In this document: positions 1 to 64,000 of the stretch, one piece after another
How positions within the stretch are numbered: position 1 is the stretch's first letter
Layout of the letters: every line of letters begins with the position of its first letter
NCBI RefSeq assembly: GCF_016811105.1
Contig: NZ_JAFBGM010000002.1
Coordinates: 434,001 to 498,000 of the forward strand
DNA from: Aurantibacter crassamenti
GTDB taxonomy: Bacteria; Bacteroidota; Bacteroidia; Flavobacteriales; Flavobacteriaceae
Length of the DNA stretch: 64,000 nt
Direction of reading: 5' to 3'
Made by a program: the position numbers and the translations under genes
Notes under the pieces: generated by a model
Database searches by the model: none
The model's input: only the letters and a program-made list of their open reading frames with translations
What the model was told of the DNA's origin: nothing

Positions 1-6
1 AACTAA

Positions 7-1755
7 ATGAATTCAAGAAAATTTCCCTTCATCAACACATTACTTGTAATAGTTTTTATCTTTTTAACGGGTTGTAAAGACAGTCCGAAAGAAAACAAAG
101 AGACCGCAAAAGACCAAAAAGACAAATATGCATATGGTGAAATGGAATGGCAACAGGGAATGGAAATTTTCAATGAAAAATGTGCTAGCTGTCACAATTT
201 TGAGATGAATGAAATTGGGCCAAACTTAAGCGGTATTACGTCAGAAGTAGACAAAGATTGGTTGAAAGCTTTTATTCATAATCCGCAAAAAGTTATTGAA
301 AGTGGAGATGAGCGTGCAGTGGCGAAGTTTGAAACATTTAAATTATATATGCCTCCGTTCCCTGAAATACAAGGTGATGAATTAGAAAACTTATTGGGCT
401 TTATACATCGATTTTCAGAGGCAGAAAAAAAGAATAAAAACGCGCGCCCTGGTGGATTAATTAATCCTATCCCTGAAAAGCTTGCTTCGTCAAATTTAAA
501 TTTAGTACTGGAAGAATGGTTAACAATTCCTGCTAGTGCAGATAAAGCTCCTTTAGCTAGAATTAATACTTTTTTACCATTAAAAACTGATACAGGCGAG
601 CGCTTATTTATTTCAGATCTGCGAGGTGAGCTTTATGAAATAGTAGATGATACCGTACAAGTTTATTTAGACCTTTCAAAAGAACCTGATTTCTTTCACA
701 GTCCGGGTTGGGGTAACGGGCTGGGTAGTTTTGCATTTCATCCAGAATTTGAGAAAAACGGATTATTATATACCACCCATACTGTGCCAGGGGAAACAGC
801 CACCGCTGATTTTGCAATACCTGAAGGCATTGAAGCTAAACTACAATGGGTAATTACAGAATGGAAAACAGAAAACCCTAGTGCAAAAAAATATAACGGA
901 ACTAAACGTGAAGTTGTACGTATGGATATGTACAATAGAGCCCATGGTTTGCAAGAAATAGTATTTAATCCTTTCGCGAAAAAAGGTGAGCCTGATTACG
1001 GATTATTATATTTAGGCATTGGCGATGGCACCGCAGCCTTGGCAGGCCATCCAGAACTAACAGATAGCTTTTCTCATATTTGGAGTAGCATACTAAGAAT
1101 TGACCCATTAGGTACCAATGGTAGAAATGGTAATTATGGTATTCCAGAAGACAACCCTTTTGTAGGTGATTCAGAAAAATTAGATGAAATATGGGCTAGA
1201 GGTTTTAGAAATCCACATCGTTTTGCGTGGAATGAGAAGAACCCAAGTCAAATGTTGGTTTCAAATATTGGGCAACACAGTGTAGAAGAAGTTAATTTGA
1301 TAAAAAAAGGTGCTGACTATGGATGGCCAAATAGAGAAGGTTCTTTTCTTTATGATGTAGATGCCAATACCGAATTGGTTTACCCCTTACCAGAAGATGA
1401 CTCGAAATATACAAATCCTGTGATACAATATGATCATGACGAAGGAAACGCCGTATGTGGAGGATATTTTTATAATGGTGATAACATACCACTTTTAAAA
1501 GGCAAATATATTTTCGGCGATATTCCGCAGGGTACATTTTTCTATTCTGAAGCTTCAGATATAGTTGATGGGCAGCAATCAAAGGTTCTTAGAATGGGCG
1601 TTGAGTTAAATGGAAAAACTACCACATTAAAAGAAATCACTAAAAACACACGCGTCGAGGTGCGTATGGGACAAGATAGCCAAGGTGAGTTATACATTTT
1701 CACAAAAAGCGATGGAAAAGTCTACAAGGTAATCGGCTGTAATGAAAGCAATTAG
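7..1755 (+). CDS. Lipoprotein: cytochrome c domain fused to PQQ-type sugar dehydrogenase domain
   Basis: Predicted exported lipoprotein of 582 residues. An N-terminal hydrophobic segment ends in a lipobox (LTGC, Cys23). A class I cytochrome c domain follows, with CASCH at residues 59-63 and a likely axial Met115 (LYMPPF). The rest, from about residue 190, resembles the soluble glucose/sorbosone dehydrogenase beta-propeller family, including GFRNPHRFAW and a GADYGWPNREG-type motif. Members of this family oxidise sugars or polyols with PQQ, and the fused haem could take the electrons. The substrate cannot be read from sequence. The gene starts 7 bases into the window, so its upstream context is unseen. 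A Usp gene follows in the same direction after about 110 bp that carry their own promoter, so the two are probably not co-transcribed. Confidence 0.8.
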   Translation: MNSRKFPFINTLLVIVFIFLTGCKDSPKENKETAKDQKDKYAYGEMEWQQGMEIFNEKCASCHNFEMNEIGPNLSGITSEVDKDWLKAFIHNPQKVIESGDERAVAKFETFKLYMPPFPEIQGDELENLLGFIHRFSEAEKKNKNARPGGLINPIPEKLASSNLNLVLEEWLTIPASADKAPLARINTFLPLKTDTGERLFISDLRGELYEIVDDTVQVYLDLSKEPDFFHSPGWGNGLGSFAFHPEFEKNGLLYTTHTVPGETATADFAIPEGIEAKLQWVITEWKTENPSAKKYNGTKREVVRMDMYNRAHGLQEIVFNPFAKKGEPDYGLLYLGIGDGTAALAGHPELTDSFSHIWSSILRIDPLGTNGRNGNYGIPEDNPFVGDSEKLDEIWARGFRNPHRFAWNEKNPSQMLVSNIGQHSVEEVNLIKKGADYGWPNREGSFLYDVDANTELVYPLPEDDSKYTNPVIQYDHDEGNAVCGGYFYNGDNIPLLKGKYIFGDIPQGTFFYSEASDIVDGQQSKVLRMGVELNGKTTTLKEITKNTRVEVRMGQDSQGELYIFTKSDGKVYKVIGCNESN

Positions 1756-1800
1756 CAGCTGATTTTTGCAATAAAAATTGAACGAATAAGTTATATACTA

Positions 1801-1843
1801 TGATAAAAATCATAGTAATTTTTATTTTAAGTATTTAAATTCG
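1801..1843 (+). promoter_or_regulatory. FNR/CRP-type box and -7 element upstream of usp1
   Basis: The core TGA-TAAAAA-TCA lies at 1801-1812, inside a larger imperfect palindrome at 1797-1816 whose outer 8 bases pair perfectly on each side. A -7-like element, TAAATTCG (7 of 8 to TAnnTTTG), begins at 1836, exactly 29.5 bp from the box centre. The same spacing recurs at three other boxes in this window. This places the box near -42, the class II activator position. Confidence 0.65.
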
Positions 1844-1865
1844 TTTAACCTTTTATAGCATAATT

Positions 1866-2687
1866 ATGAAAAAAATAATCGTACCTCTTGATTTTTCTAT
1901 ACAATCAGAAAATGCACTTAAAGTTGCTGCAGATTTAGCTAAAAATCATAATGCTGAAATTTTGGCTTTACACATGTTAGAGCTGAATCATAATATGATT
2001 TCATCTTCTCAAAATGCGCATCCTGAGCAAACTGTTTTTTTAATAAAACTTGCAGAAAAGCGATTTTCAGAATTCTTGAGTAAGGAGTATTTAAAGGGTA
2101 TTTCGATTACCCCAATTATTAAGCATTATAAGGTATTTAGTGAAATTAATGAGGTAGCTAAAGAAACAGACGCTGATTTAATAGTTATGGGTTCAAACGG
2201 CTCTGAAGGTATAGAAGAAGTTTTTGTTGGCTCAAATACAGAACGTGTTGTTAGAAATGCCGACATACCCGTTCTAGTTATAAAAAACACTTTCGACAAT
2301 TTTAAAGTAGATCGCTTGGTATTTGCTAGTAATTTTAACGTTGAAAAACTTCCAGCTTTTAAGAAAGCACAAAAATTTGCAAGCTTATTATCAGCTGAAA
2401 TGAAATTGGTTTATGTGAATACACCTGGTGATAATTTTAATAGCACTGAAGAAATATACAAGCGCATCAACACTTTTTTAGCGACAGCAAACTCATCACA
2501 TGAAGTGAAGATTTATAATGACTACACAGTTGAAAAAGGAATTTTAAACTATAGTAGTTCAATTGCTGCGGATATCATTGCAATTCCGACTCACGGAAGA
2601 ACTGGTTTATCGCATTTCTTTATGGGTAGTATTGGTGAAGATGTAGCTAATCACTCACCAATACCAGTAGTTACTTTTAAAATATAG
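1866..2687 (+). CDS. Universal stress protein, two tandem UspA domains
   Basis: 273 residues with two UspA-like domains (about 1-142 and 148-273). Both carry the ATP-binding G-rich signature: MGSNGSEGIEEVFVGSNTER in the first and PTHGRTGLSHFFMGSIGE in the second. The N-terminus MKKIIVPLDFS is typical of the family. These are cytoplasmic nucleotide-binding proteins induced by stress, energy limitation or low oxygen. The gene ends convergently with the GltB-like gene. An FNR-type box upstream, placed as for the cbb3 genes, suggests induction under oxygen limitation, as is known for some Anr-controlled Usp proteins in Pseudomonas. Confidence 0.9.
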   Translation: MKKIIVPLDFSIQSENALKVAADLAKNHNAEILALHMLELNHNMISSSQNAHPEQTVFLIKLAEKRFSEFLSKEYLKGISITPIIKHYKVFSEINEVAKETDADLIVMGSNGSEGIEEVFVGSNTERVVRNADIPVLVIKNTFDNFKVDRLVFASNFNVEKLPAFKKAQKFASLLSAEMKLVYVNTPGDNFNSTEEIYKRINTFLATANSSHEVKIYNDYTVEKGILNYSSSIAADIIAIPTHGRTGLSHFFMGSIGEDVANHSPIPVVTFKI

Positions 2688-2713
2688 TCGAAGTAATCAG
2701 TTTATTAATATAA

Positions 2714-4303
2714 CTACTTCATGATACGCGTTAGATGAAAGAATTTCTGATAACTTTCAGGAATTCTTTCAATATGCAATAATGAACCTTCTTCCATATA
2801 GGGATAAATTTCATCATACGTTTTAACCACATACATACCAATACGTTTGCTAATATGTTCACGACGAAGTTCGCTTGGCCCATTAAGACCAGCTGCTGCA
2901 ACTAACTCTAAAAAACTATGAATAGTAGCTTCATGAAAATTTTTGGCTCTTGGGGCTTTATCATCTACTACCAAGCCTCTCACGAGTGATTTATTTTGAG
3001 TAGCAACCCCAACTGGGCACGTATTGGTATTGCATTGTAAAGCCTGAATACAACCTATTGCTAGCATCATTGCTCTAGCACTATTACAACCGTCAGCGCC
3101 TAACGCAATTGCTCTCGCCATATGAAAACCAGTAATTATTTTACCCGCTACAATAACTTTAATATCATTTCTCAAGCCAAAGCCGACCAGGGTATCAATC
3201 ACAAAAATAAGTCCCTCTCTAAGTGGCATACCCATCGTATTTGAAAATTCAATTGGCGCCGCACCAGTGCCTCCTTCTCCCCCATCAACTGTTATAAAAT
3301 CAGGGGTAATACCTGTAAAAATCATGGCTTCACAGAAATCCATAAACTCTTGTTTTCGTCCTAAACAAAGTTTAAAACCTATGGGCTTACCTTCAGAAAG
3401 ATCTCGTAATTTTTTAATAAAATACATGAACTGAATAGGATCTGCAAAGGCAGAATGTGACGGTGGTGAATGCACTGCAATACCAGGCTTAATATGTCTT
3501 ATTTTAGCTATTTCTTCAGTATTCTTAATGGCTGGCAATATACCACCATGACCTGGTTTGGCGCCTTGTGAAAGTTTTATTTCTATCATTTTCACTTCCG
3601 GTCGTAGTGCATTTTGCTGAAATGATGCTTCATTAAAAGTACCGTCTTCATTTCTACAACCAAAATAACCGGTACCAATCTGCCAGATTAAATCGCCACC
3701 GTATTTTAAATGGTGATCACTAATACCACCTTCGCCGGTATTATGCGCAAAATTCCCCATTTTAGCACCTTTATTAAGTGACATAATTGCATTATTACTC
3801 AATGAACCAAAACTCATTGCTGAGATATTTAAGAGGCTTGAAGAATACGGTTGTTTACAATCTTTACCCCCAATTATCAAACGTGGAAAATCACCTATCT
3901 CCTTCGGATTTTGTTTTGCATACATAGAGTGTTCCATCCACTCGTAACCAGAATGGTACAAATCTTTTTGTGTGCCAAAAGGTTCAGTATCATTAGCCCC
4001 TTTTGCTCTTCTATAAATCAATGAACGAAGGATGCGATTCAAAGGTCTACCTTCAGTATCTGTTTCTACGAAATACTGCATAATTTCAGGTCGAATCGAT
4101 TCTAACAAATATCGAAATCGTCCTAGTACAGGGAAGTTTCTACGAATAGTATGACTCTTTTGAAAAATATCAAAAAGACCCATTATTACTAATGGTAAGA
4201 CTATAATAAACAACCATAAAATAGGTTGCCAGAAGAATGATAAAACAATAATTGTTAGTACTGTTATTGTAGCAATTATTATAAACTTCTCACGAACTTT
4301 CAT
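2714..4303 (-). CDS. FMN-binding glutamate synthase-family protein with N-terminal membrane anchor
   Basis: 529 residues resembling the GltB central/FMN domain (glutamate synthase domain 2), preceded by two hydrophobic segments within about residues 5-42. Motifs include the glycine-rich DGGEGGTGAAP region and three cysteines (418, 424, 429; C-x5-C-x4-C ending CPVGVATQ), the 3Fe-4S ligand pattern of glutamate synthases. The glutaminase domain and the GltD partner are absent, so this is a stand-alone GltB-like oxidoreductase, not a classical GOGAT. Its electron donor and substrate are unknown. It lies downstream of the cbb3 locus on the same strand but is separated from it by an 88 bp gap. Confidence 0.85.
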   Translation of the reverse strand: MKVREKFIIIATITVLTIIVLSFFWQPILWLFIIVLPLVIMGLFDIFQKSHTIRRNFPVLGRFRYLLESIRPEIMQYFVETDTEGRPLNRILRSLIYRRAKGANDTEPFGTQKDLYHSGYEWMEHSMYAKQNPKEIGDFPRLIIGGKDCKQPYSSSLLNISAMSFGSLSNNAIMSLNKGAKMGNFAHNTGEGGISDHHLKYGGDLIWQIGTGYFGCRNEDGTFNEASFQQNALRPEVKMIEIKLSQGAKPGHGGILPAIKNTEEIAKIRHIKPGIAVHSPPSHSAFADPIQFMYFIKKLRDLSEGKPIGFKLCLGRKQEFMDFCEAMIFTGITPDFITVDGGEGGTGAAPIEFSNTMGMPLREGLIFVIDTLVGFGLRNDIKVIVAGKIITGFHMARAIALGADGCNSARAMMLAIGCIQALQCNTNTCPVGVATQNKSLVRGLVVDDKAPRAKNFHEATIHSFLELVAAAGLNGPSELRREHISKRIGMYVVKTYDEIYPYMEEGSLLHIERIPESYQKFFHLTRIMK

Positions 4304-4391
4304 ACAAAATGAATTTGATATCGAAATTAATGAAAATTAAAAAGATTTGAGTTATTATTCTGTTGATGATAAAGTGTATCACCAATCATGC

Positions 4392-4889
4392 TTATATCGT
4401 ATTTGATAACTTACGAAGTACAAAATTATATAATTCATGCATTTGTGGTTTTCCTTTATGTTTACCAGCTCTACCAAATAAATAAAGTGCGAACCAAATA
4501 ACAACCATTAATCCCATAAAAAACAATTGAAGTGTATATGATTTTTGTAGTGCTGCATTTGAGTAAGCCCAAACGCTCATGATAATAAATAAAATAGCAA
4601 TGCCAAAATGAAGAAACATAAAGAATGTCCACAGTGCTGGATTTGGACCGAAAACACCATAAATTTTACAGTTTTTATCATTCAAGGTATCAATTTCTAA
4701 ATGCAATTGCGGAGACCAAAAATTATTCTGTTTTGGTGTGAATTTAATAAAGACATGTTCATCTAATCTTTTAATGATAAACGACGAACTTTCATCTTTT
4801 TCAAAAGAATTTAAAACAGATTCTTTTGTTTCTGGAACTTCAATTTGAAATCTTGGTCTAAGTACAATATCATTGGAAAGTGGTTTCAT
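4392..4889 (-). CDS. Conserved membrane protein of unknown function, end of the cbb3 operon
   Basis: 165 residues. The first about 85 residues look soluble, followed by two transmembrane segments (about 88-110 and 118-140) and a short basic tail. I do not recognise the family. Its ATG overlaps the stop of the preceding TauE/SafE-like gene (ATGA overlap at 4886-4889), so the two are almost certainly co-transcribed and translationally coupled. A role linked to cytochrome oxidase assembly or electron transport is an inference from position only. Confidence 0.7.
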   Translation of the reverse strand: MKPLSNDIVLRPRFQIEVPETKESVLNSFEKDESSSFIIKRLDEHVFIKFTPKQNNFWSPQLHLEIDTLNDKNCKIYGVFGPNPALWTFFMFLHFGIAILFIIMSVWAYSNAALQKSYTLQLFFMGLMVVIWFALYLFGRAGKHKGKPQMHELYNFVLRKLSNTI

Positions 4890-5611
4890 TCTTCTGATAA
4901 GGTTATTTCACTAGGACATGCCATACTTTCAGAAACAATTTCAACAACAGGTTTGGGTGATACATACGGAATACCTAAACCTAGACCGCGAATAATAAAT
5001 AATGCTCCAATAAGCACTACGAAAACCGGAATAAGTTTTTGCACCTTTAATCTTGATGCTCCTTTTAAAAAACTACTAAAATAAATCGCAGTTGTCATTA
5101 ACGGAATAGTACCTAAACCAAATAACATCATATATAAACTACCTTCAACTGCATTACCCATTGCTACAGATCCAAATAGTGCCATATAGACCAGTCCACA
5201 CGGAAGAAATCCATTTAGGAAACCAATGGTTAAAAAAGTGTCTGGAGATTTCTTTTTTAGTTCGTGCCCGAGACGATTCTTAACTTTTGAAATTGCCATA
5301 TAAAATGGTCTTGATAAACTAAATTTATTTAGAGTTTTGGTAGGAATAAAAACAATTGCAATCATTAAAACACCAATCGCAATTGACAACTTTTGTTGCA
5401 TTCCAAAAACATATAGTCCTTTACCTAATAAGCCAAATAACAATCCGATTATACCGTAAGCAAGTAGTCGGCCAAAATGATATAAGAATATTTGTAGAAA
5501 TTTTTTAAACTCGTTCTCTCTATTTACGGGCAACATAAAAGCAATGGGGCCACACATACCTACACAATGTAGACTACCGACTAAACCCATTAAAATTGCC
5601 GATAATAACAT
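4886..5611 (-). CDS. Sulfite exporter TauE/SafE (UreH-like) family membrane protein in the cco locus
   Basis: 241 residues with about six hydrophobic segments. The N-terminus carries GSLHCVGMCGP, the paired-cysteine motif of the TauE/SafE/UreH-type proteins that commonly sit next to ccoGH. Relatives in this setting are thought to act in cytochrome oxidase assembly, perhaps in metal or redox handling, but the transported substrate is unproven. The start lies 1 base after the stop of the upstream ccoH-like gene (ends at 5613) and the end overlaps the next gene, so this is a tight operon. The C-terminus contains one further cysteine in the cytoplasmic tail region. Confidence 0.8.
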   Translation of the reverse strand: MLLSAILMGLVGSLHCVGMCGPIAFMLPVNRENEFKKFLQIFLYHFGRLLAYGIIGLLFGLLGKGLYVFGMQQKLSIAIGVLMIAIVFIPTKTLNKFSLSRPFYMAISKVKNRLGHELKKKSPDTFLTIGFLNGFLPCGLVYMALFGSVAMGNAVEGSLYMMLFGLGTIPLMTTAIYFSSFLKGASRLKVQKLIPVFVVLIGALFIIRGLGLGIPYVSPKPVVEIVSESMACPSEITLSEE

Positions 5612-5612
5612 T

Positions 5613-6059
5613 TTAGTACGTTATATTTTTTTTATGTAAAAACGACTTACCCTCATACTCCCAAAACACTTTAATGTTCCATCGACCATCCAACAAACGT
5701 TCGTCAGGTATGAGCAAATTTGAATCAGATAGACTTATAGGTAAGTCAAAATCTAATTGTTTATTGGATGGTCTGTATAGAAACACATTTCCTGATATCT
5801 TAGTTGCAGTTTGATTTTGAGGGAAGCTAATTTTCAGCCCCTCTTTTGAAACGACAATTTTCATTGAATCACTCAAATTTTTTGCATTTTGTTCCGCATC
5901 AATATCTTTTTGATATCCCAATTCATCTTTATAGTAATCTTCAGTCACTAAATCATGTTCAGCTTTTACTTCAGTACTCATTCTAAAAACAAAGAACAGA
6001 ATAAATGAAATAAATGCTACAAATGCTATTACAATACTAGTACCCCAATTTATTTTCAT
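5613..6059 (-). CDS. ccoH: FixH/CcoH-family cbb3 oxidase assembly protein
   Basis: 148 residues: one N-terminal transmembrane helix (about 7-27) followed by a periplasmic beta-rich domain. This matches the FixH family in length and layout. FixH/CcoH proteins associate with the cbb3 oxidase or its copper ATPase during assembly. It lies between ccoG (6 bp upstream) and the TauE/SafE-like gene (1 bp downstream), the usual order in Bacteroidota. Similarity outside the helix is low, so the family assignment relies partly on context. Confidence 0.85.
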   Translation of the reverse strand: MKINWGTSIVIAFVAFISFILFFVFRMSTEVKAEHDLVTEDYYKDELGYQKDIDAEQNAKNLSDSMKIVVSKEGLKISFPQNQTATKISGNVFLYRPSNKQLDFDLPISLSDSNLLIPDERLLDGRWNIKVFWEYEGKSFLHKKNITY

Positions 6060-6064
6060 CTTAT

Positions 6065-7483
6065 TTATCTATAGCTTCTAGGCCCCAAAAACCTAGCCGT
6101 TGTGGTTTCAATTTTTTCATCACCGCTAAAAACGCCAATTTTTAAATTCGTTTTATCACCATCTAAGGCGGCGCTATTTATTTCAATAAAAAGTGTGCCT
6201 TCTGACATTTCTTGAGCTGGCACTATAAAATTTTCATGCCTTACAAGTTCAATTCTACCTTTGTGCGAAAGCAACTTAAAACTTACATCATCAACATCTT
6301 TAGTTGTTTTGTTTACCAATTTAAAAGTATATACATTACTAATAATATTGCCTTCTTTATGCTCATACAATTGCCCAGGCAATCGTAAAATATTTGCTTC
6401 AAGATCATTACGCAAAAACAACATCCCTATTAAGATTCCTGTTAATATAACCAACACAGCAGTGTAGCCTTTTAAACGTGGTGTAAATTTGAATTTTTCT
6501 TTTTTAACAATTTCATCTTCGCTAGCATAACGTATTAATCCTTTAGGAAGATTAACTTTTTCCATTATGGTATCGCACTCATCAATACATGCAGTACAGT
6601 TTACACATTCTAATTGCGTACCATTTCTGATATCTATATTAGTTGGACAAACATTTACACATTGAAAACAATCAATACAATCGCCATGACCTAATGCATC
6701 TCTATCTTCATTTTTTCTAAATTTCTTTCTACCATTCTCACCTTCTCCACGTTTATGGTCATAAGCAACAATAATAGATTTATCGTCAAGTAAAACCCCT
6801 TGCATTCTACCATACGGACAAGCAATAATACAAACCTGTTCACGAAACCAAGCGAATATAAAATAGAAAACTAAGGTGAAAATCAATAGTGAAATTAATG
6901 TGCTAACATGTTGTAATGGTCCATCAATAATGTATTCCAATAACCGATCACTACCAATCAAATAAGCTAAAAAAACATTAGCAATTAAAAATGAGATAAT
7001 GAAAAAGATTGCCCATTTCAAAACCCTTTTTCTTATCTTTTCAGCATTCCATGGTTGACGATTTAATTTCATTTGAGCTCCACGATCTCCATCAATCCAG
7101 AATTCTATTCTACGAAAAACCATTTCGAGAAATATAGTTTGCGGACACATCCATCCACAAAAAATACGACCAAAAGCAACTGTAAAAAGCGCAATAAATA
7201 CTACGCCAATAATCATTGAAATAACAAACAGATGAAAATCTTGTGGCCAAAAAGGAAAACCAAAAATATTAAATCGACGTTCTAATACATTGAACATCAA
7301 AAATTGATTACCATTAATTTTAATAAATGGTGCTACTACCAAAAACGTTAGTAAAATATAGCTAACTAGTTTACGGTATTGATAAAATTTACCACTTGGT
7401 TTTTTTGGAAATACCCATGCACGTTTACCGTCTTCACTGATGGTTCCAATTGAATCTCTAAAATTTTCTTGATCTTGTGCCAT
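6065..7483 (-). CDS. ccoG: Cytochrome c oxidase accessory protein CcoG
   Basis: 472 residues. Several transmembrane helices surround cysteine pairs at 109/113 (FCGWMCP) and 218/222 (CIIACPYG). Two [4Fe-4S] ferredoxin motifs follow, with cysteines 269, 272, 275, 279 and 293, 296, 299, 303. The C-terminal part is an immunoglobulin-like periplasmic domain. This is the full CcoG/FixG/RdxA arrangement. CcoG is a membrane iron-sulfur protein implicated in copper reduction for cbb3 oxidase biogenesis. It lies 89 bp after ccoP and 5 bp before ccoH on the same strand. Confidence 0.95.
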   Translation of the reverse strand: MAQDQENFRDSIGTISEDGKRAWVFPKKPSGKFYQYRKLVSYILLTFLVVAPFIKINGNQFLMFNVLERRFNIFGFPFWPQDFHLFVISMIIGVVFIALFTVAFGRIFCGWMCPQTIFLEMVFRRIEFWIDGDRGAQMKLNRQPWNAEKIRKRVLKWAIFFIISFLIANVFLAYLIGSDRLLEYIIDGPLQHVSTLISLLIFTLVFYFIFAWFREQVCIIACPYGRMQGVLLDDKSIIVAYDHKRGEGENGRKKFRKNEDRDALGHGDCIDCFQCVNVCPTNIDIRNGTQLECVNCTACIDECDTIMEKVNLPKGLIRYASEDEIVKKEKFKFTPRLKGYTAVLVILTGILIGMLFLRNDLEANILRLPGQLYEHKEGNIISNVYTFKLVNKTTKDVDDVSFKLLSHKGRIELVRHENFIVPAQEMSEGTLFIEINSAALDGDKTNLKIGVFSGDEKIETTTARFLGPRSYR

Positions 7484-7572
7484 TAATATTTAATTACACT
7501 ATTCAAATAACTCTTATCAAATTACAACCATTTAATTCACCTCATTAAAATATGAAGCACAGTTAGGTTTTA

Positions 7573-8457
7573 TTATTCTGCAGTTTCCTCCCAAATATCA
7601 CCCTCTGGTGCCTTTGGGTTGGCAGGCGTTGTACCATAGATTTTGGTAAGAATATAACTAGATACTTGAGCCCTTTCTATAGGCTTCAAAATTTGTTTCC
7701 ATGCAACCATACCTTTTCCGTCACGACCACCTTCAGAAACGGTATTAAAAACGTTTTTAATACCACCGCCTAAAATCCAATTTTCATCTGTAAGATTTGG
7801 GCCAATACCACCACCACCATCGGGCATATGACAGGCTACACAATTCGCAGTATAAATTGTTTCACCTGCCGAAATATCACTGGCATCAGTTAACAATTCA
7901 ACCGTATTTGCATCAACTAAATCTTTTGCAGTAAGCTTATAGGCTTCAACTTCAGCTCGAGCTTCGGCAACTTCTCGTTCAAATTCTTCAGTTTGTGTAT
8001 AATCGTTTACTATATGAAAGCGAACTAAATAAACTACGGCAAAAATAATGGTCGCATAAAACATATATACCCACCATGGTGGAAGTGTATTATCTAATTC
8101 TCGAATACCATCGTAATTATGATCGAGAATAATATCACCCTCTTTTTCAATTGGTTTTGAGCCAAGAAGTTTATTATAAGTTTTCTTTCCCCAGGTCCAT
8201 TCCCAATTCGTTGATTTCGCTTCAAGGTATCTTTTCTGGGCAGCTTCATCTAAAGTTCTAAACATTACGGACTCTATGGCCTGAATGATAATTTCAATTG
8301 CAACCAATATGAGCAATACTAAAAGAAAAAACCAGAGTAATATTGGGTATTCAATAAATGCTGGTTTATCTCCAGAATCAATAAAATATTCTGTTATTCC
8401 TATGATAATAAAGAAAATAACGGGGACACGAATCCACCAAACTGAACTATTTTTCAT
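7573..8457 (-). CDS. ccoP: cbb3-type cytochrome c oxidase subunit III, CcoP (single haem c)
   Basis: 294 residues. N-terminal transmembrane helices lie at about 8-26 and 38-60, and another at about 129-147 follows the conserved LDNTLPPWWVY segment typical of CcoP. The C-terminal cytochrome c domain has one haem motif, CVACH at 206-210, with GPNLTD and a likely axial Met near residue 254. Proteobacterial CcoP usually has two haem motifs, and only one is present here. The protein passes electrons to CcoO/CcoN at the inner membrane. It lies 39 bp after ccoQ. The C-terminus ends in an acidic tail. Confidence 0.93.
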   Translation of the reverse strand: MKNSSVWWIRVPVIFFIIIGITEYFIDSGDKPAFIEYPILLWFFLLVLLILVAIEIIIQAIESVMFRTLDEAAQKRYLEAKSTNWEWTWGKKTYNKLLGSKPIEKEGDIILDHNYDGIRELDNTLPPWWVYMFYATIIFAVVYLVRFHIVNDYTQTEEFEREVAEARAEVEAYKLTAKDLVDANTVELLTDASDISAGETIYTANCVACHMPDGGGGIGPNLTDENWILGGGIKNVFNTVSEGGRDGKGMVAWKQILKPIERAQVSSYILTKIYGTTPANPKAPEGDIWEETAE

Positions 8458-8496
8458 GTGTACTTATTTACGGTCGGTTAATAGTTTTATAATTTA

Positions 8497-8664
8497 TTAA
8501 TCTTCTAAAGGCAATTCACTAACCTCTTTGATATGTGCTTTTGATGCAGTAATTACCCACCAAAAAAGAATAGCAAAAAAGATGAAAAAAATTAATAACG
8601 AAATCATTGGGTAGGTAGCTACACCATCTATACTTTCTAAATGTCCTTTTACAAATTTTAACAT
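8497..8664 (-). CDS. ccoQ: CcoQ-like small subunit of cbb3 oxidase
   Basis: A 55-residue protein starting MLKFVKGHLESIDGVATYP, with one transmembrane helix (about residues 20-40) and a polar tail ending LPLEDX-like (LPLED, stop). It fits CcoQ/FixQ in length, layout and position between ccoNO (7 bp upstream) and ccoP (39 bp downstream). CcoQ stabilises the oxidase complex. Sequence conservation in this family is low, so the call rests largely on topology and gene order. Confidence 0.85.
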   Translation of the reverse strand: MLKFVKGHLESIDGVATYPMISLLIFFIFFAILFWWVITASKAHIKEVSELPLED

Positions 8665-8671
8665 AACTTAA

Positions 8672-10873
8672 TTATTTAGCCGCTGTTTCAGATCCATCTT
8701 TAATTTTAATATCCGTACCTAATCGCTGTAAATATGCTATTAAGGCCACTATCTCACGATCTCTCATCTGAATAAACTCTTCATTATTCTCCTGAGCATA
8801 CATCTTATCTGCTTCGTAGCTTTTTGCAAAATCAGGATCGGTATATAGATTTTTTTCAATCTTTGTTGCTTGTTCAACCATAGAGTTATTAGCATTGGCC
8901 ACATCTTCATCAGAATAGGGTACTCCTAAAGTTTGCATTGTTCTCATTTTAGTTTGAATATTGCTACGATCATGCTCGTTTCTTATCAACCATTGATATG
9001 CAGGCATTATTGATCCAGACGAAGTGCTTTGCGGATCATACATGTGGTTAAAGTGCCAGTTATCAGAATATTTTCCTCCTACTCTCAATAAATCTGGTCC
9101 TGTTCTTTTACTACCCCAAAGAAATGGATGATCATATACGAATTCACCCGCTTTGGCATATTCACCATAACGTTCCACTTCACTTCTAAAAGGGCGAACC
9201 ATTTGAGAGTGACAACCAACACACCCTTCTCTTATGTAAAGGTCTCTTCCTTCTAACTCCAATGGTGTATATGGTTTAACACTTGTAATTGTCGGAATAT
9301 TAGATTTTACCATTATAGTTGGAACTATTTGTACAATACCTCCAATTAAAATAGCAACTGTAGCCAAAATTGTTAACTGCACTGGCTTGCGTTCTAACCA
9401 TGTATGAAAAGTTTCACCAGATGTTCTACTTTTTGAGACTTTAGATAAAGCTGGCGCTTCTGCCAATTCGTCTTCTACTGCTTGGCCAGAACGTATTGTT
9501 TGAACCACATTATATAACATTACAAATGCTCCTAAAATATACATGCTACCACCAATGGCACGCATCCAATACATGGGTATAATTTCGTTAACAGTTTCTA
9601 AAAAGTTACCATAAACCAAAGTGCCGTCTGGGTTAAAATCTTTCCACATTAAAGCTTGAGTAAATCCAGCTACATACATTGGTAATGTATATAATATAAT
9701 GCCCAAAGTTCCTATCCAAAAATGTGTATTTGCTAAACCAATAGAGTATAATTTAGTTTTTGTCATTCTTGGTATTAACCAATAAATCATTCCAAAGGTT
9801 AAAAATCCATTCCAAGCAAGAGCTCCCACATGAACATGAGCAATAATCCAATCACTAAAATGCGCAATAGCATTAACATTTTTAAGTGAAAGTAATGGCC
9901 CCTCAAAAGTTGCCATACCATAACCCGTAATTGCAACAACCATAAACTTTAATGTAGGATCTGTACGTACTTTATCCCATGCACCGCGCAATGTTAATAA
10001 TCCATTTATCATACCTCCCCAAGAAGGTGCGATTAACATAACAGAAAATGCAACACCTAAATTTTGAGCCCAATCAGGAAGTGACGAATATAATAAGTGG
10101 TGTGGTCCGGCCCAGATATAAATAAAAATTAAAGACCAGAAATGTACAATTGAAAGGCGATAAGAATAAACAGGTCTGTTAGCTGCTTTAGGAACAAAAT
10201 AATACATCAATCCTAGAAAAGGTGTTGTTAAAAAAAATGCCACGGCATTATGTCCGTACCACCATTGCACCAATGCATCTTGTACCCCAGCATAAACCGA
10301 ATAGCTTTTTAATGCTGAAACCGGTAGCGCAAGACTATTGAAAATATGTAATACAGCAATTGTCACAAATGTTGCGAGATAAAACCAAATTGCCACATAC
10401 ATATGTCGTTGTCTTCGCTTAATAATTGTGCCTATAAGGTTCCAACCAAAGACAACCCAAATAACAGCTATAGCAATATCAATGGGCCATTCGAGTTCTG
10501 CATATTCTTTTGATGAAGTATACCCTAGTGGTAGTGTAATAGCAGCTGCAACAATAATAAGTTGCCAGCCCCAGAAGTTAATTTGACTTAAAATATCGTT
10601 GAACATTCTAGCCTTTAATAATCGTTGCGTAGAATAATAGACTCCTGCGAAAATTGCATTACCAACAAATGCAAAAATAACCGCATTTGTATGTAACGGT
10701 CTAAGTCTTCCAAAGCTCAACCATGAGATTCCATCAGTAACATTGGGGAATAGAAACATAAAAGCAAGTAAAAGCCCTACTGACATACCTACAATACCCC
10801 AAAAAATAGTGGCATAGAGGAAATTTTTTACGATTTTGTTATCATAATAAAACTGCTGTACTTCCATAATCAA
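8672..10873 (-). CDS. ccoNO: Fused cbb3 oxidase subunits I and II (CcoN-CcoO)
   Basis: 733 residues. Residues about 1-480 form the twelve-helix CcoN haem-copper oxidase core, with conserved HTNAVIF and HVHVGALAWNG histidine regions. Residues from about 505 form CcoO: one membrane anchor, then a monohaem cytochrome c domain with CVGCH at 551-555 followed by SQMVRPF. The fusion is common in Bacteroidota; other phyla usually encode two proteins. It reduces oxygen to water with high affinity and pumps protons. Two ATGs lie two codons apart (MIMEVQQ) and the start is not resolved. It begins 9 bp after ccoS and precedes ccoQ by 7 bp. Confidence 0.96.
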   Translation of the reverse strand: MIMEVQQFYYDNKIVKNFLYATIFWGIVGMSVGLLLAFMFLFPNVTDGISWLSFGRLRPLHTNAVIFAFVGNAIFAGVYYSTQRLLKARMFNDILSQINFWGWQLIIVAAAITLPLGYTSSKEYAELEWPIDIAIAVIWVVFGWNLIGTIIKRRQRHMYVAIWFYLATFVTIAVLHIFNSLALPVSALKSYSVYAGVQDALVQWWYGHNAVAFFLTTPFLGLMYYFVPKAANRPVYSYRLSIVHFWSLIFIYIWAGPHHLLYSSLPDWAQNLGVAFSVMLIAPSWGGMINGLLTLRGAWDKVRTDPTLKFMVVAITGYGMATFEGPLLSLKNVNAIAHFSDWIIAHVHVGALAWNGFLTFGMIYWLIPRMTKTKLYSIGLANTHFWIGTLGIILYTLPMYVAGFTQALMWKDFNPDGTLVYGNFLETVNEIIPMYWMRAIGGSMYILGAFVMLYNVVQTIRSGQAVEDELAEAPALSKVSKSRTSGETFHTWLERKPVQLTILATVAILIGGIVQIVPTIMVKSNIPTITSVKPYTPLELEGRDLYIREGCVGCHSQMVRPFRSEVERYGEYAKAGEFVYDHPFLWGSKRTGPDLLRVGGKYSDNWHFNHMYDPQSTSSGSIMPAYQWLIRNEHDRSNIQTKMRTMQTLGVPYSDEDVANANNSMVEQATKIEKNLYTDPDFAKSYEADKMYAQENNEEFIQMRDREIVALIAYLQRLGTDIKIKDGSETAAK

Positions 10874-10882
10874 TCTTAGTGT

Positions 10883-11074
10883 TTAGTTGGATTTTTTAAT
10901 TTTGGTCTTAATTTTTTGGGAAGGTATTTTTACGACTTCATCTTCAAAAAGCATTCGAACTGAAGGTGTATAAGAATCGTCGTATTGCCCTTTACGAACC
11001 GCATAAATAAAGGCGGCAAAAAAAACCAGAGCAACCACAATACTTATGGCTAAAAGAATATAAATAGCACTCAT
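10883..11074 (-). CDS. ccoS: cbb3-type cytochrome oxidase assembly protein CcoS
   Basis: 63 residues starting MSAIYILLAISIVVALVFF, a single transmembrane helix followed by GQYDDSYTPSVRMLFED. This is the characteristic CcoS pattern (small helix, then G-Q-Y/F-D-D-x-x-x-P). CcoS is needed for cofactor insertion into CcoN. A longer reading frame extends to 11137. I reject that start because it would run through the predicted promoter and the FNR-type box, and because family members begin at MSAIY. It precedes ccoNO by 9 bp. Confidence 0.92.
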   Translation of the reverse strand: MSAIYILLAISIVVALVFFAAFIYAVRKGQYDDSYTPSVRMLFEDEVVKIPSQKIKTKIKKSN

Positions 11075-11093
11075 ACCTACCTGAATTAAAGTG

Positions 11094-11136
11094 TAAAAAT
11101 ACATGGTGCCCTGTTTAACAAATATGACATATGTCA
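11094..11136 (-). promoter_or_regulatory. FNR-type box and -7 element for ccoS-ccoNOQP
   Basis: A perfect 14-bp palindrome at 11124-11137 contains TGA-CATATG-TCA (core 11125-11136). On the minus strand a -7-like element, TATTTTTA (7 of 8 to TAnnTTTG), runs from 11101 to 11094, again 29.5 bp from the box centre. The promoter would start transcription near 11088, just ahead of the ccoS ATG at 11074. This is the best match of the four boxes. Confidence 0.75.
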
Positions 11137-11164
11137 TGTTTACTCTTTTTTTTAAGGGAAAATA

Positions 11165-13561
11165 TTACTCCAATTGTTTTCCTAATAAATTTGTCATAAT
11201 CGTCGTAAATGCAACTACGCTAATTGAGCTTAACGGCATTAAAATAGCAGCGATTATGGGTTGAAGTTGACCGGTCACCGCAAAATAAAGACCAACAACA
11301 TTATACATTAAGGATAATATAAAACTCAGTCTAACTATTGTCATCGCTTTTTTTGCAGCCTGTATAAATTTTGGTAATTGCTGAAATTTTGAAGCATCAA
11401 GAATACCATCACATGCAGGTAAAAAAACATTCACATTTTCTGAAATTGTTAAACCAACTTCAGCTTGAGCTAATGCACCAGCGTCATTTAACCCGTCTCC
11501 AACCATTAGCACTTTTTTACCTTTATCTTGAAGTGCTTTTATAAACTCTAATTTATCTACAGGTTTTTGATTAAAATACAATGGAGTTAATCTGGGCAAT
11601 AATCGCTCTAATCGCCTTTTTTCAGCTTCATTATCACCTGAAAGAATAGCTATTTTATAAGATTCTGACAATTCTTGAAAAATTTCAGTTACACCTTTTC
11701 TATATTCGTTATGAAACACATACTTACCTTTATAAGTATCATTACTACTGATATGAACAGCAGTATTTAAAGAATCACTAGCGCTATTTTTGCCAACATA
11801 TTCTGCTGAACCTGCCTTGATAAAAGCATCACCTTTACTACCCTCAACTCCCTGGCCTATATGTTCATCATATTCATCTAAACTAACAATATCATGTTCG
11901 GCTAATAAACTATATAATGACCTACTCAATGGATGATTTGAGGCACGTAACGTATTTCGCAGAAGGGATACTTCGTCTATATTTAATGGCATACCTTCAT
12001 ACGTAGCCGTACTTTTCTTTGAAGTTGTAATGGTACCCGTTTTATCGAAAATTGCTGTATCTATCTGAGCTAGTTGCTCAATAGTCTGTGTATTTTTTAA
12101 GTAACATTTTTTACGTCCAAAAATGCGCAATAAATTTCCCAGAGTAAATGGTGCTGCTAAGGCAATAGCACATGGACATGCGATAATTAATACGGCTGTA
12201 AAAACGTTTAGTGCTTTACTAGGCTCAACATATAACCAATATCCTGTTGCCAAAAATGCAATAGATAATACAGTTACTGTAAACTTTTTACTTATTGTAT
12301 CGGTAATTGTTTGATGCCTACTTGTTTTATCCGTTTGAAAAATAGAATTACTCCACAATTGTGTTAAATAACTTTGAGATACCGATTTTAAAGTCTCTAT
12401 TTCTATTACACCTCGCAGTTGTTTACCTCCAGCATAAATTTTATCACCAGAACTTTTATGAACCAGCTCGGATTCTCCTGTCACAAAACTATAGTCAATT
12501 TGAGCTTTCCCTTTTAATAAAATGGCATCAACAGGAATAAGTTCTTCATTTCGAATCAACAATCGATCACCCTTTTTTATATTATTAACTTGAATGTTCT
12601 CTTCCTGCCCTTCTGCCGTAATTCTTGTTACGGCAATAGGAAAATATGACTTATAATCGCGTTCAAAAGATAAAAATGAATATGTTTTCTGTTGGAAAAA
12701 TTTACCTAATAAAAGAAAAAAAATCAACCCAGTTAATGAATCAAAAAAACCATTTCCCCAACCAAAAATAATCTCAAATGTACTACGTAGAAAAAGCACT
12801 AATACACCGAGGGCGATGGGTACATCAATATTTAGTATTTTACTACGTAACCCTTTATAAGCCGAAATAAAATAATCATTAGCAGCATAAAAAACCACTG
12901 GTAACGAAAATACAAACATCAACCAGCGGAAAACATTTTGATACTGGTTCAACCAAAATTCACCACCAGTTGTTTCGCTAGAACTCAAATCAAAATAATC
13001 CGGAAAAGATAAAAACATCACGTTACCAAAAGCAAAACCAGCAACTCCTAGTTTATAAATTAAACTTCGGTCAATTGTTTTTTTCTTATTATCATAGTCG
13101 TCTAAAGAAATATAGGGTTCATACCCAATTTTAGTAAGCAATTCGACTAGACCTTTAAGTGAGATTTCTGAACTTTGATAAGTAACTCGCACTGTTTTTT
13201 TAGGAAAATCTACTTGCGATAACTTTACAAACGAATTCAGTTTACTTAAATTTTCAAGTACCCAAATACAAGAACTACAATGTATATGTGGTATATATAG
13301 ATTAACTATTTGTGTTTCACCATCATTAAATTCGACTAATTTATCGATGATATCTACATTGTCTAAGAAATTATATTTATCTGCAATTACTTTTGGAGTT
13401 GCCCCAGCAGCCTTTTGAATTTCATAATAGTGCGAAAGATCATTACTCGAAAAAATTTCATAAACAGTTTTACAACCGTTACAACAGAATTCTTTTGCAT
13501 CAAATTCTATGCTGTTACTTGCACATTCTTCACCACAATGGAAGCACTCACTTTTAATCAT
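11165..13561 (-). CDS. ccoI: Copper-transporting P1B-type ATPase of the cbb3 locus (CcoI/FixI)
   Basis: 798 residues from the chosen ATG. The N-terminus has a cysteine-rich segment (Cys6, Cys9, Cys13, Cys26, Cys27, Cys30), then a heavy-metal-associated domain with HCSSC (Cys95, Cys98). Membrane helices carry the CPC metal site (IIACPCAIALA). The soluble part has DKTGTIT (phosphorylated Asp) and GDGLNDAGAL. CcoI exports copper for CuB insertion into CcoN. An in-frame ATG ten codons upstream (13591) exists but lies upstream of the predicted transcription start, and the family begins near the MIKSECFHCG segment. The gene is divergent from the FNR gene and shares an FNR-type box with it. Confidence 0.93.
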   Translation of the reverse strand: MIKSECFHCGEECASNSIEFDAKEFCCNGCKTVYEIFSSNDLSHYYEIQKAAGATPKVIADKYNFLDNVDIIDKLVEFNDGETQIVNLYIPHIHCSSCIWVLENLSKLNSFVKLSQVDFPKKTVRVTYQSSEISLKGLVELLTKIGYEPYISLDDYDNKKKTIDRSLIYKLGVAGFAFGNVMFLSFPDYFDLSSSETTGGEFWLNQYQNVFRWLMFVFSLPVVFYAANDYFISAYKGLRSKILNIDVPIALGVLVLFLRSTFEIIFGWGNGFFDSLTGLIFFLLLGKFFQQKTYSFLSFERDYKSYFPIAVTRITAEGQEENIQVNNIKKGDRLLIRNEELIPVDAILLKGKAQIDYSFVTGESELVHKSSGDKIYAGGKQLRGVIEIETLKSVSQSYLTQLWSNSIFQTDKTSRHQTITDTISKKFTVTVLSIAFLATGYWLYVEPSKALNVFTAVLIIACPCAIALAAPFTLGNLLRIFGRKKCYLKNTQTIEQLAQIDTAIFDKTGTITTSKKSTATYEGMPLNIDEVSLLRNTLRASNHPLSRSLYSLLAEHDIVSLDEYDEHIGQGVEGSKGDAFIKAGSAEYVGKNSASDSLNTAVHISSNDTYKGKYVFHNEYRKGVTEIFQELSESYKIAILSGDNEAEKRRLERLLPRLTPLYFNQKPVDKLEFIKALQDKGKKVLMVGDGLNDAGALAQAEVGLTISENVNVFLPACDGILDASKFQQLPKFIQAAKKAMTIVRLSFILSLMYNVVGLYFAVTGQLQPIIAAILMPLSSISVVAFTTIMTNLLGKQLE

Positions 13562-13581
13562 CTTAATTCGCGTACAAGAAG

Positions 13582-13655
13582 CAAATTTCAATGAAAGTTA
13601 AACCATATAATATGACATATATCAGTTTTTGCTTAATTCTAGGATATTACTTTTG
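13582..13655. promoter_or_regulatory. Shared FNR-type box between divergent ccoI and fnr-like genes
   Basis: The core TGA-CATATA-TCA lies at 13613-13624. On the plus strand TACTTTTG (an exact TAnnTTTG match) begins at 13648. On the minus strand GAAATTTG (7 of 8) begins at 13589. Both lie 29.5 bp from the box centre. A single bound dimer could therefore activate both ccoI and the regulator gene from a class II position, implying autoregulation. Confidence 0.7.
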
Positions 13656-13678
13656 ATTTGGATAATAAAATCTACCAG

Positions 13679-14368
13679 ATGGAAACGAGATGCGAGAATT
13701 GTATTATTAGGCAATTCAATTCTTTAAGAGCTATGAGCAAAGAAGAACTGAAAATAGTATCTGACACAAAAATAACGAAGACATTAAAAAAAGGGGAAGT
13801 TCTTTTTGAAGAAGGTGAAAAGTTAGATGGCGTTTTTTGTGTTCGTGATGGTGTTACAAAACTTTCAAAACTCAGTCCTAACGGTAAAAATCAAATAGTA
13901 AAATTAGCAAGTAAAGGAGAAGTAATTGGACAACGTTCTGTTATAGCTGAAGAATCTACTAATCTAAGTGCAATAGCTGTAAGCGATATGAAAGTGTGTT
14001 ATATTCCAAAAAATGCCATAGTTAGCACATTAGATTCTAATCCTAATTTCGCATTAGAAGTGCTACGCCACATGGCACATGATTTAAAAGAAGCCGATAA
14101 TGTAATTGTGAACATGTCACAGAAAACCGTAAAACAACGTATTGCAGAAGCATTTATGTATTTGAAAAATAATTATGGTGAGGACGATAATGGTTTTTTA
14201 GCATTAAGCTTATCACGAGAAGAATATGCTAATGTAGTGGGGACTGCCACTGAATCTTGCATTCGAATAATCTCAGAATTTAAGAAGAAAGGTCTAATTA
14301 AATCATCTGGCAAAAAAATTGGAATTATAAATGAAAAAGGTTTATTAAATTTAATAGAAGGCTTCTAA
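13679..14368 (+). CDS. FNR/CRP-family transcriptional regulator
   Basis: 229 residues from the ATG at 13679. An N-terminal Cys-x2-Cys (METRCENC), a cyclic-nucleotide-binding-type beta-roll with two further cysteines (VFCVRDG, KVCYIP), a dimerisation helix and a C-terminal winged HTH are visible. The recognition helix reads TATESCIRIISEF: the E-x3-R spacing matches CRP/FNR proteins that read TGA half-sites. The cysteines could bind an oxygen-labile Fe-S cluster, but this is inferred. An in-frame TTG at 13658 would add seven residues, but it lies upstream of the transcription start predicted from TACTTTTG at 13648-13655. Its position beside ccoI and the boxes around it make it the probable regulator of the oxidase and Usp genes. 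Confidence 0.9.
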   Translation: METRCENCIIRQFNSLRAMSKEELKIVSDTKITKTLKKGEVLFEEGEKLDGVFCVRDGVTKLSKLSPNGKNQIVKLASKGEVIGQRSVIAEESTNLSAIAVSDMKVCYIPKNAIVSTLDSNPNFALEVLRHMAHDLKEADNVIVNMSQKTVKQRIAEAFMYLKNNYGEDDNGFLALSLSREEYANVVGTATESCIRIISEFKKKGLIKSSGKKIGIINEKGLLNLIEGF

Positions 14369-14397
14369 ATAGTAAACAAAGTAAAATTTTTACGTTG

Positions 14398-14425
14398 CTT
14401 GAAATTATAAGTTTCAGGTTTTTTT
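14398..14425 (+). terminator. Probable intrinsic terminator after the fnr-like gene
   Basis: A 9-bp stem (14398-14406 with 14410-14418, including two G-U pairs) with a 3-base loop is followed by seven T residues at 14419-14425. The stem is weak but the U-tract is good. Confidence 0.55.
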
Positions 14426-14507
14426 ATATCCGATTTCTTAGGAAAAAAACATTCTATATAGAACTAATTTTATATAGAACTATTTGAGTACAATCTAATT
14501 TGTAAAC

Positions 14508-14550
14508 TGACTTATATCATATTTTTAAATAGAGTCAGAAACTAATTTTA
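14508..14550 (+). promoter_or_regulatory. FNR-type box and -7 element upstream of usp2
   Basis: The core TGA-CTTATA-TCA lies at 14508-14519. TAATTTTA (7 of 8 to TAnnTTTG) begins at 14543, 29.5 bp from the box centre, as at the other boxes. The predicted transcription start near 14556 lies about 20 bp before the usp2 ATG. The half-sites are intact but the inner hexamer is less symmetric than at ccoS. Confidence 0.6.
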
Positions 14551-14575
14551 CAAAAAAGATTAGATAAAAGACGAA

Positions 14576-15421
14576 ATGAAGAATGTACTAATACCTACAG
14601 ATTTTTCTAGAAATGCGCTAAATGCAGTTAAATACGCTACAAAGTTATTTCAAAATGAAGAGTGTACATTTTACTTATTAAACGCGTATACACCATCCAT
14701 TGGGCATAGTCGGTTTTTTGCTGAAACCATGACTCATTCCGTTCTTGTTGAAAATGAGGGTAAAACTTCAAAGCAAGAATTAGAAAAAGTGATAGCACAA
14801 ATTCAGACCTTTAGTTTAAATCCGATTCATTACTTCGAGACAATTTCTTCATTTGACTTTTTAACGCAAAAAGTAATTGAGACCTTGCAAGTTAAAGACA
14901 TAGACGTAATAATATCAGGTACAAAAGGAGCCTCTGGTTATAAAGAGGTTTTCTTAGGCACAAACACGGTACGAATGATAAAATCAGTTAAAAACAGGCC
15001 CATAATAGCCGTACCTCAAATATGCTCATTTATTAAGCCAACTAAAATTGCATTTCCCACTGACTTTAAACACAACTTTAGTGCAGACGTTCTAGATCCA
15101 CTAATATCTTTGGCGAAAAATTTTAATTCTGAAATCCATATTTTTCATGTAAATGAGACCATGAAAAAAGATAAATTTAAAGAGTCTAATAAACATACTT
15201 TAATAGAATACATGGCACCCATCAAACACCTTGTTCATTTTGCACCTCAGTATTCTAGTAAGACTAATGTTATTACTAATTTTTTAGAAGAGCTTGACAT
15301 AAATATGTTAGCATTAGTTTATAACAATCATAGTTATCTACAACAATTGATGCGAGAACCGGTTGTCACTAATATGGCATATCATTGTAAAATTCCGCTT
15401 TTAATACTTCCAAGCGAATAG
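14576..15421 (+). CDS. Universal stress protein, two UspA-like domains (second degenerate)
   Basis: 281 residues. The first domain (about 1-148) starts MKNVLIPTDFS and has the G-rich signature SGTKGASGYKEVFLGTNT. The second half (about 155-281) has the FPTDFK strand typical of a Usp repeat but lacks the glycine-rich nucleotide-binding loop, reading LALVYNNHSYLQQLMREPVV instead. It may therefore bind ATP only in the first domain. A predicted FNR-type box upstream links it to the neighbouring cbb3 locus. It is a distant paralogue of the Usp at 1.9 kb. Confidence 0.85.
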   Translation: MKNVLIPTDFSRNALNAVKYATKLFQNEECTFYLLNAYTPSIGHSRFFAETMTHSVLVENEGKTSKQELEKVIAQIQTFSLNPIHYFETISSFDFLTQKVIETLQVKDIDVIISGTKGASGYKEVFLGTNTVRMIKSVKNRPIIAVPQICSFIKPTKIAFPTDFKHNFSADVLDPLISLAKNFNSEIHIFHVNETMKKDKFKESNKHTLIEYMAPIKHLVHFAPQYSSKTNVITNFLEELDINMLALVYNNHSYLQQLMREPVVTNMAYHCKIPLLILPSE

Positions 15422-15457
15422 ATAGAATTCAAAATCAAAATTCAGTAATTTGGCCAA

Positions 15458-16465
15458 ATGCAAGAACCACTGGTTAGCATTTTAATGCCATTTAAAAATA
15501 CAGAAGATTTTCTTCAGGAATGTCTACAATCTGTTAAGAACCAATTTTATAGTAATTGGCAACTTATTGCGGTAAATGACCACTCTACTGATAACAGCAA
15601 ATTAATTCTTGAAAAAAATGCATCAGAAGACTCAAGAATTAAAGTATTTGAGAACGAAGGGCAAGGTATAATTGACGCTTTACAAAAAGCATATAAAGAG
15701 AGTAATGGCCAATTGATTACTCGAATGGATTCTGATGATATCATGACTCCTGATAAAATACAAGTAATGGCAACTTCACTTTTAAAAAGAGGAAATGGAC
15801 ATCTCGCCATAGGTCAAGTAAAATATTTTTCTGACCAAGGCATTAGTAATGGTTATGACCGCTATCAAAAATGGCTAAACCGATTGACCGCAAAAGGTGA
15901 GAACTACTCTGAAATCTATAAAGAATGTGTTATTCCCTCCCCATGTTGGATGGTATTTAGAGAGGATTTTGATTTATGTGACGGTTTTAATCCGAATGTT
16001 TATCCAGAGGATTATGACCTTGCATTTCGGTTTTATGAAAACAAATTTAAATGCATACCCTGTGAGCAAGTAATTCATCATTGGCGTGATTATGATTATC
16101 GAACATCTCGTACGAGCGAGCATTATGCTCAAAACTATTTTCTAGACATAAAGCTTCATTATTTCATAAAACTAGAATATGATAAAAATCGACCTTTAAT
16201 TATTTGGGGCGCTGGTAATAAAGGCAAAACAATTGCCAAAAAATTGATTGAAAGCAATATTGATTTCTTTTGGCTTTGTGACAATCCGAAGAAAATAGGA
16301 AAAGATATATACGGTAAAACAATGCTACACTTTTCAAAGTTGAGTGAATTAGTGCATCCACAGAGTATAATTACTGTTGCCAATGACGACGAACAAGAAA
16401 GAATTCGAAGTTATTTTTCAAGGTTAGGGCAAAAACATATGTCTGAATATTATTTCTTTTGCTAG
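15458..16465 (+). CDS. Family 2 glycosyltransferase with C-terminal nucleotide-binding-like domain
   Basis: 335 residues. The N-terminal GT-A domain (about 1-225) starts VSILMPFKN, has VNDHSTDNS and the metal-binding RMDSDD motif, and is typical of GT2 enzymes that transfer a sugar from a nucleotide donor. The C-terminal about 90 residues begin LIIWGAGNKGKTIAKKLI, a Rossmann-like G-x-G-x-x-G motif, and end in a cysteine. This resembles the small dinucleotide-binding module in sugar-modifying proteins such as PglD-type N-terminal domains, but its role here is unknown. There are no membrane segments. The gene follows usp2 by 36 bp, with a weak promoter-like TAATTTGG before its start. Confidence 0.82.
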   Translation: MQEPLVSILMPFKNTEDFLQECLQSVKNQFYSNWQLIAVNDHSTDNSKLILEKNASEDSRIKVFENEGQGIIDALQKAYKESNGQLITRMDSDDIMTPDKIQVMATSLLKRGNGHLAIGQVKYFSDQGISNGYDRYQKWLNRLTAKGENYSEIYKECVIPSPCWMVFREDFDLCDGFNPNVYPEDYDLAFRFYENKFKCIPCEQVIHHWRDYDYRTSRTSEHYAQNYFLDIKLHYFIKLEYDKNRPLIIWGAGNKGKTIAKKLIESNIDFFWLCDNPKKIGKDIYGKTMLHFSKLSELVHPQSIITVANDDEQERIRSYFSRLGQKHMSEYYFFC

Positions 16466-16531
16466 AACCAGGTATCAAAAAAAAAGGAATAACTTCTTAT
16501 TAAAGAACCAGTAGCAATCAACCAATTTAGC

Positions 16532-16539
16532 TATCTTTG
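16532..16539 (+). promoter_or_regulatory. TAnnTTTG promoter element before the BatA-like gene
   Basis: TATCTTTG matches the Bacteroidota -7 consensus exactly and lies 17 bp before the ATG at 16557. Confidence 0.5.
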
Positions 16540-16556
16540 TAAATTCAAAATAGGAC

Positions 16557-18479
16557 ATGCAGTTTAGACATCCAGAATTACTTTGGGCCCTACTTCAACT
16601 ACTCATACCTATTTTTATTCATCTTTTTCAGCTCCGTAGATTTAAAAAAACACCTTTTACCAATGTGGCATTGCTACAAAAGGTAGTTTCTAATTCACGA
16701 CGCAGCAGTACTATAAAAAAATGGCTTTTATTATTTACTAGAATGTTGCTGTTAGCAGCATTAGTAATTGCTTTTGCACAACCATTTTTTGCAGAAAAGA
16801 ACGCGCTTAAAAAGAAAGAAACTACCATCTATATTGATGATTCTTTTAGTATGCAGGCCAAATCTGGCACTACAACTTTATTGCAGAATGCTATTCAAGA
16901 ATTAATTCAAGCCATACCAGAAACTGAACGTTTTAATCTATTTACAAATACCAAAGAGTATAGAAATAGTACAATTAAAGATATTCAGAATGAACTATTA
17001 AGTTTAGATTACACTTCAGAACAATTGTCACTAAATGAAATAAAACTCAAAGGTGAATCGCTGTTTAGTCAAGAAAACGATTCGCGCAAAGAGTTTATTT
17101 TGATTTCTGATTTTCAAAAGCGGTTAGGGCCAATTCAAAACGATTCGTTAGAAAAAACGGAACATTATTTTGTTCAAATACGACCTGAAGAATCGAAAAA
17201 TATAGCGATTGACTCCGTTTTTATTCATCAAGAGAATACTGAGAATCTTGAATTAAACGTACTAATTTCAGGTACATCAATTAATATGAGCACTCCGGTC
17301 TCATTATTTAACGATGAAAAACTAATTGCCAAAACTGCGGTTGTAATTGATGAAAACAATAAAGGAGTAGTTCAATTTACAATTCCGAGTAACGAAATAA
17401 TCAACGGTCGAATTGAAGTATCTGACAACGGTTTACACTATGACAATCAGCTCTATTTCAATATCAATAAAAAAGAAAAAATTAAGGTTTTAGTAATTGG
17501 TGATACCGATTCAGAATTCTTAAAACGAATTTATACTGAAGATGAATTTCAACTCACTTCAACAGAATTAAAGTCATTAAATTATAGTGCCATTGAATCG
17601 AAAGATTTAATAATATTAAATGAATTAGAACAAATAAATAGTGCCTTACAAGCAAATTTAAAATCATTTAAGTCGAATGGAGGTAGCCTTGTTTTTATAC
17701 CAGGCAACCAAATTGATAATAATTCTTATAATGAGACATTTTCAGGGCTAACAAATATTAAATTTTTAGAGCAAATAACTAGTGAACGAAAAATTACGGG
17801 AATTGATTTTACTAATCCTTTATATCAAAATGTTTTTGAAAAGCAGGTAACTAATTTTCAATATCCTATAGTCAAGAAATTTGTTGGCATTAAAACGACA
17901 TTACCATCCTTATTATCATTTCAAGATAAAAATCCATTTTTTATTGGCACAAAAGGTCTGTACCTATTTACTGCATCCCTTTCTAGCGAAAACTCCAATT
18001 TCAAGAATTCTCCATTAATCGTCCCAACACTTTATAATGTTGGTTTAAAAAGTCTAGAATCACCTCAATTATATGCCGTAATAGGTAGTACAACACAAGT
18101 TGATATTGCTGCTCAACTTTCTAAAGATGACATATTGAAGATGAAAAAAGCTGAATTTGAATTTATTCCGCAGCAACAATCCTTTAGCAAAAAAGTGAGT
18201 CTTCAGTTTATTGAAAACCCCCAAGAAGATGGGATATATACTATTTCAGATAAACAAAAAGTATATCAAAATTTAAGTTTTAATTATGCCCGTAATGAAA
18301 GTGACTTAACGTATTCTGACCTTTCAACTCTAAATGAAGCTAGCAGATCAAACTCAATAAACAGTTTATTTGACACCTTACAAAAAGATAGTAGCATCAC
18401 TGAGCTTTGGAAATGGTTTGTTATTTTCGCTTTGATATTTTTAACATTTGAAATTTTTATTCAAAAATTCTTTCGATGA
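16557..18479 (+). CDS. BatA-type membrane protein with von Willebrand factor A-like domain
   Basis: 640 residues. The first about 90 match the BatA N-terminal membrane domain (FRHPELLWALLQLLIPIFIHL, then a second helix near 58-78). A vWA-like domain follows, beginning TIYIDDSFSMQAKSG with a DxSxS metal-binding motif. The middle is a long extracytoplasmic region and a C-terminal helix lies near 616-635. Relatives occur widely in Bacteroidota as single genes outside the classical bat operon. Function is unproven; cell-envelope or chaperone-like roles have been proposed for Bat proteins. Its stop overlaps the start of the dihydroorotase-like gene (ATGA), so the two are translationally coupled. 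Confidence 0.85.
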   Translation: MQFRHPELLWALLQLLIPIFIHLFQLRRFKKTPFTNVALLQKVVSNSRRSSTIKKWLLLFTRMLLLAALVIAFAQPFFAEKNALKKKETTIYIDDSFSMQAKSGTTTLLQNAIQELIQAIPETERFNLFTNTKEYRNSTIKDIQNELLSLDYTSEQLSLNEIKLKGESLFSQENDSRKEFILISDFQKRLGPIQNDSLEKTEHYFVQIRPEESKNIAIDSVFIHQENTENLELNVLISGTSINMSTPVSLFNDEKLIAKTAVVIDENNKGVVQFTIPSNEIINGRIEVSDNGLHYDNQLYFNINKKEKIKVLVIGDTDSEFLKRIYTEDEFQLTSTELKSLNYSAIESKDLIILNELEQINSALQANLKSFKSNGGSLVFIPGNQIDNNSYNETFSGLTNIKFLEQITSERKITGIDFTNPLYQNVFEKQVTNFQYPIVKKFVGIKTTLPSLLSFQDKNPFFIGTKGLYLFTASLSSENSNFKNSPLIVPTLYNVGLKSLESPQLYAVIGSTTQVDIAAQLSKDDILKMKKAEFEFIPQQQSFSKKVSLQFIENPQEDGIYTISDKQKVYQNLSFNYARNESDLTYSDLSTLNEASRSNSINSLFDTLQKDSSITELWKWFVIFALIFLTFEIFIQKFFR

Positions 18480-19732
18480 ATATACTTTTAAAATCAGCCA
18501 AAATCATTGCAGCAGGCAACAAAGACCTGCATTTGAAGAAAAAGGATATTTGGATTAAAAATGGCAAAATTGAAAAAATTGCCACCAATATTGAGACTGA
18601 AGGCCAAACTAAAATTATAGAAAACAAAAACTTACATGTTTCGGCTGGCTGGTTTGATACTGGTGTTAGTTTTGGTGAACCTGGTTACGAAGAACGGGAA
18701 ACCATTGAAAACGGACTTTTAACTGCTGCCAAAAGTGGATTCACCGATGTGGTATTAAATCCGGATTCGCACCCTGTACCCGACAGTAGCTCCGACATTA
18801 TTTTTTTAAAGAATGCAGCGAGTAAAAGTAGTACCGCTTTACATCCTTTAGGGGCTTTAACAGTAAAATCAGAAAGTATAGATCTTGCAGAACTCTTTGA
18901 TATGAAGAATGCAGGTGCAGTAGGGTTCTATGATTATAAAAATCCGATTGATAATCCGAACCTTTTAAAAATAGCTTTACAATATGCTCAGAATTTCGGT
19001 GGATTGGTTTTTTCATATCCTTTAGATAAAGCTATAGCCGGAAAAGGAATAGTAAACGAAGGGCACGTTTCTACCAAATTAGGTTTAAAAGGTATTCCAT
19101 CACTTGCTGAAGAACTTCAAATTGTTAGAGATCTATTCGTTTTAGAATACACCGGCGGAAAATTGCATATCCCAACAATCTCAACAGCCAATTCAGTGAA
19201 GCTAATTGCAGCAGCAAAAAAGAAAAATCTAGATGTAACATGTAGTGTAGCGATTCATAACCTTTGGCACACAGATCAACTTCTAGATACTTTTGACAGT
19301 AAATACAAAGTACAGCCGCCTTTACGAGAAAAAGCAGATACAAAAGCTTTAATCAATGGTTTAAAGTCAGGCATTATTGATTTTGTTACAACAGACCATA
19401 GACCCATAAATATTGAGCACAAAGAATTGGAGTTTGACAATGCAGCTTATGGCGCTATAGGTTTAGAGAGTGCCTTTGGAATTTTAAATCAACTATTTGA
19501 TACTGATACCGCAATAGCACTTTTAACAAAAGGAAGAAGTAGATTTGGTTTACCTGAAGCTGAAATTAAAGAAGGAGCCGAAGCTCGAATAACTATTTTT
19601 GAGCCCACTGATTCTATTCGATTTGATAAAAATCACATTTATTCAACTTCTAAAAATAGTATGTTTCTAGGAGAAGAATTAAAAGGAAAAGTTTTAGGTA
19701 TTATTACAGGTAAATCAATACAATTACTTTAG
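18476..19732 (+). CDS. Dihydroorotase-like amidohydrolase lacking metal-binding histidines
   Basis: 418 residues with the overall fold and landmarks of long-type dihydroorotase (GYEERETIENG, NEGHVSTKLGLKGIPSLAEE, KVQPPLR). The metal-binding D-x-H-x-H motif, expected at residues 61-65, is DTGVS. The later H-x-x-H segment reads LHIPTIST and the HHL segment reads IHNLWHTD. The conserved Asp of TTDHRP remains. This suggests a non-catalytic pseudo-dihydroorotase, like the inactive homologues that support aspartate transcarbamoylase in some bacteria, or a changed activity. A separate active PyrC would be expected elsewhere in the genome. It overlaps the BatA-like gene by 4 bp. Confidence 0.8.
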   Translation: MNILLKSAKIIAAGNKDLHLKKKDIWIKNGKIEKIATNIETEGQTKIIENKNLHVSAGWFDTGVSFGEPGYEERETIENGLLTAAKSGFTDVVLNPDSHPVPDSSSDIIFLKNAASKSSTALHPLGALTVKSESIDLAELFDMKNAGAVGFYDYKNPIDNPNLLKIALQYAQNFGGLVFSYPLDKAIAGKGIVNEGHVSTKLGLKGIPSLAEELQIVRDLFVLEYTGGKLHIPTISTANSVKLIAAAKKKNLDVTCSVAIHNLWHTDQLLDTFDSKYKVQPPLREKADTKALINGLKSGIIDFVTTDHRPINIEHKELEFDNAAYGAIGLESAFGILNQLFDTDTAIALLTKGRSRFGLPEAEIKEGAEARITIFEPTDSIRFDKNHIYSTSKNSMFLGEELKGKVLGIITGKSIQLL

Positions 19733-19759
19733 AAGTATCTGTTCAATAAAAAAAGAAAA

Positions 19760-20083
19760 ATGGCAGAAGAAATTGAAGGAAAAACAACAGCAGTTGTTGC
19801 ATATTTCACCATGGTTGGGGCTTTAATAGCTATCTCAATGAATTCAGATGCAAAAAACGATTTTGCTCGTTTTCACACAAGACAGGCCTTCGGACTTCAT
19901 CTAATGTTTTTAGGTTTTGCACTTTTTTTAAGCCAATGGTTTAATGAATATGCTTGGTACGGGTTATATGTTTTCTATTTGGTTTTATGGTTCTATGGCT
20001 TTTTAGGTGCTCTAAATAATAAGAAACAATCTTTGCCTGTACTAGGGCCATATTTTCAAAAATGGTTTACATTTATTAGCTAA
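19760..20083 (+). CDS. Small membrane protein, DUF4870/Tic20-like
   Basis: 107 residues with three or four hydrophobic segments. The sequence NDFARFHTRQAFGLHLMF resembles the conserved F-x-R-x-H-x-x-Q-A motif of DUF4870/Tic20-like small membrane proteins. Its function is unknown. It lies 27 bp after the dihydroorotase-like gene and 15 bp before the esterase gene on the same strand, so it is probably within that operon. Confidence 0.75.
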   Translation: MAEEIEGKTTAVVAYFTMVGALIAISMNSDAKNDFARFHTRQAFGLHLMFLGFALFLSQWFNEYAWYGLYVFYLVLWFYGFLGALNNKKQSLPVLGPYFQKWFTFIS

Positions 20084-20098
20084 TTCAAACATCCCCGA

Positions 20099-20758
20099 AT
20101 GCAATCCAAAGAATTATCACTTGAACACCTCATTAGGCCTTCAAAAGAAATAAATGCAGCTACGCCTTTATTAATTATGCTTCACGGTTATGGTAGCAAT
20201 GAAGAAGATTTATTTTCATTTTCTGCTGAATTACCAGAAGATATTTTTATTATTTCTGCACGTGCCCCCTACCCAATTGAACCTTATGGTTATGCTTGGT
20301 ATGCTATACATTTTGATAATTTAAATGGAAAATGGAGTGATGATGATCAAGCTATTGAGTCACGAGAAAAAATAGCCTCTTTTATTGATGAAGCTTGCAC
20401 TGCGTATGGCTTAAATTCTAACAATGTTACCTTATTAGGTTTCAGTCAAGGCACAATTTTAAGTTATGCCGTTGCTTTGTCATATCCAGAAAAAGTAAAA
20501 AATGTAGTTGGTTTAAGTGGCTATATTAATGTTGATATTCTTGCCGATGGTTATGCTGAAAAAGACCATTCTCAATTAAACATTTACGCTTCTCACGGGC
20601 AAGTAGATCAAGTGATTCCACCTGATTGGGCACAACGTATTCCCGACTTTTTAAAGAACTTAAAAATTGAACATGTTTATGAAGAGTTTCCTGTTGGTCA
20701 TGGCGTAGCCCCACAAAATTTCTACTCGTTTAAAAAGTGGTTAGTCGATAAAATCTAA
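20099..20758 (+). CDS. Alpha/beta hydrolase, phospholipase/carboxylesterase (YpfH-like) family
   Basis: 219 residues with the fold of the small carboxylesterase family: LMLHGYGSNEEDLF oxyanion segment, nucleophile elbow GFSQG, acid near HGQVDQVIPP, and the catalytic His in VGHGVAPQNF. There is no signal peptide, so it is cytoplasmic. Natural substrates are unknown; relatives cleave short-chain esters or act as acyl-protein or lyso-phospholipid esterases. Its stop overlaps the stop of the convergent gene by a few bases (20755-20758). Confidence 0.88.
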   Translation: MQSKELSLEHLIRPSKEINAATPLLIMLHGYGSNEEDLFSFSAELPEDIFIISARAPYPIEPYGYAWYAIHFDNLNGKWSDDDQAIESREKIASFIDEACTAYGLNSNNVTLLGFSQGTILSYAVALSYPEKVKNVVGLSGYINVDILADGYAEKDHSQLNIYASHGQVDQVIPPDWAQRIPDFLKNLKIEHVYEEFPVGHGVAPQNFYSFKKWLVDKI

Positions 20759-21249
20759 TTGCTGCGGGTATACAATAAGTGGTCTACTAGGGTAAAGTCA
20801 ACCCCTAAATCATCTTTTAACTCATATTTGATAACAAGTTCGCCCCAAAATTTTCCATCTGAAAAGTCACAGACAATCCATTTGTGATTTAATATTTTGA
20901 TTTTATTTATTTTAAAATCACTTTCCATACCCTCATAAGGTATCAACGGGTTATCCCCTTTTTTCTCATTTGTCTCCAATAATTTATCGGCAATATATCG
21001 AGAAGGGTCTTCAATATTTAAATGATCATAATACGCCAAAGCATCATCATTATTTTCTAATGAGAAATACTGCATATCTAAAACTTTAAGATGTAAATTT
21101 TGAATAGAATCTTTCAGGGTTACCGTTTCATCTTGCATGCGAACAATTTTTGCTTCACCAACCTTTTGCATGTTTTTATTACTAACTACCAAATACAAAC
21201 AAATCAATGCTGCAAAAACAAATAAATAAAGAAATAGACTTTTTTTCAT
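20755..21249 (-). CDS. Hypothetical protein with N-terminal membrane anchor
   Basis: 164 residues starting MKKSLFLYLFVFAALICLYLV, an uncleaved signal anchor or signal peptide, then a mostly polar extracytoplasmic domain with several aromatic beta-like segments (HKWIVCDFSDGKFWGEL). I recognise no family. The end overlaps the convergent esterase gene by 4 bp. Nothing in the context assigns a function. Confidence 0.7.
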   Translation of the reverse strand: MKKSLFLYLFVFAALICLYLVVSNKNMQKVGEAKIVRMQDETVTLKDSIQNLHLKVLDMQYFSLENNDDALAYYDHLNIEDPSRYIADKLLETNEKKGDNPLIPYEGMESDFKINKIKILNHKWIVCDFSDGKFWGELVIKYELKDDLGVDFTLVDHLLYTRSN

Positions 21250-21320
21250 AACTATAATTAACCTCTTTTCTGTGTTCTGTATATCTTATAAACGCCAGAA
21301 TGAACCTTATATTTTTACTA

Positions 21321-22097
21321 TTAAATTTTTATTACAAGACCATCATAAGCCAGATGAACGTTCTCAGGAAGTTCATTTTCTACTGCTTCATGAAAACCTA
21401 ACATATGACTAATATGTGTAAAATAAGCGACCTCTGGTTTTACCTTTTCTACAAAAGCTAAGGCTTCTTCTAAATTAAAATGTGAATGGTGTGGTTCTAT
21501 TCGTAATGCGTTTATAACCAAAACTTTAGAACCTTTAATTTTTTCAAGCTCATTATCTTCAACACGCTTTAAATCTGTAAGATATGTAAATCCATTAATG
21601 CGAAATCCATTTACTCTAAGGCGATTGTGCCAGGCTTCAATTACAATAATTTTCTTTCCACCTAAGCTTAAAATACTTTCAGCATTAATACAATTCACTT
21701 TAACAGCCGGAGCACCAGGATAACGATTTTCATCAGCAAAAATATAATCAAACCTTCTTTTTAAAGATTTAATCACCTCTTCATTTGCATAAATTGGAAT
21801 ATCACCTTGTCTAAAAAAAAATGGTCTAATATCATCTAAGCCCGCAGTATGGTCTGAGTGCTCATGTGTAAAAAGTAGTCCATCTAGCTTATCCACTTTA
21901 TTTATAAGCATTTGCTGTCTAAAATCAGGCCCACAATCAATTACATAATTAAATCCTTCCCAAGAAACTAAGACAGAAGAACGCAATCGTTTATCTTTTG
22001 GATCGTTACTTAAACATACCGGATGGTTACTACCAATCACGGGTATTCCTTGAGAGGTTCCGGTACCCAGAAAAGTAATTTGTAGGCTATTGTTCAT
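21321..22097 (-). CDS. MBL-fold metallo-hydrolase (PhnP-like)
   Basis: 258 residues from the ATG at 22097. It starts ITFLGTGTSQGIPVIG and has the zinc motif THEHSDHTAG (H-x-H-x-D-H), a later VIEAWHNRLRV and a C-terminal FTHISHMLG. This fits the PhnP/RNase Z-like group of MBL phosphodiesterases; the substrate is unknown. The reading frame can be extended to a TTG at 22106, but that codon lies inside the predicted -7 element, so the ATG is preferred. Predicted transcription begins at or next to the ATG, so the mRNA may be leaderless. Confidence 0.87.
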   Translation of the reverse strand: MNNSLQITFLGTGTSQGIPVIGSNHPVCLSNDPKDKRLRSSVLVSWEGFNYVIDCGPDFRQQMLINKVDKLDGLLFTHEHSDHTAGLDDIRPFFFRQGDIPIYANEEVIKSLKRRFDYIFADENRYPGAPAVKVNCINAESILSLGGKKIIVIEAWHNRLRVNGFRINGFTYLTDLKRVEDNELEKIKGSKVLVINALRIEPHHSHFNLEEALAFVEKVKPEVAYFTHISHMLGFHEAVENELPENVHLAYDGLVIKI

Positions 22098-22103
22098 TAT
22101 TAT

Positions 22104-22111
22104 CAAATTTA
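22104..22111 (-). promoter_or_regulatory. TAnnTTTG promoter element abutting the MBL hydrolase start
   Basis: The minus strand reads TAAATTTG, an exact consensus match, only six bases before the ATG at 22097. The transcription start would fall at about the start codon. Confidence 0.5.
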
Positions 22112-22145
22112 TAACATATTTACCTAAAAGATTTCTTGAAGTTCT

Positions 22146-22153
22146 TAACTTTG
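22146..22153 (+). promoter_or_regulatory. TAnnTTTG promoter element before the conserved 485-residue protein
   Basis: TAACTTTG matches the -7 consensus exactly and lies 20 bp before the ATG at 22174. It is divergent from the MBL promoter about 35 bp away. Confidence 0.5.
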
Positions 22154-22173
22154 TTTAACACAAACCCTAACTA

Positions 22174-23631
22174 ATGGCATCAGTTTTCAAAAGAGATACT
22201 GCATTTGAAAATATTCCTTCAATCAAAGCGAAAACGCTTCGTATAAATCTCAACCCTGATATTTACGGAACATTTGCTGAAATAGGCGCAGGCCAAGAAA
22301 CGGCTAGGCATTTTTTTAGGTCAGGTGGTGCCTCAGGTACAATTGCAAAAGCAATGAGCGCCTATGACAAAGACTTTAGCGACGCTATTTATGGTGTTGA
22401 GAAAGATGGTCGGTATGTATCACAACCGCGTTTAAAACGCATGTTGGATCATGAAATGAATTTAATGGAAGAACGAATTACTAGGGACAAACATCCTGAA
22501 CGATTGTTTTTTTCATATGCAAATACAGTGGCTACTATCGATTTTTCGAAAAGATATAAAGGTCATGGTTGGGTTGGTATTCGATTTCAATTAGATCCAG
22601 AGCAAAAAGAATTAGATGAAATAATCATACACGTGCGTTTTAAACAGAATGAAGCGCGCTTGCAACAAGAAACATTAGGTATTCTTGGTGTAAATCTTAT
22701 TTATGGTGCGTTTTACAAGAATCATAAGCCAGTAAAATTAATAAAGTATTTATACGACCATATTGATAAGGATACTGTTGAAGTTGATATGGTTAATTTC
22801 TCAGGACCGAATTTCAAAGATGTAGACAATAGATTAATTAGTCTACAATTGATTAGAAATGACATGACCGATGCAGTTATGTTTGGCCCCGATGGCAACA
22901 ACCTTCTACCAGCTTCAGTACTATACAAAAAGAATATTCTTGCTTTACGTGGAAGTTTTAGGCCAGTGACCAAGGTTAATATGGATATGTTTGATAAATC
23001 ATATGACATATTTGTGCGTGATCAAACAGTAGATATTGATAATAGTATTGTAATTTTTGAAATAACCTTATCTAACTTAAAAGCATCAGGTGAAATTGAT
23101 GAGCGTGACTTTTTTGACCGAGCTGAACTACTATGTTCATTGGGTCATACTGTAATGATCTCTAAATTTCAAGAATATTATAAACTCGTTGAATACTTCA
23201 ATAGATACACTAAAAAGCATATCGGTCTCACCATGGGTGTCAACAATTTAGTTGATATTTTTGATGAAAAATATTATCGTGACTTAAGTGGTGGTATTTT
23301 AGAAGCCTTCGGAAAACTATTCTTTAAAGACCTGCAAGTTTACTTATACCCAATGAAAAATGTTGAGACTGGCCAAATAATGACCAGTAATAATGTTAAA
23401 GTACACCCGAGAATGAAAGAACTATACAAGTTCTTCAAGTACAACGGTAAGGTTATGGATATCATTGATTACGATCCAGAAATCATGCATATTTTCTCAA
23501 GAGATGTTCTTAAAAAAATCATCAACAATGAAGAAGGATGGGAAGAAATGTTACCAGAAGGTATACCAGAAGTAATTAAAGAGAAAAAGCTTTTTACTAA
23601 GAAATTAGAATCAAAAAATAAAGAAGCTTAA
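22174..23631 (+). CDS. Conserved Bacteroidota protein of unknown function
   Basis: 485 residues, no signal peptide and no clear membrane segment, so probably cytoplasmic. I recognise it as a strongly conserved Bacteroidota protein. As I recall, databases carry names for it such as TonB-dependent receptor or nicotinate-nucleotide adenylyltransferase, but I see no support for either: there is no beta-barrel, no plug domain, no signal sequence and no HxGH nucleotidyltransferase motif. Notable segments are EIGAGQETARHFFR, KAMSAYDKDFSDAIYG, FSYANTVATIDF and FGPDGNNLLPASVLYKKNI. It has its own promoter and is convergent with the bcp gene. Confidence 0.85.
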   Translation: MASVFKRDTAFENIPSIKAKTLRINLNPDIYGTFAEIGAGQETARHFFRSGGASGTIAKAMSAYDKDFSDAIYGVEKDGRYVSQPRLKRMLDHEMNLMEERITRDKHPERLFFSYANTVATIDFSKRYKGHGWVGIRFQLDPEQKELDEIIIHVRFKQNEARLQQETLGILGVNLIYGAFYKNHKPVKLIKYLYDHIDKDTVEVDMVNFSGPNFKDVDNRLISLQLIRNDMTDAVMFGPDGNNLLPASVLYKKNILALRGSFRPVTKVNMDMFDKSYDIFVRDQTVDIDNSIVIFEITLSNLKASGEIDERDFFDRAELLCSLGHTVMISKFQEYYKLVEYFNRYTKKHIGLTMGVNNLVDIFDEKYYRDLSGGILEAFGKLFFKDLQVYLYPMKNVETGQIMTSNNVKVHPRMKELYKFFKYNGKVMDIIDYDPEIMHIFSRDVLKKIINNEEGWEEMLPEGIPEVIKEKKLFTKKLESKNKEA

Positions 23632-23641
23632 GCACCTTATT

Positions 23642-24100
23642 TTAATTATCTTCTAATATTTGAGTGGCGTGGTCTTTGGCCTTTACTTTATCTATTACTT
23701 TAGTAATTATTCCATTTTCATCAATTACAAAGGTTTTTCTGTGGATGCCATCATAGGTACGCCCCATGAATTTTTTTTCACCCCAAACACCAAATACATT
23801 AAGTAAAGTATGGTCTTCATCAGCCAATAATGGATATGGGAATTTAAATTTTTCTTTAAAATTAGATTGTCTTTTTTGAGTATCTGCGCTCACCCCTAGT
23901 AACTCATATCCTGATTCTTGAAGCAGCTTATAATTATCTCTTAAATTACAGGCTTCAACAGTACAAGTAGGTGTATTTGCTTTCGGATAGAAAAATACAA
24001 CTAACTTCTTTCCTTTAAAATCTGATAATTTAACCACATTACCAGCCTGATCAAAACTGGAAAATTCTGCAACCTTATCCCCTACTTTCAATGTATTCAT
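23642..24100 (-). CDS. bcp: Thioredoxin-dependent thiol peroxidase Bcp
   Basis: 152 residues of the peroxiredoxin Q/BCP family. The peroxidatic cysteine is Cys46 in PKANTPTC and the likely resolving cysteine is Cys51, matching E. coli BCP spacing. It has the LSDFKGKKLVVFFYP and RKTFVIDENG motifs. It reduces hydroperoxides in the cytoplasm using thioredoxin. It is divergent from the endonuclease III gene, with 52 bp between the two starts. Confidence 0.94.
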   Translation of the reverse strand: MNTLKVGDKVAEFSSFDQAGNVVKLSDFKGKKLVVFFYPKANTPTCTVEACNLRDNYKLLQESGYELLGVSADTQKRQSNFKEKFKFPYPLLADEDHTLLNVFGVWGEKKFMGRTYDGIHRKTFVIDENGIITKVIDKVKAKDHATQILEDN

Positions 24101-24152
24101 AGCCTAATTTTAATTACATTCGTTTTCTAAATCGACACGAAACTAATCAAAA

Positions 24153-24812
24153 ATGACCAAAGCCGAAAAAGTAAATTTTACCATTAAAACGCTGCAAGAG
24201 TTATATCCTGAAATTCCAGTGCCTTTAGACCATAAAGACCCATACACCTTATTAATTGCCGTTTTAATGTCTGCACAAAGTACAGATGTGCGCGTAAATA
24301 AAATTACTCCATTACTATTTGAAAAGGCTGATAATCCTTATGACATGGTCAAATTATCAGTAGAAGAAATTCGAGAAATTATAAAACCCGTTGGGTTGTC
24401 ACCAATGAAGTCAAAAGGTATACATGGTTTATCAAAAATTTTGATAGAAAAATATAACGGAGTTGTACCAAAAGAAATTGAACTTTTAGAAGAATTTCCT
24501 GCTGTTGGCCATAAAACCGCTAGTGTGGTTGTGTCACAAGCATTTGGTATTCCTGCTTTCCCCGTAGATACACATATTCACAGATTAATGTACCGTTGGG
24601 GATTTACCAATGGCAAAAACGTAGTACAAACCGAAAAAGATGCTAAAAGACTGTTTGATAAAGAGTTATGGAATGACTTACACTTGCAAATAATATGGTA
24701 TGGTAGAGAATATTCACCTGCAAGAGGCTGGAATTTAGATAAAGATATTATCACAAAAACGATTGGCAGAAAATCTGTATTAGAAAACTATTATAAAACA
24801 AAAAAGACCTAA
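24153..24812 (+). CDS. nth: Endonuclease III-family DNA glycosylase without the Fe-S cluster
   Basis: 219 residues. The HhH motif (LEEFPAVGHKTASVV) carries the catalytic Lys121, and Asp139 (PVDTHIHR) is present, so bifunctional glycosylase/AP-lyase activity on oxidised pyrimidines is expected. Classical Nth ends with four cysteines binding a [4Fe-4S] cluster. Here the same region reads YGREYSPARGWNLDKDIITK and the whole protein contains no cysteine. The length equals that of Nth, so this is substitution, not truncation. The gene ends inside a hairpin terminator. Confidence 0.9.
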   Translation: MTKAEKVNFTIKTLQELYPEIPVPLDHKDPYTLLIAVLMSAQSTDVRVNKITPLLFEKADNPYDMVKLSVEEIREIIKPVGLSPMKSKGIHGLSKILIEKYNGVVPKEIELLEEFPAVGHKTASVVVSQAFGIPAFPVDTHIHRLMYRWGFTNGKNVVQTEKDAKRLFDKELWNDLHLQIIWYGREYSPARGWNLDKDIITKTIGRKSVLENYYKTKKT

Positions 24813-24824
24813 AAAGGTCTTTTT
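24801..24824 (+). terminator. Hairpin terminator at the end of nth
   Basis: Perfect 10-bp arms (24801-24810 and 24815-24824) with a 4-base loop end in TTTTT. The nth stop codon lies in the loop. A second inverted repeat with 14-base arms (24829-24842 and 24848-24861, one mismatch) follows directly and may serve the minus-strand small gene that ends at 24863. Confidence 0.6.
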
Positions 24825-24862
24825 AAAGAAATTGTTCAAAAGCTAAACTTTTGAACAGTTTC

Positions 24863-25006
24863 CTAATTTAAGCTTCCTTCAAAAGTGAATTCAGCGTGTT
24901 TCACAATATGCAAAGAATTAGAAAAGCTCATTAGAAACTGAATAGTTTCTGGAGAAGCTTTCGTTAGCCCTCGCCTCTTTGGGTATTCTGAGTATATTTT
25001 TTCCAT
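24863..25006 (-). CDS. 47-residue protein downstream of ECF sigma factor 1 (paralogue A)
   Basis: A 47-residue frame starting MEKIYSEYPKRRGLTKASPE and ending EGSLN. It aligns without gaps to the 47-residue protein at 26081-26224, with about 24 identical positions, including the block PETIQFLM in both. Both lie directly downstream of an ECF sigma gene on the same strand. An in-frame stop just upstream of the ATG fixes the start. There is no membrane segment or signal peptide. Function is unknown. Conservation with two sigma genes suggests a regulatory partner, for example an anti-sigma-like or co-regulatory peptide, but that is inference. Confidence 0.75.
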   Translation of the reverse strand: MEKIYSEYPKRRGLTKASPETIQFLMSFSNSLHIVKHAEFTFEGSLN

Positions 25007-25081
25007 ATCATTAAAATCTAGTTACGCTATAATAACGCCACCAATATGGAAATATTGCTCGATATGTACTTTTGTAAATTT

Positions 25082-25663
25082 CTAGTTCGTTAAAACTATA
25101 TTGTGCTTATCAATTATTTTGCGAAGGTTTATTAGTGCATAACGCATTCTACCAAGAGCTGTATTAATGCTAACACCTGTATTTTCAGAGATTTCTTTGA
25201 AACTCATATCCTTATAGATACGCATCAAAAGTACTTCTCTTTGATCATCTGGCAATTCATCAACTAAATATCTAAGATCTGTATTTATTTGATCTTTAAT
25301 GATTTGCTTTTCAGCATTCAATTTATCATCTCCTATAACTGAGAAAATGTTGAAATCATCACTGCCTTCAAACATTGGCATTCTTTTGTTTTTTCTGAAG
25401 TGATCAATAATCAAGTTGTGCGCTATTCGCATAACCCAAGGTAAAAATTTACCTTCTTCACTATATGTACCTTTCTTTAAAGTCTTAATAACCTTAATAA
25501 AGGTATCTTGAAAAATGTCTTCGGTAATATCTCTATCTAAAACCTTTGAGTAAATAAAGCTTGAGATACGTTGATTGTGTCTGTTAATTAAGATTTCAAG
25601 TGATTTTTCGTCTCCTGAAATATAATCTCTTACTAGTACTGAATCTTCAATTTGCAAGTTCAT
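25082..25663 (-). CDS. RNA polymerase ECF-type sigma factor 1
   Basis: 193 residues. Region 2 includes INRHNQRISSFIYSKV and DIFQDTFIKVIKTLKKG, with the region 2.4 stretch LPWVMRIAHNLIIDHFRK. Region 4 has LPDDQREVLLMRIYKDMSFK and the HTH EISENTGVSINTALGRMRYA. It is close to the second sigma gene at 26.3-26.9 kb and clearly a duplicate of it. No membrane anti-sigma gene lies nearby. The only conserved neighbour is the 47-residue protein gene 75 bp downstream. No exact TAnnTTTG was found in its 417-bp upstream region, so it may depend on another sigma factor. Confidence 0.92.
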   Translation of the reverse strand: MNLQIEDSVLVRDYISGDEKSLEILINRHNQRISSFIYSKVLDRDITEDIFQDTFIKVIKTLKKGTYSEEGKFLPWVMRIAHNLIIDHFRKNKRMPMFEGSDDFNIFSVIGDDKLNAEKQIIKDQINTDLRYLVDELPDDQREVLLMRIYKDMSFKEISENTGVSINTALGRMRYALINLRKIIDKHNIVLTN

Positions 25664-26080
25664 ACAGATTGTTTTTTTGGTTAGGTTTAACTTTCGACTG
25701 AGAAAGCTTTTTTCTTAAGTAATTAGTTAATTAATTGAAACAATTTTTATTATTGTAAATCGTTTCGTTTTTTAATTATGACCTAAAACTAGAGAAAAGG
25801 GGTAGTCTGAAAAAAACATTGTTGTAAAACGACTATTTTATGATGTGAAACGCCAGTTTTGCAATTTTCACGAGTATTTGAGAACACTTTTCAATCTAAA
25901 AACTGTAAGATTTTTCTGCTGAATAACTAGCTAAATAAGTGGTTGCGAGCAAATAGAAATAATAATAACCCATAACAGTATCGTAAGTAACAGTTTATTG
26001 TGTAGAAAACGGTAAAAAATAAAAAATCCCCAAACTTAATGTAAAGCTTGAGGATATTGATGTATTTATGATTGGTGCTA
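25664..26080. other. 417-bp intergenic region between the two sigma modules
   Basis: The region is very AT-rich and without a plausible gene on either strand. It holds the promoter region and leader for sigma factor 1 on its left side and, at 26015-26055, the terminator of the sigma factor 2 module. I see no exact TAnnTTTG element reading towards sigma factor 1. No repeat, attachment site or RNA gene was recognised. Confidence 0.5.
26015..26055 (-). terminator. Intrinsic terminator of the sigma factor 2 module
   Basis: The arms 26026-26037 and 26044-26055 form a 12-bp stem with two G-U pairs when read on the minus strand. The loop is 6 bases and a run of T residues (A residues at 26021-26026 on the plus strand) follows. 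It lies 25 bp beyond the stop of the 47-residue gene. Confidence 0.7.
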
Positions 26081-26224
26081 CTAGTTCAAATTACTTTCAA
26101 ACTTATGACCGTCAACTTCTGTAATTTTCAAAGACTTTGAATAATTCATTAAAAATTGAATTGTTTCAGGTTTAGCCTCTACTAGTTTCGTTCTTTTCTT
26201 TTTATTAGAGTAAATATCTTTCAT
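26081..26224 (-). CDS. 47-residue protein downstream of ECF sigma factor 2 (paralogue B)
   Basis: A 47-residue frame starting MKDIYSNKKKRTKLVEAKPE and ending FESNLN. It is homologous over its full length to the protein at 24863-25006. The frame can be read 15 codons further upstream, but the paralogue has a stop there, so homology supports the ATG at 26224. The basic N-terminal stretch (KKKRTK) precedes the conserved PETIQFLM block. It lies 74 bp after sigma factor 2 and just before a terminator, so it is probably co-transcribed with sigma. Function unknown. Confidence 0.75.
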   Translation of the reverse strand: MKDIYSNKKKRTKLVEAKPETIQFLMNYSKSLKITEVDGHKFESNLN

Positions 26225-26298
26225 ATCACTATTGTCTTTGTTATATAAGGATAACGAAGCAAGAGCCAATATAATAATTCTATTCGACCTGAAGTAGA

Positions 26299-26883
26299 TT
26301 AATTCGTCAAAACAATATTATGTTCTTCAATTATCTTTCTAAGGTTGATTAATGCATAACGCATTCTACCTAAGGCTGTGTTAATACTAACCCCCGTATT
26401 CTCTGAGATTTCTTTAAAACTCATATCTTTAAATATGCGCATATTCAGAACCTCTTGTTGATCTGTTGGCAGCTCATCAATTAAAGTAGTTAAATCAACA
26501 TCAATCTGTTCTTTTATCAATTGCCCCTCAATATTGAGGCGTTCGTCACTTATGATTGAAAAAACATCAAAACTGCTAGTGCCTTCAAAGTAAGGCATTC
26601 TGCTACTTTTTCTATAGTAATCTATAATAAGATTGTGTGCAATGCGCATTACCCAAGGCAAAAATTTACCTTCTTCATTATAGGCACCTCTTTTTAAGGT
26701 ACGTATTACTTTAATAAAGGTATCTTGAAAAATGTCTTCAGTAACCTCTCGGTCACCTACTTTAGAATATATAAAGCTACTTAGTCTTTGGTTGTGACGA
26801 TTAATAAGCGTGTTAAGTGCACGTTCATTGCCATCAGCATAAAGTCTAATAAGTTCTGAGTCATTAAAAAGGTGTGTATCCAT
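26299..26883 (-). CDS. RNA polymerase ECF-type sigma factor 2
   Basis: 194 residues from the chosen ATG (MDTHLFNDSELI). Regions 2 and 4 are nearly the same as in sigma factor 1, including the identical HTH segment ISENTGVSINTALGRMRYA and the C-terminus EEHNIVLTN. An upstream in-frame ATG (26940) would add 19 residues with no match in the paralogue, so the shorter form is preferred. A promoter is predicted at 27015-27043, giving a leader of about 125 bases. It is divergent from uvrA. Confidence 0.9.
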   Translation of the reverse strand: MDTHLFNDSELIRLYADGNERALNTLINRHNQRLSSFIYSKVGDREVTEDIFQDTFIKVIRTLKRGAYNEEGKFLPWVMRIAHNLIIDYYRKSSRMPYFEGTSSFDVFSIISDERLNIEGQLIKEQIDVDLTTLIDELPTDQQEVLNMRIFKDMSFKEISENTGVSINTALGRMRYALINLRKIIEEHNIVLTN

Positions 26884-27014
26884 AACAATTACTTTTTCTT
26901 GGTTAAAACTAGAATAATCTGTTACCATTGAATGGTTCAATGGTTGTTTAGGTTGATCTCTACGTTTTAAAAAAGTAATTGTTCTTTATAGGCACAAATT
27001 ATGTAAGTGAAGTT

Positions 27015-27043
27015 CAAAGATAGAAAAAATAATGTACTACAAA
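27015..27043 (-). promoter_or_regulatory. Promoter of the sigma factor 2 module
   Basis: On the minus strand TTTG at 27043-27040 is followed, after 17 bases, by TATCTTTG at 27022-27015. Both match the Bacteroidota -33/-7 consensus (TTTG and TAnnTTTG). Confidence 0.6.
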
Positions 27044-27114
27044 CAAATTTAACAAAAATGAAATCACATTTAGATTCCTAAAGAGCTAGGTTCGCTATTG
27101 ATATACACATATTG

Positions 27115-27122
27115 TATCTTTG
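27115..27122 (+). promoter_or_regulatory. Promoter -7 element of uvrA
   Basis: TATCTTTG matches TAnnTTTG exactly, with the ATG at 27140 18 bp downstream. It lies inside a longer open frame that begins at 27098, which argues against the upstream start. Confidence 0.55.
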
Positions 27123-27139
27123 CTTTCACATTCATTCCA

Positions 27140-29920
27140 ATGGCCGAAATTAAAGACGTAGACCCGAAAAAGAACATCATTATTAAAGGTGCAAAACTGC
27201 ATAATTTAAAAAATATTGATGTTGTCATACCAAGAAACAAATTGGTGGTAATTACAGGCCTTTCTGGCTCAGGTAAGTCAAGTTTGGCCTTTGACACCCT
27301 CTATGCAGAAGGTCAAAGACGCTATGTAGAAAGCCTTTCTTCATATGCTAGACAATTTCTTGGTAAATTAGACAAGCCAAAAGTTGATTACATCAAAGGT
27401 ATTGCACCAGCCATTGCAATTGAGCAAAAAGTAAACTCAACAAACCCACGTTCTACTGTTGGTACCACCACAGAAATATATGATTACCTTAAATTACTCT
27501 ATGCACGTATTGGTAAAACTATTTCGCCAGTTTCGGGCAAAGAGGTTAAGAAACATACAGTTAGTGATGTAATTGACCATATTAAAACATATAAAGAGGG
27601 AACAAAGCTATTATTACTCGCACCAATTAAAATTGATGCGAAAAGAGAGACGCTGAAATCGCTACAAATATTTGCAAAGCAAGGTTATGCTAGAATAAAA
27701 TATAAGGGTGAAGTAATACGAATTGATAAGGCACCTAGTACAATTGGTCGTGAATTTCATTTAGTAATTGATCGTATCATATATAAGGAAGATGAAGATT
27801 TCTTTAATCGATTAGCCAATGCCATTGATACTGCATTCTTTGAAGGAAATGGTGAATGCGCTATTGAAGAACTTGAAACCGGTAATCAATCTCCATTTAG
27901 TAACAATTTTGAGTTAGACGGAATGTCTTTTCTTGAACCTAATGTTCATTTGTTCAGTTTCAATAATCCATATGGTGCTTGCCCTAAATGTGAAGGGTAT
28001 GGTGATGTAATTGGTATTGATGAAGATTTAGTGGTACCAAATACAGGACTTTCTGTTTACGAAAATACTGTATTTCCTTGGCGTGGTGAGAGTATGGGCG
28101 CCTATCGTGACCAATTAGTTAATACAGCGTATAAATTTGATTTTCCAATTCACAAACCCTGGTTTGAATTAACAGAAGAGCAAAAACAAATTGTTTGGCA
28201 AGGCAATGAGCATTTTACTGGATTGCATAAGTTCTTCGGAATGTTAGAGGAGAAAAGTTACAAAATTCAGAATAGAGTAATGTTGTCGCGCTATCGCGGT
28301 AAGACCCGATGCAGCAGCTGTAATGGAAAACGTTTACGTCAAGAAACTGAGTATATTAAAGTCAGCGATAAATCTATCTCTGATTTGGTTGAGTTGCCAA
28401 TTGAAGATTTAGTAACCTTCTTTCAGAATATTACCTTAAGTGAACATGATATTCAAATTGCAAATAGACTACTAAAAGAAATAAATACAAGATTAGGGTT
28501 TCTTACCAAGGTAGGATTGAATTATTTAACTCTAAACAGAAAATCAAACACACTTTCAGGCGGCGAGAGTCAACGTATAAATTTGGCCACTTCATTAGGC
28601 AGTAGCCTTGTAGGAAGCATGTATATATTAGATGAACCTAGTATTGGTTTGCATCCGAAAGACACAGAAAATCTCATTGAGGTCTTATTATCATTGCGAG
28701 ATTTAGGCAATACTGTAATTGTAGTTGAGCATGATGAAGATATTATGAAAGCTGCCGATGAAGTCATAGATATTGGCCCAGAGGCTGGTACGCATGGCGG
28801 TGAAGTAGTAGCTTTTGGACCTTTGAGCGAAATATTAAAATCCAATTCACTTACTGCTAGTTATTTAAATGGAACTAAAGAGATTACAGTTCCTGAAAAA
28901 CGAAGAACAATTAAACACGCCATTACAATCAAGGGTGCTAGAGAAAATAATCTCAAAAACATAGATGTTACGTTTCCTCTGAATATGTTAACGGTTGTTA
29001 CTGGTGTTTCTGGCAGTGGTAAAAGTACGCTCGTAAAAAAGCTTCTTTATCCTATTGTATTAAAAGAAATTGGTGGGTATGGTGAAAAAGCCGGTCAATT
29101 CACAAAAGCAACAGGAGACTTTAAAACTTTAAAAACAGTTGAGTTTGTTGACCAAAACCCAATTGGGCGTTCTTCAAGATCAAATCCGGTCACTTATATA
29201 AAAGCTTATGATGACATTCGCAGTCTTTTTGCTGCTCAAAAGCTAAGTAAAATAAGGGCTTATCAAGCCAAACACTTTTCATTTAATGTTGACGGAGGTC
29301 GATGTGAGAAATGTAAAGGTGAAGGTGAAATTACTGTAGAAATGCAGTTTATGGCTGATGTTCACTTAGAATGCGACACCTGTAAAGGCAAACGTTTTAA
29401 AAAAGAAGTATTAGAAGTGCAATTTGAAAATGCATCTATAGATGATATATTGAATATGACCATTGATGATGCAATTGCCTTTTTTGAAAAAAACGAACAA
29501 ACAAAAATTACATCAAAACTCAAACCTTTGCAAGAAGTGGGTCTTGGTTATGTTACATTAGGGCAATCTTCTTCTACCCTATCTGGTGGTGAAGCACAAC
29601 GGATTAAATTAGCTTCCTTTCTAGTAAAAGGTAGAAATAAAGACAAATCACTATTTATTTTTGATGAACCTACCACTGGTTTGCATTTTCACGATATTAA
29701 AAAACTATTAAAATCTTTTGAAGCCTTAATATCTAGAGGTCATAGTGTAATTGTTATTGAGCATAATATAGAATTAATAAAATGTGCCGATTATATTCTA
29801 GACCTAGGCTTAGAGGGTGGTACAAAAGGTGGCCAACTTATTGCACAAGGTACTCCTGAGGAAATTTCTAAAAGTAAAACCTCACATACAGCGAGATATT
29901 TAAAGGAAAAATTGAGATAA
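27140..29920 (+). CDS. uvrA: Excinuclease ABC subunit A
   Basis: 926 residues from the ATG at 27140 (MAEIKDVDPKKN). It has two ABC ATPase modules with Walker A GLSGSGKSS and GVSGSGKST, signature motifs LSGGESQR and LSGGEAQR, and zinc-binding CxxC pairs (CPKCEGYG, CSSCNGKR, CEKCKGEG, CDTCKGKR). UvrA recognises bulky DNA lesions and loads UvrB in nucleotide excision repair. Another in-frame start at 27098 lies upstream of the predicted promoter and gives an odd hydrophobic extension, so it was rejected. It is divergent from the sigma module. uvrB is not in this window. Confidence 0.96.
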   Translation: MAEIKDVDPKKNIIIKGAKLHNLKNIDVVIPRNKLVVITGLSGSGKSSLAFDTLYAEGQRRYVESLSSYARQFLGKLDKPKVDYIKGIAPAIAIEQKVNSTNPRSTVGTTTEIYDYLKLLYARIGKTISPVSGKEVKKHTVSDVIDHIKTYKEGTKLLLLAPIKIDAKRETLKSLQIFAKQGYARIKYKGEVIRIDKAPSTIGREFHLVIDRIIYKEDEDFFNRLANAIDTAFFEGNGECAIEELETGNQSPFSNNFELDGMSFLEPNVHLFSFNNPYGACPKCEGYGDVIGIDEDLVVPNTGLSVYENTVFPWRGESMGAYRDQLVNTAYKFDFPIHKPWFELTEEQKQIVWQGNEHFTGLHKFFGMLEEKSYKIQNRVMLSRYRGKTRCSSCNGKRLRQETEYIKVSDKSISDLVELPIEDLVTFFQNITLSEHDIQIANRLLKEINTRLGFLTKVGLNYLTLNRKSNTLSGGESQRINLATSLGSSLVGSMYILDEPSIGLHPKDTENLIEVLLSLRDLGNTVIVVEHDEDIMKAADEVIDIGPEAGTHGGEVVAFGPLSEILKSNSLTASYLNGTKEITVPEKRRTIKHAITIKGARENNLKNIDVTFPLNMLTVVTGVSGSGKSTLVKKLLYPIVLKEIGGYGEKAGQFTKATGDFKTLKTVEFVDQNPIGRSSRSNPVTYIKAYDDIRSLFAAQKLSKIRAYQAKHFSFNVDGGRCEKCKGEGEITVEMQFMADVHLECDTCKGKRFKKEVLEVQFENASIDDILNMTIDDAIAFFEKNEQTKITSKLKPLQEVGLGYVTLGQSSSTLSGGEAQRIKLASFLVKGRNKDKSLFIFDEPTTGLHFHDIKKLLKSFEALISRGHSVIVIEHNIELIKCADYILDLGLEGGTKGGQLIAQGTPEEISKSKTSHTARYLKEKLR

Positions 29921-30136
29921 AATTGATTCATTTAGATTGCTAAAATTTAAAATCAACTACTATTTTTCGGATTATAGAAGCCGGTAATTGGCGTTCAACT
30001 TTTTATTTTCAAGATAATTACTGAAAATAAACACCTAAAAATCAACAACTTACATATTATTTATTTTTTTGGCATGTTGTTTGGTATATACTAACCGAAT
30101 GTAAATAGTTGCATTCGAGATTTAAAACCTTATATC

Positions 30137-31372
30137 ATGAGAAATTTAGTACTCCTATTTACAGCTTTGATCCTAGGTACTACAAGTACCATGGCAACTG
30201 TAACAACAGAAGAAAAGGTTGTGGAAAACACTGCTTTAAGAAATAACAATTCATTCATATTTGTAGAAGACGGAATCACGTTTTCTGTTTACCCAGATGG
30301 TGAATTCGATTTTTACATCGACAATAGAATTGGACAACAAAACAGAAATGTAACTTTTAACTCCGGATTTGATTACAGTCCGTTTGCACAGTATGATGAT
30401 TACGGTGCGGTAATTCAAGTTGAGAACATTCCTATTTATTACGATTATAACGGTCGTGTATCGCAAATTGGTGATGTAAACATCAACTACCGTAATGGAA
30501 GGGTTAGAAACGTAGGTGGTATGTACGTGTATTACAACAATCGTGGTTTCTATGATTACCATACAGGTTATATAAACACTTATAACAGACGTTATGTTTG
30601 GAGACCATTTCACGCATTCTTTGCAAGACCAGCATTAGGTTTTTGTCTAGTAAATGTGAATCCGTATAGAAGATGGTATACGCCAATTAGATATACTTAT
30701 TATAATCCTTATAGATATAATACAAGAAGGTCTTACGCCAAAATTGGAAAAGAGCATAGATATAATAAAGTACGTCGTGAAAGAGCTACAGTATATAGAA
30801 ATGATAAGCGTGTAGCTGTTAGAGATAATAGAAGTGTACGTTCTAACAAAACGGCGGTAGTAAGACGAACTGGTAACGCTGCTATAAACAAAAGAACAAT
30901 AGCAAATCGTAGTACAACGGCTAGAAACAATAGTACAGTAAAACGTTCAAATAATACGAACAGAAAAGTTGTAAATAGATCAACATCGGTTAGATCCCCT
31001 AGAACAAGTACTGTTACAAAAAGAACCGTTACACGTACTCCGAATCGTACTACGGTAAACAGAAGTACTACTGTTAAGAGTCCGAGCAGAGCAACTAGTT
31101 CAAGAACAATAAAAAGAAGTACTACGGTTAAAAGCCCGAGTAGAGCTACTAGTTCAAGAACAGTTAGTAAAGCTTCATCAAGAAGTAGAACTTCGGTTGC
31201 AACAAGAAGTAATACTTCAAAGAGAACAGTAAGTAGAACTCCTGCTAGAAGCACTAAGAGTTATAGTAAAAATACAAGTTCAAGAAAAGTGGCTAGTAGA
31301 GCTCCATCAAGAAGTACATCTAGAACTAGCGGTTCTACATCAAGTAGTACAAGAAGCGCTAGAAGAAGATAA
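30137..31372 (+). CDS. Secreted protein with long Arg/Ser/Thr-rich repetitive basic tail
   Basis: 411 residues. A signal peptide-like start (MRNLVLLFTALILGTTSTMA) is followed by a Tyr/Asn/Asp-rich domain (about 45-200) with features such as DYSPFAQYDDYG and repeated YYNNRG/YNPYRYN segments. From about residue 200 the protein is almost only Arg, Ser, Thr, Lys, Asn and Val. It contains an 18-residue repeat (RSTTVKSPSRATSSRT...) at about 31061-31108 and 31115-31162 at the DNA level. I recognise no enzyme domain. The highly positive tail could bind polyanions such as surface polysaccharide or extracellular DNA, but this is inference. A strong terminator follows. Confidence 0.75.
   Translation: MRNLVLLFTALILGTTSTMATVTTEEKVVENTALRNNNSFIFVEDGITFSVYPDGEFDFYIDNRIGQQNRNVTFNSGFDYSPFAQYDDYGAVIQVENIPIYYDYNGRVSQIGDVNINYRNGRVRNVGGMYVYYNNRGFYDYHTGYINTYNRRYVWRPFHAFFARPALGFCLVNVNPYRRWYTPIRYTYYNPYRYNTRRSYAKIGKEHRYNKVRRERATVYRNDKRVAVRDNRSVRSNKTAVVRRTGNAAINKRTIANRSTTARNNSTVKRSNNTNRKVVNRSTSVRSPRTSTVTKRTVTRTPNRTTVNRSTTVKSPSRATSSRTIKRSTTVKSPSRATSSRTVSKASSRSRTSVATRSNTSKRTVSRTPARSTKSYSKNTSSRKVASRAPSRSTSRTSGSTSSSTRSARRR
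31061..31162 (+). repeat. Two 48-base direct repeats inside the basic-tail gene
   Basis: The units 31061-31108 and 31115-31162 are in frame with a period of 54 bases (18 codons), differing at a few mostly synonymous positions. They encode RSTTVKSPSRATSSRT twice. This suggests local expansion of the tail by in-frame duplication. Confidence 0.75.
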
Positions 31373-31407
31373 AATATAAAAATAGTTTTTAGGTTGGTTA
31401 GTTGTTT

Positions 31408-31443
31408 ACCCCCGTAGTAGATTCGTCTACTGCGGGGGTTTTT
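31408..31443 (+). terminator. Strong intrinsic terminator
   Basis: Arms at 31408-31420 and 31427-31439 pair over 13 bp (one G-U), with five G-C pairs at the base, a 6-base loop and a T-run immediately after. It lies 36 bp beyond the stop of the basic-tail gene. Confidence 0.9.
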
Positions 31444-31480
31444 ATTTAGGTAATTAGCACCGTTTATTTGAGTTGATAGC

Positions 31481-32932
31481 CTATTTTTTTCTATTTAGAA
31501 ATTTCTTTAATACCCCAAAAACATCCTCAGATATTTTAAATCGATATAGTATGCCCACATACATAGCTGTCATTAAAACTAACTTTAGTAAAATATTCAC
31601 CAATGGATGAAAAGGAAATTGAAAAGTATAGAACAACGTACCAACAAGTAATATTAATCCTATTACTTTAAAGGTCTCTTTTGTAAATGGCCACATATTA
31701 AACTTCAATTTTACATAAGCCAATTTACTTGTATTATATATAAAAACTGCTAAGAAACTAGCCATAGCAGCACCTTCCATACCATATTTAGGTATGAGCC
31801 ACATATTAAAAAGAATTGTCATGGCTGCAAGAAAAACGCCTAACCAAAGGGTGGCACGGTAATATTCTGAGTTAAATAGAATTGCATTATTACATCCTAA
31901 GAAAGAATCATATAGTTTAACCAAACCGATTAAAAGAACAACCAGAAATCCACCTCTATATTGGGCAGGAATCATTTGATACAAATCATTTAGGTTAAGA
32001 ATTACCATTAAAAAAACAAGCCCTGCAACAATAAATAAAGTCAATGAACTTTTCTGATATAACCCTTTAAGACCAACAAGATTATTAGCATTTAACAACT
32101 CCGCCGTCATTGGGTAGGTTATTTGATGCATTGCTCTTGACGGAGCAATGATTACGGTAGCAATATGTACTGCGACTGCATAATAGGCAACATTTTCAAT
32201 TTCAATGTATTGGTTAATCATAAACTTATCAACCTCTAGTAAGATAACAGCAGCTGAACCTCCGAGTATAATCAATGCACTATACACCACAATCTCTCGA
32301 GTATTTTTAGGGAAATTAAAATTCAACCTTGGTCTTTTTAAACCATAGGCATAAATTTTCATAATCAGCATTCGCAACAAATAAAGACCTACTAAAGCCT
32401 TCATAAATGCATCAATAGAAATAAACTCAAAATGGACAGCAAAGAGTAAAACCGTAATTCCGAGTCGAACAAAGACTTCTTTCATGAAATTACCAAATAC
32501 TGATTTTAGATGCACTCGAGCCCACGCATAAAAGACTTCAAAATATGCCATGGCTAGCCCTATTAAAAAGATATACCATACATAATCTTTAACAATAGTA
32601 TTTTTCTTCGCTAAAAAGTCTGCAATAGCCGAATTACTCACATAAGAAAACAATGCTAACGGCAATATTACTGCCAAAGGTAATAGTACCATTAAAGTTA
32701 AAAACGCATCCTTTTTTTCAAAACTACTGTAGTACTTAACTAATGTATTTTGAACACCAAAAGCCATTAAAGGCATTAGAATTGCAGAGGTAGATAAAAC
32801 AACACCTACCAAACCATAATATTCATCGGTTAAAAAATTGGTGTATAGAAAAAGTGCATTTACAGCACCCATAGCAAAACCAAGATAGGTAATGATGGTA
32901 TTAATAAATGTCTGTTTGAGTACTATACCCAT
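31481..32932 (-). CDS. Oligosaccharide flippase-family membrane protein (MATE/Wzx-like)
   Basis: 483 residues with about 12-14 hydrophobic segments. The N-terminus (MGIVLKQTFINTIITYLGFAMGAVNAL) and layout match the polysaccharide biosynthesis/flippase family that moves lipid-linked sugars across the inner membrane. It is the last gene of a three-gene unit. Its start overlaps the stop of the glycosyltransferase by 1 base, so the unit is one operon: YfhO, glycosyltransferase, flippase. The transported glycan is unknown. Confidence 0.85.
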   Translation of the reverse strand: MGIVLKQTFINTIITYLGFAMGAVNALFLYTNFLTDEYYGLVGVVLSTSAILMPLMAFGVQNTLVKYYSSFEKKDAFLTLMVLLPLAVILPLALFSYVSNSAIADFLAKKNTIVKDYVWYIFLIGLAMAYFEVFYAWARVHLKSVFGNFMKEVFVRLGITVLLFAVHFEFISIDAFMKALVGLYLLRMLIMKIYAYGLKRPRLNFNFPKNTREIVVYSALIILGGSAAVILLEVDKFMINQYIEIENVAYYAVAVHIATVIIAPSRAMHQITYPMTAELLNANNLVGLKGLYQKSSLTLFIVAGLVFLMVILNLNDLYQMIPAQYRGGFLVVLLIGLVKLYDSFLGCNNAILFNSEYYRATLWLGVFLAAMTILFNMWLIPKYGMEGAAMASFLAVFIYNTSKLAYVKLKFNMWPFTKETFKVIGLILLVGTLFYTFQFPFHPLVNILLKLVLMTAMYVGILYRFKISEDVFGVLKKFLNRKK

Positions 32933-34203
32933 TATAGTAATTTCGAAAGTTCTTCGGTCAAAGCCCGGCGACTATACTTATCAAGGTTCTTTGAAGCTAT
33001 TGACAGGCTATCATTTTTAAATGCTTTGAACCATTTTAAAATTACATCTTTTAGCTCAGAATTAGAGGTATAATCAAAAACAGCTCCTGATTCGGTTTCG
33101 GCAATGACTTTACCCGCATCCCAATCATTTGGGCCTACCGCTAAAATAGGTCGTTGGGCTGACATGTATTCAAATAATTTACCTGGAATGATGCCTTTTG
33201 TTTCTTCAGAATCAATCTCTATTAAAAGTAAAACCTGTGAACTACGTTGCTTTCGAACTGCAGCAGCATGCGATACATAACCTTTAAACTTAATATAAGG
33301 TTCAAGTTCATAACGGTGTAAACTATCCATAACATCTTGGCTTACTACACCGAGAAATTCAAGTTGCAACTGCGTTCTAAAAACCGCATCTTCGCGCGCA
33401 ATTTCAGAAATTATCTTCCACAAATTTGTGGGATTTCTACCTGTCAATAAAGATCCAATATGAGTAATTGTAAATTGCGTATCTAAATGAGATTCGCCTT
33501 TATAATCCGTATCATGGCCGTTTGTTATAACCGAGATAGGCTGTTTGGTTAATGCCGAAAACTCGGTTTTTGTAGTTGCGCTGGTTACAACAATTTTATC
33601 TGCATTATTTAAAACCTGCTTTTCTAATTGCTTATGTTTTTGCTGCGATGCCTTTGAAAGCTTCAATTTTTTATGATACCCAATTGAAGTCCACGGATCA
33701 CGAAAATCAGCAATCCATTTCAAATTAAATTTATTTTTTAATCCATCACCAATTAAATGAACACTATGCGGTGGCCCAGTAGTAACTACAGTATCTATAT
33801 TTTGTTCTTCTATAACAGCTGATAGATAATCAATTGATGGCTTTACCCAATTTTTACGGGCATCAGGAATAAAAAAGTTGCCTCTTATCCAAAGCATTAG
33901 TTTTTCAAGTGACGATTGGTTTTTCGTTTGAATGACCCCAGAACTAATTCTTTTTGTTTTTTTGGAGGATAACAAACCAGCCAATTTATAGGGTTCAGAA
34001 ATCTTATGCTTTAGAATTTGAATTCCGGATGGTACTTCTTTTTCTAAAGTAACATCTACAATTGGGTAATTTGGGTTCTCAGGAATATAAACTATGGGCT
34101 CAAAACCAAATTCTGGTAAGTACTTGACAAACTTCAACCATCGCTGTACACCTGGCCCACCAGCAGGTGGCCAATAGTACGTAATGATCAAAATCTTTCG
34201 CAT
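32932..34203 (-). CDS. Glycosyltransferase, GT4/GT-B fold
   Basis: 423 residues. The N-terminus (ILIITYYWPPAGGPGVQRW) is the GT-B motif typical of family 4-like enzymes in Bacteroidota, and the C-terminal half has IPGKLFEYMSAQRPILAVGP, the donor-binding E-x7-E-like region. It probably transfers a sugar to a surface glycan or lipid-linked intermediate in the cytoplasm. It overlaps its neighbours by 1 base on each side, so expression is coupled with YfhO and the flippase. The sugar donor cannot be told. Confidence 0.86.
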   Translation of the reverse strand: MRKILIITYYWPPAGGPGVQRWLKFVKYLPEFGFEPIVYIPENPNYPIVDVTLEKEVPSGIQILKHKISEPYKLAGLLSSKKTKRISSGVIQTKNQSSLEKLMLWIRGNFFIPDARKNWVKPSIDYLSAVIEEQNIDTVVTTGPPHSVHLIGDGLKNKFNLKWIADFRDPWTSIGYHKKLKLSKASQQKHKQLEKQVLNNADKIVVTSATTKTEFSALTKQPISVITNGHDTDYKGESHLDTQFTITHIGSLLTGRNPTNLWKIISEIAREDAVFRTQLQLEFLGVVSQDVMDSLHRYELEPYIKFKGYVSHAAAVRKQRSSQVLLLIEIDSEETKGIIPGKLFEYMSAQRPILAVGPNDWDAGKVIAETESGAVFDYTSNSELKDVILKWFKAFKNDSLSIASKNLDKYSRRALTEELSKLL

Positions 34204-36638
34204 TATACTTCTTCTTTTTTGCGATTACGCCAGAAAGAAAATCCTAATCCACCCAAAATTATAAGACCAAATAACACTGAGCTTGCCAGAGTTATTTTAC
34301 TTCCTTGTTCAATAATTGTTGGCTCAAATTTGAATTCTATAGTATGTTCTCCTTCTGGTACTTTTAAAGCACGAAGCACATAATTAACTTTAAAATGGTC
34401 AGTCGGTTTACCATCAATATAGGCATTCCAACCATGTGCATAATACATTTCAGAAAACACGGCAACTCCCGCATTTGAATTATTAGACTTATACGTCAAG
34501 TGATTAGGTTTGTAGTCAAGTAAATCAATGGTTGTGGTTGAATCTGTTTGAAAACTAGTACGGTTTATATTTGTGAACTTTGAAGTATTAACAATTGCTA
34601 CGTTTTTCTCATCAAAATCTTCTATAGCTAAGATTTCTTCATCTGTACTACTTACTTCTTTCAATTGTTTTACAAACCATGCATTACCATTTGCCTCAGG
34701 ATTTACCGCTGGGTAATCTTCGCCATTTTCAGTTTGTTGAACTACATATTTAACATTCAGCATATTCAATACGCCCACATTGCCCTTAAAAATATAGAAA
34801 TAGAAAAGGTCTTGCATAGCAGCTGGTTTGGCTGCATGATAACCCGTGATTGACTGATGAAAATACGAAGTGCCAGCAGAGTCCCATCCTTCGCTCGGAT
34901 TATAAACGCGATATACACCTTCATCTTTTAAAATCTGTTGGTGCATCGGTGTATTTTGAAACGGTTGCGTCATTTTACGTTTAGCAACAAAATCATCATT
35001 ATCAACATAACGTCGCCCTACTCCTACTAAATCAAAAAGGATTAAAGCTGCCAAAGCAACAACAAATATGTTTTCTTTTATTTTCTCTTTAAGGAAGAAC
35101 CAAATTGCTAGTGCCGCTAAAAAAACATAAATAAACGAACGCAACAAATCACTAGTATATAATGACTTACGATCCTCTACTAACACATCAGGAAGACCCT
35201 CAAGACCTGTCATTCGCATACGGTCATCAGTAGGCGAACTAAAATCAAACATCCCTTTGGCTAAGAATAAGGCTACACACAAGCCCAAAACAATAAAAAA
35301 TGAGAGCTTAAGTGCCTTTAATTTTTTCTCTTTCGAAACATATTCATTAAATAAAACGGTCAATGCAAGAATAGCCAATATAGGTGCACATAATTCTAGA
35401 ATCACTTGTATAGAAGAAACAGCTCTAAACTTATCATACAACGGAAAATAGTCAATCATGAAATCTGTAAGCAGACTAAAGTTCTTTCCCCAAGAAAGTG
35501 TCAAAGACATAATTGTTCCACCCAATAACCACCATTTTGCTCGCCCTCTAACCAGAATTAATCCTAAAATAAATAAGAAAAATATAATTGCACCAATATA
35601 AGCCGGACCAGAGGTACCTGGTTGTTGTCCCCAATACATGGGTAGTGTACCAAAGTACTCTAATGCTGTACTTTTCGGAATTTCTTTACTGACGACATAA
35701 GCAAAAGTTTTTGAATCTTCACCCAATTTTTCTTGGCTACCACCCCCAAAGAGACGCGGTACAAATAGGTTTAAAGATTCGGTTATGCCATAACTCCACT
35801 GGGTAATATAACCTTTATCTAAACCGCCAGTATTCTCTTTTGGCGAACCATCAGGGTTAATAGTAATTTCTGATTGACCTCTAGTACTCCAATCAGCGTA
35901 TTCTTTAGTAGCCATTAATCCAGTCGCATTTGCAGCTATACCTAAAAGAACAGCACCCAAAAGAATTGCAACAGAAATAAAATAATGCTTGAGTTTTTTC
36001 TTTTTAATGGCATCTACTAAATAAGCAACACCCAATATCAAGACCAATAACATAAAATAGTAGGTCATTTGATAATGGTTTGCTCCTATTTCAAGTGCCA
36101 TGGCAATAGCCGCCAAAACAAAACCCCAGAGGTATTCTTTTCTAAAAACTAACACAATGCCACCAAGCAACATGGGTAGATAACCTATTGCATGTGCTTT
36201 CGCGTTATGACCAACACCTAAAATAATTATCAAATACGTTGAAAAACCAAATGCAAGAGCACCAAGCGCAGCCAATCTAAAATCAACTTTTAAACAGCAA
36301 AGTAAAATGTAAAATCCTAAAAAATAAAGAAATAGATAGTCCGCTGGTCTTGGTAGAAAGCGAATTACTTTATCTAATTTTTTAACGTAATTATGTGGGT
36401 AATTGGCACCTAACTGATATGTAGGCATGCCTCCGAAAGCACTATTGGTCCAATAGGGTTCTTCGCCTGTAAGTTTTCGAAAATCATTTTGTTCTTTAGC
36501 CATGCCCGTGTACTGAACAATATCTGATTGCTCAATAACCTTACCCTGAAGAACAGGGCTAAAGTACGCTAAAGACGCAATTACAAATAGAACTAGAACA
36601 AAAAAATGTATTAAAAAAGCCTTTAAAGTGATTTGCAT
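34203..36638 (-). CDS. YfhO-family multi-pass membrane protein
   Basis: 811 residues with about a dozen transmembrane segments in the first 560 residues and a further helix near 785-803. The C-terminal extracytoplasmic domain has YYAHGWNAYIDGKP and VPEGEHTIEFKFEP, the typical YfhO ending. Family members are membrane-bound GT-C-like proteins linked to glycosylation of lipoteichoic acid or surface glycans. Bacteroidota carry many homologues of unproven role. It is first in the operon with the glycosyltransferase and flippase, and a consensus promoter element lies just upstream. Confidence 0.9.
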   Translation of the reverse strand: MQITLKAFLIHFFVLVLFVIASLAYFSPVLQGKVIEQSDIVQYTGMAKEQNDFRKLTGEEPYWTNSAFGGMPTYQLGANYPHNYVKKLDKVIRFLPRPADYLFLYFLGFYILLCCLKVDFRLAALGALAFGFSTYLIIILGVGHNAKAHAIGYLPMLLGGIVLVFRKEYLWGFVLAAIAMALEIGANHYQMTYYFMLLVLILGVAYLVDAIKKKKLKHYFISVAILLGAVLLGIAANATGLMATKEYADWSTRGQSEITINPDGSPKENTGGLDKGYITQWSYGITESLNLFVPRLFGGGSQEKLGEDSKTFAYVVSKEIPKSTALEYFGTLPMYWGQQPGTSGPAYIGAIIFFLFILGLILVRGRAKWWLLGGTIMSLTLSWGKNFSLLTDFMIDYFPLYDKFRAVSSIQVILELCAPILAILALTVLFNEYVSKEKKLKALKLSFFIVLGLCVALFLAKGMFDFSSPTDDRMRMTGLEGLPDVLVEDRKSLYTSDLLRSFIYVFLAALAIWFFLKEKIKENIFVVALAALILFDLVGVGRRYVDNDDFVAKRKMTQPFQNTPMHQQILKDEGVYRVYNPSEGWDSAGTSYFHQSITGYHAAKPAAMQDLFYFYIFKGNVGVLNMLNVKYVVQQTENGEDYPAVNPEANGNAWFVKQLKEVSSTDEEILAIEDFDEKNVAIVNTSKFTNINRTSFQTDSTTTIDLLDYKPNHLTYKSNNSNAGVAVFSEMYYAHGWNAYIDGKPTDHFKVNYVLRALKVPEGEHTIEFKFEPTIIEQGSKITLASSVLFGLIILGGLGFSFWRNRKKEEV

Positions 36639-36657
36639 GGAATAAACTTGGTTGTAG

Positions 36658-36665
36658 CAAATTTA
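36658..36665 (-). promoter_or_regulatory. TAnnTTTG promoter element of the YfhO operon
   Basis: The minus strand reads TAAATTTG, an exact match, 19 bp before the ATG at 36638. Confidence 0.5.
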
Positions 36666-36829
36666 CAAATTCCAAAAGGTTCTTGTAAAGAATTTTTCCT
36701 GTACTTAATTTTATGTTTTTGCATGCCGTAACTAAAAAGGCATTCTAGCGAAAAAACACCATGAAAAACATTGTAGAGCATTGATTTAAAGACACTTAAA
36801 CTAAGTAAAAATTAAATTAATTCAAACAA

Positions 36830-37096
36830 CTAATCTAATTCTTCAAATTCAATGTACTCCCCAACTGGTTCTTTTGAAGTATTACTCTTGGCTCGTTTTC
36901 CTTTTACTGAAATATCGCCAATATTATCTTCACCTTGTCTTGTTTGCTGTTGTGTAAAATCACCAAATCGTTCTTTGAACTTTTGTTCTGTTTTACGTGC
37001 TGCATAATTAAACAGTTTTGGTCCATACCATTTGGCTAAAATTTTCAGCCCGTAATACACCAAAAGAATAATTAATATCGTTTTTAATAATACCAT
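36830..37096 (-). CDS. Small membrane protein, DUF4834-like
   Basis: 88 residues: an N-terminal helix (LLKTILIILLVYYGLKILAKW), a positively charged middle and an acidic C-terminus (VGEYIEFEELD). This fits the DUF4834 family found in Bacteroidota. Function is unknown. A consensus TAnnTTTG element lies 22 bp upstream. It is divergent from the outer-membrane protein gene that begins near 37185. Confidence 0.8.
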   Translation of the reverse strand: MVLLKTILIILLVYYGLKILAKWYGPKLFNYAARKTEQKFKERFGDFTQQQTRQGEDNIGDISVKGKRAKSNTSKEPVGEYIEFEELD

Positions 37097-37117
37097 TTTA
37101 ATTCAATATAGATATAT

Positions 37118-37125
37118 CAAAAATA
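37118..37125 (-). promoter_or_regulatory. TAnnTTTG promoter element of the DUF4834 gene
   Basis: The minus strand reads TATTTTTG, an exact match to the -7 consensus, ahead of the ATG at 37096. Confidence 0.5.
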
Positions 37126-37184
37126 CGATTCTAGCGTTGTATTGTATGAGCAATTGTCTTAAAAGTTTAATAAAGTCGCTGTTT

Positions 37185-38291
37185 ATGAAGTACAGTTTTA
37201 TGTTAAAAAATATTAAACAAGTACTGGTTTTACTAGTGTTTTCAATACCTTTTTTAGGTTTTTCACAGTATACAGACGTTATAAATTCTAATAGACCAGG
37301 TAAGGCAGTAAGCGCTTACGCTGTAGGTAAAAATGTAATTCAAATTGAAGGTGGCGCCGTTTTTGAACAACAAGACCATGCACTGCTCAATACACAATCA
37401 GGTATTTGGGGGCTAGATTATGCGCTTAGATATGGACTTTTATTTGAGCAATTAGAAATCAATTGGGAAGGTAATTTTCAAAACCAAAACATCACTTTTG
37501 CAAATTTTGGAATCAGTGAAAACCGAACAAATTTCAATCAAAATCGTATTGGTCTTAAATTTTTGATTTATGATCGTTATAAATCACCTATACGAAACAA
37601 ACCGAATTTGTATAGTTGGCGAAAAAATTATGTTTTTCAGTTAAAAAATTTAATTCCGTCTGTATCTATATACGCAGGTGCAAATATTCTGTTTGGTGAT
37701 AATCCATTTTATGTAGGTGACCCAACAATTTCACCAAGAGTTATGTTAGCTACTCAAAGTAGACTGACACCGCGTTTTGTTCTTATTTCAAATATAGCTT
37801 ATGATAGAATAGGCTCACCTTTTCCAGAAATAAACTATGCAGTTTCCTTATCATACGCATTTAGAAACCCAAAATGGAGCACTTTCATTGAGCACCAAGG
37901 GTTTGATAGTGATCGTTATGCTGATGTTCTAATACGCGGTGGCGTTGTGCATTTATTATCTGAACAATTACAAGTAGATGTAAATCTTGGTGCTAGCTTT
38001 AAAAATACGCCTTCTCGTATATTTATGAGTGCCGGAGCCTCATATCGCTTTGATTTTCATAAAGATGAAATTAAAGCTATTGAAGATCAAAAAGCAGGTG
38101 AAAATGGCGGTCCAATTAAAAAGAACGCTATGAAGAAGAAAGAGCGTGACGACAAGAAGAAAGCTAAAAATGGATCTGGTGCTGAAGATATTGACTTAAG
38201 TCCATCAAAAAAGCAACTTCGTAAGAAGAAAAAAGCTGACAAGAAAAAAGGCAAAGACAAAAAAGAAGATAACGGAGCGATTGATTTTTAA
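37185..38291 (+). CDS. Outer-membrane beta-barrel protein of the MetA-phenol-degradation type, with Lys-rich tail
   Basis: About 368 residues. A signal peptide (IKQVLVLLVFSIPFLGFSQ) is followed by a beta-barrel-like region starting NSNRPGKAVSAYAVGKNVIQIEGG, which resembles proteins annotated as putative MetA-pathway transporters, common in Bacteroidota and without proven function. From about residue 315 there is a long basic segment of Lys/Asp/Glu (KKNAMKKKERDDKKKAKNG), unusual after a barrel. An ATG at 37200 and an upstream ATG at 37137 are also possible; the signal peptide fits either 37185 or 37200. Confidence 0.75.
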   Translation: MKYSFMLKNIKQVLVLLVFSIPFLGFSQYTDVINSNRPGKAVSAYAVGKNVIQIEGGAVFEQQDHALLNTQSGIWGLDYALRYGLLFEQLEINWEGNFQNQNITFANFGISENRTNFNQNRIGLKFLIYDRYKSPIRNKPNLYSWRKNYVFQLKNLIPSVSIYAGANILFGDNPFYVGDPTISPRVMLATQSRLTPRFVLISNIAYDRIGSPFPEINYAVSLSYAFRNPKWSTFIEHQGFDSDRYADVLIRGGVVHLLSEQLQVDVNLGASFKNTPSRIFMSAGASYRFDFHKDEIKAIEDQKAGENGGPIKKNAMKKKERDDKKKAKNGSGAEDIDLSPSKKQLRKKKKADKKKGKDKKEDNGAIDF

Positions 38292-38360
38292 CATTCATTT
38301 GCATTTCTCATTTTATTCTAACGACATTTATCCCTAATATTGACTGTAGAAAAAACAGCT

Positions 38361-39479
38361 ATGGTCAACCTTGTTGAAGTCTCTTCAAAATCAGAATTTA
38401 AGGCCTTCGTAAAATATCCTTTTACATTATACAAGGACTCAAAATATTGGGTCCCTCCTATTATTGCCGATGAATTAGAAACTTTTGATAAAGAGAAAAA
38501 CCCCGCGTTCAAAAACGCAGAAGCGCGTTTTTTTCTAGCATACAAGAACAAAAAAGTTGTGGGACGTGTAGTTGCAATTATCAACTGGCTTGAGGTAAAT
38601 GATCAAAAAGTCAGAAAAATGCGATTTGGTTGGTTTGACTTTATTGATGATTTTGAAGTTTCAGAAGCTTTGCTAAATAAAGTTGCAGAGATTGGTAAAG
38701 AACAACAACTTGACTTTATTGAAGGTCCTGTAGGGTTTTCAAACCTAGATAAAGTTGGTGTACTTACTGAAGGATTTGATCATATTGGCAGCATGATAAC
38801 TTGGTATAATCATTCTTACTACGCATCTCATTATGAAAAAGCAGGCTTTACAGTTGAAAAAAAATATGTAGAAAATAAGTTTCCTGCTAAAAATGCTGAC
38901 CCAGCACTTTTTACAAAATTAAATAGCTTAATCAAACGTAGATACGGACTTAGAGAAATAAATTTCACTAAAACCAAGGATGTTTTGCCAATGACTGACA
39001 AAATGTTCGACTTGTTCAATGAAACTTATTCAAAGCTTTCTTCGTTCGTTCCGATAACCGAAGTGCAGAAGGCATATTTCAAAAAGAAATATATCAGCTT
39101 CATTAACCCTGAATATATTAAGTTCATAGTTGACAAAGAAGATAAATTAATTGCTTTTTCTATTGTAATGCCTTCTTTTTCAGAGGCTTTACAAAAAGCT
39201 AAGGGAAAACTATTTCCTTTCGGGATTTTTCAGTTATTAAAAGCTAAAAAGAATAACAAAGATGTATTATTTTATTTAATAGGAATACATCCTGAATACC
39301 AAAACAAAGGTGTCACAGCTATTATTTTTAATGAGTATCACAAAACTTTCACTACTAAAAAAATTGAAATGTGCTACCGTACCCCAGAATTAGAAGACAA
39401 TATAGCTATTCGGCAAATGTGGAAGCATTTTGATCCAAAAATCTACAAGCGTAGATGTACCTATCGCAAAAATCTGTAG
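38361..39479 (+). CDS. GNAT-like N-acetyltransferase-fold protein
   Basis: 372 residues. The N-terminal half starts with SKSEFKAFVKYPFTLYKDSKYWVPP, a segment typical of a Bacteroidota GNAT-like family. The C-terminal half has a GNAT core with FYLIGIHPEYQNKGVTAIIF, the acetyl-CoA-binding loop. The substrate is unknown. A TTG seven codons upstream is in frame, but TAATATTG (7 of 8 to the -7 consensus) overlaps it, so the ATG at 38361 is preferred. It is convergent with the capB-like gene. Confidence 0.8.
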   Translation: MVNLVEVSSKSEFKAFVKYPFTLYKDSKYWVPPIIADELETFDKEKNPAFKNAEARFFLAYKNKKVVGRVVAIINWLEVNDQKVRKMRFGWFDFIDDFEVSEALLNKVAEIGKEQQLDFIEGPVGFSNLDKVGVLTEGFDHIGSMITWYNHSYYASHYEKAGFTVEKKYVENKFPAKNADPALFTKLNSLIKRRYGLREINFTKTKDVLPMTDKMFDLFNETYSKLSSFVPITEVQKAYFKKKYISFINPEYIKFIVDKEDKLIAFSIVMPSFSEALQKAKGKLFPFGIFQLLKAKKNNKDVLFYLIGIHPEYQNKGVTAIIFNEYHKTFTTKKIEMCYRTPELEDNIAIRQMWKHFDPKIYKRRCTYRKNL

Positions 39480-39488
39480 TTAACATCT

Positions 39489-39533
39489 AAAAAAACTCCA
39501 TCTTCAAAGAATTTCGATTCTTTACAGATGGAG
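39489..39533 (-). terminator. Intrinsic terminator of the capB-like gene
   Basis: On the minus strand an 8-bp outer stem (39526-39533 with 39496-39503) and a 7-bp inner stem (39506-39512 with 39517-39523, TTCG-type loop on the plus strand) are followed by seven T residues. It lies about 40 bp beyond the capB stop. Confidence 0.7.
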
Positions 39534-39571
39534 CTAATCTATATTGTAACTAATAAAACTAATTGTTTTAT

Positions 39572-40831
39572 TTATTCACCCATTGCAGCAGCAACTGCGG
39601 CAGAAAGTCTTTTATAAGTTCCGTTTTCTAAACGTGTTCTAATTGCAGAAAACGCCTCTAATGTTTCTGAAATATCAGCCATAGTATGCGTTGCAGTCGG
39701 AATCATTCGTAGTAAAATCAATCCTTTAGGTATGACAGGATAAACTACTATAGAACAAAATATTCCGTAATTTTCTCTTAGGTCTTTAACCAAGGCCATT
39801 GCTTCTGGAATACTTCCATTTAAATAAACAGGAGTAACACAACTGGTAGTTGTACCAATATCGAATCCACGTTCTTTTAATCCGTTTTGTAAAGCATTCA
39901 CATTTTCCCAAAGCTTGGCTTTAAGTTCGGGCTGTGTACGCAACATATCTAAACGCTTCAAAGCTCCTTTTACATAAACCATTGGAAGTGATTTTGCGAA
40001 CATTTGAGAACGTAAATTATACTTCAAATAATCAATTATCTCTTTATCAGCAGCTAAAAAAGCACCGATACTAGCCATAGATTTAGCAAATGTGGCGAAA
40101 TAAACATCAATATCATCTTGCACACCTTGTTCTTCACCTGCCCCAGCACCTGTTTTACCTAAAGTACCAAAACCGTGAGCATCATCAACCAATAATCTAA
40201 AGCTATATTTTTTCTTTAAAGCAACAATTTCTTTCAATTTACCTTGTTGACCTCTCATGCCAAAAACACCTTCAGAAATCACAAGGATACCACCACCCGT
40301 TTGATCAGCCATTTTTGTGGCTCTTTCCAGGTTTGTTTCTAGGCTTTCCATGTCATTATGCATAAACGTAAAACGCTTACCCATATGTAACCGAACGCCA
40401 TCTATGATACAGGCATGGCAATCAACATCATAAACAATAATATCATCTTTAGAAACCAATGCATCAATGGCAGACATTATACCTTGATACCCGAAATTCA
40501 ATAAATATGCAGATTCTTTACTTACAAATTCAGCACATTCTTGTTCAAGTTGTTCATGAAATTCGGTATGACCACTCATCATTCTTGCCCCCATTGGGTA
40601 TGCAGATCCATACTCTGCCGCAGTCTCACCATCAATTTTTTTAATCTCTGGCAAATTTGCTAAGCCTAAGTAATCATTGATACTCCAGGTAATTACTTCT
40701 TTACCTTGGAATTTCATTCTATTAGAAATAGGACCCTCCAATTTTGGAAATACAAAATAACCTTCAGCTTGTGAAGCCCATTTACCTAATGGTCCTTTAT
40801 TCTCAATAATTCTATCAAATATGTCTCTCAT
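39572..40831 (-). CDS. capB: Alpha-oxoamine synthase, probable cysteate-C-fatty acyltransferase (CapB)
   Basis: 419 residues, PLP fold-type I. The pyridoxal lysine is Lys250 (FATFAKSMASIGAF) and the ring-stacking/cofactor motif VDDAHG lies at 215-220. The family (KBL, BioF, SPT) joins an acyl-CoA to an amino acid with loss of CO2. Flavobacterial homologues make 3-ketocapnine from cysteate and an iso-branched acyl-CoA, the first lipid step of sulfonolipid synthesis, and this is required for efficient gliding in Flavobacterium johnsoniae. The cysteine synthase-like gene immediately upstream, on the same strand, supports this reading over serine palmitoyltransferase, which remains possible. It has its own promoter and terminator. 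Confidence 0.75.
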   Translation of the reverse strand: MRDIFDRIIENKGPLGKWASQAEGYFVFPKLEGPISNRMKFQGKEVITWSINDYLGLANLPEIKKIDGETAAEYGSAYPMGARMMSGHTEFHEQLEQECAEFVSKESAYLLNFGYQGIMSAIDALVSKDDIIVYDVDCHACIIDGVRLHMGKRFTFMHNDMESLETNLERATKMADQTGGGILVISEGVFGMRGQQGKLKEIVALKKKYSFRLLVDDAHGFGTLGKTGAGAGEEQGVQDDIDVYFATFAKSMASIGAFLAADKEIIDYLKYNLRSQMFAKSLPMVYVKGALKRLDMLRTQPELKAKLWENVNALQNGLKERGFDIGTTTSCVTPVYLNGSIPEAMALVKDLRENYGIFCSIVVYPVIPKGLILLRMIPTATHTMADISETLEAFSAIRTRLENGTYKRLSAAVAAAMGE

Positions 40832-40857
40832 CTAGCGCTCTACGTTTGATTATACTG

Positions 40858-40865
40858 CAAAAATA
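40858..40865 (-). promoter_or_regulatory. TAnnTTTG promoter element of capB
   Basis: The minus strand reads TATTTTTG, an exact match, 26 bp before the ATG at 40831. It lies downstream of a capA terminator, so capB can be transcribed separately. Confidence 0.5.
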
Positions 40866-40901
40866 TGGATTTTTTTACTTGAATGCTTGAATATTGTCAA
40901 A

Positions 40902-40934
40902 CAAAAAAAAAGCAACAGCTAGTGCCGTTGCTTT
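40902..40934 (-). terminator. Intrinsic terminator of the capA-like gene
   Basis: Arms at 40927-40934 and 40909-40916 (8 bp) can extend over a mismatch into the loop. On the minus strand the hairpin is followed by a T-run (A residues at 40903-40911 on the plus strand). Confidence 0.65.
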
Positions 40935-40956
40935 CAAATTTTATACTATTTCAATA

Positions 40957-41997
40957 TTATTTTATTAATTGAATTTTCTGCTGCGCTTCAACATTTTCTG
41001 TATCAAAGAAACCTTGATTACGCATCCAATCGTCACTATATATTTTACTCATATATCTTGAGCCGTGATCAGGAAAGATAACAACTACATTACTGTTTTC
41101 ATCAAACTCACCTTTTTCATTGTATTGTTTTAAAGCTTGCATTGCAGCTCCACTTGTGTAGCCAACAAACATACCTTCTGCGCTTGCAATTTCACGAGCG
41201 GTATGTGCACTAGCTTCATCGGTCACTTTCATAAACTCGTCAATCACATCAAAGTCAGTAGCCCCAGGAATTAAATTCTTACCTAAACCTTCAATACGAT
41301 ACGGATAAATTTCTTTTTGATCAAATTTACGGGTCTCATGATACTTTTTGAGAATTGATCCAAAAGCATCAACACCCAAAATTCTAACATTCGGATTTTG
41401 CTCTTTAAGATATCGTCCGATTCCTGAAATTGTACCACCGGTACCACTGCAAGCTACTAAATGGGTAATATTTCCGTTTGTTTGCTTCCAAATCTCTGGT
41501 CCAGTATGCTGATAATGAGCCTCAATATTTAATTGATTGAAATATTGATTAATATAAATACTACCGTCAGTTTCTTCATGAAGCCTTTTAGCAACTTCAT
41601 AATATGATCTTGGATCATCTGCACTAACATGTGCCGGACAAACATAAACCTCAGCTCCCATGCTTTTCAGCATATCAATCTTATCTTGAGATGATTTAGA
41701 GCTAACAGCCAAAATACATTTGTAACCTTTAATAATACTAACCATAGCTATACTAAAGCCTGTATTACCTGATGTAGTTTCTATTATCGTACTACCTTCT
41801 TTAAGAATACCTTTTCGCTCAGCTTCTTCAATAATATAGGTAGCTACCCGGTCTTTTGAAGAATGCCCTGGGTTAAAGGCTTCAACCTTGGCATAAAAAT
41901 TACCAGTTAGGTCAGCGGCAATTCTATTTAGTTTGACTAGTGGTGTATTTCCTATTAAATCTAGGACACTGTCATGTGCATTAATTTGATTTTCCAT
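40957..41997 (-). CDS. capA: Cysteine synthase-fold PLP enzyme, probable cysteate synthase (CapA)
   Basis: 346 residues, PLP fold-type II, with the cofactor lysine in [11 protein letters not shown] (Lys48), the ETTSGNTG asparagine loop and the SGTGGTISG phosphate-binding loop. The protein is longer than classical CysK and ends [10 protein letters not shown]. In Capnocytophaga a homologue next to the acyltransferase makes L-cysteate from O-phosphoserine and sulfite for capnine synthesis. The adjacent alpha-oxoamine synthase supports the same role here. Alternatives are O-acetylserine sulfhydrylase or cystathionine beta-synthase. It has its own promoter about 60 bp upstream and a terminator before capB. 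Confidence 0.72.
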
Positions 41998-42058
41998 AAA
42001 GGTTAATCTTGTTTAGGGGAACACAATCTCAAACACTCATTTTGTATAGTTCCAAATA

Positions 42059-42066
42059 CAAAATTA
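42059..42066 (-). promoter_or_regulatory. TAnnTTTG promoter element of capA
   Basis: The minus strand reads TAATTTTG, an exact match, 61 bp before the ATG at 41997. The leader would be about 56 bases. Confidence 0.45.
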
Positions 42067-42081
42067 CGGATTTTTTCCGAT

Positions 42082-44220
42082 TTAGTTGATTTTACCCTCT
42101 AAATCAATCATAAAGGCAAACTCTTTTGCGACTTCTTTAAGGGCTTCAAAACGCCCCGAAGCACCACCATGACCAGCTTCCATGTTGGTATCTAAAAATA
42201 AAAGATTTTTATCAGTTTTATAATCTCTTAACTTTGCAACCCATTTGGCGGGTTCCCAATATTGTACTTGTGAATCATGTAGACCCGTACTGACATAAAG
42301 GTTAGGATAATTTTGTTTTGCCACATTATCGTAGGGCGAATACGATTTCATATACTCGTATGAAGCTTTATCATTTGGGTTACCCCATTCATCATATTCA
42401 CCGGTAGTTAAAGGTATTGAATCATCTAACATTGTGGTAACAACATCTACAAAGGGTACTGATGCCATTACTCCATTATATAATTCAGGTGCCATATTTA
42501 TTATAGCCCCCATAAGTAAACCACCAGCTGAACCACCTGAAGCGTATAAATGTTTAGCACTTGTATACTTCTCTTGAATCAAGAATTTTGAACAATCAAC
42601 AAAATCAGTAAATGTATTTTTTTTATCAAACATTTTACCTGTTTCGTACCATTGTCGTCCTAAATATTGCCCCCCGCGTATATGAGAAATAGCATAAATA
42701 AAGCCACGATTCATAAGACTTAATCGTACAGAAGAAAAATAAGGATCGATAGTATGACCATACGAGCCATAAGCATATTGTAATAAAGGGCTGTTACCGT
42801 CTAACTTAGTATCTTTATGATAAACTAATGAAATAGGCACTTTTACTCCATCACGTGCGGTAGCCCAAACTCTTTTCGATTTATAGTTCGCTTTATCAAA
42901 ATTTCCACCTAAAACTTCCTGCTCTTTTTTGATAGTCTTCTCCTTGGTTTCCATATTAAAATCAATAACCGAACTAGGCGAAGTCATTGAATTATAGGCA
43001 TATCGTAGGATTTTAGTATCAAAATCAACATTTGTACTTGTTGCAGCTGTATATGTTTCGTTATCAAAAGGAAGGAAATAATTATCAGAACTATCCCATC
43101 GGACAATATGCAACTTATTTAGACCATTTTCACGCTCAGAAATCACATAATAATCCTTGAAAATATCAATATCTTCCAAAAGAACATCCGCACGATGTGG
43201 AATGAATTCTACCCAATTTTCAGATGTTGTTTTATTCTCATCAGTCACCATCATTTTAAAATTGGTAGCTTCGTCTTTATTCGTATGCACATAAAATTTA
43301 TCATCATAGTGATAAATTCCATATTCCACGCCACGCTCACGTGCGTTAAACATTTCAAATTTTCCGTTTGGATCATCTGCACGTAAAGTTTGATATTCAG
43401 ACGTTAAAGTACTGGTAGAGCCTATAATTATATATTTCTTAGATTTTGATTTATATACAAAGGCATAAAAGGTTTCATCTTTTTCATGAAATATCAATTC
43501 ATCATCTTCAACTGAAGTGCCTACAATATGCTTGTATATTTTATCTGATCTTAATGTAACAGGGTCCTTTTTGGTGTAAAATAATGTTTTATTATCATCA
43601 GCCCAGACCGAACCTCCAGTAGTATTTTCAATCTTATCGGCATAAATCTCACCTGTTATTAAGTTTTTTATTTGAATGGTATATTGACGACGTGACACAG
43701 TATCAACAGCGAAAGAAGCCATCGTATTATCTGGACTAACACTTATACCACCCAACTGAAAATAATCATGGTCTTTAGCCATTTCATTACCATCGAACAT
43801 TATTTCTTCAGAAGCTCTTTCACTTTCCTTTTTTCTTGAATAAATAGGATACTCTTTACCTATCTCAAATCTTTTTAAATACCAATAACCATTTAGCTTA
43901 TAAGGCACTGAAGAATCATCTTCCTTAATTCTTGACTTCATTTCAATAAAAAGATTGTCTTGAAATTCTTTCGTATGCTCTGTAGACTTCTGATAATAAG
44001 TATTTTCAGCCTCTAAATATGAAATTACTTCAGGATCCTCTCGATCATTCATCCAATAGTAATTATCAATACGCACGTCACCATGCTTTTCAAGTTCTTT
44101 AGCCACTTTTTTAGCTATTGGTGCATCAATTTTACTCATTGTATTTTTATGATTTTGACAAGAAAGCGCAAAAGTAACGCTAATCAGACAAAACAAACTT
44201 TTTTTAATTCTGAGTCTCAT
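42082..44220 (-). CDS. S9 family prolyl oligopeptidase/oligopeptidase B-like lipoprotein
   Basis: 712 residues. The N-terminus has a signal segment and a lipobox-like LSCQNH, so it is probably lipid-anchored in the periplasm. The N-terminal beta-propeller is followed by the catalytic alpha/beta-hydrolase domain with the nucleophile in ASGGSAGGLLMG, the acid near TGLHDSQVQYWEP and the catalytic His in MEAGHGGASG. It cleaves short peptides after basic residues or proline. Length and motifs match protease II (PtrB) more than true prolyl oligopeptidase. It is divergent from the EbfC gene. Confidence 0.9.
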   Translation of the reverse strand: MRLRIKKSLFCLISVTFALSCQNHKNTMSKIDAPIAKKVAKELEKHGDVRIDNYYWMNDREDPEVISYLEAENTYYQKSTEHTKEFQDNLFIEMKSRIKEDDSSVPYKLNGYWYLKRFEIGKEYPIYSRKKESERASEEIMFDGNEMAKDHDYFQLGGISVSPDNTMASFAVDTVSRRQYTIQIKNLITGEIYADKIENTTGGSVWADDNKTLFYTKKDPVTLRSDKIYKHIVGTSVEDDELIFHEKDETFYAFVYKSKSKKYIIIGSTSTLTSEYQTLRADDPNGKFEMFNARERGVEYGIYHYDDKFYVHTNKDEATNFKMMVTDENKTTSENWVEFIPHRADVLLEDIDIFKDYYVISERENGLNKLHIVRWDSSDNYFLPFDNETYTAATSTNVDFDTKILRYAYNSMTSPSSVIDFNMETKEKTIKKEQEVLGGNFDKANYKSKRVWATARDGVKVPISLVYHKDTKLDGNSPLLQYAYGSYGHTIDPYFSSVRLSLMNRGFIYAISHIRGGQYLGRQWYETGKMFDKKNTFTDFVDCSKFLIQEKYTSAKHLYASGGSAGGLLMGAIINMAPELYNGVMASVPFVDVVTTMLDDSIPLTTGEYDEWGNPNDKASYEYMKSYSPYDNVAKQNYPNLYVSTGLHDSQVQYWEPAKWVAKLRDYKTDKNLLFLDTNMEAGHGGASGRFEALKEVAKEFAFMIDLEGKIN

Positions 44221-44247
44221 TAAAATTCCATTTATAATGAAATTTAG

Positions 44248-44255
44248 TAATTTTG
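44248..44255 (+). promoter_or_regulatory. TAnnTTTG promoter element of the ebfC gene
   Basis: TAATTTTG matches exactly and lies 19 bp before the ATG at 44275. Confidence 0.5.
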
Positions 44256-44274
44256 AATAATAATATTATAAATT

Positions 44275-44601
44275 ATGTTTGGAGATTTAATGGGAATGAT
44301 GGGTAAATTGAAAGAAACCCAAGAAAAAGTACAAGCTACCAAAGAAAGACTAAATCATGTATTACTTGATGAGGCGTCTGCCGATGGAATGCTAAAGGTT
44401 ACTATTACTGCAAATAGAACCATAAAGAACATAGAAATAGATAGTAGTCTATTAGAAGACAAAGAGCAACTTGAAGATTATTTAGTTCTTACGTTGAACA
44501 AAGCAATAGAACGTGCTTCTACTGTTAATGAAACTGAATTAGGTGCTGTTGCTAAAGAAGGAATGCCGAACATTCCAGGTATGGATTCATTTTTAAAATA
44601 G
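44275..44601 (+). CDS. YbaB/EbfC-family nucleoid-associated protein
   Basis: 108 residues. It starts [20 protein letters not shown] and has the alpha-beta-alpha arrangement with [18 protein letters not shown], matching YbaB/EbfC. Family members bind DNA as dimers and are linked to nucleoid structure. They often sit next to dnaX-recR, but neither is present here. A thioredoxin-like gene follows 40 bp downstream. Confidence 0.92.
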
Positions 44602-44641
44602 ACTTTGGCAAGTTTATTGTAATTCTAAACAAAATGATTTT

Positions 44642-45094
44642 ATGAAATATGCAATCCTTTTAATCTTAATGCCACTACTAACTTTCGGGCAGTTGGATAA
44701 TGATACCAATGATTTTTCAAATTGGCAAACCGATTATGACATTGCTATTTCACAAGCCAAAAATGAAAATAAAAATCTTATAGTTTATTTTACAGGAAGT
44801 GATTGGTGTGGTCCTTGTAAAATGCTAAAGAAAGATTTATTTGCAAAAGATGAATTTAAAACCATAACAGAATCTTTTGTTATGCTTTATGTTGATATAC
44901 CTCGTAGTGTAGATATTTTGGCGCCTGAACAAATGCAAAACAATAAAGAGCTTCTTAAAAAGCTAAATAAGAAAGGGGTTTTTCCTTATTTCAAAATATT
45001 GAGTCCGAAAGAAAAAGTACTTGATGAGTATTCAGGTTATAATATGAATGGGGAAATCAACTACCATCTTGAATTCTTTAGAAAAAACATATAA
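44642..45094 (+). CDS. Exported thioredoxin-like protein
   Basis: 150 residues. A short signal peptide (MKYAILLILMPLLTFGQ) is followed by a thioredoxin fold with the redox motif WCGPC (Cys56, Cys59) in TGSDWCGPCKM and a cis-Pro region near GVFPYFKI. It probably acts in the periplasm as a disulfide reductase or in envelope thiol maintenance. The partner protein is unknown. The gene ends before a bidirectional terminator shared with the OmpA-type gene. Confidence 0.87.
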   Translation: MKYAILLILMPLLTFGQLDNDTNDFSNWQTDYDIAISQAKNENKNLIVYFTGSDWCGPCKMLKKDLFAKDEFKTITESFVMLYVDIPRSVDILAPEQMQNNKELLKKLNKKGVFPYFKILSPKEKVLDEYSGYNMNGEINYHLEFFRKNI

Positions 45095-45112
45095 TTCACT
45101 TCATAAAATACA

Positions 45113-45143
45113 AAAAGGGCTTTCTAAACGAAAGCCCTTTTTT
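45113..45143. terminator. Bidirectional terminator between the thioredoxin-like and OmpA genes
   Basis: Perfect 12-bp arms (45113-45124 and 45130-45141), 5-base loop, T-run on one side and A-run on the other, so it can serve both converging genes. Confidence 0.85.
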
Positions 45144-45167
45144 ATTGGTTAAGAAAGTAATTCTAAC

Positions 45168-46268
45168 CTAGTTGTTGATCAATCTAAATTGAGTTCTTCT
45201 GTTAGCAGCGTGCTCTCTTTGTGTACAAGAAACGCCATCTTTACATCTATTTAATAGTTTTGTTTCACCATAACCATTGGCAACTAAAAGACTAGAATTT
45301 ACTCCTTTAGAAATTAAGTAGTCAGCAACAGCAGTTGCTCTTCTTTCAGAAAGTTCTTGGTTTGAACCTGCATTACCTTGTGAATCAGTATGAGAAGCTA
45401 ATTCTACCTTTACACCAGGGTTTTGAGCTAATACAGGCATTAACCTTGTATCAATGATAGTTTTAGCCTGAGAAGTTAATGTTGCGCTACCTAAGTTCCA
45501 ACTAATTGGTAAGGCTTGATATTCAACTAAAGAACATTCTACTTCTTTCCAAGTAGTTAAACCACCTTTTTCCTTTAAAACTTCTTTAGTAACCGTTTTG
45601 GTAACTGGCGGCACTATTTCTTCAATAGTTTGAGCATCAGTATCAAGAACAGTTTTAGTTATTTCAGCATATTCTGCAGGAATAACTTCTTCAATAACTT
45701 TAGCTGGTTCTAATAATACCGTTTTAGAATAAGAAGCATCTTTTGAACCAATGGGGGTACTATTTGTTGATGCATCGTTTGATAATACCTGAGTGTCAAT
45801 TGTTGTAAACTCAGCTGGGTACCCTTTATAACACCAATATCTACAATCATCAGGATTGCCAGAGGCGCAGTTAGGAGCAGAAGCACCTAATTCCCATTGA
45901 GCATAGGCTGGTTTAACTTCTACAGTTTCAGAACCTGCTGCAAAACTAGCAGGAACAACTTTTAATACATTTCCTCCTTGTTTAGCAACATACGTAACTG
46001 TTTCTTTTCCCCATTTAGCGGGCACAACAGTTAGCTTCTTACCTTCGTCTTTTACTAAAACTCTTTCAGTAACAGTTTTAAAAGTTGCGGGTACAGTCTT
46101 TAAGACTTTATAACCTGGTTTAATGGTTAAAGTAACAGTCTCATTTACGTATACATCAGGGGTTGTACAACGTACGTAACATTTACCCGGTTCCGGGTTT
46201 TGGGGCAAATCTTGGGCATAAGAAATCATACCGACAAATGCCGAGCATAGGAATAAAAACTTTTTCAT
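45168..46268 (-). CDS. OmpA-family protein with repeated V-P-A strand motifs
   Basis: 366 residues. The signal peptide is MKKFLFLCSAFVGMISYAQ. Residues about 45-240 contain a recurring motif of the kind VPAxF/Y...VLV (for example TVPATFKTVTERVLV, VVPAKWGKETVTYV, VVPASFAAGSETVEV, VIPAEYAEITKTVL), interrupted by a Cys/Trp-rich segment. The C-terminal about 110 residues are an OmpA-like peptidoglycan-binding domain (VELASHTDSQGNAGSNQELSERRA). It probably tethers an envelope component to peptidoglycan. Function of the repeats is unknown. Confidence 0.87.
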   Translation of the reverse strand: MKKFLFLCSAFVGMISYAQDLPQNPEPGKCYVRCTTPDVYVNETVTLTIKPGYKVLKTVPATFKTVTERVLVKDEGKKLTVVPAKWGKETVTYVAKQGGNVLKVVPASFAAGSETVEVKPAYAQWELGASAPNCASGNPDDCRYWCYKGYPAEFTTIDTQVLSNDASTNSTPIGSKDASYSKTVLLEPAKVIEEVIPAEYAEITKTVLDTDAQTIEEIVPPVTKTVTKEVLKEKGGLTTWKEVECSLVEYQALPISWNLGSATLTSQAKTIIDTRLMPVLAQNPGVKVELASHTDSQGNAGSNQELSERRATAVADYLISKGVNSSLLVANGYGETKLLNRCKDGVSCTQREHAANRRTQFRLINN

Positions 46269-46453
46269 TTTACTATATGTTTATAATTAATGGTATCGCT
46301 AAAGTAATGTTTTTAAATTAAATGTTAATTTTTTTAAGATATTTTTTAAACAAATTAAGATATTATTTAATCCCACAATACAAATAACAACGACTAAACA
46401 ACCTTATTTATAGCCATAAAAAATCGTACTTTTACTTAAAGTGATACTTTAAA

Positions 46454-46762
46454 ATGATAGCGCAACACAAAACTGATTCTGGTTATACTTTTAATATTCA
46501 GGCTGAAAGCGATGAGGCGCTATTTAATAGTATCACCTTTTCTTCTCAAGAAGAAGTAGTATTAGTTCTAAGTGAATTGACAGGCGATAACATGCCACTC
46601 AATACCTTTGAAAGAAAAACCAATAATGAGGGTAAATTTTTATTTAATGTGAAGAATTCTAACGGAAGGCTAATTGGCTCAAGCCAATTATATAATTCTG
46701 AGGCTGGTATGCAGAATGGTATTAAAAATCTCAAAAAAATACTTGCATCACTAAAACCTTAA
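46454..46762 (+). CDS. YegP/DUF1508-like small protein
   Basis: 102 residues. The motifs KFLFNVKNSNGRLIGSSQLY and GMQNGIKNLKK match the DUF1508/YegP repeat (one clear copy plus a degenerate first half). The protein has no signal peptide. Function is unknown. It ends 1 bp before the convergent threonine aldolase gene. Confidence 0.83.
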   Translation: MIAQHKTDSGYTFNIQAESDEALFNSITFSSQEEVVLVLSELTGDNMPLNTFERKTNNEGKFLFNVKNSNGRLIGSSQLYNSEAGMQNGIKNLKKILASLKP

Positions 46763-47785
46763 TTACAAATCTTTTAGAATTTCTAGTAATACTTGATGCA
46801 TATTTTGGGTATAATTTAAATGGGTAACCATTCGTAACTTACCCTGCCCCATGCTTATTATATGAATATTCTTGCTCAAAAGTTTACTTAGAAACAATTC
46901 TTCACTAATGATTGTCTTATCTAATTCAAAAATGAGAATATTAGTCTCTATAGGTTCTACCTTTTTCACATAAGATAAACCACGTAAAACCTCACCTATT
47001 TCTTGAGCTCTTTTATGATCTTCAGTTAATCGTTCGATATGATTGTCTAGTGCATAGATTCCTGCCGCTGCAAGAAAACCAGCTTGTCGCATTCCTCCAC
47101 CAAAAATTTTCCGAATTCGTAATGCTCTATTTATAAGTTCTGTGCTACCAACCAAAACCGATCCTACAGGGCATCCCAAACCTTTGCTCAAACAAACACT
47201 AATAGTATCAAAAAGTTCACCATACTGTTCTGGCGTTTCATTTTTAGCAACCAATGCATTCCAAAGGCGTGCCCCGTCTAAATGATACCCCAAACCATTT
47301 GAGGTACAGACTTTTTTGATTCGCTTTAATTCTTTAAAATCCCAACAAGCTCCCCCACCCTTGTTCGTTGTATTTTCTATACATACAAGAGAAGTTAGTG
47401 GACTGTGATAAAAATCAGGCGGGTTAATAGCTTCTATAACTTGTTCAGCTGTCATCATGCCTCTATAACCATCTACCAATTTGCATGAAACTCCACTATT
47501 GAAGCTAACGCCTCCACCCTCATAATTATATACATGGGCAAATTTATCGCAAATCAATTGATCACCTGGGTTTGTAAGTAACTTTATTGCCGTCTGATTC
47601 GCCATGATACCTGAAGGAAAATACAAAGCAGCTTCTTTACCAAACAATTCAGCCACTTTTTTTTCCAACGCATTTACGGTTGGATCGGCTTTAAAAACAT
47701 CATCACCAACTTCTGCATTCATCATTGCTTCAAGCATGCCAGAAGTTGGCTTTGTAACAGTATCGCTAATAAGGTTAATCTCCAA
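46763..47785 (-). CDS. Low-specificity L-threonine aldolase
   Basis: 340 residues, PLP fold-type I. Motifs include INLISDTVTKPTSGMLEAM, the N-terminal core typical of threonine aldolases, LDGARLWNALVA and the cofactor lysine in CLSKGLGCPVGS. It splits L-threonine/allo-threonine to glycine and acetaldehyde in the cytoplasm. The gene is divergent from the ATP-grasp cluster, with 294 bp between. Confidence 0.9.
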   Translation of the reverse strand: MEINLISDTVTKPTSGMLEAMMNAEVGDDVFKADPTVNALEKKVAELFGKEAALYFPSGIMANQTAIKLLTNPGDQLICDKFAHVYNYEGGGVSFNSGVSCKLVDGYRGMMTAEQVIEAINPPDFYHSPLTSLVCIENTTNKGGGACWDFKELKRIKKVCTSNGLGYHLDGARLWNALVAKNETPEQYGELFDTISVCLSKGLGCPVGSVLVGSTELINRALRIRKIFGGGMRQAGFLAAAGIYALDNHIERLTEDHKRAQEIGEVLRGLSYVKKVEPIETNILIFELDKTIISEELFLSKLLSKNIHIISMGQGKLRMVTHLNYTQNMHQVLLEILKDL

Positions 47786-48079
47786 AATGATTTTATTGCT
47801 ATTGGTTATAACTTAAAGTACGAACAATTTTAAGAAAATTAAACAGCTATTACAAGCTAAAACATTTGTATTAATAATGTATTCTGAAGCTATCTCTACA
47901 CTTCTCAACTTGTCTAAAACAAGTAAGACATATTTCTAAGATTAATTTTTTTGTTAAAATCGATTTGTTAAAAATCAGTATTAATTTTTATGAGCATGAT
48001 TAATTCACGCACTTATTATTAATTATTTAACACCTTGAAACACCTTGAAAATCACTAACTTATTACAAACAAAAAAGGT
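47786..48079. other. 294-bp divergent intergenic region with a tandem 10-base repeat
   Basis: AT-rich leader region between the threonine aldolase and ATP-grasp genes. It holds a perfect tandem repeat of CACCTTGAAA at 48031-48050 and two copies of TTTGTTAAAA (47950-47959 and 47964-47973). Either could be an operator or -33-type element; no exact TAnnTTTG was found before the ATG at 48080. No gene was seen. Confidence 0.45.
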
Positions 48080-49543
48080 ATGGACAATATTGAAAATCAA
48101 ATTTTCTCTTCGTACGAAAGAAACCCCATTTTATATGATGAAATCTATAAAAAGAAGGGGCAAATAAAAAAGGTTTATAAAAAATTATTTGAACTCTACG
48201 GTAAACATTCAATACAAGATTATGTAAATCTCAATGCAAAGGCTAAGTCTTCTTTTTTTAATCAAGGAATAACCTTTCAAGTATATAATGATAAAGACAC
48301 CCAAGAAAAGATATTTCCCTTTGATTTATTTCCAAGAATAATTGCCCCAGATGAATGGGAGATAATAGAAAAAGGTGCCATACAAAGAAGTAAAGCATTA
48401 AATCTTTTTCTATGGGATATTTATCACGATAAAAATATAATTAGAGAAGGTATTGTACCAATGGAACTAATTAGTACTTCTGAGAACTATTTAGACCAAA
48501 TGGTTGGAATAGATCCTCCTGGAGGAATTTATAATCACATTTCAGGTACTGATATTATTAAACACAATGATGGCAAATACTATGTACTAGAAGATAATAT
48601 ACGTTGCCCATCAGGTGTTAGCTATGTTATTTGCAATAGAACCGCCCTTAAACGAGCCTTGTTCGGCGTCTTTAATCATTACAAAACTTATTCCGTTACT
48701 AATTATGCTGAAAATCTCTTAGATTTATTAGAAACAACAAAACCAAAAGGGGTTGATGTACCAGTTTCTGTAGTTATTACCCCAGGCATGTTCAACTCTG
48801 CCTTTTATGAGCACTCCTATTTGGCAAAAACTATGGGCGTAGAATTGGTAGAAGGTCGCGATCTTTTTGTTGAGAACGACTTTGTGTATATGAAAACCAT
48901 AAAAGGCCCAATCAAAGTTGATATTATTTATCGCCGAATTGATGATCAATTTATTGACCCATTAGAATTCAAGCCTGATTCTACTCTCGGAGTTCCCGGT
49001 CTATTCGCAGCCTATAAAAAAGGTAATGTAACCTTAGCAAATGCCCCAGGTACGGGTGTGGCTGATGACAAAGCTGTGTATACCTACATGCCCCAGATTA
49101 TTAAATATTATTTAAACGAAGAACCTATACTGAATAATGTTCATACATATCATTGTAGTAGACCTGATGAACTTAAATATGTTCTAGAACATATTCATGA
49201 ATTAGTTATTAAACCAGTTGATGAAGCTGGTGGTTATGGTATTTCAATTGGAAATAGATTAACTAAAGCTGAAATTGAAACAGTAAAAAAGCAAATTACT
49301 GAATCACCAAGAAAATATGTTGCCCAACCGATAATGTCATTATCGGTACATCCAACATATATTGATGAAAGTGAATCATTTGAACAACGTCATGTTGATT
49401 TAAGGACATTTACAATTTTAGGAAAAGACAAAGAATTTGTTTTAAAAGGAGGTTTAACACGTGTAGCGTTGCAAAAAGGTAATCTCATTGTGAATTCATC
49501 ACAAGGTGGTGGATCAAAAGATACTTGGGTGCTAAAAGGTTAA
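48080..49543 (+). CDS. Circularly permuted ATP-grasp family protein (DUF404/DUF407)
   Basis: 487 residues, the usual length of the family. Motifs include DLFPRIIAPDEW, GVDIPGG-type segment (VGIDPPGGIYNHISG), EDNIRCPSGVSY and the ATP-binding glycine stretch KPVDEAGGYGISIG. The family is predicted to form peptide or amide bonds using ATP and is found next to alpha-E and transglutaminase-like genes. No biochemical substrate is established. It leads a three-gene operon here, 62 bp before the alpha-E gene. A short purine-rich stretch precedes the ATG. Confidence 0.88.
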   Translation: MDNIENQIFSSYERNPILYDEIYKKKGQIKKVYKKLFELYGKHSIQDYVNLNAKAKSSFFNQGITFQVYNDKDTQEKIFPFDLFPRIIAPDEWEIIEKGAIQRSKALNLFLWDIYHDKNIIREGIVPMELISTSENYLDQMVGIDPPGGIYNHISGTDIIKHNDGKYYVLEDNIRCPSGVSYVICNRTALKRALFGVFNHYKTYSVTNYAENLLDLLETTKPKGVDVPVSVVITPGMFNSAFYEHSYLAKTMGVELVEGRDLFVENDFVYMKTIKGPIKVDIIYRRIDDQFIDPLEFKPDSTLGVPGLFAAYKKGNVTLANAPGTGVADDKAVYTYMPQIIKYYLNEEPILNNVHTYHCSRPDELKYVLEHIHELVIKPVDEAGGYGISIGNRLTKAEIETVKKQITESPRKYVAQPIMSLSVHPTYIDESESFEQRHVDLRTFTILGKDKEFVLKGGLTRVALQKGNLIVNSSQGGGSKDTWVLKG

Positions 49544-49605
49544 ATAAACAATTTAGCGCATTGACCCTTTTATTAACTAGAATATGAACTTGAAAAAATA
49601 AAAGT

Positions 49606-50553
49606 ATGCTGGCAAGAGTAGCAAATAACCTTTTCTGGATGGGCAGATATATTGAACGATCAGAACACATAGCCCGATATCTTAATGTAAATTATTTTTC
49701 ATCTTTAGATGCACCTAACGCTAAATCGCAAGATAGACAGTTCGTTCTTAGATCAATGCTCTTCTTAGTTGGAGAACCAGATGTAGACGAAAATGTCATA
49801 TTAAAAGAACAAGAAGTATTGTTTAAAATAGGATTAGATACAGAATCACCTTTCTCAATAATCAATAATGTGAAATATGCTAGAGAGAATGCCAACAGTG
49901 CTAGAGATTTAATTTCAACAGAGTTATATGAATCAATAAATAAATTTTACCACTTTGTGTTGAACTATCCTTCTGACATATTCTTAAAAAACGGTTTGCA
50001 TGATTTTACAAGCAATGTTGCTGAAATGACCGCCATACTTCGTGGCAAAATTAGAGGAACACTATTACATGATTCTGTCTATGCAATTATTATGATGGGT
50101 GTTAATATTGAACGAGCCAACCAAATCATTCGCATAATAAACACAAAATACAATGATGCTTTAAAAGCTCAAGGCAGTTATGGAGATAAGTTTGGTAATA
50201 GTTTTGAATGGACAACCTTATTAAAATGTGCTGAATCTTATGATATGATGCGACGATTTTATAAGAAAACACCAACCAGTATATCTACTTTAGAATTTTT
50301 AATTCTTAATCCTAATTGTCCTAGATCAATAATGAATAGTTTAAATCAGGTATACAAAAACATTAAAATTTTGGATCCGAGTATGGCATACAATAAAAAA
50401 TCAACAGCTTTTTTGATTGGTAAAGTACGGGCTGAATATCAATACAAGTATATTGAAGAAATAGAAGAAAACATTCAAATTTTTATCGAAGATATTCTTA
50501 ACAGTTTGAATGAAATTAGTCTTAAAATGGAAAAAGAATTTTTCAATTACTAA
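49606..50553 (+). CDS. Alpha-E domain protein (DUF403)
   Basis: 315 residues, almost fully alpha-helical. It starts MLARVANNLFWMGRYIERSE, the diagnostic DUF403/alpha-E opening, and has repeated helical motifs such as SARDLIS and NIERANQIIRI. It always accompanies the circularly permuted ATP-grasp protein and is thought to be its partner, but the function is unknown. It lies between the ATP-grasp and transglutaminase-like genes. Confidence 0.9.
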   Translation: MLARVANNLFWMGRYIERSEHIARYLNVNYFSSLDAPNAKSQDRQFVLRSMLFLVGEPDVDENVILKEQEVLFKIGLDTESPFSIINNVKYARENANSARDLISTELYESINKFYHFVLNYPSDIFLKNGLHDFTSNVAEMTAILRGKIRGTLLHDSVYAIIMMGVNIERANQIIRIINTKYNDALKAQGSYGDKFGNSFEWTTLLKCAESYDMMRRFYKKTPTSISTLEFLILNPNCPRSIMNSLNQVYKNIKILDPSMAYNKKSTAFLIGKVRAEYQYKYIEEIEENIQIFIEDILNSLNEISLKMEKEFFNY

Positions 50554-50596
50554 ATGCTGTTAATCTACTACCTTAGCACACCTTGTAAATAAACAA

Positions 50597-51454
50597 ATGT
50601 CATTAGAATATTCTATAGTATATAAAGCAGAAAACAACTATCAAAATTGGGTTGAACAAGCGCATTGGCAATTTTTAATAATACCCGAAGTAAATAATAA
50701 TCAGGAATTTGTAAATATTGATTTTTCTAATTCAGTAGGGGCTACAAACCAATTTTCTATTAATGGTTATGGATTCAAAACAATTCGGGTACATCCGAAA
50801 CAAAAATTTAAAAACATTTCATTTGAAGCTACATTTCGTTTAATAAAGAAAGAAGTGAATCCATTTGATTTTAATCCGTCGGCAGATATTGAACAATCGT
50901 ACCAAAAGTTAAATGAATTAAATTTTAAAGTAGATTTTGAAGCATTCTTAAAAACTACCCATTTCACACGGATTCCACAAGCGCAAAAAAGTATGTTTGA
51001 TTTTGAAAAAGACATATCAATTTTTGAAAACCTTCAGAACCTTAATCATTTTGTATTTAATTATCTACGATTTAAAACTAATGTAACTGATGTAAAAACC
51101 ACATTAGATGAAATAATAGTTGAACGCCAAGGTGTATGTCAAGACTTTACACATCTATTTTGTGCCGTAGCTAGAAAAAATGATATTCCTGCAAGATATG
51201 TTTCAGGTTATTTACATCAAGGCAATGGCTACTTTGGTGATTCACAAATGCATGCTTGGGCAGAGGCATATATTCCTAAAATAGGTTGGGTAGGTTTTGA
51301 CCCCACTAACAATTTACTAGCCAATACAAACCATATTAAGGTAGCCCATGGTAAAGATTACACAGATTGCTCTCCCCTAAAAGGTGTGGTATACACAACA
51401 GGTACTAATGAAACCTCGCATACGGTTCAAGTTTTGAGTCAACAACAACAATAA
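50597..51454 (+). CDS. Transglutaminase-like cysteine protease-fold protein
   Basis: 285 residues. The N-terminal beta domain (SLEYSIVYK onwards) matches the bacterial transglutaminase-like N-terminal region. The catalytic triad is visible: Cys181 in RQGVCQDF, His219 in MHAWAEAYIP and Asp235 in GFDPTNN. There is no signal peptide, so it acts in the cytoplasm. It may cleave or cross-link the product of the ATP-grasp enzyme, but this is inference. It lies 43 bp after the alpha-E gene; a proteasome-like Anbu gene, often present in such clusters, is absent. Confidence 0.88.
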   Translation: MSLEYSIVYKAENNYQNWVEQAHWQFLIIPEVNNNQEFVNIDFSNSVGATNQFSINGYGFKTIRVHPKQKFKNISFEATFRLIKKEVNPFDFNPSADIEQSYQKLNELNFKVDFEAFLKTTHFTRIPQAQKSMFDFEKDISIFENLQNLNHFVFNYLRFKTNVTDVKTTLDEIIVERQGVCQDFTHLFCAVARKNDIPARYVSGYLHQGNGYFGDSQMHAWAEAYIPKIGWVGFDPTNNLLANTNHIKVAHGKDYTDCSPLKGVVYTTGTNETSHTVQVLSQQQQ

Positions 51455-51504
51455 TTACATCGTGGTACGATAAAGAGTACTATTTTAGCCAAAAATTAAA
51501 ATTA

Positions 51505-52606
51505 ATGACAATCACTACTGACCATTTTAAAGGTCTTCAAGATCGCCTTGGTGCGTTAAGGAGGTATCTTTGACATCGATGCGAAACTTATTGAAATAGA
51601 GAACGAGCAAGAAAAAACCCTCGCTCCTGATTTTTGGGACAATCCGCAAGAAGCGCAAGCACATATGAAATTTATTCAATCCAAAAAACAATGGGTTGAT
51701 GATTACAATGGTGCTATGACTTTGGTAGGCGACCTTGAAGTGTTACTTGAATTTTACCAAGAAGGTGAAGTGAAAGAAACCGAAGTTGTTGCCCAATATG
51801 AAAAGTCTTTGAATCTAATTGAAAAATTAGAATTCAAGAATATGCTTTCAGAAGAAGGTGATGAATTACCTGCGGTACTTCAAATTACTGCTGGTGCTGG
51901 TGGAACTGAAAGTTGCGACTGGGCAGCCATGTTAATGCGCATGTACATGATGTGGGCAGAAAAAAGCGGGTATAAAGTTAAAGAACTCAATTACCAAGAG
52001 GGTGATGTTGCTGGCATTAAAACTGTTACACTTGAAATTGAAGGTGAATTTTCTTTCGGATGGCTCAAGGGTGAAAATGGTGTACATCGTTTAGTTCGTA
52101 TCTCGCCTTTTGATAGTAATGCCAAAAGACATACTTCGTTTGCCTCTGTGTACGTCTACCCATTAGTTGATGATAGCATAGAGATTGATGTAAACCCAGC
52201 AGATATAGAAATAACCACAGCACGTTCTAGTGGTGCAGGTGGTCAGAATGTGAATAAAGTTGAAACTAAAGTACAGTTGGTACATAAACCAAGTGGAATT
52301 CAAATTTCATGTTCAGATTCACGTAGTCAACATGACAATAGAGCTACAGCTTTAAAAATGTTAAAATCTCAATTGTATGAAATTGAATTGCGTAAAAAAA
52401 TGGAAGCTAGGCAAGAAATTGAATCTTCTAAAATGAAGATTGAATGGGGCTCACAAATAAGAAATTACGTAATGCATCCGTATAAACTAGTAAAAGATGT
52501 GCGCACCAGTGAAGAAACGGGCAATGTAGATGCCGTCATGGATGGTGACATAGATCGTTTCTTAAAAGCTTTCTTAATGATGATGGGTCAAAAAGAAGAG
52601 GAATAA
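51505..52606 (+). CDS. prfB: Peptide chain release factor 2 with programmed +1 frameshift
   Basis: The first 22 codons start at the ATG at 51505 and end at an in-frame TGA at 51571-51573. Reading resumes in the +1 frame at 51572 and continues to 52606, giving 366 residues. The site is AGGAGG (51559-51564), then TAT CTT TGA C, the known RF2 autoregulatory frameshift signal with the same spacing as in E. coli. The protein carries the SPF peptide anticodon ([11 protein letters not shown]) and the GGQ catalytic motif ([14 protein letters not shown]). It releases peptides at UGA and UAA stops. An open frame beginning at 51665 alone would miss the N-terminal domain. Confidence 0.95.
51559..51574 (+). 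promoter_or_regulatory. prfB programmed frameshift signal
   Basis: AGGAGG TAT CTT TGA C: an internal Shine-Dalgarno-like stretch is followed by the CUU UGA slip site. When RF2 is scarce, ribosomes pause at UGA and slip +1 to make more RF2. Confidence 0.92.
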
Positions 52607-52656
52607 GCCAATAAACCCATTATTCAAGACTCTCTTTAAATCTAAATTTTAAATTA

Positions 52657-52998
52657 ATGATAAAAATATACCACAATCCTAGATGTAGTAAATCTCGTGA
52701 AGGATTAGCGATTCTTGAAAATTCAGGAAAAAAGTTTGAGGTTATAAAATATTTAGAAAACGTACCTACCATAGAAGAACTTACCGAAGTTCTACAGCGT
52801 TTAGGTATAAAACCGCAACAATTATTACGCAAAACCGAAGCAATTTGGAAAGAAAAGTATAAAGGCCAAGAGTTGTCTGATGCTGAAATTATAGCTATAA
52901 TGGTGGCCAACCCAAAACTAATTGAAAGGCCTATCGTTGTTAATGGTAAAAAAGCAGTTTTAGGCAGACCACCTCAAAACATTCTGAATATCATTTAA
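52657..52998 (+). CDS. ArsC-like/Spx-type thioredoxin-fold protein
   Basis: 113 residues. It starts MIKIYHNPRCSKSREGLAIL, with Cys10 at the active site of ArsC-type arsenate reductases, and has GRPPQNI near the end with the conserved Arg. It could be arsenate reductase or a related YffB-type reductase. There is no arsenic operon nearby, so arsenate detoxification is not supported by context. Confidence 0.82.
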   Translation: MIKIYHNPRCSKSREGLAILENSGKKFEVIKYLENVPTIEELTEVLQRLGIKPQQLLRKTEAIWKEKYKGQELSDAEIIAIMVANPKLIERPIVVNGKKAVLGRPPQNILNII

Positions 52999-53043
52999 TT
53001 GGCATGAGTTTTGCAATTTTGTGGTAATTTCATTTAACAAAGT

Positions 53044-53070
53044 TTTAACCAAAGACGGTTAAACCTTCTT
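53044..53070 (+). terminator. Weak hairpin before the Lys-rich protein gene
   Basis: Arms 53044-53050 and 53057-53063 (7 bp, 6-base loop) are followed by a T-rich stretch. It could be a weak terminator for the arsC-like gene or an operator for the gene at 53103. Confidence 0.35.
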
Positions 53071-53102
53071 TTAATTTTACAATCAAACAAAAGTTCGCGA
53101 TT

Positions 53103-53612
53103 ATGAAAATCAATACAAAGTTTCTATTTGCAGCATTTATTATTTTATTAACCGGAGCTGAATTGCAGGCTCAATATGGATATGGCAACGGATATGGAGG
53201 TGGTGGATATGGTTATGGTTACGGTAGGCAACGCAATGCCATTCCTCAAGCACATTCCGAGCCTAAAGCACCAGAGCCTAAAACCGCTGATCAAATAGTT
53301 GATGATGAAATGCCTGGTATTACCGAGGCATTAGAGCTAAATGAATTTGAAGCAGCTGTAATGAGTTCTATTTTGAAAAAATCCATTCAAAAAAGAATTG
53401 AATTACAAATACTAGAATTGGCGCCAGATAAAATGCGCGAAGCACTAGAAAAAATAACTGAGCAACAGACCGAAGAATTAAAATCTGGTCTATCAGAAGA
53501 AAAATATGAAGCGTTTGTAGAGCTTCAGAAAAAAGGTCTCGCCAAGGCCCAAAAAGAAAAGAAAAAAGAAGGCAAAAAGAAGAAAAAAAAGAAGAAAAAA
53601 CCAAAAGACTAA
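53103..53612 (+). CDS. Secreted hypothetical protein with Gly/Tyr stretch and Lys-rich C-terminus
   Basis: 169 residues. The signal peptide (INTKFLFAAFIILLTGAELQAQ) is followed by a Gly/Tyr-rich run (YGYGNGYGGGGYGYGYGR), a helical middle (about 60-145) rich in Glu/Leu/Lys, and a C-terminal run of Lys (KKKKKKKK-type). I recognise no family. It ends 1 base before the TonB-dependent receptor gene, so the two are probably co-transcribed; a role with the receptor is inferred from position only. Confidence 0.72.
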   Translation: MKINTKFLFAAFIILLTGAELQAQYGYGNGYGGGGYGYGYGRQRNAIPQAHSEPKAPEPKTADQIVDDEMPGITEALELNEFEAAVMSSILKKSIQKRIELQILELAPDKMREALEKITEQQTEELKSGLSEEKYEAFVELQKKGLAKAQKEKKKEGKKKKKKKKKPKD

Positions 53613-53613
53613 C

Positions 53614-56103
53614 ATGCAAAAAATCCTGACCCTATCCCTATTCTTATTTTGTTCAATCATTTATTCACAAAGACCACAAGGTCAGCGATCCAATCCCATT
53701 CATATTACAGGTACCGTTATCGATAGTGAAGACGGCCAACCACTAGAGTATGCAACTTTGGTCTTACAAAGTGTACAAAATCCAGAAAAAGTTACAGGTG
53801 GCATCACCGACCTGGAAGGTAAATTTGATGTCGAGACTACTCCAGGAGAATATAATATTCGTATAGAATATATTTCATATAAAACATATGAATTACCCAA
53901 CCAAACGATTAAAGAATCAACTGATTTAGGCACCATTAAATTAGCTTTAGATGTTGCCCAATTAGAAGGCGTTGAGGTTGTTGGCGAAAAAACCACGGTG
54001 GAAATCCGTCTAGATAAAAAAATCTATAATATTGGTAAAGATTTAACCAATAGTGGCGCTACTATTACTGATGCCTTAAACAATGTACCTTCTGTAGACG
54101 TTGACGTAGAAGGTGCAATAAGTTTAAGAGGTAATGAGAATGTAAGAATATTAATTAATGGAAAACCTTCTGCCTTAGCTGGTTTTGGTTCGACCGATGC
54201 ACTTGGTGCACTTCCTGCCGATGCCATTGAAAAAGTAGAAGTTATTACTAGTCCCTCAGCTAGATACGACGCAGAAGGTACCGCAGGTATTTTAAATATC
54301 GTTCTAAAGAAAGAAAAAACATTAGGTTTTAATGGCTCTGTAAATACTACCATTGGTTTTCCGATTAACAGTGGAATATCTGTCAATACAAACCTTAGAA
54401 CAGACAAATTCAACATTTTTAACACTACCGGATATAGCTATCGCGATGCACCTGGAAATGCTTATTTCGATAATACGTACACTTCAGGAAGCTTTGATAG
54501 AATCTATGAAGATAGAGAATACAACAGGCTGAGAAAGGGTTTTAATACAAACTTAGGCCTAGAGTATTTTTTAACAGATAATTCTTCTATTACGGGTAGC
54601 GTTTTTTATAGAACTTCAGACGGTGAAGATGAAACCGAAAATACGAATCAACGTTACAATAATAATATAGTAAATAGTTTAACTTATAGAACCGAAGATG
54701 AAACTGAAGATGATACGAATTATCAATTCTCTTTAAATTATGTAAATGATTTAAATGAGGACGGGGAAAAATTAACCGTAGACCTTCAATACTCAAGAGG
54801 TGACGAAGAGAAATTTTCTATTATTGAAGAAAATGAAACAGTGCCAACCGAAAATCTTATAGTACTTGAAAATGTTTATGAAATTGAAGCCGAAAATGAA
54901 TATTTAATACAAGCAGATTATGTACTTCCTATGGAAGATGCACAATTTGAAATTGGATATAGGGGCAAATTTGAAGAAGATATCACAGATTATAGGTTAG
55001 ATTCTCTGAACCAAACTAGTGGTCTTTTTGACTTAAATGAGAACCTAACTAATGTTTTCACATATTCCGAAAACATAAACGCCTTGTACTCTCAATATGG
55101 AAATAAATTTGGCAAGTTCTCTTTCCTATTAGGTCTAAGATTAGAAAACACGCAACTGAAAGGACAATTAGAATCTGAATTTGATACCTCAGAGTTAGAG
55201 GAGCAGTTAGGCGTTGATGTAGACGTGAATTTTAACAAAAATTATTTAGGGTTATTTCCTACTTTGAATTTAATATTTGAGTTGCGCGAAAATGAAAACA
55301 TAACACTAGGTTATAATAGACGGATAAATAGACCCAGAGGTCGCTACGTAAATCCTTTTCCTTCTAGATCAAGTAGAACTAATATTTTTCAAGGTAACCC
55401 TGATTTAAATCCAGCCTTTTCAAATGCTTTTGATTTAGGCTATTTAAAAAGATGGGATAAGCTTACTTTAACTTCTTCAATTTACTATCAAAGAGAAACA
55501 AATTCTTTTGAAAGGGTACAAGAAGAAACTGGACAAACTACTACAGATGGTATTGAAATAATTAGGTCAATACCCATAAACCTATCAACTAATAATAGAA
55601 TTGGTGTAGAAGCGGGTACAATGTATAACCCAACAAAATGGTTACGTTTAAATACTAGTTTTAACTTCTTCCAGTTTTCTAGTGAAGGTTTATTTAATGG
55701 AGTGGATTATGGTGCAACTAATACAAGTTGGTTTGCACGATTTAGTTCTAAAGTTTCTTTACCTGCTAAAATTGATTGGCAGACAAACGCTTTTTACAGA
55801 GGACCATCTCAAAATGCACAAACCGAATCCAAAGGAATATTTTCATTAAACTTAGCTTTCAGTAAAGACATTCTAAAAGATAACGGTACAATTTCAATGA
55901 ACGTAAGTGATTTATTAAACACGAGAAAAAGAAGATCTTTTACTGAAACTGAATTCTTTACCTCTGAGAGTGAATTTCAATGGAGAAGAAGACAAGTTAC
56001 TTTTGGATTCGTATATCGCTTTAATCAACCTAAGGAACGAAATAAAGGTAATCGTCAAGGAGGTGGCGGTAACGATGGAGGAGATTTTGACGAAGAAGGA
56101 TAG
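53614..56103 (+). CDS. TonB-dependent receptor, outer-membrane beta-barrel family
   Basis: 829 residues. A signal peptide (MQKILTLSLFLFCSIIYSQ) is followed by a carboxypeptidase-regulatory-like domain (about 28-115: ITGTVIDSEDGQPLEYATLV), a plug domain (about 120-230, with SLRGNENVRILINGKPSAL) and a long beta-barrel. The C-terminus ends with a Gly/Asp/Glu-rich tail (RQGGGGNDGGDFDEEG). There is no SusD partner, so it belongs to the stand-alone receptor group, of unknown ligand. It begins 1 base after the stop of the secreted Lys-rich protein. Confidence 0.9.
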   Translation: MQKILTLSLFLFCSIIYSQRPQGQRSNPIHITGTVIDSEDGQPLEYATLVLQSVQNPEKVTGGITDLEGKFDVETTPGEYNIRIEYISYKTYELPNQTIKESTDLGTIKLALDVAQLEGVEVVGEKTTVEIRLDKKIYNIGKDLTNSGATITDALNNVPSVDVDVEGAISLRGNENVRILINGKPSALAGFGSTDALGALPADAIEKVEVITSPSARYDAEGTAGILNIVLKKEKTLGFNGSVNTTIGFPINSGISVNTNLRTDKFNIFNTTGYSYRDAPGNAYFDNTYTSGSFDRIYEDREYNRLRKGFNTNLGLEYFLTDNSSITGSVFYRTSDGEDETENTNQRYNNNIVNSLTYRTEDETEDDTNYQFSLNYVNDLNEDGEKLTVDLQYSRGDEEKFSIIEENETVPTENLIVLENVYEIEAENEYLIQADYVLPMEDAQFEIGYRGKFEEDITDYRLDSLNQTSGLFDLNENLTNVFTYSENINALYSQYGNKFGKFSFLLGLRLENTQLKGQLESEFDTSELEEQLGVDVDVNFNKNYLGLFPTLNLIFELRENENITLGYNRRINRPRGRYVNPFPSRSSRTNIFQGNPDLNPAFSNAFDLGYLKRWDKLTLTSSIYYQRETNSFERVQEETGQTTTDGIEIIRSIPINLSTNNRIGVEAGTMYNPTKWLRLNTSFNFFQFSSEGLFNGVDYGATNTSWFARFSSKVSLPAKIDWQTNAFYRGPSQNAQTESKGIFSLNLAFSKDILKDNGTISMNVSDLLNTRKRRSFTETEFFTSESEFQWRRRQVTFGFVYRFNQPKERNKGNRQGGGGNDGGDFDEEG

Positions 56104-56123
56104 ATTAAAAGAATTCTTAAAAT

Positions 56124-56153
56124 AAAAAAGGAGCCAATTGGCTCCTTTTTTTT
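56124..56153. terminator. Bidirectional terminator after the TonB-dependent receptor
   Basis: Perfect 12-bp arms (56124-56135, 56140-56151), 4-base loop, T-run after it and A-run before it. It also serves the minus-strand small gene ending at 56152. Confidence 0.85.
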
Positions 56154-56325
56154 ATTCTAGTCGTTTAGCTTTTTTTGCCGCACGTTTTTCTTTCCACATT
56201 TCAAGAAGGTTACCACCTAACCAATAAGGCACAACAAATACTAACAAAAATATCATCAGCCAAAAGCCGATGGTAAAAATGGTTAAAAACATTATAAAAC
56301 CTAAATATTGGTCAAAATCGAACAT
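56152..56325 (-). CDS. 57-residue membrane protein
   Basis: A 57-residue frame starting MFDFDQYLGFIMFLTIFTIG, with one long hydrophobic segment (about 8-38) and a strongly basic tail (KEKRAAKKAKR). It lies between a terminator and a consensus promoter (TATCTTTG on the minus strand at 56352-56345), as expected for a real single-gene unit. Function is unknown. Confidence 0.7.
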   Translation of the reverse strand: MFDFDQYLGFIMFLTIFTIGFWLMIFLLVFVVPYWLGGNLLEMWKEKRAAKKAKRLE

Positions 56326-56344
56326 GTGTTACTATTTTATTCAG

Positions 56345-56352
56345 CAAAGATA
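56345..56352 (-). promoter_or_regulatory. TAnnTTTG promoter element of the 57-residue gene
   Basis: The minus strand reads TATCTTTG, an exact match, 19 bp before the ATG at 56325. Confidence 0.5.
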
Positions 56353-56437
56353 GTTTGAAAAGGATAAAAATTGCAAATCAAATCCAAAAAAAAAGTGAAA
56401 ATAAATTTCTGTTGGCAAAAATAAATGAGCTATGCTG

Positions 56438-56445
56438 TACCTTTG
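56438..56445 (+). promoter_or_regulatory. TAnnTTTG promoter element of fumC
   Basis: TACCTTTG matches exactly and lies 20 bp before the ATG. A TTG at 56412-56414 could be the -33 element. Confidence 0.5.
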
Positions 56446-56465
56446 TTTTAACTAAAACATAAGAA

Positions 56466-57863
56466 ATGAGCTTTAGAATTGAAAAAGATACCATGGGTGA
56501 AGTTAAAGTGCCCGCAGATAAATATTGGGGTGCGCAAACTGAGCGTTCACGAAATAATTTCAAAATTGGAGCAGCCGCATCAATGCCTTTAGACGTTGTT
56601 TATGGTTTTGCTTACCTAAAAAAGGCTGCAGCCTATACCAATTGTGAGTTAGGTGTTTTGGCTGAAGAAAAACGTGATTTAATAGCCAAAGTCTGTGATG
56701 AAATTCTTGATGGCCAGCATGATGACCAATTTCCATTGGTGATTTGGCAAACGGGATCAGGTACTCAAAGTAACATGAATGTAAATGAGGTTGTTGCTAA
56801 CCGTGCACATGAAATTGCTGGTAAAACGATAGGTGAAGGTGAAAAAACCATACAACCAAATGATGATGTAAATAAATCACAATCTTCAAATGACACTTTT
56901 CCGACAGGGATGCATATTGCTGCATATAAGAAAATTGTTGAAAACACGATACCTGGGGTAACGCAATTACGAAACACCTTAGCAAAAAAATCAGAAGAAT
57001 TTAAAGAAGTTGTAAAAATAGGTCGCACGCATTTGATGGATGCCACTCCCCTAACCTTAGGACAAGAGTTTTCTGGTTATGTTTCACAACTTGATCATGG
57101 TTTAAAGGCTTTACAAAACACGTTAAATCATTTAAGTGAATTAGCGCTTGGTGGTACGGCAGTAGGTACTGGCTTAAACACTCCACAAGGATATGACGTA
57201 CTAGTTGCTAAATATATTGCTGAATTTACCGGATTACCTTTCATAACCGCTGAAAATAAATTTGAAGCCTTAGCGTCTCATGATGCAATAGTTGAAAGTC
57301 ATGGTGCACTCAAACAATTGGCAGTTTCATTAAATAAGATTGCAAATGATGTTCGCATGATGGCATCTGGCCCTCGTTCTGGCATAGGAGAAATCATTAT
57401 ACCAGCTAATGAGCCTGGTAGTTCAATTATGCCCGGAAAAGTTAATCCTACGCAATGTGAAGCACTTACAATGGTTTGTGCACAAGTTATGGGCAATGAT
57501 GTTGCAATATCAGTTGGTGGTACGCAAGGGCATTATGAGTTAAACGTGTTTAAACCAATGATGGCAGCCAATATCTTACAATCTGCTGAACTTATTGGTG
57601 ATGCATGTGTGAGTTTTGATGAGAATTGCGCAGCAGGTATTGAGCCGAATCATGAAGTAATTAAAGAACTTCTCAATAACTCATTAATGCTTGTAACTGC
57701 TTTAAATACTAAGATAGGGTACTATAAAGCTGCTGAAATTGCAAACACAGCCCACAAAAATGGAACTACGCTAAAAGTAGAAGCTGTTAATTTAGGTTAT
57801 GTTACAGCTGAAGATTATGACGAATGGGTAAAACCAGAAGACATGGTTGGTGGCTTAAAATAG
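56466..57863 (+). CDS. fumC: Class II fumarate hydratase
   Basis: 465 residues, full length. It has the fumarase/aspartase signature [15 protein letters not shown], the [12 protein letters not shown] segment and TGxxxxH-type active-site residues. It converts fumarate to malate in the TCA cycle without an iron-sulfur cluster. It stands alone, with its own promoter and a shared terminator with the convergent coiled-coil gene. Confidence 0.96.
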
Positions 57864-57884
57864 ATATAAATAGACCAAAAAAAT

Positions 57885-57916
57885 AAAAGGGATAATCAAT
57901 TAAGATTATCCCTTTT
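57885..57916. terminator. Bidirectional terminator after fumC
   Basis: Perfect 13-bp arms (57885-57897, 57904-57916) with a 6-base loop, T-rich on both ends, between convergent genes. Confidence 0.88.
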
Positions 57917-57939
57917 TATCTATTAATGGTTAGTGTGTA

Positions 57940-58827
57940 CTATTTTAAAGTGAACTTAGAAGTTCCTAATAATTTCAAACCGTCATCATATACATTCACC
58001 ATGTAGTTTCCATTTTGAAACTCACCAGAAGGCTTATTAATGTAATCACAAACATCTAATGATTTGTTCTCGTAGTAGAAACTAGTTCCTTTGCTATAAG
58101 TTACAGAAGCACCAGAATCATTAGTCTTAGAATAGCTTTCTCCAAGAACGTTTCCTTGAGGGTCAAGAACTTCAACAAAAAATTCTCTATCACCCGCTGC
58201 TGCAATAACATTATCAGCTACTGTAAAACAGATTTTAAATTTATCAGTTCTCTTAGCTCTAGAAGTTGAAACTAATTTACCGCTTCCTCTTTCTTTTACT
58301 GCATCAACATTAAATTTTGATAAGTTTAAAGCAGATCCTTTTTCAACAACATCAGCCAATTGCGTGTTTTGCACAACTAAAGAATCATTAAAAACAGTTT
58401 GCTTTTCTAACTCAACATAAGTACTATCACGTTGCATAGCAATCAAAGTGTTAGACTTTGTAAGAGAATCTACTTGTCTTAAAAGTTGCTCTCTTTCAGT
58501 CTTTAAAACACCAACTTGTCTTCTGTATCTAGATAAAGAAGCAATATCACCTTTCATGTTCTTTACAGAATCAATGTATTTTGCAATATTATCACGTGCT
58601 GATACCAATTCTTCATTGGTTGCATTACTCTCTAGTATAGCTTTATCATATTCAGATTTTAAGCTATTCAAATCTTCAACCACCAATTGCTTTTCTTGAG
58701 TTAAAACAGCAGTAGTCTTCTTCTTGTCTTGGTAAAGGCTAACCGTATAAATGATAACTCCTAAAAGAACCACCCCTAGCAAACCTGCCAAAACTTTTAA
58801 TCCGTTGTTATTTTTTGTTTCAGTCAT
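57940..58827 (-). CDS. Membrane-anchored coiled-coil protein of unknown function
   Basis: 295 residues. One transmembrane helix (about 10-29) is followed by a long coiled coil (about 35-165) rich in Lys/Glu/Leu heptads, then a beta-rich C-terminal domain (about 190-295). Conserved-looking segments are ICFTVADNVIAAAGDREFFV and YENKSLDVCDYI. I recognise no named family, though similar proteins are common in Flavobacteriaceae. It could be an envelope scaffold. It is convergent with fumC. Confidence 0.75.
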   Translation of the reverse strand: MTETKNNNGLKVLAGLLGVVLLGVIIYTVSLYQDKKKTTAVLTQEKQLVVEDLNSLKSEYDKAILESNATNEELVSARDNIAKYIDSVKNMKGDIASLSRYRRQVGVLKTEREQLLRQVDSLTKSNTLIAMQRDSTYVELEKQTVFNDSLVVQNTQLADVVEKGSALNLSKFNVDAVKERGSGKLVSTSRAKRTDKFKICFTVADNVIAAAGDREFFVEVLDPQGNVLGESYSKTNDSGASVTYSKGTSFYYENKSLDVCDYINKPSGEFQNGNYMVNVYDDGLKLLGTSKFTLK

Positions 58828-58983
58828 AATATTAAAGTTAATTTTACTAATTGTAAATTTTGTTTGTATCAGTCTATATACGGCTCAATTTTAATCTTGG
58901 ATTTTTTAGATGTTAAAATTATTAAACTGCCCTTTTGTAACTAAATAAGGTTGTTTTACCTTTAAGGGTGTTAGATTGTTGCT

Positions 58984-59448
58984 ATGCCATCCCTAAAAAT
59001 TATACCGTTCGAACCCCAGTATGCAAGGAATTTCTTAGATTTAAATACGATCTGGATTGAAAAGTATTTTCATGTAGAACAGAAAGATAAAGAGCTACTT
59101 GAAGACTGCGAAAAAAATATTATTAATAAAGGTGGATTTATTTTTTTTGCCAAATACGATGAAACAATTGTAGGATGCTTTTGTTTTATCAAATTAACTG
59201 ACAAATGCTTTGAATTAGGAAAGATGGCTGTTGATGAAAACTATCAAGGACTAAAAATTGGTCAAAAACTTTTAAATTATGCCATTGAACATGCCAAAGC
59301 GCATAATTGGAAACAAATTATTCTGTACACGAGCGCTAAATTACCTATAGCGCAACATATTTATAAAAAGGCAGGCTTCAATGAAGTTGTAATAGGTGAC
59401 AACCTAGATTACGCAAGAAGTGAACTAAAAATGGAACTAAATCTCTAA
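58984..59448 (+). CDS. GNAT-family N-acetyltransferase
   Basis: 154 residues. The acetyl-CoA-binding motif is MAVDENYQGLKIGQKLLNYA (R/Q-x-x-G-x-G/A type) and the later IAQHIYKKAGFNEV segment is typical. The substrate is unknown. It precedes the MBL lipoprotein gene by 3 bp, so the two are co-transcribed. Confidence 0.85.
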   Translation: MPSLKIIPFEPQYARNFLDLNTIWIEKYFHVEQKDKELLEDCEKNIINKGGFIFFAKYDETIVGCFCFIKLTDKCFELGKMAVDENYQGLKIGQKLLNYAIEHAKAHNWKQIILYTSAKLPIAQHIYKKAGFNEVVIGDNLDYARSELKMELNL

Positions 59449-59451
59449 AAC

Positions 59452-60270
59452 ATGAAAAATTATATTGGTATTTTAATTATCGGGTTTATTTTATTTAGCT
59501 GTAAGGATAAAGTAAAAAACAATCTAGAAGTAGATTCTGAGCCCAGATATGGGCAAACGGACGCCCCACCCCCACCACCTGAAAGTGATAATTCTGAATC
59601 AGAAATAAAAATAATACCCATTGAACACGCAACTGTAGTTTTAGAATGGAATAATTATACCTTATATATAGACCCTGTAGGTGGAGCTGCAGCTTTTGAA
59701 GGACAAAAACAACCAGACCTTATCATAATTACTGATATTCATGGTGACCATTTAAGTGTTGAAACATTGCAAGCACTAAATACTTCAAAAGCTAAAATTA
59801 TAGTACCACAAGCCGTAGCTGATAAAATACCACAAGAATTTACACCACAGTTAGACATATTGAATAATGGTCAGTCTAAAGAACGCTATGGAATAACTGT
59901 AGAAGCCATACCCATGTACAATTTACGAAAAGAAGCTTTAAAATTTCATGAGAAAGGTCGTGGTAATGGTTATGTTTTAAATATGGGCGGTGAACGAATC
60001 TATTTTTCAGGCGATACAGAAGACATTCCTGAAATGCGTGCGTTGAAAAATATTGACAAGGCATTTATATGTATGAATCTACCATATACAATGACAGAAG
60101 AAAGTGCTGCCGATGCTGTTCTCGCCTTCAAACCTAAACAAGTTTATCCTTATCATTTTCGTGGGAATCCAAATGTTAGCGATGTAAAAAAGTTTAAAAC
60201 CCTAATAAATTCAGGTGATTCTGATATAGAAGTTGTACAACTCGATTGGTATCCTAATGATGAGTTTTAA
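59452..60270 (+). CDS. MBL-fold metallo-hydrolase lipoprotein
   Basis: 272 residues. The signal sequence ends in a lipobox (ILFSCKDK). The MBL motif TDIHGDHLS (H-x-x-D-H type), the central MPMYNLR and the C-terminal YPYHFRGNP are present. It belongs to the UlaG-like/YtkL group of MBL proteins that often lack the second His of HxHxDH. It is probably anchored in the periplasm. The substrate is unknown. A terminator follows about 65 bp downstream. Confidence 0.83.
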   Translation: MKNYIGILIIGFILFSCKDKVKNNLEVDSEPRYGQTDAPPPPPESDNSESEIKIIPIEHATVVLEWNNYTLYIDPVGGAAAFEGQKQPDLIIITDIHGDHLSVETLQALNTSKAKIIVPQAVADKIPQEFTPQLDILNNGQSKERYGITVEAIPMYNLRKEALKFHEKGRGNGYVLNMGGERIYFSGDTEDIPEMRALKNIDKAFICMNLPYTMTEESAADAVLAFKPKQVYPYHFRGNPNVSDVKKFKTLINSGDSDIEVVQLDWYPNDEF

Positions 60271-60335
60271 AGATATTATTAACATAAGTAAAGAAAATTA
60301 ATATTCTTTATTTGATTATAATTCGTAATAAAACT

Positions 60336-60369
60336 AAAAAAGCTTCTAAGAAATCTTAGAAGCTTTTTT
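60336..60369. terminator. Bidirectional terminator between the MBL lipoprotein gene and ettA
   Basis: Perfect 15-bp arms (60336-60350, 60355-60369), 4-base loop, T-run and A-run at the ends. It lies between convergent genes. Confidence 0.9.
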
Positions 60370-60390
60370 GTACTTTATACTTTAGTTTGA

Positions 60391-62082
60391 TTAACGAATC
60401 AATTTCTTGTACTTAATACGTTTTGGCATAATATCAGCACCCAATCGTTTCTTTCTATTCTCTTCATAATCAGAGAATGAACCTTCAAAGAAGTATACTT
60501 GCGAATCGCCTTCAAAAGCCAAGATATGGGTACATATACGATCTAAAAACCATCTATCATGCGAAATTACTACCGCACAACCAGCAAAATTTTCAAGTCC
60601 TTCTTCTAAAGCACGTAATGTATTAACATCCAAATCATTAGTTGGCTCATCAAGCAATAATACGTTGCCCTCTTCTTTCAATGTCATTGCCAAATGTAGA
60701 CGGTTTCGTTCACCACCAGACAACATATTTACCTTTTTATTTTGTTCACTTCCAGAAAAGTTAAATCGACTCAAGTAAGCACGAGAATTGACTTCTCGCC
60801 CTCCCATCATTACTAAATCTTGTTCATCACTGAAATTTTGCCATATTGTTTTATCTGAATCAATCTTAGTATGACTTTGATCAACGTATGCAATTTTTGC
60901 AGTTTCGCCAACTTCAAAACTACCTGCATCAGGTGTTTCTTCACCCATAATCATTCTAAAAATTGTTGTTTTACCAGCTCCATTAGGTCCAATAATACCA
61001 ACAATTCCCGCTTGCGGTAAATTGAAATTTAGATTCTCATATAATAATTTGTCACCATAAGCCTTACTAACGCCTTTGGCTTCAATAACATTAGTACCCA
61101 AACGCGGACCATTTGGAATATAGATTTCTAACTTTTCATCTAATTGTTTCTGGTCTTGGCTCATTAGCTTGTCATAATTCTTCAAACGAGCCTTTTGCTT
61201 TGTTTGTCTTCCTTTAGCACCTTGGCGAACCCATTCTAACTCGCGTTCTAGGGTTTTTTGTCTTTTAGAAGCTGTTTTACTTTCTTGCGCCATGCGCTTA
61301 GATTTCTGATCCAGCCAACTCGAGTAATTTCCCTGCCAAGGAATACCTTCTCCCCTATCTAATTCTAAAATCCAACCTGCAACGTTATCTAAGAAATAAC
61401 GGTCATGCGTTACTGCAATTACAGTTCCTTTATAACCTGCTAAATGATGCTCTAACCAATGTACTGATTCTGCATCTAAATGGTTAGTAGGTTCATCTAG
61501 TAATAGAATTTCAGGCTCTTGTAGCAATAAACGACAAAGAGCAACCCTTCTTCTTTCACCACCAGATAATACACCAATCTTCTTATCGCCTTCTGGGGTG
61601 CGCAAAGCATCCATAGCAATTTCAAGCTTAGTATCTAGTTCCCATGCATTTGAAGCATCAATTTTATCTTGGAGTACCGCTTGCTTGTCCATCAACTTTT
61701 GCATTTTATCTGCATCTTCGTAGACTTCAGGCAAACCAAACATGTCATTTATCTTATTGTATTCATCTAGAATAGCAACTGTTTCAGCGACACCTTCTTT
61801 TACAATTTCTAAAACTGTTTTTTCTTCATCAAGTTCAGGTTCTTGTTCAAGATAACCAACTTTATATCCTGGAGAAAAAACCACATCACCTTGATAATTT
61901 TTGTCAACTCCAGCAATAATCTTTAATAATGTTGATTTACCAGAACCATTTAAACCAAGAATACCAATTTTAGCTCCATAGAAAAAGCTGAGATAAATAT
62001 TCTTAAGAACAGGGGTATTTGCATTTTTAAAGGTCTTAGTAACCCCAGACATTGAAAAAATGACTTTTTTATCGTCGCTCAT
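60391..62082 (-). CDS. ettA: Energy-dependent translational throttle protein EttA (ABC-F)
   Basis: 563 residues with two ABC modules (Walker A GLNGSGKST and GPNGAGKTT, signatures LSGGERRR and LSGGERNR) and no membrane domain. The linker and the arm motif (WVRQGAKGRQTKQKARL) fit EttA. It binds the ribosomal E site and controls the first steps of elongation according to the ATP/ADP ratio. It stands alone, followed by a terminator. Confidence 0.95.
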   Translation of the reverse strand: MSDDKKVIFSMSGVTKTFKNANTPVLKNIYLSFFYGAKIGILGLNGSGKSTLLKIIAGVDKNYQGDVVFSPGYKVGYLEQEPELDEEKTVLEIVKEGVAETVAILDEYNKINDMFGLPEVYEDADKMQKLMDKQAVLQDKIDASNAWELDTKLEIAMDALRTPEGDKKIGVLSGGERRRVALCRLLLQEPEILLLDEPTNHLDAESVHWLEHHLAGYKGTVIAVTHDRYFLDNVAGWILELDRGEGIPWQGNYSSWLDQKSKRMAQESKTASKRQKTLERELEWVRQGAKGRQTKQKARLKNYDKLMSQDQKQLDEKLEIYIPNGPRLGTNVIEAKGVSKAYGDKLLYENLNFNLPQAGIVGIIGPNGAGKTTIFRMIMGEETPDAGSFEVGETAKIAYVDQSHTKIDSDKTIWQNFSDEQDLVMMGGREVNSRAYLSRFNFSGSEQNKKVNMLSGGERNRLHLAMTLKEEGNVLLLDEPTNDLDVNTLRALEEGLENFAGCAVVISHDRWFLDRICTHILAFEGDSQVYFFEGSFSDYEENRKKRLGADIMPKRIKYKKLIR

Positions 62083-62167
62083 TGTAATAGTTTATGAAAT
62101 TGTAATATAAGTGATAAAGATGCTCCGTATTGGTGCATAATCTCACATTAAAATATTGTCTTGAATA

Positions 62168-62350
62168 TTATACACGCCCTTTTAAGGCATTAAAAACCCA
62201 CGCAATGGCAAAGAATCCGGCACCTACTGCTGCAAAACCCCAGCCAGCAACATCATCATAGCGAAAAGCACCTAAGGCAATTAATCCTAATCCGACAAAA
62301 ATCATAATCCATGTGGCCCATGCCAATACGGTATTCTTATTCATTCCCAT
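62168..62350 (-). CDS. CAL67264-family small membrane protein
   Basis: 60 residues with two transmembrane helices (WATWIMIFVGLGLIALGAF and GWGFAAVGAGFFAIAWVF) and a basic C-terminus. It resembles a family of small membrane proteins found only in Flavobacteriia (CAL67264 family). Function is unknown. Two ATGs two codons apart are possible starts. Confidence 0.8.
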   Translation of the reverse strand: MGMNKNTVLAWATWIMIFVGLGLIALGAFRYDDVAGWGFAAVGAGFFAIAWVFNALKGRV

Positions 62351-62384
62351 ACATTGTTTGGTTTAGCTTGAAATCCAAATATCG

Positions 62385-62392
62385 CAAAATTA
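62385..62392 (-). promoter_or_regulatory. TAnnTTTG promoter element of the CAL67264-type gene
   Basis: The minus strand reads TAATTTTG, an exact match, 34 bp before the ATG at 62350. Confidence 0.45.
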
Positions 62393-62422
62393 AGGAGACT
62401 ATTAAAGGCTTATTGCCAAATA

Positions 62423-63412
62423 TTATTTCTCAAACGGAAAAGTGATTCCTGCTTTAGCTCGAACTGCATCTAAAAGCTCAATGAGGTCTAAACTATTTTG
62501 ATGTGACCACAGCTCGCTTTCAGTTTTACCTTCTTGAAGACATTTGTGCACTTCTTCAATTTCATGCGTATAACCATATCCATTTCTAGGCAAATCAAAA
62601 TCTGTTAATTCATCATTCTTTTCTAATGAATACCCTTGAGCTTCATGCCATCGACCAGGGATAAAAAGTGACCCTGTAGCGCCTGCAATTTCAGCTTTAC
62701 ATTCAGAGTTTGTTGAATTACCACTATATAATAAAGCTTGTGCATTTTTATAGTTAAATATCATAGCAGTTTGAATTTCTACACCAGTGGTATGAAATTT
62801 AGACGTAGCCAATATTTCTTGGGGTTTACCTAATATCAAATAAGATAAGAAAATTGGATAAATTCCGATATCTAACAAAGATCCACCTGCCAAATCCGGA
62901 TTCAACAATCTTCCCTTTTCGTCTCTATCTAATCCATAAAAAGCAAAATCTGCTTTTAAATATCCTACATCACCAATCTCATTGGAGTCAATTAGGGCTT
63001 TCACTTTTTTAATAGCAGGATTAAATCTGCTCCATAGTGCTTCCATAAAAAATACACCCTTCTCTTGTGCCGCATTCACCATTTGTTGCACCTCATATTT
63101 TTTAACCCCACCAGGTTTTTCACAAAGTACATGTTTACCATGTTTAATAGCCAACAATGTTAACTCAGCATGTGAATTATGCGGTGTAGCTATATAAACA
63201 ATATCAATTTCTTCACTTTTAAATAAAGCTTCATAGCTGGCATAGGCATGTTGGGCTCCATACTCTTTAGCAAAGGCTTTTGCTCTTTCAATACTACGTG
63301 AACCAACTGCAGTAATGTGTCCACCTTTAACCAATTGCAAATCTTGAGCGAACTTATGCGCTATCTTACCGGGGCCAGCGATTCCCCATCTGATTTCATT
63401 TCCCATATTCAA
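62423..63412 (-). CDS. Gfo/Idh/MocA-family oxidoreductase
   Basis: 329 residues. The N-terminal Rossmann domain starts IRWGIAGPGKIAHKFAQDL (GxGxxA), with the conserved EKPGGVKK motif near residue 98 and the C-terminal alpha/beta domain of the family. It probably oxidises or reduces a sugar or dihydrodiol with NAD(P). The substrate cannot be told. An ATG two codons downstream (MGNEIRW) is another possible start. It is divergent from the carboxylase gene. Confidence 0.88.
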   Translation of the reverse strand: MNMGNEIRWGIAGPGKIAHKFAQDLQLVKGGHITAVGSRSIERAKAFAKEYGAQHAYASYEALFKSEEIDIVYIATPHNSHAELTLLAIKHGKHVLCEKPGGVKKYEVQQMVNAAQEKGVFFMEALWSRFNPAIKKVKALIDSNEIGDVGYLKADFAFYGLDRDEKGRLLNPDLAGGSLLDIGIYPIFLSYLILGKPQEILATSKFHTTGVEIQTAMIFNYKNAQALLYSGNSTNSECKAEIAGATGSLFIPGRWHEAQGYSLEKNDELTDFDLPRNGYGYTHEIEEVHKCLQEGKTESELWSHQNSLDLIELLDAVRAKAGITFPFEK

Positions 63413-63476
63413 ATTTTATCCTTTAAAAGTAATCATTTTAACTCCTTATCTTTACTATATATTTAAAGTTCTATTC

Positions 63477-64000
63477 ATGGATATCGACTTCAACAAAAAC
63501 GAAGATCACAATAAACTTTTACTTTCTGACCTTAAAAAAAGGTTGGCACAAGTTAAACTTGGTGGTGGAAAAGCACGATTAGAGAAACATCGCGCAAAAG
63601 GTAAATTAACTGCTCGTGAACGCATTGAGTACCTTTTAGACAGCAATAAGAAAAGTATTGAAATAGCTGCATTTGCTGGAGACGGTATGTATGAAGAACA
63701 TGGCGGTTGCCCATCTGGCGGAACCGTTATTAAAATGGGATATATTGGTGGAAAACAATGCTTAGTAGTTGCAAATGACGCTACTGTAAAGGCCGGAGCT
63801 TGGTTTCCTATTACGGGAAAAAAGAATCTGCGTGCCCAAGAAATAGCCATTGAGAATCGGCTGCCTATTATTTATTTGGTGGATAGTGCTGGGGTTTATC
63901 TACCGATGCAAGATGAAATTTTTCCTGATAAAGAACATTTCGGTCGCATCTTTAGAAACAACGCAATAATGAGTAGCATGGGTATTACTCAAATTGCAGC
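63477..64000 (+). CDS. Acyl-CoA carboxylase beta subunit (carboxyltransferase), partial
   Basis: The first 174 residues are present; the gene runs off the right edge. It has KGKLTARERIEYLLD, GGCPSGGTVI and DSAGVYLPMQDEIFPDKEHF, which fits the methylcrotonyl-CoA carboxylase-type beta subunits more closely than propionyl-CoA carboxylase. The enzyme moves carboxyl from biotin to an acyl-CoA, here likely in leucine or branched-chain catabolism. The ATG is preceded by a TATCTTTA promoter-like element (63447-63454). Confidence 0.85.
   Translation, partial: MDIDFNKNEDHNKLLLSDLKKRLAQVKLGGGKARLEKHRAKGKLTARERIEYLLDSNKKSIEIAAFAGDGMYEEHGGCPSGGTVIKMGYIGGKQCLVVANDATVKAGAWFPITGKKNLRAQEIAIENRLPIIYLVDSAGVYLPMQDEIFPDKEHFGRIFRNNAIMSSMGITQIA

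Follow-up and report, generated by a model that had tools for sequence, protein, structure and literature searches.

FNR-type boxes at one exact distance from a -7-like element seem to mark low-oxygen promoters in flavobacteria

Gene organization and promoter elements of the window

The window, i.e. the whole 64-kb stretch of the Aurantibacter crassamenti genome analysed here, contains ccoS, a fused ccoN-ccoO gene, ccoI, a gene for an FNR-family regulator (the window FNR) and two genes for universal stress proteins (Usp) (Table 1). All four TGA-N6-TCA boxes proposed in the initial annotation are present at the positions given there, and the claimed distance of 29.5 bp between the box centre and the -7-like octamer holds in all five reading directions, the octamer starting 23 nt past the TCA. 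The elements resembling TAnnTTTG are likewise present, but their reported fit of seven or eight matches out of eight was too generous: because the two nn positions are free, only six bases are informative, and the proper scores are 5, 5, 5, 6, and 5 of 6. The leaders are short, with the ATGs located 25–33 nt past the start of the -7 element.

Table 1. Genes, FNR-type boxes and -7-like elements identified in the window
Feature	Position	Strand	Remarks
FNR-type box of usp1	1801..1812	+	TGATAAAAATCA
-7-like element of usp1	1836..1843	+	TAAATTCG, 5/6; usp1 ATG 30 nt after its start
usp1, universal stress protein	1866..2687	+	Pfam Usp 1.7e-44
fused ccoN-ccoO	8672..10873	-	Pfam COX1 + FixO (searched range 8672-10867)
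ccoS (FixS)	10883..11074	-	Pfam FixS 1.3e-19; ATG 27 nt after -7 start
-7-like element of ccoS	11094..11101	-	TATTTTTA, 5/6
FNR-type box of ccoS-ccoNO	11125..11136	-	TGACATATGTCA on - strand
ccoI, P-type ATPase	11165..13564	-	Pfam E1-E2_ATPase 7.6e-39; ATG 25 nt after -7 start
-7-like element of ccoI	13582..13589	-	GAAATTTG, 5/6
FNR-type box common to ccoI and fnr, between them	13613..13624		TGACATATATCA on + strand
-7-like element of fnr	13648..13655	+	TACTTTTG, 6/6
fnr, FNR-family regulator	13679..14368	+	229 aa; C5, C8, C54, C107; helix TATESCIR
FNR-type box of usp2	14508..14519	+	TGACTTATATCA
-7-like element of usp2	14543..14550	+	TAATTTTA, 5/6
usp2, universal stress protein	14576..15421	+	Pfam Usp 1.8e-15

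Summed over the five directions, offset 23 scores 26/30, and the runner-up among 60 offsets scores 17. Neither 20,000 mononucleotide shuffles nor 20,000 random draws of real stretches from the window ever produced an offset at which all five directions score at least 5. TGA-N6-TCA occurs 28 times in the window; it is the geometry, and not the box by itself, that departs from chance.

Spacing across the genome, the family and the phylum

A genome-wide scan for the composite of box and -7 element, which the initial annotation had proposed as a check, yielded 116 matches with at most one mismatch, compared with 40 for the reversed pattern. The putative regulon extends well beyond the four boxes of the window. 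When the gap was left variable in 21 genomes, 49 of the 150 matches listed (168 in total) had a gap of 23 nt, and each of the other 30 gaps accounted for 0–7. In 120 genomes, the strict composite at gap 23 gave 910 matches (18 for the reversed control), and a gap of one base more gave 90 (control, 30). The 23-nt gap between the box and the -7 element is therefore exact across the family, and the peak supplies one trait of class II FNR-dependent promoters, a constant spacing between box and -10/-7 element. That AT-rich sequence fits a loose motif by chance is next to impossible as an explanation: both motifs are indeed AT-rich and loose, and the box is frequent in the window, but the spacing peak is sharp to one base, the reversed-pattern controls remain low, and the shuffles never reproduced the arrangement. 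This explanation was rejected on the basis of the spacing histogram and the controls.

In a phylum-wide sample of 296 genomes, the composite was detected in all 30 genomes of the same family (mean, 9.1), in five of six genomes of one other family of the same order (mean, 4.0), and in 31 of 37 genomes of the remaining class (mean, 3.0; seven reversed-control matches in those 37). In the remaining phylum, it was found in 58 of 223 genomes, 18 of which have at least two. This distribution shows that the composite fades as phylogenetic distance grows.

Conservation of the orthologous promoters

Among 80 close relatives, offset 23 scored highest in all four directions examined. The palindromic box of ccoS is present in 59 of the 72 relatives having the region, and was not found within the searched range in the other 13; all 59 score at least 5/6 at offset 23, and the -7 element reads TAGTTTTA in 42 of them. 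The usp2 box is present in 76 of 79 relatives having the region (not found within the searched range in three), and in all 76 the -7 element scores at least 5, reading TAATTTTA in 53 and TACTTTTA in 15. The box common to fnr and ccoI was not found within the searched range in five of the 80 relatives. In the 75 box-bearing relatives, the ccoI-directed element scores 5 in 74, its first base not being T in the eight commonest forms, and the fnr-directed element scores at least 5/6 in 61.

Autoregulation of fnr, as had been proposed, does not hold as a general rule. In a wider set, the fnr-directed element scores at least 5/6 in eight of 13 orthologues at ≥74% identity (own sequence included) and in none of the 15 box-bearing orthologues at ≤69% identity, which nevertheless retain the ccoI-directed element. 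Over the 27 boxes of this set, offset 23 is the top offset toward ccoI (5.07) but falls below offset 9 toward fnr (2.96 versus 3.19).

The window FNR and its cysteines

The window FNR has cNMP-binding-like and HTH_Crp domains (Pfam), i.e. the CRP/FNR fold, and its AlphaFold model (mean pLDDT, 83.6) matches 2gau and 5e44 (holo-FNR) in Foldseek. The E-x3-R recognition helix noted initially is well supported, E192 and R196 being invariant in 27 of 27 sequences (own included). The four cysteines are invariant in all 45 sequences compared, i.e. 30 (own included) plus 15 further ones. The cluster ligands of Escherichia coli FNR are C20, C23, C29, and C122; the window FNR has cysteines at the equivalents of C20, C23, and C122 but none at that of C29, so that the E. 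coli-type ligand set is incomplete. Asn14 was considered as the missing ligand because the C29-equivalent position is Asn in 27 of 27 sequences, but it was rejected: among 15 further orthologues this position is Asn, Ser (three), or a gap (two), and C54 is constant. C54, a beta-roll cysteine, is retained in all 45 sequences; 2gau (Porphyromonas gingivalis), the nearest solved sequence, has Tyr there. In the predicted structure, strands are assigned at 51–57 and 104–110, and from these and the topology of the cNMP domain we take C54 and C107 to lie on neighbouring strands. The window FNR is probably an oxygen-labile Fe-S protein with C5, C8, and C107 as ligands and C54 as a relocated fourth ligand.

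A receiver-FNR fusion and a FixL-like kinase in a Usp-rich island

The same genome contains a denser Usp-rich cluster with 18 boxes in 60 kb, 14 of which reach 5/6 or more at offset 23 (no other offset from 0 to 79 has more than two); four lack the geometry. The box at island position 27549 scores 6/6 away from the Usp gene and 4/6 toward it. Among the products of this island are a FixL-like PAS kinase and a protein in which a receiver is fused to cNMP-binding and HTH_Crp domains (Pfam). The recognition helix of the fusion (GIATESLIR) and Asp52 were kept in all 20 sequences examined, and the kinase adjoins the fusion in all 20 regions fetched. No good composite site directed toward the kinase-fusion operon was found in the island (1/6 at 33277). 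The closest solved sequence to the kinase PAS domain is the FixL heme domain (E 7.9e-13), DosP also being near, and the heme His and Arg are aligned in 21/21 and 19/21 sequences, respectively. A third FNR-type paralogue is present in the same genome. The fusion was detected in 54 of 120 genomes, a number that may miss some fusions because 17 candidates per genome were scored.

Regulators and downstream genes of the composite sites

Composite sites are present in all 96 genomes with either regulator. Their mean number is 12.8 in genomes with both regulators (27 genomes), 7.1 with FNR only (42), 9.0 with the fusion only (27), and 0.96 with neither (24), FNR presence or absence being set by an E-value threshold. 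Two of the 24 'neither' genomes (G020 and G043, with one and two sites, respectively) carry a divergent four-Cys FNR, and nine of the 23 sites of this group come from G048 (82% complete, 6% contaminated). The contrast is partly confounded because 'neither' genomes are often small; among the seven of at least 3.0 Mb, six have 0–2 sites, and G051, whose match indicates the other FNR paralogue, has three.

The initial annotation had proposed one autoregulated low-oxygen regulon. The promoter class, its fixed geometry, and the cbb3 and Usp targets are borne out, but the window FNR is not the sole reader, since the 27 fusion-only genomes, which lack a window-type FNR at the threshold used, still average 9.0 sites. 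In two of these (G027 and G101), sites precede ccoS and hemN-type genes and the sole FNR match at a cut-off of E 1e-20 is the fusion. The position of fnr between the boxes, its E-x3-R helix, and the sites of the FNR-only genomes would suit a single regulon read by the window FNR alone; given these fusion-only genomes and the absence of the fnr-directed element in distant orthologues, we consider it improbable.

The two regulators may instead divide the work, the window FNR reading the cco and fnr promoters and the kinase and fusion reading the Usp island, with the common geometry reflecting only a common polymerase. The fusion is encoded within that island, and Usp genes lie downstream of 7/30 sites in the fusion-only set versus 1/28 in the FNR-only set, where cytochromes are more frequent. 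However, ccoS and hemN-type genes lie downstream of sites in the fusion-only set as well, and Usp and hibernation-factor genes also follow sites of the FNR-only set. The two box sets are nearly alike, the main difference being the base before TGA (A in 24/30 of one regulator's set; A in 15 and C in 13 of 30 in the other), and sorting of sites by regulator from the box sequence was abandoned in view of this weak difference. Such a division is conceivable but rather unlikely.

A DNR/NnrR- or HcpR-type nitric-oxide sensor, with NO rather than oxygen as the signal, is quite improbable as the reader of the boxes. A NorB-like cytochrome c family and a multicopper oxidase family are each matched by two of 28 downstream proteins of the FNR-only set, and HcpR of P. 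gingivalis is, according to PMC12750200, heme-dependent and responsive to NO. However, cbb3, hemN-type, fermentation, and hibernation genes are among the other targets; cysteine is invariant at four positions of the window FNR, and FixL and DosP are closest to the kinase PAS domain.

Proposed model

In flavobacteria, low-oxygen genes seem to be induced from promoters whose FNR-type box and start signal are separated by an invariable distance, a layout that apparently can be recognized by two sensor proteins of different construction. The sequences, the geometry and its conservation, the co-occurrence of sites and regulators, and the gene content are seen directly. From sequence, we infer regulator binding, the transcription start, the Fe-S cluster, the heme, the oxygen response, and the regulation itself. 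In our favoured reading, which we consider well on the probable side, these are class II-type activator-dependent promoters with one layout read by at least two FNR-type regulators for low oxygen. The promoters would be suited to the polymerase of Bacteroidetes: a dimer of the FNR type would bind TGAY-N4-RTCA, whose centre lies 29.5 bp before TAnnTTTG begins, so that the box would be near -41.5; a T-tract after the box may replace the usual -33 element, and a short leader would follow the -7 element. The candidate regulators, with matching recognition helices, are the ccoI-linked window FNR and the receiver-FNR fusion, the latter presumably working with the FixL-like PAS kinase. Falling oxygen would turn on cbb3 respiration and oxygen-independent heme synthesis, together with acetate/formate metabolism, Usp proteins, and ribosome hibernation.

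A more specific version, to which we give an even chance, is that Flavobacteriaceae combine an FNR subfamily holding its Fe-S cluster on a relocated beta-roll Cys with a receiver-FNR that collapses FixJ and FixK into one protein under a FixL-like heme kinase, both oxygen sensors converging on one family-wide grammar (box, 23 nt, TAnnTTTG). The rule, precise to one base, allows candidate low-oxygen promoters to be predicted in a large family of environmental bacteria, and makes both the contact of an activator with the divergent Bacteroidetes polymerase and the capacity of an FNR to hold a cluster with a relocated ligand directly testable.

Comparison with known systems

Full-text searches of open-access papers brought up no such regulon; among these papers, PMC10620806 is the one that contains both TAnnTTTG and FNR. 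CRP/FNR homologues of a Flavobacteriales genome are predicted in PMC8510549 to sense carbon; for the present regulators the targets point to oxygen, and the proteins of that study may be different ones.

The E. coli promoter element corresponding to TAnnTTTG is TATAAT. The flavobacterial system shares with E. coli and Aliivibrio fischeri FNR the CRP/FNR fold (Foldseek 5e44), the E-x3-R helix, and a class II box that would likewise lie near -41.5, but differs from E. coli in this element and in having the invariant beta-roll Cys54 instead of a Cys at the C29 position. HcpR also belongs to the CRP/FNR family. Like the window FNR, it is a transcriptional regulator of a Bacteroidetes species (P. 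gingivalis), but one of the heme/NO type (PMC12750200).

In the FixLJ-FixK cascade of rhizobia, a LuxR-type FixJ stands between FixL and FixK. The arrangement found here also combines a FixL-like PAS histidine kinase (heme His aligned), an FNR-type output, and cbb3 targets, but instead of a LuxR-type FixJ there is a receiver that forms one polypeptide with the FNR-type DNA-binding protein. The DosR dormancy regulon of mycobacteria is a low-oxygen, Usp-rich regulon with a heme sensor kinase and a LuxR-type output; a low-oxygen Usp-rich gene set under a predicted heme sensor kinase may resemble it by analogy, although the output here is of the CRP/FNR type and not of the LuxR type.

Box-to-promoter geometry

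The four TGA-N6-TCA boxes and five octamers lie where the initial annotation placed them, and every octamer begins 23 nt past its box, i.e. 29.5 bp from the box centre. The octamers had been described as matching TAnnTTTG at seven or eight of eight bases; on the six informative bases the match amounts to the scores in the table. Summed over the five directions, offset 23 reaches 26 of 30 (runner-up among 60 offsets, 17), and a common offset with all five scores at least 5 arose in 0 of 20,000 shuffles and 0 of 20,000 draws of random real stretches. The box alone is common in the AT-rich 64 kb (28 occurrences), and the signal therefore lies in the geometry.

Coordinates of the boxes, regulators, and Usp-rich cluster
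Feature	Location	-7 score (of six)	-7 start to ATG (nt)	Remark
usp1 box	1801-1812	5	30	
ccoS box	11125-11136	5	27	
ccoI box	13613-13624	5	25	shared with fnr
fnr box	13613-13624	6	31	shared with ccoI
usp2 box	14508-14519	5	33	
Window FNR	13679-14368 (+)			229 aa
Usp-rich cluster	contig C1, about 2,527-2,575 kb			loci L031-L033; boxes, FixL-like kinase, receiver-FNR fusion
-7 element facing away from Usp gene	island coordinate 27549 (L032 local 7549)	6		
Short CRP/FNR-family protein	L033 local 12182-12814			210 aa, an extra protein within the cluster
Third FNR-family paralogue	contig C2, 882.2-883.3 kb (L258)			CxxC-x4-C, Cys 107, Phe 54, helix GTTEEQVIR

The genome-wide scan for the composite (box, 23 nt, octamer) that had been proposed as a check gave 116 matches with at most one mismatch in the 4.52-Mb genome (two contigs), compared with 40 for the reversed pattern. 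When TGAT-N4-ATCA boxes were surveyed at gaps of 8-38 nt in 21 family genomes, the 23-nt gap accounted for 49 of the 150 matches listed (of 168), and the other 30 gaps together for 101, with at most 7 each. The strict composite with a palindromic TGAY-N4-RTCA box is present in 107 of 120 family genomes, with 910 matches versus 18 reversed; lengthening the gap by one base gave 90 versus 30. Sites with a 24-nt gap, several with like ends (TCGTTATATTTG or TCGCTATATTTG), were found in different genera (for example G072:C34:108988, G084:C1:285707, and G017:C3:412206; genome:contig:position), and the like-ended sites may represent a single conserved promoter whose spacer is longer. In the phylum scan, one genome of another family (G387, family f46) has 28 composite sites (11 + 17; reversed control, 0), far above other genomes outside the class.

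Orthologous promoters and the proposed autoregulation of fnr

Among 80 named relatives (Zobellia, Maribacter, Flagellimonas, Allomuricauda, and others; the best 80 of 542), compared in the four directions other than usp1, the top offset is 23 in each direction and the -7 forms are promoter-specific. The element scores at least 5 toward ccoS in 59/59 relatives (TAGTTTTA in 42) and toward usp2 in 76/76 (TAATTTTA in 53), and scores 5 toward ccoI in 74/75, where the eight commonest forms begin with C, A, or G. In 5/80 (fnr/ccoI), 13/72 (ccoS), and 3/79 (usp2) relatives, the range searched contained no palindromic box.

Toward fnr, the element reaches 5 or more in 61/75 of these close relatives. 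In a wider set of 30 family orthologues of the window FNR (own included, 58-100% identity, two without a box), 8 of 13 with 74% identity or more have an fnr-directed element scoring 5 or higher, compared with none of the 15 box-bearing orthologues at 69% or less, all 15 of which retain the ccoI-directed element. Over 27 boxes of this set, offset 23 has the highest mean toward ccoI (5.07); toward fnr its mean (2.96) falls below that of offset 9 (3.19). On this evidence, the proposed autoregulation of fnr is not a general feature.

Usp-rich cluster and receiver-FNR fusion

In 60 kb of the other contig, selected for dense composite matches so that the density figure is biased, 14 of 18 palindromic boxes have, in one direction or both, a -7 score of at least 5/6 at offset 23, compared with at most 2 at any other offset from 0 to 79. 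Most of these sites carry one mismatch in the -7 element. Pfam-assigned genes include those for Usp, a HemN-like radical SAM protein, TauE, a DUF302 protein, a ribosome hibernation factor, a beta-CASP nuclease, a phospholipase-D-type protein, and a rhodanese-MBL protein. No ORF of at least 80 aa was kept on the strand and side faced by the 6/6 element at 27549.

The cluster also contains the gene for a PAS histidine kinase and, after it, one for a 350-aa protein in which Pfam recognizes receiver, cNMP-binding, and HTH_Crp domains. Among solved sequences, the first PAS domain is closest to FixL heme domains (1d06, E 7.9e-13); DosP and other PAS sensors rank behind (14 sequences, E <=0.001). The aligned heme histidine occurs in 21/21 kinases and the aligned arginine in 19/21. 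All 20 fusions compared (own plus the 19 best matches; the ORF filter on the helix permitted several forms and dropped none) have the receiver Asp and helix GIATESLIR, and the kinase adjoins the fusion in all 20 regions fetched from the 54 fusion-bearing genomes.

Regulators and putative target genes

Window-type FNR was called in 69 genomes (E <1e-59) and the fusion in 54 (E <=1e-40, on 17 scored candidates per genome), the classes being based on these two proteins without the other FNR paralogue. Genomes with both regulators (27) average 12.8 composite sites, those having just the FNR (42) 7.1, those having just the fusion (27) 9.0, and those lacking either (24) 0.96; at least one site is present in 96/96 genomes with a regulator versus 11/24 without. 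The last group holds many small genomes, and six of its seven genomes of at least 3.0 Mb have 0-2 sites. One poor assembly (G048) supplies 9 of its 23 sites, and two members (G020 and G043) bear a divergent four-Cys FNR below threshold.

Downstream genes were read in three FNR-only genomes (30 of their 36 sites) and three fusion-only genomes (30 of their 42); an ORF follows in 28/30 and 30/30, respectively, an uncontrolled count under a permissive rule. Common to both sets are cbb3 genes, hemN-type radical SAM proteins, nadA, phosphate acetyltransferase, the hibernation factor, and Usp, with 25 of 35 families listed for the fusion-only set. Usp genes follow 7/30 fusion-only versus 1/28 FNR-only sites. 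The other FNR paralogue is also present in one genome of each set (G017 and G108) and was unmatched at E 1e-20 in G027 and G101, where the fusion-only ccoS and hemN-type sites are located.

These data are best explained by class II activation of Bacteroidetes-type promoters through one or the other of two predicted low-oxygen regulators, in which the window-type FNR or the receiver-FNR fusion would act from the same box/-7 layout. A T-tract past the box may stand in for the -33 element: T occupies positions 14-17 in 26, 24, 19, and 21 of the 30 sites from FNR-only genomes and in 19, 22, 14, and 16 of the 30 from fusion-only genomes. Among the papers listed by searches of an open-access library, none was seen to describe this regulon. 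One study places the CRP/FNR homologues encoded by a Flavobacteriales genome close to MalR and predicts that they sense carbon (PMC8510549).

Comparison with known FNR proteins

All four Cys of the window FNR, including Cys54 in a predicted strand, are invariant in 30/30 sequences (own included) and 15/15 further ones, the most distant four-Cys FNR examined having ~40% identity. In all three paralogues examined, the N-terminal region has a further, third Cys (CxxC-x4-C), and residue 54 is Phe. This reciprocal pattern would be that expected, from sequence, of a relocated cluster ligand, which does not in itself prove a cluster. In alignment with A. fischeri FNR, the window FNR has Cys at the C20, C23, and C122 positions, which, with C29, are the cluster ligand positions of FNR; it differs in having Asn at the C29 position and in possessing Cys54.
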